Shown here in pieces: positions 1 through 31,651 of a stretch of DNA of 31,651 nt. The notes under the pieces were generated by a model. That model saw only the letters and a list, made by a program, of their open reading frames with translations, did no database searches and was not told where the DNA came from. Source of the DNA: a virus. Position numbers and translations under genes: made by a program. How positions within the stretch are numbered: position 1 is the stretch's first letter; every line of letters begins with the position of its first letter. Location of the stretch: IMG/VR virus record IMGVR_UViG_3300027896_001521, positions 1 to 31,651 of that record; one strand, given 5' to 3'.

Positions 1-1
1 G

Positions 2-1006
2 AAAAATCTTATACGATGGACAGCAAATGGTGCAAACAGTAATCATTGGATATCATATATTGGTTTTGGTGCCGCTACTGCGGGAGATATTTATACAGGC
101 AAGTTAATTCTAAAAGATTTAAATCAACGTTATATTATGATACAGTCTTATGGATATACGACTGCAGAACAATTTAAACTGGAAATAGATTTAACACTTG
201 GAACGGTTACTCCATCATCTACGGGCGCGCATCCCAATACTTTTGCGGGAAGCATAAAATTAAATAGTGATGGAAGTTATCTTGTTGAATACACATTTAC
301 TGTACCCACAACGGAAACAATAGATAAACCCTTTGTATTATTTACGGATTCCGCATGGAATTATAATTCTACTGCTGCTGGTTCCTGTGACTTTGCCGCC
401 TTCACCGTGGTCAAATCCCCCTTCCAAGTGCCGATAATCTATCCCGTCTCCGAAACCAACGCGACGTATGCGGGGGCGGCGACGAATCTGTCTCGCACAA
501 TTATTACAACTGCTGGAAAGCATTTAATTCTTGGCGCGGTAGTAAAAGCAAATCATGCTCCAACATCCGAAGCTGCAAACGCATTGCCGCGAGTGATTTC
601 TTGCCATGACCTTGCGCATGATTTAACCACGTATCGCCGAATCATTTTTGACCAAGCCAACAATTCAGTATCTGGTGATAACAACATTGGCGCGTCGGCA
701 ACAATCAACGCCTCCGCGTGGAGAACTGCCGCCGCCGCGAATAAACCGATAGCTTACATCTATTCCGGCTCTCGTTTAGTTGCGTATGACGGTACAACCT
801 TCTGGAACGCCGGAGACGATACGGGCAATGCACAGGCAAACGCAAATATTAATAACCTTTCCATCGGTTCACGAAATAACAACGGTACATTTAGCCAACA
901 GGTCAACGCGGGGGTGAAAAATGCGTTAGTCTTGGAAATGCCAAATATACCGACGCTGGCGGAATTACAGAGTCTCGCGGCAAATCTTTTGAGGATTAGC
1001 CAATGA
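2..1006 (+). CDS. Virion structural protein, 5' partial (LamG/jelly-roll-like C-terminal half)
   Basis: The frame is open from base 2, with no stop before the first internal ATG at 137, so the gene begins outside the window. The visible part is about 334 residues. It is rich in Ala, Asn, Thr and Ser with alternating beta-strand character, as in concanavalin-A/LamG-like domains of phage tail or appendage proteins. Its end, an Ala/Leu-rich helix after a conserved-looking LVLE segment, is like many phage surface proteins. It overlaps the next gene by ATGA. The specific role (fibre, spike or decoration) cannot be told from this fragment. Confidence 0.6.
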   Translation, partial: KNLIRWTANGANSNHWISYIGFGAATAGDIYTGKLILKDLNQRYIMIQSYGYTTAEQFKLEIDLTLGTVTPSSTGAHPNTFAGSIKLNSDGSYLVEYTFTVPTTETIDKPFVLFTDSAWNYNSTAAGSCDFAAFTVVKSPFQVPIIYPVSETNATYAGAATNLSRTIITTAGKHLILGAVVKANHAPTSEAANALPRVISCHDLAHDLTTYRRIIFDQANNSVSGDNNIGASATINASAWRTAAAANKPIAYIYSGSRLVAYDGTTFWNAGDDTGNAQANANINNLSIGSRNNNGTFSQQVNAGVKNALVLEMPNIPTLAELQSLAANLLRISQ

Positions 1007-1428
1007 GTTTTGTTGCCGCCTTCGCCAAACCGCTGCCCGCCATTCCCGTCAAGGGCGGGAAGATACAGCCTGTCGAATTATATAAGACGGTGCGAATCTA
1101 TCAAGACGGTACGGCACAAGAACAGGTTGAAGTTAATTATCTCAATCTTTCGGACGAGGACGCCAAGATTCCTTTTAGCGATAGCCCGTTATACGGTTGC
1201 GCCTGTCAAATGGGAGACGTGATTGTTGCCATTGGCATCGAGGATGAACATTGGTTAGCTCTCAACTCGGATTATCAAGAACTCGAAGCCGATGAAAAAG
1301 GCTTTATCCCCGGAATGGTGGGCGCAATAACAACGGCGGTAAACGACGAAAAAGGCATAGCGCATCAGATAACCTTGATGGGTGGACCGCAACCAAAAGT
1401 CAACCCAGATAAATTAGAGTTGCCATGA
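1003..1428 (+). CDS. Hypothetical phage protein, 141 aa
   Basis: I do not recognise the family. The 141-residue protein starts at the ATGA overlap with the upstream virion gene and ends in an ATGA overlap with the next gene, so it is translationally coupled in the late operon. No membrane segment or signal peptide is visible. The middle is acidic and the C-terminus is Pro/Lys-rich. Its position directly after an appendage-like gene suggests a virion accessory or chaperone role, which is inference only. Confidence 0.6.
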   Translation: MSFVAAFAKPLPAIPVKGGKIQPVELYKTVRIYQDGTAQEQVEVNYLNLSDEDAKIPFSDSPLYGCACQMGDVIVAIGIEDEHWLALNSDYQELEADEKGFIPGMVGAITTAVNDEKGIAHQITLMGGPQPKVNPDKLELP

Positions 1429-1748
1429 GTGACGAAACAAGACGACAACTTCGCATTGACGCCGACGAACTTACAATGCATGTAAAGTTGGCAGTCACGG
1501 AAGCCCTGAACTGCTGGCGCAAGGAACGTTTTGCAGACTGTCCAATCATGGAACTTAAGGAAGCCGTTTGGGGCAAGGACGGAATCCATGATACATTGCG
1601 GGATGTTAAGACCGCCTGCGAAAGTACAAAAAAAAATCTTGAGGCGCATGTTGCAATACATAAAGATTCAAAGTCATGGATTTTTAGCGTTGTGGGCGCG
1701 GTCATTGCGGGAATTATTATCGCGCTTATTGGGGTTTTGTTAAAATGA
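1425..1748 (+). CDS. Small membrane protein with XhlA-like layout
   Basis: The 107-residue protein has a charged, helical N-terminal part of about 80 residues, then one strongly hydrophobic segment (about residues 84-105) rich in Ile, Val, Ala and Gly, ending in a short Leu-Leu-Lys tail. This soluble-helix plus C-terminal anchor layout is that of XhlA/hemolysin-type proteins found beside phage holins. It overlaps the next small membrane gene by ATGA and sits in the presumed lysis block. The assignment rests on topology and context, not on a recognised motif. Confidence 0.6.
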   Translation: MSDETRRQLRIDADELTMHVKLAVTEALNCWRKERFADCPIMELKEAVWGKDGIHDTLRDVKTACESTKKNLEAHVAIHKDSKSWIFSVVGAVIAGIIIALIGVLLK

Positions 1749-1849
1749 ACGACGAATTAAAATTTTGGGAGCGCGTTGTTTTTCTAATGGTGGGCTATTT
1801 TCTCGGAGTCCTGACCGCCGGACTCCTAAGCCACTATTTGAGGCGGTAA
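1745..1849 (+). CDS. 34-residue single-span membrane peptide
   Basis: The start codon at 1745 overlaps the previous stop as ATGA, and the frame runs 34 codons to TAA at 1847-1849. A short charged N-terminus (MNDELKFWER) is followed by a hydrophobic span of about 20 residues and a basic end (HYLRR), giving a likely N-out or N-in single-pass topology. A strong ribosome-binding site for the next gene begins right after the stop. Small size, coupling and neighbouring holin-like genes suggest a lysis or membrane accessory peptide. Confidence 0.55.
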   Translation: MNDELKFWERVVFLMVGYFLGVLTAGLLSHYLRR

Positions 1850-1865
1850 AAGGAGAACTGAAAAC

Positions 1866-2234
1866 ATGCTGCAAACAATTCTACATTATGTCTGGACGAT
1901 CCTTAATTCGCCGATTGGCATAACTTTGGCGGCATCCGCCGTGTTGTATATCCTCAATAAGATATATAGCAAGAAGCCACTGTGGAAACAGTACGAAGGC
2001 ACGGTTATAGCCGCCATCCAATGGGCGGAAAAGACTATCCCTGACAATACTCCGAATAAGTCTCTGGCGAAGGCTGACGCCGCGCTGAAATACATCCTTG
2101 ATGTTTATGCCAAGACTAACGCTGGGGTTGCGCCCACTGTGACGGAAACAAACGAACTAAAACAGGGAATCAATATCGTCCACGCGCAACTGGAATCAAA
2201 CGGCAATTTGGATGATAAGGCGAAAGTGGCATGA
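1866..2234 (+). CDS. Putative holin, LL-H-like layout
   Basis: An AAAGGAG ribosome-binding site at about 1849-1855 precedes this 122-residue protein. The N-terminus carries one transmembrane segment (about residues 14-32) followed by a Lys-rich turn. The rest is a soluble helical domain starting with an Ala-Ile-rich stretch around residues 46-55 and containing a Lys/Ala helix near residue 65-80. This order, N-terminal anchor then amphipathic helices, matches the LL-H type phage holin family. Its setting among small membrane genes supports a role in inner-membrane permeabilisation. No experimental-type motif exists to prove it. Confidence 0.5.
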   Translation: MLQTILHYVWTILNSPIGITLAASAVLYILNKIYSKKPLWKQYEGTVIAAIQWAEKTIPDNTPNKSLAKADAALKYILDVYAKTNAGVAPTVTETNELKQGINIVHAQLESNGNLDDKAKVA

Positions 2235-2599
2235 GTCTATTGATTGACTTTTTCATTCAGCTTTTGAAAGCCTTGCTTCCAGCGGCTATCCAGTCAGTCA
2301 AAGATAATTCGCCGGATACGACAGAAGAAGCAAAGCCCGATTTGCAGGTGAAAACCGCAATGGAAAATAAGATACGAGCCGCTCTTAAAGTTTCTGCATC
2401 CTCTCTATTAATTATGATGCTGGCGGGCGGCTGTTTTACTAATACCGTTTATGTCGAAGCCGGAACGCCGGTAAAATTGCGGCAATCCATACCGGCATGT
2501 AGGGTGTGGATTCCAGTAAGGGGCAAACTAACCGCCGGTGTAGTTACGATACCAGAGGGCTGGTGGGCGTGTAATTTAAGTTCCACAGATTTGAAATGA
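2231..2599 (+). CDS. Spanin-like lipoprotein with internal lipobox; possible dual start
   Basis: The full frame is 122 residues and starts at an ATGA overlap. The first 43 residues are an amphipathic/acidic region. Residue 44 is an internal ATG (2360) with an AGGTG ribosome-binding site at 2346-2350. From that Met the protein reads as a lipoprotein precursor: a basic n-region, a hydrophobic core and the lipobox LAGGC, with the lipidated Cys at residue 68. The mature part contains a GTPV-type segment and an IPEGWWAC-like end, a pattern I associate with phage outer-membrane spanin-like lipoproteins. Two products, long membrane form and short lipoprotein, are possible. The family call is from memory of such patterns. 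Confidence 0.55.
   Translation: MSLLIDFFIQLLKALLPAAIQSVKDNSPDTTEEAKPDLQVKTAMENKIRAALKVSASSLLIMMLAGGCFTNTVYVEAGTPVKLRQSIPACRVWIPVRGKLTAGVVTIPEGWWACNLSSTDLK
2360..2599 (+). promoter_or_regulatory. Internal translation start giving a short lipoprotein
   Basis: AGGTG (2346-2350) lies 9 bases before ATG 2360 in the same frame as the gene starting at 2231. The 79-residue product would begin with a signal-peptide-II sequence (MENKIR, then a hydrophobic core, then LAGGC). If only the upstream start were used, the lipobox would sit at residue 65-68, too deep for a normal signal peptide, which argues for the internal start. Confidence 0.45.
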
Positions 2600-2611
2600 A
2601 GGGATACTAAA

Positions 2612-3241
2612 ATGGTTGCCACTGTTAGCGACATTAAACTTGGGCGTAAGGCTCGCTTGTATATCAACACTGCCGCAACTTACGCCTCTCCCGCGTGGTT
2701 AGCGGTAAATATCCTCCAGAATGGAACGCTTACGCAAACCATTCAGGATGTAGCATTTGATTCCCGCGCCTCCAAGCATACCAAGCATGACCAAGCGCAG
2801 ATTACAACGGGATACAGTTTCAATGTCCCAGCCACAACCGTCATGGATAGCAATTTTATCAAACTGCAACGGTCATTCTTAGGCGGGCTGAAACTCGATA
2901 TGGCGATAATGGACAATACAATTACAACCGTGTACGCTCGCGGCGTCCGTGGTTATTTCCTTGTTCATAAATTCGACCGTTCCGAAGATATAAACGGCCA
3001 TGTGAATTATCAGGTTGAAATCAAGCCGGCCTATGATGCAACCTACGATCTGATTGATTACACGGTGCTCCCGAAGGCGATTACGTCCGGCTCCGCGATG
3101 ATTGCCGGGGCGTCTGCATACTGGGATTCAACCAGCTTGATAGTAACCTCAACTGTGGGAACTAACACATCTCTCGGTAAGGTTATTACGGCTGTCGCCG
3201 ATGGAGCTACAACTGTAACGGTTGATATGTCCGCAGATTAG
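2612..3241 (+). CDS. Major tail protein (tail tube-like)
   Basis: This 209-residue protein has the look of a siphovirus tail-tube subunit. The N-terminus reads as a strand-rich segment with Gly-Arg-Lys-Ala and Trp-Leu-Ala-Val elements, then a Thr/Gln-rich stretch and an Arg-Ala-Ser motif that resembles the loop in tail-tube proteins. A Tyr/Asp-rich sandwich follows, then a Ser/Thr/Ala-rich C-terminal extension. In related phages this gene precedes the tail assembly chaperones. Here seven glycan-related genes stand between them. The ribosome-binding site is AAGGGA just before ATG 2612. Confidence 0.6.
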   Translation: MVATVSDIKLGRKARLYINTAATYASPAWLAVNILQNGTLTQTIQDVAFDSRASKHTKHDQAQITTGYSFNVPATTVMDSNFIKLQRSFLGGLKLDMAIMDNTITTVYARGVRGYFLVHKFDRSEDINGHVNYQVEIKPAYDATYDLIDYTVLPKAITSGSAMIAGASAYWDSTSLIVTSTVGTNTSLGKVITAVADGATTVTVDMSAD

Positions 3242-3258
3242 CTGTAACATAAACCGGA

Positions 3259-3286
3259 GGGCGGAAAGGCCGTCCGCACTCCGCCC
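3259..3286 (+). repeat. GC-rich hairpin between tail tube and deacetylase genes
   Basis: GGGCGG at 3259-3264 can pair with CCGCCC at 3281-3286. An alternative hairpin pairs GCGGA 3261-3265 with TCCGC 3273-3277, with loop AAGGCCG. No T-run follows, so it is not a standard terminator. It sits exactly at the left border of the glycan cassette, just before the ribosome-binding site at 3293-3298. It may tune mRNA stability or translation of the cassette. Confidence 0.5.
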
Positions 3287-3302
3287 GCGCACAGGAGAAC
3301 TC

Positions 3303-3935
3303 ATGCCGTCCAATAAAATAATCACATTATCTTTTGACGATGGTACAAACGCTGATAGAGGCGTTATGGAACGCATACGGGCGGTAAAAGGTACGGCAAC
3401 TTTCTATCTTTGCTCCCATTGGATTTCAGAGGCGATATATCCCGGCGTGTTTTGGCCGGAAATATCAAAACTGTATGATGGATTTGAAGTTGGCGGCCAT
3501 ACACAAACACACTGGAAGTTTTGCAAGATAAAAGAAGACCCCGCCGAAATCGCCGCCGGAAAAGAGGAAGTTGAAGCAATTATTAAGAAGCCGCTGAAAT
3601 GCTTTGCATATCCCTATGGGTATGTACACGATAAGGACGCTGTAAGAGCGGCGGGGTTTGAATTTGCCCGAACCGTAAAACAAACTTTTGATATACGGGC
3701 GGATGCTGGCGATCCTTACGAGCAGCCGACATCGTCTACACTCAATATCAATTTTGCAACGAATATAATCCAGACATTCTTTGAACGTGAACAGCCTATA
3801 CACTTGCTGGGGCATTCTTGGCAATATTTGGTAGCGGGGTATAATACGTTGGATGTTCTTTTGAAACGTATGGAAGGAAGCGGATATACATATCTTACTA
3901 ATTACGAATTTTTTAAGGAGACGTGCCGCCCATGA
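3303..3935 (+). CDS. Polysaccharide deacetylase, NodB/CE4 family
   Basis: The 210-residue protein is predicted to remove N- or O-acetyl groups from a sugar polymer using a divalent metal. CE4 motifs are visible: LSFDDG with the base and metal Asp at 12-13, the metal pair HTQTH at 66-70, an AYPYG segment at 102-106 in the position of the RxxPY motif (the Arg is absent), and LLGHS with the late catalytic-type His at 171. ATG 3303 was chosen because AGGAGA (3293-3298) precedes it; an in-frame start 81 bases upstream would overlap the tail gene. It ends in an ATGA overlap with a glycosyltransferase, which points to glycan modification. A peptidoglycan deacetylase is the alternative. Confidence 0.85.
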   Translation: MPSNKIITLSFDDGTNADRGVMERIRAVKGTATFYLCSHWISEAIYPGVFWPEISKLYDGFEVGGHTQTHWKFCKIKEDPAEIAAGKEEVEAIIKKPLKCFAYPYGYVHDKDAVRAAGFEFARTVKQTFDIRADAGDPYEQPTSSTLNINFATNIIQTFFEREQPIHLLGHSWQYLVAGYNTLDVLLKRMEGSGYTYLTNYEFFKETCRP

Positions 3936-4507
3936 TTCCGGAGTTATCTATCTGCATCGGCATATTCAACCGCTGGGAGATATTCCAGAAGGGCTACTCT
4001 GCGTTGGCGGATTCTATTCTTGCCGTGGGGATAGGCTTGGAATTGGTTATTGCAGATTTTACTATCGGCGGTTGCCCTGCATGGATAGATGATGAATGCG
4101 GGGAATCATTTGAAATTGTCGTTTGTAACAATTCCGGGAAGAAATTCACACGTGGAGGGGCGCGAAATGCTGCGGCGATTACTGCAAAGGCTGATAATCT
4201 TTTTTTCATGGATGCGGATATGATTCTTATTCCTGCTGTTTTAAGGCGGGGATTGGAAGTTATAAAAGACGGCAAGGCGTTCTTTCCATATTATGACCGC
4301 ATTACTCCCGATGGATTGTCAACCGAAATTGGCATTGGAACGGGAAACGTATTCTGTTCAAAAGCGGCTTATGAATCCGCTGGACGGTTTCCTGAAATTG
4401 ACGGCTGGGGAAAAGAAGATACTTTGTTTTCTCATTGGTTTAAAGAACGCGGCTTAATGGTAAGAGAGAAGTTTCCGGGGTTCTTGCATCAATATCACAA
4501 AGGATAA
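3932..4507 (+). CDS. GT2 / galactosyltransferase-like glycosyltransferase
   Basis: The 191-residue protein shows a GT-A fold pattern: a short N-terminal strand with a GIFNR-like nucleotide-binding segment (residues 10-14), RGGARN (74-79), the metal-binding DAD at 94-96, and GWGKED at 158-163, the hallmark of the galactosyltransferase C-terminal (Glyco_transf_7C) motif. It should transfer a hexose or hexosamine from a nucleotide sugar. ATG 3932 forms an ATGA overlap with the deacetylase stop and lies 11 bases after AAGGAG; the in-frame GTG at 3923 is only 2 bases from it and is less likely. No membrane segment is present. Donor and acceptor are unknown. Confidence 0.8.
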   Translation: MIPELSICIGIFNRWEIFQKGYSALADSILAVGIGLELVIADFTIGGCPAWIDDECGESFEIVVCNNSGKKFTRGGARNAAAITAKADNLFFMDADMILIPAVLRRGLEVIKDGKAFFPYYDRITPDGLSTEIGIGTGNVFCSKAAYESAGRFPEIDGWGKEDTLFSHWFKERGLMVREKFPGFLHQYHKG

Positions 4508-4513
4508 CATATC

Positions 4514-5077
4514 ATGGGAGATGGAGTTTTAAGCGATAGTAAACTTGCAGAGGCGATGGGATACATCGAGGGCACGGCTGGCGACCTTGCTGAGGTAGGG
4601 GTTTATACTGGAAATTTGTTTAGACGCCTTTGCCGATACGCCGAACAGCGGGAATGTATAGCTTACGCCTATGATTCTTTTGAAGGCTTTGCCGCTCCGG
4701 GGGCATTGGATGACGCCCAGCAATATCCGGCGGGTAGTATGAGTTGTAGTATAGATGAATTTACAAAACTGCTTTCTAGTGCTTCTATATCACATAGATA
4801 TTATGAATTATGCAAGGGCTTCATTCCTGCTTGCTTTTCGCCTTACGATCCTCATTTCGCTTTTATATATATTGACATTGACCACTATCAGCCGACAAAG
4901 GACGCGATTCTATGGGCTTTGAATCATTTGAAATTCGGCGGCGTTCTTGGATTTGATGACGTTAAATTTGGATGGAATCGAGAGGCGGCGGGTGCAATCA
5001 ATGAATTCCTTGCCATTACACCGCATGAAGTTTTGATTCCAGAGGAAAACTGGCAACTGTTTATAAGGCTGAAATAA
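4514..5077 (+). CDS. TylF/macrocin-O-methyltransferase-like SAM methyltransferase
   Basis: The 187-residue protein carries class I methyltransferase features: AEVGVYTGN (residues 26-34) as the SAM-binding loop, YDSFEGF (53-59) typical of the TylF family, and YIDIDHYQP with the metal-type Asp pair at 121-123, followed by a GGVLGFDD strand. TylF-type enzymes methylate sugar hydroxyls, which fits the flanking glycosyltransferases. It is a little shorter than stand-alone TylF proteins. AAAGGA at 4499-4504 supports ATG 4514. Its stop overlaps the next start as TAATG. A sugar O-methyltransferase for a phage-made or host glycan is the best reading. Confidence 0.8.
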   Translation: MGDGVLSDSKLAEAMGYIEGTAGDLAEVGVYTGNLFRRLCRYAEQRECIAYAYDSFEGFAAPGALDDAQQYPAGSMSCSIDEFTKLLSSASISHRYYELCKGFIPACFSPYDPHFAFIYIDIDHYQPTKDAILWALNHLKFGGVLGFDDVKFGWNREAAGAINEFLAITPHEVLIPEENWQLFIRLK

Positions 5078-5622
5078 TGCCGATGGATGCGTATGCCTCT
5101 CATATTCCCATTCTTGCCGGCGTTGCTTCGGCAGTTAAGGGGAATATATTGGAACTGGGTGCGGGATTGTATTCAACTCCCTTGCTCCATGCTCTTTCCG
5201 GCGAAGAAAGAAAAATAGTCAGTTTGGATGATACGTCTTATTGGATTCAGAAATTTAATAGTTATCATACTCCATATCATACCTTCCATTGTGAAAACAA
5301 TCTGCGAGAATGCACTTTACTTACTTGTATTTATTGGCGGCTTGCCTTTGTAGATTGCACGGACGCTATACGCGGCGTATGCGTCAACAAATTAAAACGT
5401 CATGCTGATATAATTATGATTCACGATTCGCAGTGTATGGAGACGTATAATTATGGAATCATAATTAATGAATTTAAAGACAGGATAGATTTTTCATTTC
5501 CAGAGTTGAAAGTCAATCCAGAAGATTTAATTCCGTGGACGAGTCTATTGTCTGATATGGTGGACTTGGAGCGGTTTATGACGCTTGCTCCCAATGCGAA
5601 GAGAGTAAAACATGGGATTTGA
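5077..5622 (+). CDS. SAM-methyltransferase-like protein, copy 1 of tandem pair
   Basis: The 181-residue protein has an N-terminal YASHIPIL segment followed by ILELGAG (residues 24-30) and YSTPLLH, a glycine-rich SAM-binding loop of class I methyltransferases. A later IIMIHDS segment may be the acidic strand near the active site, and IPWTS near residue 153-157 is shared with the next gene. Those shared blocks show that the two genes arose by duplication. Substrate is unknown; the neighbours suggest a sugar. Overlap with the upstream gene is one base (TAATG). Confidence 0.65.
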   Translation: MPMDAYASHIPILAGVASAVKGNILELGAGLYSTPLLHALSGEERKIVSLDDTSYWIQKFNSYHTPYHTFHCENNLRECTLLTCIYWRLAFVDCTDAIRGVCVNKLKRHADIIMIHDSQCMETYNYGIIINEFKDRIDFSFPELKVNPEDLIPWTSLLSDMVDLERFMTLAPNAKRVKHGI

Positions 5623-6151
5623 TTTATATGCCTCTCACTTGCCGATACTTGTCGCCGTAGCGTCAAAAGCTAATGGCAACTTTCTGGAAATCGGAGCGGG
5701 CTATTACTCTACTCCGGTACTACATGCCATTGCCGCTGTGCGCGGGATTGAATTGACGACCGTTGAAACAAACCAACTTTATTATTATATGTTTGCGGAT
5801 TTAATAACCAATACGCATGGTTTTATTGTAGTAAAGCAGTCTACTGATTACAAAATAGAAGATTACGACCGCTGGGGAATGGCGTTTATTGATAACGACG
5901 ACTGCCCAAGAGCAGACCTGATACTGAAATTAAGAGATAAATGCCGCTACATAGTGGCACACGATACCGAAAACCTAAAGCCAAATTACGGTTTCGACCG
6001 GCTGGATGGAGCTTTCCAGTATCGCATTGATTTTAAATTCAAACGTTATCAGATAGAGCCTGAAATTATCATCCCGTGGACATCTGTATTTTCTGATACG
6101 GAGAATCTCGATTGGATTAGAAAGGCATTTCCCGAAAATGGAGAACAATAA
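5612..6151 (+). CDS. SAM-methyltransferase-like protein, copy 2 of tandem pair
   Basis: The 179-residue protein matches the upstream gene along its length: YASHLPIL near residue 6-13, FLEIGAG at 24-30, YSTPVLHA just after, a histidine-aspartate (AHDTE) strand, and IPWTS plus SDTENL near the end. It overlaps its paralogue by 11 bases and the following glycosyltransferase by 14 bases. Sequence between the shared blocks differs strongly, so the copies have diverged and may act on different positions or substrates. Function as an O- or N-methyltransferase is inferred from the SAM loop. Confidence 0.65.
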   Translation: MGFDLYASHLPILVAVASKANGNFLEIGAGYYSTPVLHAIAAVRGIELTTVETNQLYYYMFADLITNTHGFIVVKQSTDYKIEDYDRWGMAFIDNDDCPRADLILKLRDKCRYIVAHDTENLKPNYGFDRLDGAFQYRIDFKFKRYQIEPEIIIPWTSVFSDTENLDWIRKAFPENGEQ

Positions 6152-7787
6152 AATCCCCAACATTCTTAATTTCGTTTGGATTGGAGGCGAATTCCCGCCG
6201 TGGGTTAAACACATTACAGATGAATTCCGCAAACTCAATCCGGAGTTTGAAATAAAATTCCATAATGAAACTATACTGTCCGACGAATATAAAGAGCGGT
6301 TTCAATTCATTCCCGCTATGGATTCACGCTCGGACTTGCTGCGGCTCTCGGCGTTGAAGAAATTCGGCGGCTGGTATTTTGATTGCGATTTCTGGCCGAT
6401 ACGACCTATCAGAGACATTGTTTCGGCGTATGCGCTCTATGACGGCAAAGGTTTTATAACCAAGCAGCATTGGCATAAGAATCAAAGCCTGATATATGCC
6501 AACGGCGTACTTGCTATGCCGCCACAATCATTAGCTCCTGATATGTGGAGGCTCATTGATGATTGGATTGGCCGCATTCCGAAAGAGAAGCCGAACCGCT
6601 GCGACTATGGTCCCCAGCTATTCACAAAACTCATAGACAAATACCGCGATTTATTCATCGAGGCGGAATGGCCTTATTTCTACCCGCTCCCGAAGGCAAA
6701 GGCGCGGGGATTATATAGTATGATTCAAAACGGCACAGCCGATCCTGCAAGATGCCGGTATCTTACTCCGGAATTAAAATGTCAGGTTCCATTTGTATTC
6801 CATTTGTGGATGGGCGGAAAGACTGATTTGTCTTTTGCCAACAAAGACGCTAAACACCGCGTTATATATACGGCTCCGGACTATACGCATCAAGGACGAA
6901 TCAAGCCCGCGATAGTTGATGGGCTGGCGGCACTCGGTTATAATGTCCAGATAGAACAAGATTATCAAGTTGGAGATGACGCTGATATAGTTTGGAACTG
7001 GAACGGAATGAAAGGATTATCTGGGCAGATTCAGGACCGCGCTAAAGAATCAGGCTTGATTACATTCTATTTGGAGAATGGCTTTTTTGACCGCGCAAAC
7101 TATTATCAGATTGACCACAAAGGAATTTTGCATCACGCCTCATGGATGGAAAGTCTTAAAACACCCGCGCCGGCTGGGGGTAAACAGCGTTTTCTTAATG
7201 TTTGGCGCGAACCGCTAGTACCCCAGCGCATTACTGGCGACTACATATTGATTTTAGGTCAAGTTGTCGGGGACTCCCAGCTATACGGGTGCGAGATGGG
7301 CACGGCGGTTGACCTATGCTCTTTAGTACGCCAGCATCTCCCCGCTGATATTCCGCTATATTTCCGTCCACACCCTAAACACGACATCCGAGATACGGAG
7401 CGGGCGCGGCGATACGTTGAAATCTTGAAGAGTAAAGTCATACACGGCAATACTGCATTGCTTGAATCTCCGGATTTGAAGGCGGCAATTTCAAAGGCTC
7501 GCTTTGTTGTTACTATAAATTCTAATGCTGGCAATGAAGCTCTCGCTTGGGGGTGTCCCGTCCTAGCAATGGGAGACAGTGTATATACTCGCGGCGGGGT
7601 TGCCTTGCGAACCACAAAGGATACTTTCGCAGTTGATTTAAAGCGGATGCTTGACGGATGGAAGCCAGAACAAGCAGCGGTTGAAAATTATTTGCATTGG
7701 TTAGCGGCGCGGCAATGGAACTTGGATGAGATACGCAGCGGAGAAGCGTTAAAACCTCTAATTGAGGCGGCATACAAAACACCATGA
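6138..7787 (+). CDS. Two-domain glycosyltransferase: GT32-type DXD domain + KpsC/KpsS-like domain
   Basis: The 549-residue protein is the largest in the cassette. Residues 6-110 look like the GT32 sugar-binding DXD family: IPNILNFVWIGG near the start, SRSDLLRLSAL (63-73), then GGWYFDCDF with the metal-binding DCD at 82-84. After a linker near residue 230 the second half resembles capsule polysaccharide transferases of the KpsC/KpsS (Kdo) type: a GQVVGDSQL segment, RPHP at 410-413, and an INSNAGNEAL...GCPVLAMG block around 460-479 that matches the nucleotide-sugar binding end of that family. It overlaps both neighbours. It could add two successive sugars, the second perhaps Kdo-like. This arrangement is unusual for a phage. 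Confidence 0.75.
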   Translation: MENNKIPNILNFVWIGGEFPPWVKHITDEFRKLNPEFEIKFHNETILSDEYKERFQFIPAMDSRSDLLRLSALKKFGGWYFDCDFWPIRPIRDIVSAYALYDGKGFITKQHWHKNQSLIYANGVLAMPPQSLAPDMWRLIDDWIGRIPKEKPNRCDYGPQLFTKLIDKYRDLFIEAEWPYFYPLPKAKARGLYSMIQNGTADPARCRYLTPELKCQVPFVFHLWMGGKTDLSFANKDAKHRVIYTAPDYTHQGRIKPAIVDGLAALGYNVQIEQDYQVGDDADIVWNWNGMKGLSGQIQDRAKESGLITFYLENGFFDRANYYQIDHKGILHHASWMESLKTPAPAGGKQRFLNVWREPLVPQRITGDYILILGQVVGDSQLYGCEMGTAVDLCSLVRQHLPADIPLYFRPHPKHDIRDTERARRYVEILKSKVIHGNTALLESPDLKAAISKARFVVTINSNAGNEALAWGCPVLAMGDSVYTRGGVALRTTKDTFAVDLKRMLDGWKPEQAAVENYLHWLAARQWNLDEIRSGEALKPLIEAAYKTP

Positions 7788-8440
7788 ACCTATTAAATAT
7801 TTATGACATATTCCCCGGATACACCGCGTTTATACTCGGCACGGGACGGAGCCTTGACGCGCTATCCGTTTCCAATCTATACAAGAAAGAGGCGGTTACT
7901 ATTGCTATAAACCGCGCTATTGGTATCGCAGAATGCGCCGTTGACTCTAACTCTCTTTTCTGGTTAGTACAAGATGACTGGAAAAGCAATAGAACTCCGG
8001 GGCTATGGGATGAATGGAAATCCAACATGGATAGGGGAGAATTTTACGGATTGTTTCCATCCGTGTTTCTTTCACGCGAACAAGGAAAGATTGACGCTCC
8101 GAAAGGAGATAATATAATAACATGGGAGCGGGATGATTCCGGAACGTATCGGACGCATTCCAAATTAAAGACAGCACAACTTAATAAGCTATTCACCTTC
8201 TGCGGCTCTGCGGCTCCGGCTATACACGCCGCTTGGATTATGGGATGCAATGAAATCCGGCTGGTAGGTTGCGATGGAGGCGATTCAGTGGCGCACTGTT
8301 TAAGCCAATGGTATGATTTATCAAAGTCGGTGACGGCAAATCATACACTATCTCTGGACATTGCGCGGAATTTATGCCATAAATTAAAGTTAAAGTTGTT
8401 TGAATTAGATAACATAGGAGAATGGAGGGAGAACAAATGA
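7784..8440 (+). CDS. DUF115/GT42-like protein (possible glycosyltransferase)
   Basis: The 218-residue protein begins with a strand followed by GTGRSL (residues 19-24) and later an IAINRAIG segment, the arrangement seen at the N-terminus of DUF115/MptE-like proteins and GT42 sialyltransferases. A CGSAAPAIHAAWIMG helix and a strand ending LVGCDGG complete the pattern of that Rossmann-like fold. It is coupled by ATGA on both sides, closing the glycan cassette. A nucleotide-sugar transferase role is inferred; the family also includes non-transferase enzymes. Metal or catalytic residues cannot be fixed by eye. Confidence 0.55.
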   Translation: MNLLNIYDIFPGYTAFILGTGRSLDALSVSNLYKKEAVTIAINRAIGIAECAVDSNSLFWLVQDDWKSNRTPGLWDEWKSNMDRGEFYGLFPSVFLSREQGKIDAPKGDNIITWERDDSGTYRTHSKLKTAQLNKLFTFCGSAAPAIHAAWIMGCNEIRLVGCDGGDSVAHCLSQWYDLSKSVTANHTLSLDIARNLCHKLKLKLFELDNIGEWRENK

Positions 8441-8850
8441 GCAAGTTCAAAGATAACAAAGGCCGTGAATGGAATCTATCTCTTACTGTGGGATTGGCTA
8501 AAGACATAAAAGAAAAGCTCGGAGTTGATTTAGTCAATATCAATAATGAGATAATCGAAAAAATGTGCGTCAATCCATATCTCCACGTGGAAGTATTGTG
8601 GATGTTTTGCAAGGGGCAAAATGATATATCGGCGGAGGAATTTGGTTACTCGCTGGGCGGGGATTCGATAGACGATGCAACCGCCGCAATGATTGAGGCA
8701 ATAGTGGATTTTTTCCCGCGAAGCCGCCGGGGAGCGGCAAAGATAATGGTGCAGCGGATGAAGGAAATGACGAGCAACCAGACGGAGGAACTGGAACGCC
8801 GGATACGAGCGATTCCGGACGCCGAAATAAACAAGATAACTGGCGGATGA
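8437..8850 (+). CDS. Tail assembly chaperone (gpG-like)
   Basis: The 137-residue protein starts with a FKDNKGREWNL segment followed by a valine/lysine helix and LGVDL, the pattern of small siphovirus tail chaperones encoded just before the tape measure gene. GGAGG at 8424-8428 lies 8 bases before ATG 8437, which also forms ATGA with the previous stop; the ATG at 8422 has no spacing to a ribosome-binding site. The product should bind the tape measure protein during tail assembly. It ends in an ATGA overlap with the second chaperone gene. No tail-tube domain is present. Confidence 0.65.
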   Translation: MSKFKDNKGREWNLSLTVGLAKDIKEKLGVDLVNINNEIIEKMCVNPYLHVEVLWMFCKGQNDISAEEFGYSLGGDSIDDATAAMIEAIVDFFPRSRRGAAKIMVQRMKEMTSNQTEELERRIRAIPDAEINKITGG

Positions 8851-9146
8851 TTTGGCAAGCCGCCGGTGCGCTGGGAATAGACCCACGCCCGTTTAGTTTA
8901 CGTGAATTGGATTTGATGCTCTTTGGCAAAGGTAGATTTTACTGGAGGCCTTTTGCGGAGGCAATGGCTTTGACCGTGAACATGAATTGCCGAAATGCAA
9001 ATGCAACATGGAAAACCTTTTCAATGTATCTGGAAGATTACGAAATGACGGACAATGGCGGGGGAATTGAAATAGCCCCGGAGAATATAGATTTGTTGGA
9101 AATGGCTTGGGTAGAAAAACCAGTGCGCCCGATACCGGCGCACTAA
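8847..9146 (+). CDS. Second tail assembly chaperone (gpT-like)
   Basis: This 99-residue protein contains AGALGIDPRPFSLREL near the start, very like the short second chaperone of many tailed phages, which has a conserved DP..(F/Y)(S/T)LREL helix. It lies in the -1 frame relative to the first chaperone, and that frame stays open for at least 90 bases upstream of its ATG, as in G/GT frameshift systems. I see no slippery heptamer near the end of the upstream gene, so ATGA-coupled reinitiation at 8847 is the more likely mode of expression. Confidence 0.65.
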   Translation: MIWQAAGALGIDPRPFSLRELDLMLFGKGRFYWRPFAEAMALTVNMNCRNANATWKTFSMYLEDYEMTDNGGGIEIAPENIDLLEMAWVEKPVRPIPAH

Positions 9147-9152
9147 TAAAGC

Positions 9153-9217
9153 GCGGGCAGGCCAGCCCGCTATATAGGCCGCCGTCCAGTAGGCCGTTCT
9201 CCCCTGCTGGCGGCGGC
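9153..9217 (+). repeat. Two GC-rich inverted repeats between chaperone and gp10-like genes
   Basis: The 92-base gap contains GCGGGC (9153-9158) pairing with GCCCGC (9165-9170), and then a longer stem with a single bulged T: 9178-9189 pairs with 9207-9217. The loop of the second is 17 bases. Neither is followed by a T-run, so read-through into the gp10-like gene is expected. They may act as RNA processing or mRNA-stability sites. A similar GC hairpin stands at the left border of the glycan cassette. Confidence 0.55.
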
Positions 9218-9238
9218 TACCTTTGAAAGAAAACAACA

Positions 9239-9913
9239 ATGGGATTATGGAAGCAGATGATAGCTGAAGGATACAAAGACAACGGCAAAGGAGCTTCCGT
9301 TTCTGGTTTTATTATGTTTAATGATGATGCAATATTAAGCTATGTTGATGCAGCAACGCGAGATGGATTATCCGCCGCTGGTGTAATGGTTAGACGTACT
9401 GTGATGCAGTCTATTCGATTTAAACCGGAATATGGAAGGGCGTCAACTCGCGGAATGCCTCCGTTCACTCATACGGATTCGCCATATCATAGTTTAAGAA
9501 AAGCAATTCAATTTGCATATTATCCGGCAGAAAAAATGGTACTGGTTGGAGCTACATTAACCGGAGATATAAAGATTGGAAAGATACACGAATTTGGCGA
9601 CTCAATAAATAGTAAACACATCCGAGAATTTCACGTCGGCGATTATGGAGCTATTCGACATTATTATATTTACGGTCAGCGCATGGGATTATATTATTCC
9701 AATATCGAAGGGCGGGCTTCGCAACAGATTGTTTGGCATATACGGTTAAAAACGCAGGCTCTAGTAGATAACGCCAATGAGACCTTGAAAATGTTTGTTA
9801 AGCCGGATAAGCCGCGTAACTACCCGAAACGCGCTTTTATGAAACCGGCATTAGATGAAAACATACCAAAGATTGCGCCTTTGTTTCGGAAGGCGATAAG
9901 GAGCGCGACATGA
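9239..9913 (+). CDS. HK97 gp10-like / tail completion protein (putative)
   Basis: The 224-residue protein ends in a PKRAFMKPALDENIPKI-type segment, close to the C-terminal arginine/proline-rich helix of HK97 gp10-like and tail-completion proteins. An alpha/beta middle with a VGATLTGD strand is compatible with that fold. It is placed between tail chaperones and tape measure rather than before the tail tube, where gp10-like genes usually lie. GAAAGAAAACAACA upstream is a weak ribosome-binding site. It overlaps the tape measure gene by ATGA. Confidence 0.5.
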   Translation: MGLWKQMIAEGYKDNGKGASVSGFIMFNDDAILSYVDAATRDGLSAAGVMVRRTVMQSIRFKPEYGRASTRGMPPFTHTDSPYHSLRKAIQFAYYPAEKMVLVGATLTGDIKIGKIHEFGDSINSKHIREFHVGDYGAIRHYYIYGQRMGLYYSNIEGRASQQIVWHIRLKTQALVDNANETLKMFVKPDKPRNYPKRAFMKPALDENIPKIAPLFRKAIRSAT

Positions 9914-11172
9914 GCACAGGATCAATACCAGCGGGCGAGGCATACATAAAGATAACAACTGAAACCGGCGGACTTAATACGGGGCTTGCAGAGTCTCAAA
10001 CTAAACTAACTGGCTTCGGGAGGGGATTGGAACAGGTTTTACGGCACATTCCCGGATTAGAGGGAGCGGGGGGAGCATTAAGCCGCGCTATGCAGGGAGC
10101 GGTAAATGGTTCTATCAGTTATGGCGTAGCATTAGGCGCGGCGGCGGCAACCGCTTGGGGTGTCGTGCAACTCGTTGATAAATTAGTAATGTATCATGCC
10201 AAACTTAACAGCGAAGCAGAAAAGTATTATAAACTTGGAGAAAAACAACGTACAGATGAAGAAAAGCATTTGGCGCGACTTGCAGAAATGGAAAGACTCG
10301 GGCGGCTTACTAAGCAAGAAACATTGGAAGCCAGACGATTATTGTTGGCAATGGAAAAGGAAACCGGAGATAAATCAGGCATTGGACTTACTGCCGATAA
10401 TAGATTGGTAGGAGTTGCAGAATTCCGCAGGAAACTTATTGAAAAAGAATATCAAGAAGAAAACGTGCAGGCGCAAAGGGCTTTGAATCAAGCGAGAGAA
10501 AATGCGGCAAAATTACAAAATGAAATAAATACCCATCCGGTGGGAGAATGGTTTAAAACTGATAAATATAAAGAACTGATAAAAAAGCAGGACGAATATT
10601 ATACTAAAGCTATCGAATATCAGCATACATTAGATTTTCTTGCCGCTGATTATTCAAAAAAGTTATCTGAAATATCACGTGAAGAACAGAAAAAATTTGA
10701 TGCACAGGGAAAAGCAATAAGAAAGTTTCAAGAAGAATGGGGAAAGATGGATGATGAAGACGCGGCAATTGCAAAAAGAAAGTCTGACGAAATAGTCAGA
10801 AAACAAAAAGAAGAAGAAGATAAAAAACAAAGACACTCCGATGAATTAAATAAATGGTTATTCAGACAAGACGAAGAAGTACAAAAACAAGAAACAACGC
10901 GAATTAATGATATTAATACGCGAAACGTGCAAGATAAGAACAGTAAATTAAAAAATCTCACAGATGAACTAGATCGCCTTCAAGCTCATCAATCAATTGG
11001 TATGGCAATGGGTACTTTTTCCGGAACGATAGCTTCTCAATTGGGGCGGGCTGGGGGTATGTCCGAGACCCTGCAAACTTTAAAAACAATATCGGCGGAT
11101 ATTGCGGCAATAAAACAAATAGAAGATTCGGGTTGGCAGGAAGCTAAAGATTCCTCTACAGTTAGCAATTAG
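9910..11172 (+). CDS. Tape measure protein, short
   Basis: The 420-residue protein starts with an AYIKITTETGGL segment and a hydrophobic helix-turn pattern typical of tape measure N-termini, includes a hydrophobic stretch at about residues 72-98 (Ala/Val/Gly-rich), and then a long Lys/Glu/Gln-rich coiled coil from about 100 to 370. At the usual rise of about 0.15 nm per residue it would give a tail near 63 nm, shorter than most siphoviruses. The setting (two chaperones upstream, tail-tip genes downstream) fits. It may instead belong to a short-tailed relative with a tape-measure-like internal protein. Confidence 0.7.
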   Translation: MSTGSIPAGEAYIKITTETGGLNTGLAESQTKLTGFGRGLEQVLRHIPGLEGAGGALSRAMQGAVNGSISYGVALGAAAATAWGVVQLVDKLVMYHAKLNSEAEKYYKLGEKQRTDEEKHLARLAEMERLGRLTKQETLEARRLLLAMEKETGDKSGIGLTADNRLVGVAEFRRKLIEKEYQEENVQAQRALNQARENAAKLQNEINTHPVGEWFKTDKYKELIKKQDEYYTKAIEYQHTLDFLAADYSKKLSEISREEQKKFDAQGKAIRKFQEEWGKMDDEDAAIAKRKSDEIVRKQKEEEDKKQRHSDELNKWLFRQDEEVQKQETTRINDINTRNVQDKNSKLKNLTDELDRLQAHQSIGMAMGTFSGTIASQLGRAGGMSETLQTLKTISADIAAIKQIEDSGWQEAKDSSTVSN

Positions 11173-11184
11173 GACACCATTAAC

Positions 11185-12075
11185 ATGGTAGACTCTACAA
11201 CTTTCCTTGAAGGCTTTAAGTCCCGAAGGATAACACTTTCCGCCTCCGGCTCTTTTGAAGTAACGGGCACATTGCGCGGTATGCCGGATGATACCGATGA
11301 CGCCGCGATTTTAATAGCTGCGATGGGACTAATAGCCACAACGCATTCTTTGCCCACAACTTACTACGATGCTTACAATGCGCCGATAATGGAAAACTAT
11401 TATCGAAACCAAATTGACATCCAACGGGCGGGTCAGGGGGTATGGAATTGTGTCGCCACCTATAAGCGGCGCGGCAAGATAACCATAGCCCCTGGCGTCT
11501 CTATTGGCGGGCTGTCCATCGGAGAACAAACGCAACGAATAAAACAATCCATCTTGACCTATGCCTCCTATAATAGTACAGCCTATGGTTCATCGGGCGG
11601 CGCGACTGATTTTAAAAACCTGATAAATGTAACGCACGAAGGACAATGCGAAGGCTGCGACTGGGGCGGCGGAGCGGCGGCAGTCCGAACAGTAAGGCAG
11701 TGTTTCGAATCCTCCGACATAAATGACGCCTATCTTGCTACTATTTGTTCAATTCAAAATACTATGAACTCCGGTACATATTTGGGATTCGGAGCTTACA
11801 CGTTGCGCTTTCTAGGCTGTGATTTAAATGAGCTTTCAACGCAACAATGGGAAGGAATATTTCGCTTTGGATTTTCTCCACATGAGACGGTAATTACAAT
11901 TGGAGATATGACAAACATCGAAAAGGACGGTTGGGATTACTTGTGGGTTTATTATGAACCGCGAAAAGATGGATCGTCAGAGATGATACGGCAGGTTCCT
12001 ATTTCGGCTTATGTTGAACAGATTTACTATCCCAATGATTTTTCAGACTTGAAATTGAATCCGAACACCTATTAA
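11185..12075 (+). CDS. Tail protein (distal tail/tip candidate)
   Basis: The 296-residue protein follows the tape measure gene, the normal place for a distal-tail or tip protein. The N-terminus (FLEGFKSRRITLS) and strand-rich body, with a WNCVATYKR strand near residue 90, resemble beta-sandwich tail proteins. A central Gly/Ala/Asp-rich stretch around residue 158 looks like a loop. No catalytic motif is visible. GAcACCATTAAC upstream is a weak ribosome-binding site. Function is inferred from position. Confidence 0.5.
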   Translation: MVDSTTFLEGFKSRRITLSASGSFEVTGTLRGMPDDTDDAAILIAAMGLIATTHSLPTTYYDAYNAPIMENYYRNQIDIQRAGQGVWNCVATYKRRGKITIAPGVSIGGLSIGEQTQRIKQSILTYASYNSTAYGSSGGATDFKNLINVTHEGQCEGCDWGGGAAAVRTVRQCFESSDINDAYLATICSIQNTMNSGTYLGFGAYTLRFLGCDLNELSTQQWEGIFRFGFSPHETVITIGDMTNIEKDGWDYLWVYYEPRKDGSSEMIRQVPISAYVEQIYYPNDFSDLKLNPNTY

Positions 12076-12086
12076 GGCAAAAAGCA

Positions 12087-13055
12087 ATGACAAATACCAA
12101 TCCACAGCCCGGACAACCTATCCGCCTATCCGCTGAATGGGTACGGCGGATGAATGCTGGTATCGGTAACATCGCGGGGCAACCGCCTCCACAGGGACAC
12201 GTTTCATCCAATGTTATTTTAGTACAGAATGCTGGCGATCCTTTGCCAGCGCGAAGCATAGTCCAGATTGATACTATGGGAATTTATTACGACGATAATG
12301 CTAATTCATTTATTTATAATCCATTGATGCAACTTTGTGTACCCGTCCAAGATGACGAAAATCTCTTTTTAGTGGGAGTAACACAGGATTATATCAAGCA
12401 AGGCGGCTGCGGCAAGGTGCTTGTTAGCGGACTGGCGGTTTGCCAAATTGATATAAAAAGCACTTTGGATTTATTCGCCCGTGTTTCCGATAGCACCACA
12501 TCTAGTTTGGAATCCGCGCCGTGGGGAACGTGTCGAATAGCCTATGCGCCCGCTGGCTATACTGGTATGCAGTGGTGCATTGTTGAACTAAATATACCGC
12601 CTGTGCTTCCGGCTATCTGGCAAGCTACCGCTGACCAATCCGGTGATACAGTTACGGCAAAGCCAATAAATCAAGCGGGAACTTTGCGGAGCGGCGATCC
12701 TTACTCTTTAAAAGTCATGGGGGATGCCTATAAAATCCGCGAGTATGACGAACTGGAAGTTTGTCAAATGTCCGACGGAAACATAGCTGTATATGCGGCT
12801 TACGGCAACCATAAAACCACGTATTTTTTACCGGTGGAAACGGATGAAAGCTCGGAAACATCTACTTGGGATATTAATGACCAACCTACGGACAAACAAG
12901 GGGTAACCTTGACTATGGCAACCCGCTGTTTCTGGGAAGGCGTTGGGCATGACCTCGTATTCTTTACCCGCGATTTTGTTTTTGATTCCAAAGGTGCGTT
13001 AATTTCCATATCTTCCGAAACATGTCACAGCTTCGCGCCGACGGGGAACTGTTAA
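12087..13055 (+). CDS. Tail or receptor-binding structural protein
   Basis: The 322-residue protein begins with a Pro-rich leader and RLSAEWVRRMNAG, a short helix that begins many tail-fibre-like proteins. The rest is beta-rich with repeated Tyr/Asp strands and five to six scattered Cys. It lies directly after the presumptive tail-tip gene and ends at a TAATG overlap with a Cys-rich gene. It may be a baseplate or receptor-binding component. No enzymatic domain was recognised. Confidence 0.45.
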   Translation: MTNTNPQPGQPIRLSAEWVRRMNAGIGNIAGQPPPQGHVSSNVILVQNAGDPLPARSIVQIDTMGIYYDDNANSFIYNPLMQLCVPVQDDENLFLVGVTQDYIKQGGCGKVLVSGLAVCQIDIKSTLDLFARVSDSTTSSLESAPWGTCRIAYAPAGYTGMQWCIVELNIPPVLPAIWQATADQSGDTVTAKPINQAGTLRSGDPYSLKVMGDAYKIREYDELEVCQMSDGNIAVYAAYGNHKTTYFLPVETDESSETSTWDINDQPTDKQGVTLTMATRCFWEGVGHDLVFFTRDFVFDSKGALISISSETCHSFAPTGNC

Positions 13056-13435
13056 TGGTTAATACTCTAAAATATAAAAGCATCTATTTAATGGCGACGG
13101 ATACGCCGTCAAAACACCTTGTTACGTCTTGCCCCGGCTATCCCAACGTGATTATGGGGTGCGCTGGTGTCGGCTCCCACCATCTGGCGGAATGCGCCCT
13201 TATTGGTCAGCTATGCCCACCCGCGCCGCCGGTGTATGGTACGTGCTGGTGTTGGACATGCCCCGGTATGCCTACGTCTGGAATTGATATTTATTATTGT
13301 AGTTCCGGCATTCAGGGCTTCCACCATGTGGATTATGGAGTGGACGATTCATGGCATACGACGATTTATAACAATTGTTTCATGCCGCCTTGCCCGAATA
13401 TGTGGCTTGATACCGTCTGGTATAATGTCCCATGA
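13055..13435 (+). CDS. Cysteine-rich protein, 126 aa
   Basis: The protein has ten Cys and several His and Trp spread over its second half, including a TCWCWTC cluster and a CPPAPP turn. It has no signal peptide. Such density suggests metal binding or disulphide stabilisation, as in some small appendage-tip proteins. ATG 13055 was chosen for the TAATG overlap with the upstream stop and for GGGGA at 13043-13047; an in-frame ATG at 13022 would overlap the previous gene by 34 bases. I do not recognise the family. Confidence 0.55.
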   Translation: MVNTLKYKSIYLMATDTPSKHLVTSCPGYPNVIMGCAGVGSHHLAECALIGQLCPPAPPVYGTCWCWTCPGMPTSGIDIYYCSSGIQGFHHVDYGVDDSWHTTIYNNCFMPPCPNMWLDTVWYNVP

Positions 13436-13665
13436 GCGAGCGAACCGCCAAAATCCGCGAGTTTATCCGTCTCCACGGTCGGGACGCGCTGGATGATTCC
13501 GTTTTTCTTTCCGCCTTCTTGGAAGACCGGCCAATGCCGCCACTGGCGACTACTTGGGCGTGCACCGCCTGCAACGCGCTGAATCCGCTATCAATTAATA
13601 TATGTGGCGTTTGCGGTCTCCGTCGCTATGGCGGCTGTGGGGGCTGCGGCGATGGGCTGAAATAG
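13432..13665 (+). CDS. RanBP2-type zinc-finger protein
   Basis: The 77-residue protein has a textbook RanBP2/NZF finger: W42, C44, C47, N51, C58 and C61 with spacings W-x-C-x2-C-x3-N-x6-C-x2-C. A second CGGCG motif follows near residues 69-72. The N-terminal half is helical and acidic. RanBP2 fingers bind ubiquitin, RNA or proteins in eukaryotes and are found in small bacterial and phage proteins of unclear role. It is the last gene of the late operon and is coupled to the Cys-rich gene by ATGA. Confidence 0.75.
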   Translation: MSERTAKIREFIRLHGRDALDDSVFLSAFLEDRPMPPLATTWACTACNALNPLSINICGVCGLRRYGGCGGCGDGLK

Positions 13666-13832
13666 CCCCTAGAAACGCCGCCATTGAACGCAGATTTTTA
13701 GCGTATTCTTACGGATTCCTCGATTTTGCGCTTAACTGCGGTTGTTGGCACTCCGATATTATAGCCGGAGACCGGATTCGCCGTCACAGGGGCTTCCTGC
13801 CCATCCCGCCGACACCCCGCAGAATCTACTCT
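13666..13832. other. Gene-free stretch before the late terminator
   Basis: I find no convincing gene here. A small hairpin CTCCG...CGGAG (about 13751-13770) and a longer CGCAG/CTGCG pairing are visible, so the 3' end of the late mRNA may be structured. No tRNA T-loop or acceptor CCA was seen. An open frame crosses this stretch but runs through the terminator and has no ribosome-binding site. Confidence 0.4.
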
Positions 13833-13854
13833 AACCGCAGAAATGCGGTTTTTT
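13833..13854 (+). terminator. Intrinsic terminator of the late operon
   Basis: AACCGCA (13833-13839) and TGCGGTT (13844-13850) form a perfect 7-bp stem with a GAAA tetraloop, followed directly by TTTT. It lies downstream of the RanBP2 gene and upstream of the early promoter, separating the two transcription units. Confidence 0.85.
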
Positions 13855-13935
13855 ATTGGCGTCAAATAGAACAAAAATACTGCTATTTAGACAAAAAATA
13901 AGCAAAAAATAATTGCAAAAATATTTATTTTTTAT

Positions 13936-13964
13936 TTGACTCCCGCCGATATAGAGTGTAATAT
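13936..13964 (+). promoter_or_regulatory. Sigma70-like early promoter
   Basis: TTGACT (13936-13941) matches the -35 consensus at five of six bases. After exactly 17 bases comes TAATAT (13959-13964), four of six for -10. The upstream 40 bases are A/T-rich, like an UP element. Transcription would begin near 13971 and drive the two small genes at 14015 and 14272. Confidence 0.7.
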
Positions 13965-13976
13965 ATAGGCGTGGGA

Positions 13977-14018
13977 ATGAAAGATTTTAAAAACCTGCCT
14001 GAGGAGGAAATCAAATGA
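13977..14018 (+). CDS. Possible 13-residue leader peptide
   Basis: ATG 13977 opens a 13-codon frame (MKDFKNLPEEEIK) whose stop overlaps the ATG of the next gene as ATGA (14015-14018). The predicted transcription start is only a few bases upstream, so initiation would be nearly leaderless. The overlap with the strong GAGGAGG ribosome-binding site of the next gene makes it a plausible translation-coupling leader, but it may be chance. Confidence 0.25.
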   Translation: MKDFKNLPEEEIK

Positions 14019-14212
14019 TTATTACTGTTGAAAACGTAAAAAATCTCCTGACAAAAAAGGGCGTTTCGGAACGCACGAAATCCGAACTCCTAGATGAGGG
14101 CTGGTTGGGTAGCGCAACGTGGGATGAATGTTATAAACAGTTCTTGAAAATGAATAAATCCGAACTGACAGAGCACGCAAACTATCTACGCACTGAACGT
14201 CGTAAAATCTAA
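14015..14212 (+). CDS. Early protein, 65 aa, unknown function
   Basis: First real gene after the early promoter, with GAGGAGG (14001-14007) 7 bases before ATG. The protein is small, charged and helical, with a Lys/Glu-rich C-terminus, and no recognised motif. Early phage genes in this position often encode host-takeover or regulatory proteins, but nothing in the sequence shows this. Its ribosome-binding site is fully complementary to the C-rich loop of the RNA element at 14528-14587. Confidence 0.65.
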   Translation: MIITVENVKNLLTKKGVSERTKSELLDEGWLGSATWDECYKQFLKMNKSELTEHANYLRTERRKI

Positions 14213-14256
14213 CGCGGCGGAGGCCGCGTCTGGGCAATTAACCGCCCTTCGGGGCA
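14212..14256 (+). repeat. Hairpin and first copy of an 18-base repeat
   Basis: ACGCGGC (14212-14218) pairs perfectly with GCCGCGT (14223-14229) around a GGAG loop. It is followed by a UUCG-loop hairpin GCCC-TTCG-GGGC (14244-14255). Bases 14239-14256 recur at 14473-14490 with one mismatch. Both hairpins lie just upstream of the ribosome-binding site of the next gene. Confidence 0.6.
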
Positions 14257-14271
14257 AGGAGGGGGATGAAG

Positions 14272-14475
14272 ATGAATCCAAGAAACAGACCGAAAAACGA
14301 AAACGATTTTTACCGCCAACTGGAACTGGCGAAGGAAGCTACACGTGTGGACGAGGACACCCGCGCCGAATTAGAAGCCGAAATCGAATCACTGGATGAC
14401 GATGACGACCTCGATGACTACGACGACGAAACGGCGGACGCGGAGGCGGCGAATCGCGGAATAGAAATCAACTAA
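14272..14475 (+). CDS. Acidic small protein, 67 aa
   Basis: The C-terminal half contains a run of Asp broken by Leu and Tyr (about residues 41-53), making the protein strongly acidic, while the N-terminus is basic and Asn-rich. ATG 14272 lies 9 bases after AGGAGG (14257-14262); ATG 14266 is only 3 bases away. Acidic early phage proteins can mimic DNA, so this is a candidate inhibitor of a DNA-binding host protein, but that is inference. Confidence 0.6.
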   Translation: MNPRNRPKNENDFYRQLELAKEATRVDEDTRAELEAEIESLDDDDDLDDYDDETADAEAANRGIEIN

Positions 14476-14490
14476 CCGCACTTCGGGGCA
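14473..14490 (+). repeat. Second copy of the 18-base TAACCGC..TTCGGGGCA repeat
   Basis: Identical to 14239-14256 except one base (C to A). It starts with the stop codon of the acidic gene. Both copies directly follow a small gene, suggesting a duplicated post-gene module. Confidence 0.6.
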
Positions 14491-14527
14491 TTTTAAAAAT
14501 TCGGTGAATCGAGGAGATTATAATTCC

Positions 14528-14587
14528 GCCGGTCGTAGTCAGCCCTCCTCCTGACGTTGCTCTCCCACGAGCGCGACCGGCTTTTTT
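14528..14587 (+). ncRNA. Three-way-junction RNA with C-rich loops and terminator
   Basis: GCCGGTCG (14528-14535) pairs with CGACCGGC (14574-14581), followed by T6. Inside, GTCAG (14538-14542)/CTGAC (14551-14555) holds the loop CCCTCCTC, and TGCTC (14558-14562)/GAGCG (14569-14573) holds TCCCAC. Both loops are anti-Shine-Dalgarno-like. A perfect TATAAT lies at 14519-14524 but no good -35 is present. It may be a small regulatory RNA, or a branched terminator of the two early genes. Structure was folded by eye only. Confidence 0.5.
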
Positions 14588-14594
14588 GAAAATT

Positions 14595-14669
14595 AAAGGC
14601 CGGAGTTTCAGAGTGTAAAATCTGACGTAGCCGGTTTACGGTTGCGATAGATTAAAGCACCGGCCTTTT
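14595..14669 (+). ncRNA. Second three-way-junction RNA ahead of nuclease gene
   Basis: AAAGGCCGG (14595-14603) pairs with CCGGCCTTT (14660-14668), enclosing a TCAGA/TCTGA hairpin (14608-14612, 14621-14625) and a GU-containing seven-pair hairpin (14627-14633 with 14639-14645). The outer stem ends in TTTT. It lies 18 bases ahead of the nuclease start, so it could attenuate the recombination operon or be the 3' end of an RNA. No known riboswitch class is recognised. Confidence 0.45.
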
Positions 14670-14687
14670 GAAATTTTGGAGAACATA

Positions 14688-15770
14688 ATGGTCGTTTCAT
14701 ATACATTTTCCAGCCTCCGCTGTTTCGCCGAATGCCCGCAGAAATATTATATGCGGTACATCCAGCGGATAGAAAAACGATACGAGGACGCCGCGCCGCT
14801 GCGAATTGGAACGGCATATCATCGAGGTTTGGAATTGCAGGCTACCGGCCATGACGCCGCAGATGCTATACGAATTGTCCGCAACGATTACAAAAAACAA
14901 ATATATGTAAGACAGGAAGGAACAAATTTAATTATTGATGATACCGAAAAAGCCTATTGGCTACTATGCGAGATGGCGACTGTTAGCCAACTATTGAGAG
15001 GACGGTTTGAATTTATTCCGCCGCATGAATATATCGAATGCGAGAAAGCATTTGAGTTTGACTTTTACGGCTTCTCTATCCGCGGGAAGCCGGACGGAAT
15101 CATAACGCTACCCGACGGACGGACGGCTCTACTTGAAATCAAAACGCATAATGGAAAGTTCGATCCGCTGTCAAAATATTTTGAATCTCTCCGCATTGAT
15201 CAGCAGCTTTCACATTACTATTTAATGCTGATGCTTCTAGGCATTAATCTCGATACCATTATCTACGACGTGACCTCAACCAGCCTACCGGAGCCTTCTC
15301 ATGTGCCCGTTACCGACGAAAACGGTTTTAAGATTGTGCGAGACGAGGCCGGCCAGCGGCAATATAAAAAGGACGGCGAACCATACGCCAGTGTTCCCAG
15401 CGGCAAGGGCGGTATCTGGAAGATGGAATCGCGTCTGGAAACTCCGGAAGAATATGAAAATCGCCTTGCTTATTACATCAATAAAAACTGGCATGAAATC
15501 TATGTCCAGCGAGAAATACCAAGACTCGACAGCGATATAGAACGCTATAAAGAGGAACTGCAACAGAAACTATGGCTCATAGATTATTCCCGAAAGTTGG
15601 GATGCTTTCCACGTGAAACGGGAGCATGTCTAAAGTGGGGGCGTCTCTGCCCGTTCTTTAGTCTCTGTGAAATCAACAATACACAATTTGAACCTGAAAC
15701 TCTGGACGCGCTGGGCTTCCAGATTCGGGATAGCGAACACCCGGAACTGAAAGACGAATCCAATGTCTAA
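14688..15770 (+). CDS. RecB/Cas4-family PD-(D/E)XK nuclease with Fe-S cysteines
   Basis: The 360-residue protein begins with SSLRCFAECPQKYY, has GTAYH with the first catalytic-site His at 45, GKPDG with Asp136, and LLEIKT with Glu150 and Lys152, the PD-(D/E)XK core. A C-terminal C314-x6-C321-x5-C327 with Cys16 suits the 4Fe-4S cluster of Cas4/AddB-like nucleases. It likely processes DNA ends for the annealing/recombination genes that follow. ATG 14688 follows GGAGA with 5 bases spacing; the in-frame TTG at 14676 lies inside that site. It overlaps the next gene by 8 bases. Confidence 0.85.
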   Translation: MVVSYTFSSLRCFAECPQKYYMRYIQRIEKRYEDAAPLRIGTAYHRGLELQATGHDAADAIRIVRNDYKKQIYVRQEGTNLIIDDTEKAYWLLCEMATVSQLLRGRFEFIPPHEYIECEKAFEFDFYGFSIRGKPDGIITLPDGRTALLEIKTHNGKFDPLSKYFESLRIDQQLSHYYLMLMLLGINLDTIIYDVTSTSLPEPSHVPVTDENGFKIVRDEAGQRQYKKDGEPYASVPSGKGGIWKMESRLETPEEYENRLAYYINKNWHEIYVQREIPRLDSDIERYKEELQQKLWLIDYSRKLGCFPRETGACLKWGRLCPFFSLCEINNTQFEPETLDALGFQIRDSEHPELKDESNV

Positions 15771-16020
15771 CGGATGGGGCGGCGCAAGAAAAGATTCAGG
15801 CAGACCGCCAATAATGGCGCAGGGTATCCGCGCCCAATATGCCTCAGTCAAAGCGCGAATCAAAGACATGGGTTTAGCGCAAAAGCAAATTAGCTACGCC
15901 CTGAATTTCAGCCGTTCCAGTTTGAGCGGCTGGCTCAACGGCAAAGCTACAATGTCACCCGATAGGATTCGAGAAGTTTTGGAATACCTTGATAAAATGG
16001 AGAAAGAAACCAATGACTGA
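15763..16020 (+). CDS. Small HTH DNA-binding protein
   Basis: The 85-residue protein has a GWGGARKDSGRPP N-terminus, an AT-hook-like motif common in small phage proteins, and a helix-turn-helix around residues 38-62 (AQKQISYALNFSRSSLSGWLNG pattern, XRE-like). It may regulate the recombination genes or bind phage DNA. It is coupled to the nuclease upstream and overlaps the ATPase gene by 8 bases. Confidence 0.7.
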   Translation: MSNGWGGARKDSGRPPIMAQGIRAQYASVKARIKDMGLAQKQISYALNFSRSSLSGWLNGKATMSPDRIREVLEYLDKMEKETND

Positions 16021-16855
16021 AACCGCAACCAGACCCAAAGCCCCGCCGCGTCAAGCGGCAAGCCAGCCGGTGGCAAAGATTGAACTCAAAACCGGCTTCC
16101 CGCCACTATTCACGGCGTCAAAATCCGGCTATCGAATCCTTGTTCATGCAGTCGGCGGCTGGGGCAAGACAACATTAGCCGTTTATGCCGACAATCCGAT
16201 TCTGTTTATGTCTCGCGGGGAAACCGGATATGATACGCTTTTAAAATCCGGCTGCGCTCCGCAGATTCCAGCTATTGAGATTTTGGAATACAAGGACTTC
16301 CGGGGCTGGGTTGACGGGCTGGCAAGTAAAGAAGACTTTACGAAAGGCGTCCTTGCCGTGGATACACTGGGCGGCATGGCGCAACTCTGTTATGAGCATA
16401 TCGTCCAGCGTGATTTCGGCGGCGATTTCGGCAAAGACAAGGGCGGTGATTTCCGCCGGTCAATGCCGCTGGTAAGCCATGAGTGGAGTTTCGTTTTAAA
16501 GGCTCTGGATGCTATTCGCGCGCGGGGGGTGCACATTCTGCTGCTGGCGCATACAGTCGTCCAGACATTTTCAATGAGCACGGGAGTGGACCATCAATAT
16601 TACGGCGGTTCATGTTATCCGAAGATTTGGGAACTAACCAGCAACTGGACTGATTTATGTTTATTTGGTCATTATGTAGCGCAGATAACGAGTAAAGAAT
16701 CCAAGATAGACCCTAACGCTATGCCACAGCGAGTACTGAGAGTTAATCATAGTGATGGTTATATTGCGAAAAATAGAACGCATTTAACCGAATCAATAAT
16801 GATACCTAATGATCCGAAACTTGGATGGAAAACAATCATGGAACATCTCAATTAA
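16013..16855 (+). CDS. Sak4-like RecA-fold ATPase (single-strand annealing)
   Basis: The 280-residue protein has a Walker A at residues 46-54 (AVGGWGKTT, Lys52) and a Walker B ending in Asp117 (GVLAVDT), then a hydrophobic strand HILLLAHT near residue 180 in the place of the polar sensor. Phage Sak4 proteins of this AAA_24 type are RecA-core ATPases that aid strand annealing with a partner SSB. The gene order (nuclease, ATPase, SSB-like, RusA) matches such modules. ATG 16013 follows GGAG by 10 bases. The 3' end overlaps a hidden HTH frame. Confidence 0.8.
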   Translation: MTETATRPKAPPRQAASQPVAKIELKTGFPPLFTASKSGYRILVHAVGGWGKTTLAVYADNPILFMSRGETGYDTLLKSGCAPQIPAIEILEYKDFRGWVDGLASKEDFTKGVLAVDTLGGMAQLCYEHIVQRDFGGDFGKDKGGDFRRSMPLVSHEWSFVLKALDAIRARGVHILLLAHTVVQTFSMSTGVDHQYYGGSCYPKIWELTSNWTDLCLFGHYVAQITSKESKIDPNAMPQRVLRVNHSDGYIAKNRTHLTESIMIPNDPKLGWKTIMEHLN

Positions 16856-16953
16856 AAATTGCAAATCAATTTGGAGTTTCCGAATCTGCAATATGGGCAA
16901 TTAATAAAAACATAACATGGAAACATGTGGCGGCGATTGGAGGTGGCAAATGA
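16825..16953 (+). CDS. Hidden 42-residue HTH peptide
   Basis: A frame starting at ATG 16825 inside the 3' end of the ATPase gene runs to TGA at 16951-16953, which overlaps the next start as ATGA. Residues 9-34 form a clear helix-turn-helix of the IA..FGVS...I..I....TWKHV kind found in many small phage HTH and homing-endonuclease-associated domains. No strong ribosome-binding site precedes it, so coupling to the ATPase is assumed. Confidence 0.6.
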   Translation: MENNHGTSQLKIANQFGVSESAIWAINKNITWKHVAAIGGGK

Positions 16954-17177
16954 CATTAGCCAAAGACACGGCAATCATGCTTGCGGATTATAACAAACGC
17001 TGGAAAGCCATGTTGGATTTGCCGCGCGAGGACAGGAATTTAATAATTCCGATTCTGAAGGATGTCGAGAAAATCATTGATGCCGCTGAAAAAAGGTTAG
17101 GCAAAACAGACGAAGATTTACAGGCCGAGTTTACGGAACTTTTTACGGAACTTTTTAAGGAGGAAAACAATGGTTAG
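16950..17177 (+). CDS. Small helical protein, 75 aa
   Basis: ATG 16950 follows GGAGG (16939-16943) by 6 bases and overlaps the HTH frame by ATGA. The protein is helical and Lys/Glu-rich, and its C-terminus carries a short tandem repeat FTELFTELF encoded by a 12-base DNA duplication near 17130-17155. An in-frame ATG at 16917 lacks a ribosome-binding site. Possibly a partner of the annealing ATPase; no family recognised. Confidence 0.6.
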   Translation: MTLAKDTAIMLADYNKRWKAMLDLPREDRNLIIPILKDVEKIIDAAEKRLGKTDEDLQAEFTELFTELFKEENNG

Positions 17178-17679
17178 TTACAGCGGACAATTCAAAACTG
17201 GATTCATGGGGCTTTCCAGTGGATTCGGCGGAAAGGCAAAGACGCCACTTCTCAATCTGGATTTTGAAATTACAGACCAATGGAATGAGACGACCGGCGA
17301 ATGGGAACGGCTCCATGCTACGTTTCGCAGAACCGTTGCCTTTTCCCTAGTAGATGGAAAGGCATTTGAAATCAGCCTCCAGAAACTAGATATGATAGGT
17401 TGGAACAGGTCGCTTGAATCCCCGGCATTTACCCCGGTTATTCTCGACGATGGAACAGAACTGGATATAAATAAAAGTTGCGACATTATCAACGAGGACG
17501 GTACGAAGTTTTGGAAAATTACCGTCTGCGAATCCGGCAGTAAACCGAAAGAACACGCCAGCCCGGACATTATCAAGGCGATGCAGGCGCGGGTTGATGC
17601 GGCGCGAAAGTCAAAGCCCGTTGCCAACAAGACTGTTGACAACAAATCTGTTGCTAAGCCGGGGGAGATACCGTTCTAA
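17170..17679 (+). CDS. SSB-like protein beside Sak4
   Basis: The 169-residue protein has a beta-rich body with several Trp and Phe, compatible with an OB-type fold, then a Lys/Ala/Val-rich linker and a C-terminal tip GEIPF. That tip resembles the DDDIPF end of bacterial SSB used to recruit partners. Its place directly beside a Sak4-like ATPase and RusA makes a single-stranded-DNA-binding role likely. The OB fold itself is inferred. Confidence 0.55.
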   Translation: MVSYSGQFKTGFMGLSSGFGGKAKTPLLNLDFEITDQWNETTGEWERLHATFRRTVAFSLVDGKAFEISLQKLDMIGWNRSLESPAFTPVILDDGTELDINKSCDIINEDGTKFWKITVCESGSKPKEHASPDIIKAMQARVDAARKSKPVANKTVDNKSVAKPGEIPF

Positions 17680-18065
17680 TGGTTACTATCCGTCTCCCAT
17701 ACCCACACCATTCAACCGCGAACTCTTTATATTATCACAAAGAGTCTGGTGGGTATGGGCTGACGGATGCCTCCAAAACATATCGCGGAAAAGTTAAACA
17801 GATTTTGCGAAGAGAAAATATACAGCCAATAACCGGAGACGTGTCATTAAAGATTTTAGTTTATTTTCCAGACAAGAAAAAACGAGACCTTGATAATTTA
17901 ATAAAACCTATTCAGGACGCACTAAAGGCGGAGAAATATAAAGATAAAATTGTCGGCTGGTATGCGTTTTTGGATGACTGGCAAGTTGTGGACTTACACA
18001 TTAAACGCAAAGGCTATGTAGAAGGCGGGAAAATCATAGCCGAAATCATAACCCGCGATTATTAG
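17679..18065 (+). CDS. rusA: RusA-type Holliday junction resolvase
   Basis: The 128-residue protein shows the RusA active site: D70-x-D72-N73-x2-K76 and a later Asp-Asp pair at 99-100, in almost the same numbering as known for E. coli RusA (D70, D72, K76, D91). RusA cuts four-way junctions by paired nicks as a dimer, needing Mg2+. It resolves phage recombination or replication intermediates. It overlaps the SSB-like stop by one base. Confidence 0.85.
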   Translation: MVTIRLPYPHHSTANSLYYHKESGGYGLTDASKTYRGKVKQILRRENIQPITGDVSLKILVYFPDKKKRDLDNLIKPIQDALKAEKYKDKIVGWYAFLDDWQVVDLHIKRKGYVEGGKIIAEIITRDY

Positions 18066-18192
18066 CCTTAACAACCTTTGCTTGGGAAAAAATTCATTTC
18101 AAAAGCAACACATCATCAATACGTTGTTTTGAGAGAAATTCAAAACATGCTGGGGATGATAATCGAAAGTCTTTTGTAAGAGGAGGCACACG

Positions 18193-18513
18193 GTGTCTAA
18201 AATTCTTGATGAAAAAACAATTAAGAAAATGTCCATCGGCGAACTGCTAGCGGAATTTCACCGCAACGTCGTAGAATTGACGGCGGCATTGAATGACGGT
18301 ATCTCGGCGGCGAAGCAATGCCCGTCCTTCGGGCAAACCGTTAAATGCGATGAATGCGGAATTGAAATCTGCATTGAATGTTCATTTGGCACTGGAACGC
18401 AATGCCTGTGTTCAGCATGTCATAAAATCTGGGAGCTTTCGCAAAAAATAATGCCCGGCGGATTGCCTCCGGGCAGACTTCCGCCGGATTTCTTGCGCGG
18501 CATGCGCAACTAA
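18193..18513 (+). CDS. Zinc-ribbon protein, 106 aa (GTG start)
   Basis: Cys at residues 43, 52, 55, 60, 63, 71, 73 and 76 and His77 form two or more likely metal sites in KCDEC, ICIEC and CLCSACH contexts. The start is GTG at 18193, preceded by GAGGAGG with 6 bases spacing. The first 40 residues are helical, suggesting a helical domain with a zinc tail. Function unknown; such ribbons often bind nucleic acid or partner proteins. Confidence 0.65.
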   Translation: MSKILDEKTIKKMSIGELLAEFHRNVVELTAALNDGISAAKQCPSFGQTVKCDECGIEICIECSFGTGTQCLCSACHKIWELSQKIMPGGLPPGRLPPDFLRGMRN

Positions 18514-18536
18514 ACAAGACCTGAATTTGCGAACCA

Positions 18537-18564
18537 GCCCCTGCTATGTGGCGGGGGCACTTTT
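18537..18564 (+). terminator. Intrinsic terminator-like hairpin
   Basis: GCCCCTGC (18537-18544) pairs with GCGGGGGC (18551-18558), including one G-U pair, with a 6-base loop, then AC and TTTT. It lies between the zinc-ribbon gene and the clamp-like gene and may attenuate or end the recombination transcript. Confidence 0.6.
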
Positions 18565-18591
18565 CAAGATTCCTTTGGCGAGGAAAATATC

Positions 18592-19167
18592 ATGGAGTAC
18601 GTCAGACAATCTCTAACTCTTGTTTATGATTCGGACAAAAAAAGCGACTGGTTATTTTGGCAGGCCGCATACAAAATAAGCCGAATAAACAAAAACGAAA
18701 GAATATTCCAAAGAATTAGCGTAAACGACAAGTATGTATACGCAACCAACGGGAATGTTTTATTGTGGTTCGAGACCTCGTATGAAATCCCCAACGGCGA
18801 TTATAGCTTCCAGTTTATGAACCAACAATATATTTCTATTTGTGAAAACGATGATATAACTCGTGGAGTTTACAAGATTGCCGGTGGAATTATCGAAGAA
18901 TTCGGCGAAGCGAAGAACAGGTTTGATATAGCCGCGTGTGAAAGACCCGACTTCCTTGTGTTAAAAATAAACCAAGTATTATATAAAAAGAATCGCAAGC
19001 CGGTTATTCCGGGTAATATTTACAGACCGGAGGTCTGGTGTAATTTACATCTTGCGAAAAAGCACGAGGTGGTATTTCTCTCGACGACGGCGTGTAGCGC
19101 GAAGTGTGCTATAATGCCTGTAAAAATAGCAGAATCGGAGGAGGTAGAGCCGGAGCCGGTGGAGTAG
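18592..19167 (+). CDS. Possible sliding-clamp-like protein
   Basis: The 191-residue protein contains YATNGNVL (residues 50-57), resembling the ATD/NGxRL strand-turn of bacterial beta clamps, and ends with a CAIMPVKI strand that recalls the LMPMR C-terminus of the clamp, followed by an acidic tail. It is much shorter than DnaN, as are several phage clamp-like proteins. A role as processivity factor for host or phage polymerase is suggested. The resemblance is short and may be chance. Confidence 0.4.
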   Translation: MEYVRQSLTLVYDSDKKSDWLFWQAAYKISRINKNERIFQRISVNDKYVYATNGNVLLWFETSYEIPNGDYSFQFMNQQYISICENDDITRGVYKIAGGIIEEFGEAKNRFDIAACERPDFLVLKINQVLYKKNRKPVIPGNIYRPEVWCNLHLAKKHEVVFLSTTACSAKCAIMPVKIAESEEVEPEPVE

Positions 19168-19226
19168 ATTTTTCCGAAGGAAAGCTTGAATCACGGGGTT
19201 ATATAGTAGTAGAAGGAGACCTGAAC

Positions 19227-19400
19227 ATGGACGCGAAAAGACTGAATGAAGCGATAAATAAACATGAATCAGACAAACCAATCATTAAGAAAAGTAAACC
19301 GAAAAAGATTACGTTGAAAAGCCTTAAGCGTAGAATAGAACGGTTAGAAGAGCAAGTGGCCAATCATACGCATGGATATAATATATATGGCAATCCATAA
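19227..19400 (+). CDS. Basic coiled-coil protein, 57 aa
   Basis: AAGGAGA (19213-19219) lies 7 bases before ATG 19227. The N-terminal half is Lys-rich and basic, and the C-terminal part forms a leucine-type heptad (LKSLKRRIERLEEQVAN). Such basic-zipper layouts can bind DNA or RNA as dimers. A longer frame upstream exists but lacks a start with a ribosome-binding site. Confidence 0.55.
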   Translation: MDAKRLNEAINKHESDKPIIKKSKPKKITLKSLKRRIERLEEQVANHTHGYNIYGNP

Positions 19401-19414
19401 GCCGAAAGGAGCGC
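19401..19414 (+). repeat. Repeated ribosome-binding-site module, copy 1
   Basis: GCCGAAAGGAGCGC occurs here and at 19590-19603, each time straight after a stop codon and before a small gene. It contains the AAAGGAG site of the gene starting at 19420. Confidence 0.6.
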
Positions 19415-19419
19415 ATAAA

Positions 19420-19590
19420 ATGTATAAATACATTGCAATCGTAGATTTAGGTCATGCCGGATTTACATTGTGGGAATACAGAACAAAATCCGATATGAAA
19501 AAATCTTTAGAAGTATCCGACTCTGATAGGATAAAACAAATACTCTTTGCTGGGACAAGACAACAACTTTTAAATACATTTAAGGAGTAG
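19420..19590 (+). CDS. Small protein, 56 aa, unknown function
   Basis: ATG 19420 is preceded by AAAGGAG with 8 bases spacing. The protein is alpha/beta in pattern with a Tyr-Ile-Ala-Ile-Val-Asp-Leu strand near the start and a Lys/Gln-rich C-terminus. No family recognised. It belongs to the run of small accessory genes. Confidence 0.5.
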   Translation: MYKYIAIVDLGHAGFTLWEYRTKSDMKKSLEVSDSDRIKQILFAGTRQQLLNTFKE

Positions 19591-19603
19591 CCGAAAGGAG
19601 CGC
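19590..19603 (+). repeat. Repeated ribosome-binding-site module, copy 2
   Basis: Second copy of GCCGAAAGGAGCGC, identical to 19401-19414, giving the ribosome-binding site of the small membrane peptide at 19609. Confidence 0.6.
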
Positions 19604-19608
19604 GGAGA

Positions 19609-19704
19609 ATGAATTGGCTAAAATTATATGGGTTTATTCTAATTGTGATTATTTCTATTTGGATTATAGTAGAATTCGATAGGTACATAAATAAGGACAA
19701 ATAA
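19609..19704 (+). CDS. 31-residue membrane peptide
   Basis: ATG 19609 follows AAAGGAG by 8 bases. The peptide starts MNWLK, then a run of Ile, Val, Leu and Phe spanning about 16 residues, and ends with a charged DRYINKDK tail. A single transmembrane helix is likely. A similar MNW-starting peptide lies at 20898. Confidence 0.5.
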   Translation: MNWLKLYGFILIVIISIWIIVEFDRYINKDK

Positions 19705-19706
19705 CA

Positions 19707-19844
19707 ATGTATATAATTCAATGTTCAAAATGCAGAAAATTAATTGAAGTCGCATACTGGATATATCAGCATTTTAAATATATGCCGTTTCATCAATTCA
19801 CTTGTAAAAAATGCGAGAAGGAACTTTCCAATGCCGAAAAATAA
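19707..19844 (+). CDS. 45-residue zinc ribbon
   Basis: ATG 19707 opens a 45-codon frame with CSKC near residue 6-9 and CKKC near residue 33-36, the two knuckles of a zinc ribbon, with a Tyr/His-rich middle. AAGGAC at about 19693-19698 is a modest ribosome-binding site. It overlaps the start of the next gene by 14 bases. Confidence 0.5.
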   Translation: MYIIQCSKCRKLIEVAYWIYQHFKYMPFHQFTCKKCEKELSNAEK

Positions 19845-20091
19845 ATGCAAACTGAATGACGGTTCAGAAATGGAATATAATTCAAATGGACTTCCATATT
19901 TTAAAATTTATCCAATCTCATTAACTATTGAAATCGGCAAACGTCAACTCGCGTGGATGAACCGCCGGATGGCGAAGGCGAAAGACCAGACGTTCACCTG
20001 TAACGTCCAGTGTCCGAAACATAAAATCTGGTACAATGTTGCTTTGGGAACGTGTCCGAAATGCGAGAAGGCGAAAGCGAGGAAACCATGA
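19831..20091 (+). CDS. Zinc-ribbon protein, 86 aa
   Basis: ATG 19831 is preceded by AAGGAA with 7 bases spacing. The C-terminal part holds CNVQC and CPKC knuckles around a KIWYN strand, consistent with a zinc ribbon. It overlaps the previous ribbon gene and is coupled by ATGA to the DUF551-like gene. Role unknown; the upstream gene's CKKCEKE and this gene's CPKCEKA share a DNA segment, suggesting ancestry by duplication. Confidence 0.55.
   Translation: MPKNKCKLNDGSEMEYNSNGLPYFKIYPISLTIEIGKRQLAWMNRRMAKAKDQTFTCNVQCPKHKIWYNVALGTCPKCEKAKARKP
20073..20090 (+). repeat. 18-base start-codon module, copy 1
   Basis: GAAAGCGAGGAAACCATG, including ribosome-binding site and ATG, is identical to 22191-22208, which starts a different gene. 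The pair shows transfer or duplication of a translation start module. Confidence 0.6.
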
Positions 20092-20381
20092 GCGAACCAT
20101 GCCATAAATGCGAGGGGAAGAAAAGTATTTGCCTTGGTGAATTTAATAAAAGGCATAGTCCGTTTGACCACAAAAAATGTCCTCGTTGTCTCGGCACAGG
20201 TGTTGAGCCATCTGGCTGGAGGAAGCCGGAGGAGTTGCCGACGAAGGCAGGATATTATATGGTTATTTGGGATAATAAAATGTGTGATATAACCTATATA
20301 TTGGTTAGAACAATGAGAAAAAAAATTATAGCATGGCGCGAACTGCCGCCATTGCCGGAGTGGATTGGAGACAAGACATGA
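20088..20381 (+). CDS. Zinc-knuckle + DUF551-like protein, copy 1
   Basis: The 97-residue protein opens with a DnaJ-type CHKCEG knuckle and KCPRCLGTG, then W.KPEELP and ends AWRELPPLPEW, the layout of DUF551 proteins common in phages. It is coupled by ATGA on both sides. A near copy lies at 20572-20901. DUF551 has no known function. Confidence 0.65.
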   Translation: MSEPCHKCEGKKSICLGEFNKRHSPFDHKKCPRCLGTGVEPSGWRKPEELPTKAGYYMVIWDNKMCDITYILVRTMRKKIIAWRELPPLPEWIGDKT

Positions 20382-20382
20382 A
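20331..20382 (+). repeat. 52-base direct repeat, copy 1 (3' end of DUF551 gene)
   Basis: This stretch recurs at 20851-20902 with 4 mismatches in 52 bases and includes the TGGATTGGAGACAAGACATG start signal of the following gene, showing recent tandem duplication. Confidence 0.7.
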
Positions 20383-20575
20383 AGCTGAAGTCAAAATTCC
20401 GCGAGGATACAGGCGTGTATATCGTGGCATTGTACATGCAGGCGATTTCACATTATCGATTTCTCCCGATGAGATAGATGATGCAATGGAATGGCGTCTT
20501 CAGAAATACGATTTATCGGAAACCGTACCGGATTTTCATTGTGTTATTCGCAAAATCAGAAAGGCAAAACCATGA
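20378..20575 (+). CDS. Small protein, 65 aa, between DUF551 copies
   Basis: ATG 20378 is in an ATGA overlap with the DUF551 stop, and its own stop overlaps the next start. The protein is Arg/Lys-rich with a PRGYRRVYRG segment and a WRLQKYD helix. No family recognised. It lies between the duplicated DUF551 genes. Confidence 0.5.
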   Translation: MKAEVKIPRGYRRVYRGIVHAGDFTLSISPDEIDDAMEWRLQKYDLSETVPDFHCVIRKIRKAKP

Positions 20576-20901
20576 TAGATGAACCATGCCATAAATGTGA
20601 GGGTGAGAAAAACGTTTGGATTGACAATGGGTATTCCAATGATACGTCGTTTGTTACCTGTCCCCGCTGTAAGGGCATAGGCGTCGAGAAGGACGGCTGG
20701 AAGAAGCCGAGCGAGAAGCCGGAGAATGAAGAATATATAATGGCAGTATGGCACAATGCTGGTGGAGAAAATGAAATTATAGTTGCCTTTTATTCTATGG
20801 TTGAAAAATCATGGGTGGATATGTACTTTGAGGAATGTATTACCATATACGCATGGCGCGAACTACCGCCGTTGCCGCCGTGGATTGGAGACAAGACATG
20901 A
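20572..20901 (+). CDS. Zinc-knuckle + DUF551-like protein, copy 2
   Basis: The 109-residue protein matches the 20088 gene in both ends: CHKCEG near the start, CPRCKGIG, W.KPSEKP and a C-terminal AWRELPPLPPW. The middle is longer and has diverged. ATGA overlaps exist on both sides. Same uncertainty of function as copy 1. Confidence 0.65.
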   Translation: MIDEPCHKCEGEKNVWIDNGYSNDTSFVTCPRCKGIGVEKDGWKKPSEKPENEEYIMAVWHNAGGENEIIVAFYSMVEKSWVDMYFEECITIYAWRELPPLPPWIGDKT

Positions 20902-20902
20902 A
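20851..20902 (+). repeat. 52-base direct repeat, copy 2
   Basis: Second copy of the 3'-end repeat at 20331-20382, 48 of 52 bases identical. Confidence 0.7.
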
Positions 20903-21014
20903 CTGGTACTATTGGATAGTATTAATCCTGTTTGCTTTATTTTGGTTTGATAAAATTGTCGGTGGAAAATTGTTAATAAAATTAATACAGGAGATTTTAG
21001 ATGACCAGCATTAA
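20898..21014 (+). CDS. 38-residue membrane peptide
   Basis: ATG 20898 overlaps the previous stop as ATGA. The peptide MNWYYW... has a hydrophobic span of about 15 residues, then a charged turn and an amphipathic helix. It overlaps the next gene by 14 bases. Likely a small single-pass membrane protein like that at 19609. Confidence 0.5.
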   Translation: MNWYYWIVLILFALFWFDKIVGGKLLIKLIQEILDDQH

Positions 21015-21372
21015 CTTTCCCCAACCACCCGATAACTGCTGGCGGTTCAAACAGGTTGAGGGTGAGTGGTATTTTTTAACTATAGTAAAGCGCAATGAGT
21101 TTATGATATTGGATTGGGTTCCAATTAATGATATTATTAGAAGCATTCCATATAGTGAAATAGCAAAAATGGAACTCGAACCGTGCTTGTTGCAAGTCCG
21201 CCGAGACGACCTCATCAATTCCGCCAGCACGGAATGGGAACGCAAATACCATAGGCTACGATACTTACAGGGCAACGATTGGCGGGAAGCCGGTTGTAAT
21301 GCAACGGAATGGCGTTACCTTAAAGATTCGCCGGCGGATGCCGAGCAAATAAGTGGGGACGCTCACAAATAA
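21001..21372 (+). CDS. Hypothetical protein, 123 aa
   Basis: AGGAGA lies 8 bases before ATG 21001. The protein has a Pro/Trp-rich N-terminus (FPQPPDNCW), an alpha/beta middle and a Trp/Arg-rich C-terminus. No motif recognised. It is followed by a 175-base structured gap. Confidence 0.55.
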   Translation: MTSINFPQPPDNCWRFKQVEGEWYFLTIVKRNEFMILDWVPINDIIRSIPYSEIAKMELEPCLLQVRRDDLINSASTEWERKYHRLRYLQGNDWREAGCNATEWRYLKDSPADAEQISGDAHK

Positions 21373-21530
21373 CTCGAAACCGAGATGTGCGGCGACACCT
21401 ATCCGTCGGTTTACTTTTGGCGAAAGTGCTCTGTATGTTTGAGACGAGAATAAATAATTCACCGGCGGATGGCGGTATACTGTAAAGTCTGCTCTCGCCA
21501 CTGATGTATTGGCGAGCAAGTCCGCCGGTG
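21373..21530 (+). other. Structured gene-free segment
   Basis: CTCG (21373-21376)/CGAG (21381-21384) forms a small hairpin that shares bases with an alternative 7-bp stem, AAACCGA (21377-21383)/TCGGTTT (21406-21412); the two are mutually exclusive. Further on, CACCGGCGGA (21460-21469) pairs perfectly with TCCGCCGGTG (21521-21530), enclosing a hairpin of 21491-21500 with 21510-21517. A 15-base ATTCRCCGGCGGATG is shared with 21325-21345 in the upstream gene. It may be a leader RNA for the next gene. Confidence 0.5.
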
Positions 21531-21547
21531 TTTAGAATTGAGGCAAC

Positions 21548-21811
21548 ATGAGCAACGAAGATAAACAACTTCCAAAATGGGAATCCAATGCCGAAACGAT
21601 TAAAACCGTTATTGACGTTCTCGGCTGGTTGCGCGATATTCAAAAGATAGAATTTTGCAAAATATATGATCCCGATAAATACCTTCCTGCGACGATCCGT
21701 ATCGAAATGCTGTTGAAATACTGGCATATAGACCATAAGAAGTTACTCGCGGAATGTCGGGATAAGAAATTCGTAATCAATGAAATTGAAAAATTAGGAG
21801 ATGGAATATGA
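21548..21811 (+). CDS. Hypothetical protein, 87 aa
   Basis: The protein begins MSNEDKQLPKW and is helical and Lys-rich, with a possible amphipathic helix near residues 18-38. GAGG precedes the start by 6 bases. The next gene begins with a very similar MSNEEK sequence, suggesting duplication of the 5' end. Function unknown. Confidence 0.55.
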   Translation: MSNEDKQLPKWESNAETIKTVIDVLGWLRDIQKIEFCKIYDPDKYLPATIRIEMLLKYWHIDHKKLLAECRDKKFVINEIEKLGDGI

Positions 21812-22212
21812 TGAGCAACGAAGAAAAAGGCGATAGTGCTACAACGCCGAAATACGAAAAACGCCTCATATTAGCCAACGGCGTTAAGGCACTGACACTA
21901 AGCGAGATGCGAGTCTCCATTTGCGGCAAAAATGACGAGCCGGAAGACGACCCGCCGACCCCGCCTTCTGATAGATTCATTGTAGACGAGGGAAAAATCT
22001 ACTATATAGACATGAATTGCAATCAGGCAGACTTTGATTTGATTCTTGAAGGCGAATGCGGTCAGAATATCCGTCAAGACATGATTGCCCATGCCGTCCT
22101 CGCGTGGATGGATGAAATCCAGCGGATTCTACGAAAAGATGTATATAAAGTTGAACTGGCAAAGGCGGATAAGGAACTGGAATTTTGGCAGAAAGCGAGG
22201 AAACCATGCTAG
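21808..22212 (+). CDS. Hypothetical protein, 134 aa
   Basis: ATG 21808 overlaps the upstream stop as ATGA; AGGAG (21796-21800) lies 7 bases before it, or 10 bases before ATG 21811. The N-terminus is like the upstream gene's. A Pro/Asp/Glu-rich linker near residues 41-55 separates an N-terminal part from an alpha/beta C-terminal domain. No family recognised. Confidence 0.55.
   Translation: MMSNEEKGDSATTPKYEKRLILANGVKALTLSEMRVSICGKNDEPEDDPPTPPSDRFIVDEGKIYYIDMNCNQADFDLILEGECGQNIRQDMIAHAVLAWMDEIQRILRKDVYKVELAKADKELEFWQKARKPC
22191..22208 (+). repeat. 18-base start-codon module, copy 2
   Basis: Identical to 20073-20090. It provides the ribosome-binding site and ATG of the gene at 22206. Confidence 0.6.
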
Positions 22213-22436
22213 ACCCGACCGAAGCTGAAAACCTGCTGTTTCCCGACCAAGCGCCGGTACGATTTGAATACTGGCAGGTTGAGCGGTTTAATTGCAAAAC
22301 AAAATGGTGGACGCTTGCGCCAGATAGATGGTTGAGGTTATCCGCTGCCGAAGGGCAAGCCGCCGAGTTCAAGAAAAAATACAAAAGCACGTCGGCAACA
22401 CACATTATCCACGTGCCGAAGCTGGAGGCAAAATGA
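22206..22436 (+). CDS. Hypothetical protein, 76 aa
   Basis: ATG 22206 lies after GAGGAAACC and overlaps the previous stop by 7 bases. The protein is Trp-rich, with five Trp in the first half and a charged helix at its end. No motif recognised. It is coupled by ATGA to the next gene. Confidence 0.5.
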   Translation: MLDPTEAENLLFPDQAPVRFEYWQVERFNCKTKWWTLAPDRWLRLSAAEGQAAEFKKKYKSTSATHIIHVPKLEAK

Positions 22437-22666
22437 AGCGCAAACCGAAAATACAGACTAGCAAAACGTATGTCGTTTGTCGGGACGGCGTGCTGCGCCA
22501 CATTGAGGATGCAACAAGAATACAGAAGCCGTTAAATCCTACCGCCGACAGCACAGCTGGAAACAATGTCACGGATACGGTTATCCCAGTGTTCTGTTTG
22601 AAATTTCCGCAGTCCGAGCGGCAGAGGAAACATGTTGCTAATCCTAAACAAAGTAGAAAGAGGTAA
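22433..22666 (+). CDS. Basic hypothetical protein, 77 aa
   Basis: Starts at the ATGA overlap (22433). Both ends are Lys/Arg-rich (MKRKPK and KQSRKR), with a VVCRDGVL strand and a Cys-containing hydrophobic strand. Possibly nucleic-acid binding by charge; no family recognised. Confidence 0.5.
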   Translation: MKRKPKIQTSKTYVVCRDGVLRHIEDATRIQKPLNPTADSTAGNNVTDTVIPVFCLKFPQSERQRKHVANPKQSRKR

Positions 22667-22710
22667 TCATGCCGCTCGACCGCCTTCTGGACGCATGATG
22701 GAGGGAGAAC

Positions 22711-22736
22711 ATGACCGACGAACATGACCGACGAAC
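22711..22736 (+). repeat. 13-base tandem duplication over a start codon
   Basis: ATGACCGACGAAC is repeated head-to-tail. The first copy sits at normal distance from GGAGGGAGA and would start a frame of about 36 codons that is not conserved in the paralogue; the second starts the DUF3820-like gene. The length is not a multiple of three. Confidence 0.75.
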
Positions 22737-22903
22737 ACGAATTCACAATGCCGTTTGGAAAATATCAAGGACACACGTTGGACGAGATAATGAACGAGTC
22801 CGGCGGCGAGAAATACTTTGATTGGCTGGTGGGTTGGCTTGAGGAAACAGACCAGACGGAAAAGGATGTTTACAAGGAAGTTGTTAAATACTTGGAGGAC
22901 TAA
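22724..22903 (+). CDS. DUF3820-like protein, copy 1
   Basis: The 59-residue protein reads MTDEHEFTMPFGKYQGHTLDEI..., the MPFGK(Y/F)xG(x)TLDEI signature I associate with DUF3820, and a Trp-rich end. A paralogue is at 24566. The start region carries a perfect 13-base tandem duplication (22711-22723 and 22724-22736), so a first ATG at 22711 reads out of frame and the ribosome-binding site (GGAGGGAGA) is 13 bases further from the true start than expected. Confidence 0.65.
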   Translation: MTDEHEFTMPFGKYQGHTLDEIMNESGGEKYFDWLVGWLEETDQTEKDVYKEVVKYLED

Positions 22904-22905
22904 TC

Positions 22906-23382
22906 ATGAAAAGTGAGCCTTTCGATGATCCGTTGGAAGATTTGAAAAAAGTAATGACACGTTTTAATTCTGGAAATTGGCATAGACACGCCAGAAAATT
23001 GACACGCGTTAAATGGTGGCTGTTGAATGAGGAGGGGTGTCAAGAACGCAACCGAGAGCATTTTATGGGTTTGCTGATAAAGAAACTCCGTAAGATGTTC
23101 AAAAAAGAGATTCAAAAAGACGCTTCCCTGACGTGGATTGGAAAGGGGTGGATCGAAGATGGGCGCGATGATACTATAAAACTGTCATTTCATTATGAAA
23201 TACACTATCGCGGATTGAAGGTTGAAAGGACTTTCTTTCCGAGAATTTCAGAGGATATGATTATTGAGGCGACATTGATTTGGGGCGTATTGAATCATTG
23301 GAATAGCGAGACGTACCCGAACAAAATCGAGGGCGCAAATTTTGTTAAGAGAAACGACCTGCCCACGGAAAGGCGAAGATGA
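22906..23382 (+). CDS. Hypothetical protein, 158 aa
   Basis: The protein starts two bases after the DUF3820-like stop. It is basic, with a Trp/Lys/Arg-rich middle and a long helix near residues 55-70, then a beta-rich end. No recognised motif. It could bind nucleic acid by charge; this is inference. Confidence 0.5.
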   Translation: MKSEPFDDPLEDLKKVMTRFNSGNWHRHARKLTRVKWWLLNEEGCQERNREHFMGLLIKKLRKMFKKEIQKDASLTWIGKGWIEDGRDDTIKLSFHYEIHYRGLKVERTFFPRISEDMIIEATLIWGVLNHWNSETYPNKIEGANFVKRNDLPTERRR

Positions 23383-23627
23383 TGCCGCATATAACCATGA
23401 CTGTTGAGCGGAACGGAAATCAATATTTTATTGAAGCCGAGGTTTCAATTCTTGGATATATCCGCAACAATAAATGTCCAAACGTTGGCAGAGAGGAACC
23501 ATATATCGACGAGATTACAGTTTTAAATTCCGACATTATATTAACGCATGATGAAGAAAATGAGGCGGGTGAACTGGCATGGGAAAAACTCAAAGAGCAA
23601 GAGGACGCATATTGGGAACGCAAATAA
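23379..23627 (+). CDS. Hypothetical protein, 82 aa
   Basis: ATGA overlap with the previous gene at 23379, with a second in-frame ATG at 23382. The protein has a beta-rich first half and an acidic, helical C-terminus (Glu/Asp-rich). No family recognised. Confidence 0.5.
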   Translation: MMPHITMTVERNGNQYFIEAEVSILGYIRNNKCPNVGREEPYIDEITVLNSDIILTHDEENEAGELAWEKLKEQEDAYWERK

Positions 23628-23660
23628 CCCGCGATAAGGCGGTTAACAGAGGAGGTTAAC

Positions 23661-24050
23661 ATGCTACCAAGATTGCGCTTGCAGCAAATTCGAGATGTGG
23701 CGGAAAAGGCTTCCGTCGAAGCGGCCAAACGCGGAGATCAAGACAGTGCAGACGCGTGGGAGGAGATCGGTATGATTGTATCTGATGCCAATATCAAAAT
23801 TGCAAATCCCTTTCGCATTATCGAAGCTCGTTTGCCTCGTGATGTTGACCTGTCTGTGGATCAGTGCGATCCGATGGCTGATTTGTTTTCAACGCGAAAA
23901 TCGTCTGACGACAAGTCAATCCTCGACGACCTTGACCTCGCCTCGCAATTACTTGAGCGTCATTGCGGCGAAACCGGTTTTGCTCTCGCTAATAGTATTT
24001 GGAAATTCATCGGAAAATCCCGCGAAGTCCTAAAAGACGGAGGATTGTGA
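23661..24050 (+). CDS. Hypothetical protein, 129 aa
   Basis: GAGGAGG at 23649-23655 is a strong ribosome-binding site. The N-terminal half is a long Ala/Glu/Lys helix. The rest is Asp/Leu-rich with one Cys. No recognised motif. The ribosome-binding site is complementary to the C-rich loop of the RNA at 14528-14587. Confidence 0.55.
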   Translation: MLPRLRLQQIRDVAEKASVEAAKRGDQDSADAWEEIGMIVSDANIKIANPFRIIEARLPRDVDLSVDQCDPMADLFSTRKSSDDKSILDDLDLASQLLERHCGETGFALANSIWKFIGKSREVLKDGGL

Positions 24051-24051
24051 A

Positions 24052-24510
24052 ATGCCCTACAAGGTGACGTTCTACTGCGGGGCGGAATTGGTCGTAGAGA
24101 CTTCGCCGCGCCAGCAGAAAAAGTATCGGGGGATGCGCAAAACGACGGCGCGGAATGGACTTCTGCGCGTTGTCGTCTGGTCGTATCTGCCTGGAGCAGG
24201 CCCATATAGGCCCGGCATGTCCGTAAAGCTGCCGAATGAGGAGAAAGCCTATTGCCAAGGCTGTAAAGGATTCAGGCGAAAGTCCGGGCGCGTCGCCTAT
24301 GAATGCTTCCCGGCAGATTTCGATGTCGAGAACAAGCCGGGCGGAAAATATGACGGCAAACGGTTTCCTCAGTTTTGCGAAAGGGTAATAGCTTGCTTTC
24401 CTTCAACCGTGGTCAAATTGCCTTCCGCGACGCCTCTTGTCGCGCCCGCGACGGGTAATGTCGCGGAGCGTGTTAACCAGGACAACGAACTTATCGCGGG
24501 AACGGAGTGA
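24052..24510 (+). CDS. Hypothetical protein, 152 aa
   Basis: The protein is basic in the first half, includes a CQGCK pair near residue 68-72 and a Pro-rich C-terminus with a Val/Ala-rich tail. The CxxC could be half of a metal site. No family recognised. It begins two bases after the previous stop. Confidence 0.5.
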   Translation: MPYKVTFYCGAELVVETSPRQQKKYRGMRKTTARNGLLRVVVWSYLPGAGPYRPGMSVKLPNEEKAYCQGCKGFRRKSGRVAYECFPADFDVENKPGGKYDGKRFPQFCERVIACFPSTVVKLPSATPLVAPATGNVAERVNQDNELIAGTE

Positions 24511-24521
24511 ATCCAAATTAG

Positions 24522-24569
24522 ATGAAAAGATGGGCAACTAAACCCTTTGACGGAAAGGCTCCGGGATGA
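24522..24569 (+). CDS. Possible 15-residue peptide
   Basis: ATG 24522 opens MKRWATKPFDGKAPG, ending in an ATGA overlap with the next gene at 24566. No clear ribosome-binding site. It could couple translation of the DUF3820-like gene, or be chance. Confidence 0.25.
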   Translation: MKRWATKPFDGKAPG

Positions 24570-24745
24570 CCGACGAACGCAAATTCACAATGCCATTGGG
24601 GAAATTCAAAGGTTACACTTTGGACGAGATAATGAATGAATCCGGCGGTGAAAATTACCTTGACTGGCTGATTGGCTGGATGGAAGAAACAAAACAGACG
24701 GAGAAGGACGTTTACAAACAGGTTGTGGAATACATGGAGAAATAA
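24566..24745 (+). CDS. DUF3820-like protein, copy 2
   Basis: The 59-residue protein is a clear paralogue of the gene at 22724: MTDE.KFTMPLGKFKGYTLDEI and a Trp/Glu-rich end ending YMEK. Unlike copy 1 it has a single start region. The two copies lie 1.8 kb apart in the same accessory block, which suggests duplication and drift. DUF3820 function is not established. Confidence 0.65.
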   Translation: MTDERKFTMPLGKFKGYTLDEIMNESGGENYLDWLIGWMEETKQTEKDVYKQVVEYMEK

Positions 24746-24746
24746 A

Positions 24747-25046
24747 ATGGGCAAGCAGATTGCATTTTCAATCAGTGAAGAAGAATCCATTTGTGAAAGA
24801 ATAGATGAATATGAGGATTTGTATTCTGTTATTGCGGAAGGCATAGATTCTACAATTGAGGGAATTGCCGCACATTTATATTTTACACATTATGTCGGCG
24901 TCAATGAAGTTGCTCGCCAATTGGAAGTATCAAAAACATATATCTCAAAATGCTTTCATAGAGAATTTAAGATGTCGTTTCATGTGTATAAAAAGTTAAT
25001 AAAATACCATTGTAAACTTCACAATAGAACCCTTGAATACAGATAG
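24747..25046 (+). CDS. AraC-type HTH protein, 99 aa
   Basis: ATG 24747 starts directly after the DUF3820-like stop. The C-terminal half (about residues 50-82) reads as an AraC-type second helix-turn-helix: GVNEVARQLEVSKTYISK followed by a CFHREF and SFHVYKK stretch. The N-terminal half is acidic and helical. Such single-HTH AraC-like proteins could control host or phage genes. A longer in-frame start upstream overlaps the DUF3820 gene and is unlikely. Confidence 0.6.
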   Translation: MGKQIAFSISEEESICERIDEYEDLYSVIAEGIDSTIEGIAAHLYFTHYVGVNEVARQLEVSKTYISKCFHREFKMSFHVYKKLIKYHCKLHNRTLEYR

Positions 25047-25055
25047 GATACCAAG

Positions 25056-25523
25056 ATGAACAAAGAAGAAGTCGAAAAACTACCCGTTTTCACAATCATC
25101 GCCAGCGGCGACCTGCACGAATTGATTTCCGTTGTCAGGGATTACGACTTCGGATGTCCGGCAAATCACGATAAATACGTTATCAATCAATTCATGCAAG
25201 AGATTTTGGATTCACGCCAGAGAGATGATGAGGATTCATACGACGGATCGGTTTCGTTCTGTCCAGACGATTTGATGGTGTTGGCGGAAGTCCTGCGCCG
25301 TTGGTTGTTAGTTGCCAGTCGTGTAACACTGAATGTTTCCGGAAATAGCGACGAAGCGCGATTTGAAGCTGCATTCATTAAAGAAGGAAAGAAAAATCAA
25401 ACCATAACCGCGACGTGCGAATCAAGGTTAAAAGACAATTCTGGAAAAATATCAGAGGCGGCATTCAGCGCATACAAAATGCTTAACGATGTTTTTAATC
25501 ATGAAAAGAAAGGGAGAACATGA
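25056..25523 (+). CDS. Hypothetical protein, 155 aa
   Basis: No recognised family. The protein has an Asp/Glu-rich segment near residues 52-66 and a long C-terminal helix. The start follows a weak ribosome-binding site, GGATACC. It is coupled by ATGA to the next small gene. Confidence 0.5.
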   Translation: MNKEEVEKLPVFTIIASGDLHELISVVRDYDFGCPANHDKYVINQFMQEILDSRQRDDEDSYDGSVSFCPDDLMVLAEVLRRWLLVASRVTLNVSGNSDEARFEAAFIKEGKKNQTITATCESRLKDNSGKISEAAFSAYKMLNDVFNHEKKGRT

Positions 25524-25651
25524 GCGCGTTCCCGTATATCTGGCGCATACGTAAATGGCTTCCGGATCGACATGATACCACAGTACCTGTTCGGCATGGA
25601 CAAGGCCGCCATTTTCGAGCACTGCTGGGAAGTCGAGGCAGAGCGAATTAA
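25520..25651 (+). CDS. Small phage protein with WRIRKWLPDR motif, 43 aa
   Basis: ATG 25520 is at the ATGA overlap with the previous stop, with GGGAGA just upstream. The N-terminus resembles small phage proteins that start (F/Y)..WR(I/V)(R/K).WLP(D/E)R. The C-terminal half is Arg/Gly-rich. It overlaps the next frame by 80 bases; which of the two is expressed, or both, is unclear. Confidence 0.4.
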   Translation: MSAFPYIWRIRKWLPDRHDTTVPVRHGQGRHFRALLGSRGRAN

Positions 25652-25763
25652 ATCTGAATGGGATGAACATTTAGATGTAACGCCCTATTTCTATGATACA
25701 CAAATTAAAAAGGCGCAAAGCAACGCCGACATTTGCCGCCGAAAGGCAGAAGGGAAGGAATAA
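25572..25763 (+). CDS. Hypothetical protein, 63 aa, overlapping
   Basis: The frame runs to the TAA just before the next gene and fills space not covered by 25520-25651. It is helical and Glu/Lys-rich. No ribosome-binding site is seen before 25572. An internal start at 25596 is possible. Confidence 0.35.
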   Translation: MIPQYLFGMDKAAIFEHCWEVEAERIKSEWDEHLDVTPYFYDTQIKKAQSNADICRRKAEGKE

Positions 25764-25764
25764 C

Positions 25765-25995
25765 ATGCAAAATAAAATAAGTTCAATAACCGTCGGTTGC
25801 GGTAATAAAATCGTTGAAATCACTAAGAAAAGCGACGGATGGTTAGCCCTTTATTATAAGATTGTCAAAAAACCAGTTGGCGAAAACTGCTATTCATACG
25901 TCCACGAGTTGCAAAAATCAAAATCATACAAATCCATGAAGGGCGCTCAAAACAACGCAATCAAATGGATAAAGGCGCTGTCTCAACCCGCATGA
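25765..25995 (+). CDS. Hypothetical protein, 76 aa
   Basis: GGAAGGAA precedes ATG 25765. The protein has a WLALYYKIVKK strand near residue 25-35 and a Ser/Lys-rich helix after it. No recognised motif; Cys at 12 and 42 are isolated. Confidence 0.5.
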   Translation: MQNKISSITVGCGNKIVEITKKSDGWLALYYKIVKKPVGENCYSYVHELQKSKSYKSMKGAQNNAIKWIKALSQPA

Positions 25996-26007
25996 AAGGG
26001 CGAAGGC

Positions 26008-26211
26008 ATGAACGACCGCATAAAATGGACTATCCGTATTTTTGATAACGCCTTCCATCGTTATTGCTGGACGGCAAGAATTGACGGTCAAAAATTCGAG
26101 GTTAGGGGTACAGTAGATTTTGAAACGGATAAAGCCGCGCAGACGGCGGCGGAGCAAACACTTGAATTCATTGGATGGAATAAAGACCCTGATAAGAAAG
26201 AGAAACCATGA
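26008..26211 (+). CDS. Hypothetical protein, 67 aa
   Basis: The protein is beta-rich in its first half (WTIRIFDNAF and WTARIDG strands) and helical after residue 40. GAAGGC precedes the start. No family recognised. It overlaps the DUF1937 gene by ATGA. Confidence 0.5.
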   Translation: MNDRIKWTIRIFDNAFHRYCWTARIDGQKFEVRGTVDFETDKAAQTAAEQTLEFIGWNKDPDKKEKP

Positions 26212-26543
26212 TTTACGTCTGCACACTTTATAGCCATAAGTCAAAACGTATCCGCCAAAAAAGATATGAATTTGCTTGCCGTATCGTTGCGGATTTAATT
26301 AAGAATGGTTCGCCAGCGTTTTCTCCGATTGCTTATTCTCATGTGCTCGCAATAGATTACGATATGGGCACAACATGGGCGGACTGGGAGTATTTCGATT
26401 TTGATATGCTACGATTTGCTTCTTGTGTTCTTGTCGTTAAAAGTCCGGGCTGGAAAAAATCCAAAGGAATTAAAGCTGAAATTGCAAAGGCAAGAGAGCT
26501 AAAGATTCCTGTCATTTTCAGAAAGTGGCCGAAAAATGGGTAA
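26208..26543 (+). CDS. DUF1937-like protein (nucleoside 2-deoxyribosyltransferase fold)
   Basis: The 111-residue protein starts with a strand and YSHKSK, then an R.EFACRIVADLIKNGSP helix-turn and SPIAYSH, and ends with VVKSPGWKKSKGIKAEIAKARELKIPV. This pattern matches DUF1937, related to nucleoside 2-deoxyribosyltransferases. Such proteins are common in phages and may act on nucleotides or cofactors; no activity is known. The start overlaps the previous stop. Confidence 0.65.
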   Translation: MIYVCTLYSHKSKRIRQKRYEFACRIVADLIKNGSPAFSPIAYSHVLAIDYDMGTTWADWEYFDFDMLRFASCVLVVKSPGWKKSKGIKAEIAKARELKIPVIFRKWPKNG

Positions 26544-27393
26544 ACGTCTAACTGGTTTTGAGCAAGCGATTGTAGTTTCTGATTTACATGCTGGCTGCCG
26601 TATGGGATTGTATCCGCCGGATTCAAAATTGAAATTCGACGAAGGCGCAACATTCAACGCTTCCGAATTTCAGCGGAAAGTCTGGGGCTGGTGGGATGAA
26701 TTTTGGAAGGAGTGGACGCCTCGCGTTACCCGCAAAGAGCCGTATTGCGTAATTGTCAACGGAGATATTATTGATAATGCCCATCATAATTCAAAAACGC
26801 CACTGACAAATAATTTGGCTGACCAGCGTAAAATCGCAATGGCGATATTATCCCCCATCCGTGATTTATGCGATGGGCGTCTTTATATAGTCAAGGGTAC
26901 AACCGCGCATTCTGGAGAAAGTGGCGAAGATGAAGAGGAACTAGCTAGCGATTTGGAGGCAATTCCTGACGAAAACGACCAATACGCGAGAAATGAATTA
27001 TGGATTGATTTGGCCGGCTGTCTTGTTCATGCCGTACACACTATCGGGAGCACCTCCAGCGCGGCTTATGAGGCTACGGCGGTACACAAGGAACTTGTTG
27101 AAGAATACGCCGAAGCCGCTCAATTTGGAGAAAGAATACCTAATGTAATCGTGCGAAGTCATCGTCATCGTTACATTAAGACCGAATGTCCTACAAAATA
27201 TGGATATGGAATAGCCGTCACAACGCCGGGATGGCAAGCAAAAACACCGTTTGCATTTCGTTTGGCACGGGGGCGCACAAGTTCCCCACAATTTGGAGGA
27301 ATATTAATTCGTCGCGGAGATGAAGAAAGTTATACTCGTGCATGGATAAAAAATTTAAGCAGACCTCGTATAGAGGGAAGCCACAATGCCTAA
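26536..27393 (+). CDS. Calcineurin-like metallophosphoesterase
   Basis: The 285-residue protein has the metal-binding motifs of this superfamily: SDLH (Asp16, His18), NGDIID (Asp77, Asp80), a GTTAH block in place of GNH(E/D), and a late SHRHRY replacing GHxH. A conserved-looking HSGESGEDEEELA segment follows GTTAH, as in phage versions. It should hydrolyse phosphodiesters or phosphomonoesters on nucleotides or nucleic acid. It overlaps both neighbours by 8 bases. Confidence 0.75.
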   Translation: MGKRLTGFEQAIVVSDLHAGCRMGLYPPDSKLKFDEGATFNASEFQRKVWGWWDEFWKEWTPRVTRKEPYCVIVNGDIIDNAHHNSKTPLTNNLADQRKIAMAILSPIRDLCDGRLYIVKGTTAHSGESGEDEEELASDLEAIPDENDQYARNELWIDLAGCLVHAVHTIGSTSSAAYEATAVHKELVEEYAEAAQFGERIPNVIVRSHRHRYIKTECPTKYGYGIAVTTPGWQAKTPFAFRLARGRTSSPQFGGILIRRGDEESYTRAWIKNLSRPRIEGSHNA

Positions 27394-27679
27394 AAAACCC
27401 GAAACCATAATCACCGTGGACGAATGGGAGAAGGAACTGGATGATGCCCTCAAACAATATAATAGTCCTCCGGCTAATTCATTTTGCCGCGCCGATATTG
27501 ACAAAAGGATTTCTGGAAAGACGGCATCCGGTGAACATTTTTTAAGAAAACTCACAAGGGAGGGAAAAGCCAAATGTGTTGGAATATTTATACGGGATGT
27601 AAAAAACGGCTTGCGCCGCGCCGTGCCTTACTATCAATTCATTAAAGATAAAAATCAATCAGCGGCAGAAAATAAATAA
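27386..27679 (+). CDS. Hypothetical protein, 97 aa, winged-helix-like
   Basis: The N-terminal half is acidic and helical. The middle (ADIDKRISGKTASGEHFLRKLTREGKAK) looks like the helix-turn-helix of a small winged-helix protein, followed by strands ending in VPYYQF. The start overlaps the phosphoesterase stop by 8 bases. Function unknown. Confidence 0.5.
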   Translation: MPKKPETIITVDEWEKELDDALKQYNSPPANSFCRADIDKRISGKTASGEHFLRKLTREGKAKCVGIFIRDVKNGLRRAVPYYQFIKDKNQSAAENK

Positions 27680-27716
27680 ACTGACATTAATTGATTAAAG
27701 AAAAGGGATTACTGCA

Positions 27717-28046
27717 ATGGGAATAAACTACTACTTGTATTTTTCGCGTTGCGCGGAATGCCAAAAAGAACTCCACGCTCCTATCCATATTGGCAAGGAA
27801 ACCGCCGGATGCTTTTTTGCTCTCCATATTTACCCGCCGGAAATCAATAACCTTGACGATTGGGAGAAGAGATGGAGCGGAACTAACCGCTGGATTCAGG
27901 ATAGTTGCGGAGAAAAGCACGATGCAAAACACATGAAATTAGTGATTAATAAACACGGCGGAAAAAACAGAAAGCATCATCCGCTTGGCGACCACTGCGT
28001 AGCCAACGAAGCGAAATACGACTGCGTTGTTGGGTACTTTAGCTGA
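27717..28046 (+). CDS. Phage protein of MGxNYY / HIGK family, 109 aa
   Basis: Starts MGINYYLYF, has CAEC at residues 12-15 and HIGKETAGCFF from residue 24, a pattern I recall from a widespread phage family of unknown function. The second half is His/Lys-rich with two Cys. Possibly zinc binding. GGGATT before the ATG gives a modest ribosome-binding site. Confidence 0.65.
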   Translation: MGINYYLYFSRCAECQKELHAPIHIGKETAGCFFALHIYPPEINNLDDWEKRWSGTNRWIQDSCGEKHDAKHMKLVINKHGGKNRKHHPLGDHCVANEAKYDCVVGYFS

Positions 28047-28050
28047 AAGT

Positions 28051-28086
28051 CTACCCATGAAACTACCCAACAAACTACCCATGAAA
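28051..28086 (+). repeat. Three tandem 12-base repeats across a start region
   Basis: CTACCCATGAAA (28051-28062), CTACCCAACAAA (28063-28074) and CTACCCATGAAA (28075-28086) are head-to-tail. They encode LPMK/LPNK repeats and contain two ATGs that could start the gene. Confidence 0.7.
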
Positions 28087-28284
28087 ATGTATGACCAAAC
28101 TACCGCCGCGCCGAATGATTACACGGAACTTGGAACGTCCAGTGAAGCGTTAGGAGAAATGGGATTTGTGGATATGCTCGGAAAGTTCTTTAAGAATGAT
28201 ACCCAACCTACGGTAGAAACTAAGCATAGATATTTCGGCGACGTTCCAAAGTGGAGATTCAAGCGTCATGCAGATAAACTTTGA
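28057..28284 (+). CDS. Hypothetical protein with repeat N-terminus, 75 aa
   Basis: No good ribosome-binding site was found; starts at 28057, 28081 or 28087 are all possible, since the first two lie in the tandem repeats. The body is acidic in the middle and basic at the end. It overlaps the primase start by 17 bases. Function unknown. Confidence 0.45.
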   Translation: MKLPNKLPMKMYDQTTAAPNDYTELGTSSEALGEMGFVDMLGKFFKNDTQPTVETKHRYFGDVPKWRFKRHADKL

Positions 28285-30472
28285 TAATATACCACAGGAA
28301 TTGAAGAATCAAAAACGCTGGGTACTGTGGAAATATGAAATGCGCGGCGGAAAACAAACAAAGCCGCCATTTCAAGTATCCGGAGCTTTTGCAAGAAATA
28401 ACGATCCTGTCACATGGGATACTTTTGATTCAATTTTTAAAACCTATAATCAGGGTGGCTGGGAAGGAATAGGTTTTGAACTAGGCGGAGACTATCAAGG
28501 TATAGACCTAGACCATGTAAAAAAGGGTGGAAATATTTTTCCGTGGGCACAGGAATTAATAAGCAATTTAAAAAGCTATACCGAAACATCCCCCTCGGGT
28601 ACGGGTTATCATATTTTATTAAAAAACATGAATATAGATTTGAAAAAATGTAAAAAAGCTATGCCTAATGATTCGGGAATAGAAATTTATAAAGAAGCCC
28701 GATATTTAACCACAACAGGAATATTTGAATTTGATGATTGCAGGAATATTGTTGAAGCATCACCTTTTTTAGAATCATTTTGTAAAAGAGAAGGATTATT
28801 GCATATTCCACAAGAAGAAACGATTTTAGATAGAGCGCGGGTTGCTAGAAATGGACTGGAATTTATAGCTCTATTCGACCGTGGGGATTTGACAGCGTAT
28901 AGCGGCGACCATTCTGCCGCAGACTTAGCCCTATGTAATCACTTGGCCTTCTGGACAGGTGCTAATTCGGAAAAAATGGATTTGCTTTTCAGACAATCCG
29001 CTTTAATGCGTTCCAAGTGGGATGAGCGGCATAATAGCAACGGGAATACCTATGGACAAATGACCATAGATACGGCTGTGAAAAACTGTAATACAATAGT
29101 ACAAAATCCAAAGTTAGATAAAAAGAAGAAAGTACAGGATAATACCCCCAGCACTCTTTTAACAGATTTGGCTAATTCTCGATTATATGCAAAAACTTAT
29201 CGAGATAAAATATGCTATTGTAACAGTTTGGGATGGGTTATATGGAACGGCATTAAGTGGGAAAGAGACGAGGTTTCTTTGACCGAACACTATGCAAAAA
29301 AAATTGCTGATTCCATTTTAGAGGGAGCGCGAGACGTTGCCGATCCCGATATTAGAATGTCAAAATTAAAAGAGGCTATAAAAATACAGGCTAAAAACCG
29401 CATTATAAATATGGTAGACCTTGCACAAAGTGAAATGGCAATTTCGGGAGATGTTTTTGATACCCACATTCATTTATTAAATACTGAATCCTGCCTTGTG
29501 AATTTAAAAGACGGATCGACAATTTCTCATAATTCAGAACTGTATATTACGCAACAAACGGGGGCTGATTTTGCTATTGATGCCGTTTGTCCCAGGTGGG
29601 ATGAATTTCTAATGACTATTTTCGATAATAATTTATTAATGATAAAATTTGTACAACGTCTAACCGGCTATTGCGCTACGGGTTCAGTTATTGAAGAATG
29701 CCTACCGATTTTTTATGGTTCTGGTGCAAATGGAAAATCTACTTTTCTTAAAATCATAATGACGATTTTGGGAGACTATGCAGCCCCGGCTCCACAATCT
29801 CTATTGATAAAAAAAGAAAATACCTCCGAGCTTGAAATTTTCTCCCTTCGGGGAAAACGTATGGTAACGGCTTTTGAAAGCAAACGCGGAGCGGCGTTAA
29901 ATGAGGGACTTGTAAAATGGGTTACAGGGCGCGATAAACTAAAGGGGCGCACTCTTTATAAAGAATTTATTGACTTTGAGCCTACACATAAAATAATCCT
30001 GTGTACAAATCATAAACCCAGGGCGTCCGGCGATGATGATGCAATATGGCGACGTTTAAAATTGGTTTCATTTTTAAAGACAATACCTGAAGATCAGCGA
30101 AACCCCGAACTTGCTGACGAAATCCTATCAACTGAAAAATCAGGAATATTAAATTGGATTATAATAGGCGCGATGTCGTGGTATGAAAACCGCCTTCAAT
30201 ACCCCGATGAAATAAAAGAAGCTACAGCACAATATCGAATTGATAGTGATTCGTTTTTGCGGTTTTTGGATGAAAATACTGAGCCCCTTTGCGGTTTTAA
30301 TACCCGCGCTGGCGAATTGCGTATGGCTTACGAATCATGGTGTAAAGAAAACGGAGAATATATTGCAAATGTTCGCTTCTGTAATGAAATTTTAAGGCAA
30401 AAAGGATTCATTCAACATCGTGAAGAAACGGGCATGTTTTGGGAAAATCTTTCTTTGACAAAAAGGGAATAA
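28268..30472 (+). CDS. Primase-helicase: AEP-type primase + SF3 helicase
   Basis: The 734-residue protein has an N-terminal primase domain of the NrS-1/prim-pol type with the metal pair GIDLDHV (Asp80, Asp82) and a TSPSGTGYHI segment shared by such primases. The C-terminal half is an SF3/D5 helicase: Walker A GSGANGKST at 484-492, a conserved FESKRGAALNEG block, and ILCTNHKP...IWRRL with the sensor Asn and Arg finger. It should unwind and prime the phage origin. No DNA polymerase gene is in the window, so the prim-pol or a host enzyme may copy DNA. It overlaps the previous gene by 17 bases. Confidence 0.85.
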   Translation: MQINFDNIPQELKNQKRWVLWKYEMRGGKQTKPPFQVSGAFARNNDPVTWDTFDSIFKTYNQGGWEGIGFELGGDYQGIDLDHVKKGGNIFPWAQELISNLKSYTETSPSGTGYHILLKNMNIDLKKCKKAMPNDSGIEIYKEARYLTTTGIFEFDDCRNIVEASPFLESFCKREGLLHIPQEETILDRARVARNGLEFIALFDRGDLTAYSGDHSAADLALCNHLAFWTGANSEKMDLLFRQSALMRSKWDERHNSNGNTYGQMTIDTAVKNCNTIVQNPKLDKKKKVQDNTPSTLLTDLANSRLYAKTYRDKICYCNSLGWVIWNGIKWERDEVSLTEHYAKKIADSILEGARDVADPDIRMSKLKEAIKIQAKNRIINMVDLAQSEMAISGDVFDTHIHLLNTESCLVNLKDGSTISHNSELYITQQTGADFAIDAVCPRWDEFLMTIFDNNLLMIKFVQRLTGYCATGSVIEECLPIFYGSGANGKSTFLKIIMTILGDYAAPAPQSLLIKKENTSELEIFSLRGKRMVTAFESKRGAALNEGLVKWVTGRDKLKGRTLYKEFIDFEPTHKIILCTNHKPRASGDDDAIWRRLKLVSFLKTIPEDQRNPELADEILSTEKSGILNWIIIGAMSWYENRLQYPDEIKEATAQYRIDSDSFLRFLDENTEPLCGFNTRAGELRMAYESWCKENGEYIANVRFCNEILRQKGFIQHREETGMFWENLSLTKRE

Positions 30473-30476
30473 TCTC

Positions 30477-30806
30477 ATGGAAAATAGCGATAAACCAGAC
30501 CATAAACAGGTTGAAGATGACTATTCATGGCATACTTCTGGTAACTGGAAAACAAAAACAGACGCCGCCACTGCATTTTTAAAGATTATTCACCCTTTGG
30601 ATTTATTTTTTCCATCCAAAAAACAACACGGGCCGCTGGCTAGTTTGTTCGCTCAACAGCACTTTGGGACGGCAACATTCAATCAAAACACCGCTTTTTG
30701 GGAATTGAAATTTATGTGCGGAGAAACGCCTATTTTGCGCATTTCTTCCCACAATGGAATAAAAGTTGGAAACCAAAATACAGGTAAAGGCTTGGGCGCA
30801 CGATAG
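30477..30806 (+). CDS. Hypothetical protein, 109 aa
   Basis: Starts 4 bases after the primase-helicase stop. The protein has an acidic N-terminus, a LDLFFPSKK turn, and a Phe/Asn-rich core. No recognised family. Position suggests a replication accessory role, which is inference. Confidence 0.5.
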   Translation: MENSDKPDHKQVEDDYSWHTSGNWKTKTDAATAFLKIIHPLDLFFPSKKQHGPLASLFAQQHFGTATFNQNTAFWELKFMCGETPILRISSHNGIKVGNQNTGKGLGAR

Positions 30807-30817
30807 GTTATGACTTA

Positions 30818-30846
30818 TTGTGTGTTCATGTAGGATGTAGCATAAT
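30818..30846 (+). promoter_or_regulatory. Promoter-like pair with repeat in spacer
   Basis: TTGTGT (30818-30823) and CATAAT (30841-30846) are 17 bases apart; the second is five of six for -10, the first three of six for -35. The spacer is filled by the direct repeat ATGTAGGATGTAG (30828-30840), one arm of the inverted repeat below. This fits an operator inside a promoter. Confidence 0.4.
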
Positions 30847-30929
30847 GTATGTATTTCCATAAACTTTTTACTTTCGATTTCTCATGAGGAAACTTTTGGG
30901 AATTAGCTACATATACCTACATCCTACAT
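30828..30929. repeat. ATGTAG/CTACAT hexamer cluster (origin or operator candidate)
   Basis: ATGTAGGATGTAG (30828-30840) and its exact reverse complement (30917-30929) are separated by A/T-rich sequence. Hexamers ATGTAG/CTACAT occur at 30828, 30835, 30907, 30917 and 30924. The cluster lies right after the replication genes and before two regulatory-type genes, matching either an iteron-type origin or a repressor operator. Confidence 0.5.
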
Positions 30930-30950
30930 TGCTTTTAAGGTATGAAGAAA

Positions 30951-31118
30951 ATGAAAGACTTTCCCGTTAAAATAGTGCGCCCATCGGAACGCCCAAAGTT
31001 TAATGACCGCGCGCGTTTCTGTAAAGAGCCTGATTGTGGCAAACGTCTCAGCCGCTACAATCTTGGCAAACGCTGCTTTACTTGCCAAATCAAATGGAGC
31101 ATACTGCACAATGATTAA
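30951..31118 (+). CDS. Zinc-finger protein, 55 aa
   Basis: ATG 30951 lies 10 bases after AAGG (30937-30940); an in-frame ATG at 30942 is only 1 base from it. The protein has FCKEPDCGKRLSRYNLGKRCFTC, a C-x4-C...C-x2-C zinc motif of a kind seen in many small phage and bacterial proteins, followed by a Trp-containing helix. It overlaps the next gene by 8 bases. It may bind DNA with it. Confidence 0.6.
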   Translation: MKDFPVKIVRPSERPKFNDRARFCKEPDCGKRLSRYNLGKRCFTCQIKWSILHND

Positions 31119-31617
31119 AAAGAAAAAAGCACAAACGTCCAAGCGATACGGGCGCAGGCTGGACTTAACCCAGATAACTCAAAAACAAGCAGATGAACTT
31201 CAAACACTGTTACGAACGAGCAACACAATGATTGAATCAATCCACGCTTACCGCATCAAGTGGCTTGCCATACACGATTGGCTATCACAGCGCATCAAGC
31301 AGCGGTGGACAAACTACCTGTATGGTTGCCGCCTTAGAACAGAGCAAGCATACTGCCGACTATTCGGCGTATCACGATGGACGGTCAAACGCGCCTTCTC
31401 GGCACTGGAAGGCGAGGGACTGGTAGTCGGTGGACGTGGCCATCGGCTATACGTCACATGGCGACCCATAGGCTGGGATAGAGTCTGGATTGAAGACCAA
31501 GTGCAGCAAGCCACAGAACCGACGCTATCGCTTGCCATTGAACGCAAAGTCAAAACCGATACCGGATACGGCTTTCCGCGCTGCGTTCAACGCAGGGCGT
31601 CTAGCGGTCAGATTTAA
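31111..31617 (+). CDS. GntR-like winged-helix protein, 168 aa
   Basis: After a basic N-terminus, residues 76-115 carry a GntR-type winged helix: LRTEQAYCRLFGVSRWTVKRAFSALEGEGLV and a Gly-rich wing. The N-terminal 70 residues are helical. It may be the regulator acting on the hexamer repeats just upstream, or a replication initiator. The start at 31111 overlaps the zinc-finger stop; a longer in-frame start at 31003 lies inside that gene. Base composition looks more GC-rich than the preceding replication genes. Confidence 0.65.
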   Translation: MIKKKKAQTSKRYGRRLDLTQITQKQADELQTLLRTSNTMIESIHAYRIKWLAIHDWLSQRIKQRWTNYLYGCRLRTEQAYCRLFGVSRWTVKRAFSALEGEGLVVGGRGHRLYVTWRPIGWDRVWIEDQVQQATEPTLSLAIERKVKTDTGYGFPRCVQRRASSGQI

Positions 31618-31623
31618 GGTACT

Positions 31624-31650
31624 ACCGGCGGTTTGTTAAGCCGCTCCGGT
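31624..31650 (+). terminator. Hairpin at the right edge
   Basis: ACCG (31624-31627)/CGGT (31647-31650) and GCGGTTT (31628-31634)/AAGCCGC (31638-31644, one G-U pair) can form a compact hairpin just after the winged-helix gene. Whether a T-run follows is outside the window. Confidence 0.4.
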
Positions 31651-31651
31651 C

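Follow-up and report, generated by a model that had tools for sequence, protein, structure and literature searches.

Here, we report that a 31,651-nt stretch of DNA from an uncultured phage (the window; a linear fragment, IMG/VR record IMGVR_UViG_3300027896_001521) carries at 3303-8440 a cassette of seven closely packed genes between tail-chaperone-like genes on its right and, on its left, a tail-tube gene extended in frame by half of a capsid cement protein. We judge it likely, at a probability of roughly two in three, that the cassette acts late and in the cytoplasm to glycosylate the virion, that it travels as a module together with a peptide serving as its acceptor, and that it was here moved from head to tail. 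The version in which the mobile module combines a portable acceptor tag with enzymes that make a methylated glycan containing Kdo, passes from capsid to capsid as cement gene plus cassette, and was here retargeted from head to tail by fusion of the tag to the tail tube, is put forward tentatively.

The cassette and its neighbours in the tail operon

The following features were assigned in and around the cassette. The term hotspot refers to the site that the cassette occupies in related phages, as described below.

2612..3070, + strand: tail-tube protein, complete domain, residues 1-153 (BLAST to the L001 tail tube, 1e-9)
3071..3241, + strand: in-frame extension of the tail tube at its C-terminus, matching the second half of a capsid cement protein (PF09956, Pfam 1.8e-5)
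3303..3935, + strand: polysaccharide deacetylase, CE4/NodB-type (Pfam PF01522, 4.9e-12)
3923..4507, + strand: GT2 glycosyltransferase (Pfam PF00535, 3.8e-6)
4514..5077, + strand: TylF/Methyltransf_24-like O-methyltransferase (PF13578, 9.4e-9; TylF, 9.6e-5)
5077..5622, + strand: methyltransferase-like paralogue 1 (alignments and hotspot homologues; no Pfam match)
5612..6151, + strand: methyltransferase-like paralogue 2 (33% identity to paralogue 1; hotspot homologues)
6138..7787, + strand: core fusion enzyme, 549 aa (PF04488, 1.1e-7, and PF05159, 8.5e-11, in one protein)
7784..8440, + strand: weakly DUF115/MptE-like protein, last cassette gene (PF01973, 5.6e-5, below gathering score)
8422..8850, + strand: tail-assembly-chaperone-like gene, marking the right end of the inserted block (3.7e-24 to L002, 3e-19 to L001)

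A sequence-only reading of the window had described seven glycan genes in a tail-assembly operon, between a tail-tube-like gene and the tail chaperones. All seven ORFs were found where it had placed them, and the operon label is correct: a tail tube lies upstream, and the gene at 8422..8850 is orthologous by sequence and position to one that L002 and L001 carry between the genes for tail tube and tape measure, even if it matched a PHROG tail protein at E 0.06 only. The statement that all genes are coupled by overlaps proved almost exact, because there are six overlaps (13, 1, 11, 14, 4 and 19 nt) and a single gap, of 6 nt, which separates the TylF-like gene from the GT2 gene. Head genes are not visible because the record is a linear fragment in which no terminase, portal or major capsid gene was recognised. 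Promoter-like matches inside the region were near chance, and the only direct repeat at the block ends was one 7-mer, at chance level. Scans for close relatives with the chaperone and tail-tube proteins gave no match, and neither did searches of isolated phages with the cassette DNA and the tail-tube protein.

The AlphaFold2 model of the tail-tube protein (pLDDT 84) matched the tail tubes of Sf11, monocin, GTA and lambda (gpV) in Foldseek, in agreement with the earlier call, which had missed the cement half at the C-terminus. This half comprises the last 56 residues, begins at a PK motif, is 36-48% identical to the C-halves of cement proteins and was modelled as a beta-domain (pLDDT about 90) that follows a linker of low confidence (residues 143-147). 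It retains the cement serine discussed below as Ser159 (codon 3086-3088). No other tail tube in our sample carries the half-domain, and the fusion, new in this sample, is limited to the record. The other long ORFs with a match to the half-domain sit directly behind the major capsid gene and are probably overlong start calls.

For the deacetylase, the GT2 enzyme and the TylF-like methyltransferase, the earlier assignments were borne out by the Pfam matches listed. The deacetylase has intact FDDG, HxxxH and AYPYG motifs and starts at the ATG at 3303; the GT2 enzyme possesses both DADM and the GWGKED noted before and is 42% identical to the product of L001 8873-9490, located at the hotspot. TylF-like homologues occur at the hotspot in L004, L005, L010, L012 and L112. 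Concerning the two 180-aa proteins that had been named methyltransferase-like paralogues, the paralogy is real and both contain SAM-type motifs, LE(L/I)GAGxYSTPLLH followed by an acidic residue, but neither matched Pfam or NCBIfam. A seven-member profile gave a weak match to plant O-methyltransferases in the PDB (E 0.008), and comparison with the profile of the TylF-like set was not significant. Because of the motifs and the weak profile match, a methyltransferase-like nature is plausible, not proven. The DUF115/GT42-like call for the last gene retains a PF01973 match, which is weak and under the curated cut-off, and a PDB search returned no useful match.

The two-module core enzyme

The fusion of a GT32-type with a KpsC-like module had been recognised correctly, both Pfam families matching within one ORF. 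In the N-terminal GT32-type module, for which the PF04488 score lies above the cut-off, D82 and D84 of the DXD motif are conserved, and the C-terminal KpsC/WbbB-type module contains E313, Q375xxxD379 and H412P413. The DXD, the Glu, QXXXD and HP are invariant in a 16-member alignment, the members of which are 31-40% identical to the enzyme of the record. A profile search of the PDB matched KpsC (5.8e-5) and also WbbB, with EhGF of the core enzyme aligned opposite LEDGF of KpsC. In agreement, the AlphaFold2 model (pLDDT 83) had KpsC as its best Foldseek match (1.3e-10, TM 0.6 of the target), and WbbB was matched as well. By analogy, E313 may act as the catalytic Glu.

The core enzyme was found in more than 15 further viral contigs and in one Lentisphaerae bin. 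With tblastn against 50,697 isolated phage records, neither this enzyme nor one of the methyltransferase paralogues had a match at 1e-3. The possibility that the fusion enzyme came from a host was considered and rejected: in the phylum of L023 (388 genomes), both modules were present only in that contig and the remaining matches covered one module only.

The hotspot in relatives and the cement serine

In relatives, the cassette occupies one hotspot, with the capsid cement gene on one side and a head-tail joining gene on the other. The fusion enzyme lies between major capsid/cement and head-tail genes in L001, L002, L004-L006, L008, L010-L013, L015, L016, L018 and L023, and it is the sole sugar gene in the minimal loci L008, L015 and L023. 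Empty sites, in which the cement gene is immediately next to the head-tail joining gene, were seen in 72 relatives (median gap 8.5 nt, 74 measured). The sequence-only reading had stated that it would be refuted by related phages with the cassette as a routine host-derived island elsewhere; the site does differ, but it still lies within the virion operon. The major capsid protein data reject a single clade of cassette-bearing phages (AU p 1e-69), whereas the cement data do not reject one clade of cassette-bearing cement alleles (p 0.71), and hence cement gene and cassette appear to move together as a block. As for a conserved hairpin or attenuator downstream of the cement gene, only the one in L005 is real (z -5.9) and that of the record is no better than shuffles (z -0.5); the candidate was discarded.

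One column of the cement alignment is Ser in 15 of 15 cassette-bearing loci versus 4 of 112 without cassette (Fisher 3e-16) and 2 of 72 strict empty sites. It ranked best of 1010 cement column tests, while the best of 2035 tests on the major capsid protein reached 2.5e-7, and independent pairs on the major capsid protein tree agreed with the association in six out of six cases (p 0.03). The serine was found by a column scan in a first set of loci, all of which also belong to the larger set. New after the scan were 58 cassette-lacking loci (one with Ser), three recovered cassette-bearing loci (all with Ser) and L132, on a contig too short to classify, where Ser is present and a methyltransferase gene lies right behind the cement gene. 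Overall Ser/Thr content of the cement protein is slightly enriched in cassette-bearing phages (16.4 versus 12.7%); the signal is a single column. Since the cement alleles that accompany the cassette may be a single clade, this serine could have hitchhiked as a marker instead of serving as the acceptor.

Proposed mechanism, alternatives and known systems

We propose that module and cement allele reside together behind the major capsid gene in relatives and that the core enzyme, combining a GT32-type GT-A domain with a KpsC/WbbB-type retaining transferase, would build a short glycan assisted by exchangeable glycosyltransferases, methyltransferases and deacetylases. This glycan is predicted to be O-methylated and probably to contain Kdo. 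CMP-Kdo would be supplied by the lipopolysaccharide pathway of the host; among the genes of the record, none for Kdo synthesis was recognised. The donor may also be another CMP-ulosonic acid. The candidate acceptor is the cement serine, located in a loop with the motif PKxTxSxSA. Insertion of a block consisting of the 3' half of the cement gene and the cassette between tail-tube and chaperone genes would therefore have given the tail tube a C-terminal cement half-domain still bearing the serine, and the glycan would now be expected on the tail tube. The benefit could lie in shielding or in altered surface charge and adhesion. Tail glycosylation had been one of three roles suggested earlier. 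Virion glycosylation is indeed the best-supported of these, but the relatives point to the capsid cement protein first, and the tail tube is the likely target in this record because it acquired half of that protein.

The other two suggested roles, alteration of the host surface to block superinfection and mimicry of a host glycan, found no positive support. It is improbable that the cassette acts on the surface polysaccharide of the host, for superinfection exclusion or serotype conversion, and is only parked in a late operon. While the KpsC-like module resembles capsule enzymes, and pathways for surface polysaccharides often include CE4 deacetylases and GT2 enzymes, the cassette lacks any Pfam match to a flippase, a polymerase, bactoprenol functions or a polytopic membrane glycosyltransferase, and none of its seven products is a clear membrane protein or has a convincing transmembrane segment. 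Moreover, gene placement is late, not lysogenic, and the strict cement neighbourhood, co-inheritance with cement alleles and the serine association speak against this role. The same missing membrane functions and cement co-inheritance count against mimicry of a host glycan.

A glycosylated virion with another acceptor, such as the major capsid protein or the core of the tail tube, is less likely; here the serine would be a linked marker of a co-transferred cement allele. The cement tree is compatible with one cassette-bearing clade, the cassette of L112 lies directly behind a GP7-type capsid gene of another capsid family with no cement gene seen, and mycobacteriophages glycosylate capsid and tail-tube C-termini, according to PMC12619734. 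However, the serine is invariant in 15 otherwise strongly diverged cement proteins and variable in 112 others, no column of the major capsid protein comes near it, and the transferred fragment in the record starts five residues ahead of it. It is very improbable that phage DNA or some other small molecule, and not protein, is glycosylated: modified bases are the substrate of many phage glycosyltransferases (PMC12619734), but no base-hypermodification gene was recognised among the early genes examined, and a virion-operon site beside cement would be unusual for DNA modification. There is also a small chance that the tail-tube/cement fusion is an assembly chimera and that the cassette really lies behind a normal cement gene, given that the fusion is confined to a single metagenomic contig with missing head genes. 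A chimera would need two independent joins, one of tail tube to cement and one of cassette to chaperone; both junctions are clean, and the former keeps the reading frame. The record contains no Ns, and the GC content of the cassette equals that of its remainder (40-47%, against 52-75% in relatives).

To our knowledge, glycosylation of the particle has been described for only a few phages, most of them mycobacteriophages; Freeman et al. reportedly described virion glycosylation in Che8 and related mycobacteriophages in 2023. Comparative genomics here provides a testable enzyme-acceptor pair of one core enzyme, one small cement protein and one predicted serine. If our proposal is true, surface glycans may be exchanged among phages in blocks of enzymes plus tag, protein glycosylation may have taken over a Kdo-transferase fold, and adding a short tag at the C-terminus may be enough to direct a glycan to a different part of the virion.

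The QXXXD motif is the invariant nucleophile motif of the retaining beta-Kdo transferases KpsC (GT107) and WbbB (GT99) (PMC10148158). The core enzyme shares with them this motif, HP, the Glu in E-x-GF and a GT-B-like fold; unlike them, it includes a fused GT32-type module, and its gene lies in the head or tail operon of phages. The substrates of KpsC and WbbB are glycolipids or O-antigen and not proteins, which counts against protein glycosylation. In contrast to Gtr-type serotype conversion, the cassette comes without flippase and polytopic membrane glycosyltransferase. The earlier remark that this set was not known in this place has to be qualified: in Corndog, a cluster O mycobacteriophage, gp35-gp38 (an O-methyltransferase, two glycosyltransferases and a GlcNAc-transferase) lie between portal and protease genes and were proposed by the authors to modify the capsid (PMC4351075). 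An O-methyltransferase and glycosyltransferases inside a virion operon are thus common to both, but a GT32-KpsC fusion, a deacetylase or a cement partner are not described there (PMC4351075). According to PMC11256854 and PMC12619734, capsid and tail-tube subunits of Che8 and related mycobacteriophages are glycosylated at their C-termini, forming a glycan shield. As in those phages, the glycosyltransferases are phage-encoded; the proposed acceptor differs, being a cement protein or a cement-derived tail extension, and so does the enzyme, a GT32 and Kdo-transferase-like fusion without relatives in the isolated phage records. Virion glycosylation itself is therefore already known, and the cassette would be a variant of it, in which the DUF2190 (PF09956) cement protein is the upstream neighbour in relatives, has its second half fused to the tail tube of the record and carries, in cassette-bearing alleles, a loop serine that the others mostly lack.

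Composition of the cassette and its core enzyme

The window, an entire viral record of IMG/VR, comprises 31,651 bases without Ns and carries tail, lysis-like, exonuclease, Sak4-like, RusA and primase genes. No terminase, portal or capsid genes were recognised in it (1-31651); it is a linear fragment that does not include the head module, which probably lies past its left end. The features discussed here are:

2612-3241, tail-tube ORF running on into half of a capsid cement protein
3303-8440, cassette of seven sugar-type genes, all in one direction
6138-7787, within the cassette, gene of the core enzyme, a GT32+KpsC-like fusion
9910-11172, gene at the tape-measure position, 420 aa against about 600-850 aa in most relatives
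26208-26543, early region, DUF1937/DUF4406/DUF7768-like protein (5e-13)

At this length, the gene at the tape-measure position would imply either that the tail is short or that the gene is split.

All seven ORFs of the sequence-only reading are present where it had placed them; genes overlap by 1-19 nt in six places and are separated by 6 nt in one. Pfam firmly backs the deacetylase, GT2, TylF/Methyltransf_24 and GT32+Capsule_synth fusion; the two 180-aa paralogues that it had called methyltransferase-like resemble SAM methyltransferases in their motifs but have no library match, and the protein it had called DUF115/GT42-like, the last of the cassette, resembles DUF115 only weakly. Among isolated phage genomes no match was found to the cassette DNA, the core enzyme, one methyltransferase-like paralogue or the tail tube.

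When the core enzyme (549 aa) was used as query for relatives, the two-module protein proved to be encoded also by at least 15 IMG/VR contigs and one Lentisphaerae MAG contig (31-40% identity). An alignment of 16 homologues shows no variation in the N-module DXD or in the C-module residues E313, Q375xxxD379 and H412-P413. In the retaining beta-Kdo transferases KpsC and WbbB, the catalytic Asp resides within QXXXD, and HP and Glu complete the catalytic set (PMC10148158). These two enzymes were the only PDB matches of the C-module profile and the best folds for the AF2 model of the whole protein (pLDDT 83), GT-A enzymes such as SetA and YeGT matching the N-module lower in the list. Because the modules co-occur solely in the MAG contig among 388 genomes of its phylum, and elsewhere singly, the fusion looks like a phage product. 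GT32-like N-module homologues were also seen in other contexts (L017, L019-L022), some on contigs of up to 165 kb.

An insertion hotspot and a cement serine in relatives

In relatives, the gene order is terminase, portal, major capsid protein (PF25209), cement (PF09956), sugar genes, head-tail joining (PF25138), neck, tail tube, chaperone and tape measure. Three capsid-protein scans yielded 164 distinct loci. Sugar genes are present in 15 of them and absent from 112, and 37 are too short to classify. Cement directly adjoins the joining gene in 72 of the 112 loci without sugar genes, and the gap between the two has a median of 8.5 nt (74 measured). The cement/joining site is a sharply defined hotspot of insertion, to which the window's cassette, lying behind the tail tube, is the exception. 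The core enzyme stands alone at the hotspot in three contigs (L008, L015 and the MAG contig L023); elsewhere its partners there are GT2, methyltransferases, GT47, a sugar epimerase or a YdjC-type deacetylase.

Several loci show further peculiarities. In L112 (10-3807), a TylF-like methyltransferase, a methyltransferase paralogue and the core enzyme directly follow a PF20911 GP7-like capsid gene, with no cement gene seen; since this is a different capsid family, the cassette crosses capsid types. Natural fusions of methyltransferase and GT2/GT7C domains lie within the hotspot of L107 (159-1454) and L011 (8171-9529). Just 3' of the cement gene, L005 has a very strong hairpin followed by a T-rich stretch (7551-7640, z -5.9), as if damping transcription into the cassette; it was not seen in the window. 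In cassette-lacking L030, L041, L042, L044, L051, L058 and L062, the cement protein is considerably lengthened at its C-terminus, reaching 217-345 aa overall, possibly another mode of capsid decoration at the same locus.

On the capsid-protein tree, the cassette label switches 6 times or more when only firm branches are counted, and 11 times on the best tree. Because a single cassette-bearing clade is rejected by capsid protein (AU p 1e-69) and not by cement (p 0.71), the two apparently travel jointly from one phage backbone to another, cement with cassette. A loop serine column first stood out in 54 cement proteins, where 12 of 13 cassette-labelled members had it; the exception was read as L080, which counted as positive at that stage on account of a GT32-like gene distant from its capsid genes, but is negative at the hotspot. 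Counted in the enlarged set, which includes these 54, the serine occurs in 15/15 cassette-bearing versus 4/112 cassette-lacking loci, and in 2/72 strict empty sites. It is the strongest column among 1010 cement tests, the best capsid column reaching just 2.5e-7, and independent pairs agreed in 6/6 cases (p 0.03). The newly recovered cassette-bearing L012, L013 and L016 fit the prediction, as does L132, which was unclassified until its serine was seen and a methyltransferase gene was then found directly behind cement. The serine could be a passenger through shared descent of cement alleles.

The tail-tube/cement fusion of the window

In the product of ORF 2612-3241, residues 1-153 form a complete tail-tube domain; the remainder, fused in frame, corresponds to a cement protein's second half from the PK motif onward. 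The serine is retained (PKAITSGSAM, Ser159, codon 3086-3088). AF2 predicts a tail-tube fold and, after a flexible linker, a separate small beta domain (pLDDT about 90); Foldseek matched phage, monocin and GTA tail tubes. The cassette starts directly after this ORF and its end overlaps the chaperone-like gene by 19 nt. Relative to the usual tail-tube/chaperone neighbourhood, the inserted block consists of the 3' cement half plus the cassette. A simple assembly chimera is unlikely, since two joins are needed, both of them clean. The cassette GC of 40-47% equals that of the window record and differs from the 52-75% of known relatives, so the block was not acquired recently from those lineages.

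Proposed mechanism and known systems

No convincing membrane segment was seen in any of the seven cassette proteins, and export genes are missing; for these reasons the enzymes most likely act on a virion protein in the cytoplasm of the infected cell, before or during assembly. A glycosyltransferase would attach the first sugar to the loop serine, and the fusion enzyme would extend the glycan, with Kdo or a similar CMP-activated acid contributed by its C-module. Methyltransferases would cap the glycan and the deacetylase trim it, with donors supplied by the host. The benefit may be shielding, charge or adhesion.

Mycobacteriophage virions carry glycosylated capsid and tail-tube subunits (as reported in PMC11256854 and PMC12619734). 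Corndog has methyltransferase and glycosyltransferase genes between portal and protease (PMC4351075). Given these precedents, the principle of glycosylation and the late-operon location were already known. No earlier description of such a system was found in the open-licence papers searched; what is new here is how the enzyme is built, the hotspot at cement and its empty sites, the cement serine that is inherited along with the cassette, and the relocation of a cement half together with the cassette to the tail tube.

Follow-up and report, generated by a model that had tools for sequence, protein, structure and literature searches.

A paired iteron array 3′ to a D5-type primase-helicase gene as the probable replication origin of an uncultivated phage

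Replication origins have been annotated by the depositors in Lactobacillus phage A2 (rep_origin, 32208-32717), Streptococcus phage Sfi21 (origin of replication, 34487-34784) and Lactobacillus phage phi adh (rep_origin, 13084-13469). Supporting experiments exist for all three. According to the available part of PMC7581432, the Rep protein of SaPIs, which in SaPI5 comprises primase and helicase domains, recognizes origin iterons downstream of its own gene by means of its C-terminal domain, and the isolated C-terminal domain of the SCCmec protein Cch2 binds such a site. The plasmid pRN1 requires for its replication a stem-loop of ~100 nt located 3′ to the primase-helicase gene, which also works when moved, and the same type of origin has been proposed for phage BIP-1 (available part of PMC4234260). 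A further source, PMC7145576, concerns another initiator family in the part available.

Here, we describe an element of 102 nt in the complete record of an uncultivated phage (31,651 bases, the whole stretch that was analyzed and hereafter the window). We put the probability at roughly 84% that this element is the replication origin of the phage, served by its own D5-type primase-helicase with the iteron arrays as sites, and thus an origin of a known kind (P4, SaPI, pRN1, A2) that is new in this phage. The features of the locus, with coordinates and strand, are:

28268-30472, + strand: D5-type primase-helicase, 734 aa (NrS-1-like HBD, D5_N, DUF5906), the proposed initiator
30083-30469, + strand: C-terminal domain of the primase-helicase, aa 606-734, as modelled the putative iteron binder
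30477-30806, + strand: ORF of 109 aa, function not assigned, between the primase-helicase gene and the element
30828-30929, no strand: whole element, two inverted iteron arrays and an A/T-rich core, the candidate replication origin
30828-30840, + strand: left arm, ATGTAGGATGTAG, holding a pair of ATGTAG iterons at an interval of 7 nt; a looser copy, ATGTAT, lies beyond the arm at 30845
30841-30916, no strand: core between the perfect 13-nt arms, 71% A+T, the candidate melting region
30878-30886, + strand: TTTCTCATG in mid-core, where several relatives have TCTCTATA (a tentative equivalence, drawn by eye)
30917-30929, − strand: right arm, CTACATCCTACAT, with two inverted ATGTAG iterons; a third lies at 30907-30912
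30942-31118, + strand: cysteine-rich ORF of 58 aa (zinc-ribbon-like by eye), starting 12 nt past the element
31111-31617, + strand: ORF of 168 aa with a sub-threshold GntR-like stretch, the winged-helix protein of an earlier note on this DNA and the rival binder

The anatomy of the element agrees with the earlier note, which had counted five ATGTAG/CTACAT hexamers, a perfect 13-base inverted repeat and an A/T-rich setting. The hexamers lie at 30828 and 30835 on the + strand and at 30907, 30917 and 30924 on the − strand; the two arms are perfect 13-nt complements spaced 89 nt centre to centre, and the A+T content of the core compares with 55.6% for the window. Imperfect symmetry extends beyond the perfect arms (40-nt arms, 75% complementary), and the half-site TGTAGNATGT occurs once per arm and nowhere else in the window. 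A search for the hexamer elsewhere, which the earlier note had proposed as a check, showed that the hexamer by itself is not rare in the window (14 found against 9.3 expected), but five within 102 nt were never reproduced in 200 dinucleotide shuffles of the window, where the largest cluster was 3, and the clustering is therefore not attributable to chance. The inverted repeat alone is only mildly unusual and weak evidence, since a perfect inverted pair of 13 nt spanning no more than 160 nt arose in 11 of the 200 shuffles; it is made secure by its recurrence in other phages. No terminator-like site was found within the element by a promoter/terminator scan, and 30400-31651 matched no Rfam family at E values up to 1, so the element matches neither a terminator nor a known structured RNA. 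The literature searched did not contain TGTAGGATGTAG.

The proposed initiator matches PF08706 (E 1.8e-23) and phrog_1829 (E 7.4e-161) and carries an NrS-1-like helicase-binding domain (HBD), and by sequence its primase half is related to primases of solved structure, among them 7ola, a 797-aa DNA primase that we take to be the SaPI5 protein. The element starts 355 nt past the primase-helicase stop codon, which upholds its placement after this gene in the earlier note, but with one ORF, that of 109 aa, intervening. The window has no close DNA relatives in the phage collection. Almost none of 17 ORFs scanned in the late region (137-13435) matched PHROG families (three weak matches), and the replication genes do match such families, which we read as a sign that the phage is structurally unusual or very divergent. 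An ORF at 26208-26543 is related to DUF1937 / nucleoside 2-deoxyribosyltransferase.

A strict two-arm pattern matched one other phage contig (L005), in which the element is the sole sequence shared with the window across the 10.2 kb of L005 compared. Successively looser patterns retrieved 6, 7 and then 27 loci from viral_contigs. At 17 of the 27, the arms remain symmetric well past the pattern, at 21 to 30 of 36 positions; the other 10, among which we placed L155 with its partial symmetry, are chance-like (8 to 20 of 36), and the low symmetry score of L159 arises in part because this locus starts at the end of its stretch. A reversed control pattern of the same composition gave 11 loci, all with 11 to 18 of 36 and none with extended symmetry. 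The 17 symmetric elements are 96 to 110 nt in total length and span several lineages (e.g., L063/L066/L067, L162/L163/L170/L172/L175 and L160/L174), with ATGTAGGATGTAGGATAA (L005) and GTGTAGGATGTAGCAT (L160) as typical half-sites. Each record holds a single element, the two hits in G002 being overlapping registers of one. BLAST searches with these short elements returned weak, chance-like matches only. A long, nearly pure A/T stretch resembling a DNA-unwinding region adjoins the element in L064 (5710-5776) and in L065 (7917-7973).

The conserved neighbour of the element is the helicase gene upstream of it. A primase of the D5_N or PHROG 1829 family was detected in 8 of the 17 element records, including all 7 of at least 30 kb and 1 of the 10 shorter ones, a length cut that was chosen after the data had been seen; among chance-like records the helicase was present in 1 of 10 overall and in 1 of 7 of at least 30 kb. 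Fisher's test gives 0.002 for this association, or 0.013 with near-identical records collapsed. The nine element records in which no helicase was detected, all shorter than 30 kb, count against an origin. In four of six lineages, the window included, the element lies within 500 nt 3′ to the helicase gene, which would occur by chance with a probability of ~2.5e-7, given a 500-nt target per genome and lineages that were defined after the fact. The juxtaposition can be very close: the helicase stop codon falls inside the first iteron in G002, G005 and G006, and the element begins about 15-30 nt past the stop in G013 and G020. In G003, G016 and G019, 8-12 kb separate the element from the helicase gene, which again counts against an origin. 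At two loci, the stop codon is itself part of the first iteron (ATG-TAG at L063 1397-1402 and GTG-TAG at L076 8338-8343), and positions 1-2226 of L065 hold a helicase-like ORF, seemingly with intein-like inserts when viewed by eye.

The same arrangement was surveyed from the side of the helicase, in 77 loci drawn from 80 of 360 primase relatives; L142 and L145 (truncated within the match or where it ends) and L146 (same record as L004) were left out. Within 64.6 kb of DNA spanning −60 to +800 around the helicase stop codons, we counted 47 inverted repeats that measured 75-130 bp and had arms of 13 nt (one mismatch allowed), as compared with 56 in 891 kb elsewhere. With lineages defined at below 75% identity, 11 of 26 have such a repeat within −60 to +500 of the stop, against 0.65 in shuffles of the same DNA and 2 of 24 in a control region 1.5 kb further on; the remaining 15 of 26 lack one at the threshold used. 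Arm sequences vary by lineage (TTACTTTTGTTAC, CGGGTGGTGACGG, AACGATGGAACGA and GTGTAGAAGTGTAG). The word CTCTATA, in place of which the window carries TTTCTCATG, occurs in 8 of 34 cores, with 0.5 expected, a count that overstates independence because related pairs are included (L063/L066 and several Bacillus phages).

A structure model was built for the C-terminal 129 residues of the primase-helicase together with 27 relatives. The model has a mean pLDDT of 85.8, rising to 93-98 over aa 61-120 of the fragment, and shows the order of elements of a winged helix, with the last 75 residues resembling the origin-binding domain of P4. This domain (1ka8) is the third-best match in VIA-align (Z 8.5, 2.4 Å, 74 residues, 20% identity), behind two DNA-binding domains of the RFX type (Z 10.6 and 10.2), and an RFX is also the best Foldseek match (E 0.0038). 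The C-terminal domain is thus predicted to be a winged helix of the origin-binding type, a shared fold that does not in itself show function. The C-terminal domains of helicases accompanied by TGTAG iterons resembled one another no more closely than those of other helicases (permutation p 0.58), which speaks against an easy version of iteron binding by this domain.

From the observed anatomy, recurrence, link to the helicase gene and predicted C-terminal fold, and by analogy with P4 alpha, SaPI Rep, Cch2 and pRN1 ORF904, initiation may be pictured as follows. The ATGTAG iterons form two inverted arrays 89 nt apart, centre to centre, to which the C-terminal winged helix of the D5/SF3 primase-helicase would bind. 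One helicase hexamer would assemble on each side, as the relatives suggest, and the two would melt the A/T-rich core between the arrays. On the strands exposed in this way, the primase half would then start synthesis, which would probably run in both directions if the relatives are a guide. A turn in GC skew, which the earlier note had put forward as a check, proved neutral: at the element, the skew of the window drops from +0.10 to roughly −0.01, and there is no change of sign at the element in G002 or G003. We regard GC skew as uninformative here and do not count it as support for an origin.

The origin may instead act as an extruded stem-loop, either a cruciform or a hairpin in single-stranded DNA, as has been proposed for pRN1, a variant of the origin that we consider unlikely. 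The length and position of the element equal those of the ~100-nt pRN1 stem-loop, and the fold of the element strand is more favorable than those of 199 out of 200 shuffled sequences (z −2.7). The direct repeats within the arms, present in 15 of 23 elements against 2.9 expected, argue against pairing; 8 of the 23 had been retrieved by requiring a repeat in the search pattern, and 8 of the 15 were not selected by a repeat-bearing pattern. In addition, L063 and L066 retain the same mispaired positions inside their arms, as judged by eye. The in-arm direct repeats favor double-stranded iterons, with stem-loop pairing as the less likely form.

The earlier note had left open whether the element is an origin or an operator. 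As an operator, the repeats would be bound by the 168-aa winged-helix protein or another regulator that controls the small downstream genes, with the left arm in a promoter spacer. The element does end 12 nt ahead of the small 58-aa ORF that precedes the 168-aa ORF; in the group of L160, L169, L173 and L065 an early operon follows it, as does an HTH gene in L169 and L065. The promoter-like pair that the earlier note had drawn around the left arm is present as TTGTGT-17-CATAAT at 30818-30846, but it is weak, with 8 of 12 consensus bases in a hand count against a consensus that may not be that of the host, and fell below the scan threshold of 9 and so was not listed. Nor is the gene downstream conserved, being a 70-aa ORF in G002, a 94-aa ORF in G013, a 91-aa ORF that is MazG-like by eye in G020 and a scaffold-like ORF in L064, in contrast to the conserved helicase upstream. 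The poor promoter and the lack of a conserved downstream gene weaken the case for an operator, which we consider improbable, and the specific proposal of an operator for the downstream winged-helix protein found no support. We also rank the 168-aa protein low as a binder: neither viral_contigs nor the phage collection (E up to 1) yielded relatives of it, and its single-sequence model is poor (mean pLDDT 56.9). Operator and origin may both be true, since an origin can also be a promoter. The origin half of the earlier proposal is well supported by the related phages, the adjacency to D5 helicase genes, the annotated origins and the predicted C-terminal fold, and a pure operator is unlikely, as is chance.

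Chance, or the functionless spread of a simple heptad repeat, is very improbable as an explanation, even with the inverted pairs in 11 of 200 shuffles and 57 genome_contigs stretches matched by a looser pattern (mostly heptad arrays, from Peribacteria and Bacteroidota), because those chromosomal matches are multicopy, whereas the phage elements are single in each record, 96-110 nt long and tied to one gene family. By eye, the 57 stretches are mostly chromosomal arrays of the ATGTAGA type, which we set aside as not being phage elements. In L006-L062 (genome_contigs; e.g., L013 6238-6347 and L027 788-869), such heptads are interspersed in both orientations, and the arrays recur in many copies per genome in assemblies of Peribacteria bin-3506, 'bacterium Yes70-31', Parcubacteria, Aquirufa and Prevotella. 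They are possibly a repeat family of their own.

As an origin, the element can be set against the described systems one by one. In each of A2, Sfi21 and phi adh, the annotated origin starts where a primase gene homologous to that of the window ends (30.9% identity for A2 and 30.1% for phi adh, with Sfi21 weakly matched at 53.8 bits) and, like the element, contains inverted repeats around A/T-rich DNA. The phi adh repeats, GTGTAGGGTT, are close to the TGTAG class, whereas the iteron words of A2 and Sfi21 differ from that of the window; the three annotated regions are also longer (298-510 bp), contain further repeats and lie directly 3′ to the gene, whereas one ORF intervenes in the window. Phages phi105 and PSA, for which no origin is annotated, have the same architecture, and Wrath has a weak version of it. 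In SaPIs, too, the iterons come immediately after the helicase gene, and the primase half of the window protein matches 7ola; the host and the iteron word of SaPI and Cch2 are different (AAGTG in Cch2), and binding by Cch2 requires direct rather than inverted repeats. P4 alpha combines a C-terminal winged-helix origin-binding domain with an SF3-type helicase; the window protein shares the helicase type, and its predicted C-terminal fold matches the origin-binding domain. We found no counterpart in the window of crr, the second site of P4. The primase of P4 alpha is of the Toprim type, unlike that of the window, and the pRN1/BIP-1 gene encodes an archaeo-eukaryotic primase, an SF3 helicase and a winged helix (available part of PMC4234260). 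The window element has the size of the pRN1 stem-loop and a similar place, but pRN1 is described without iterons in that part of the source, where no sequence-specific binding was found for it.

We speculate, with somewhat less than even confidence, that a single origin design, located just 3′ to the initiator gene, is common to phages with D5/SF3 initiators, SaPIs and perhaps also plasmids of the pRN type. In this design, two inverted iteron arrays ~90-100 bp apart would flank a core that is A/T-rich and often contains a CTCTATA-like word. If so, the pRN1 stem-loop and the P4/SaPI iteron origins would be a single class, a pair of opposed helicase hexamers would dictate the spacing of the arms, and iterons of the TGTAG type would recur with helicases that are only 26-47% identical. 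For an uncultivated phage with few recognizable genes, the element provides a specific candidate start of replication, and the position rule, a two-armed repeat of ~100 bp just 3′ to a D5 helicase gene, could predict origins in many metagenomic phages. The result also draws together three types of origin that have been described separately.
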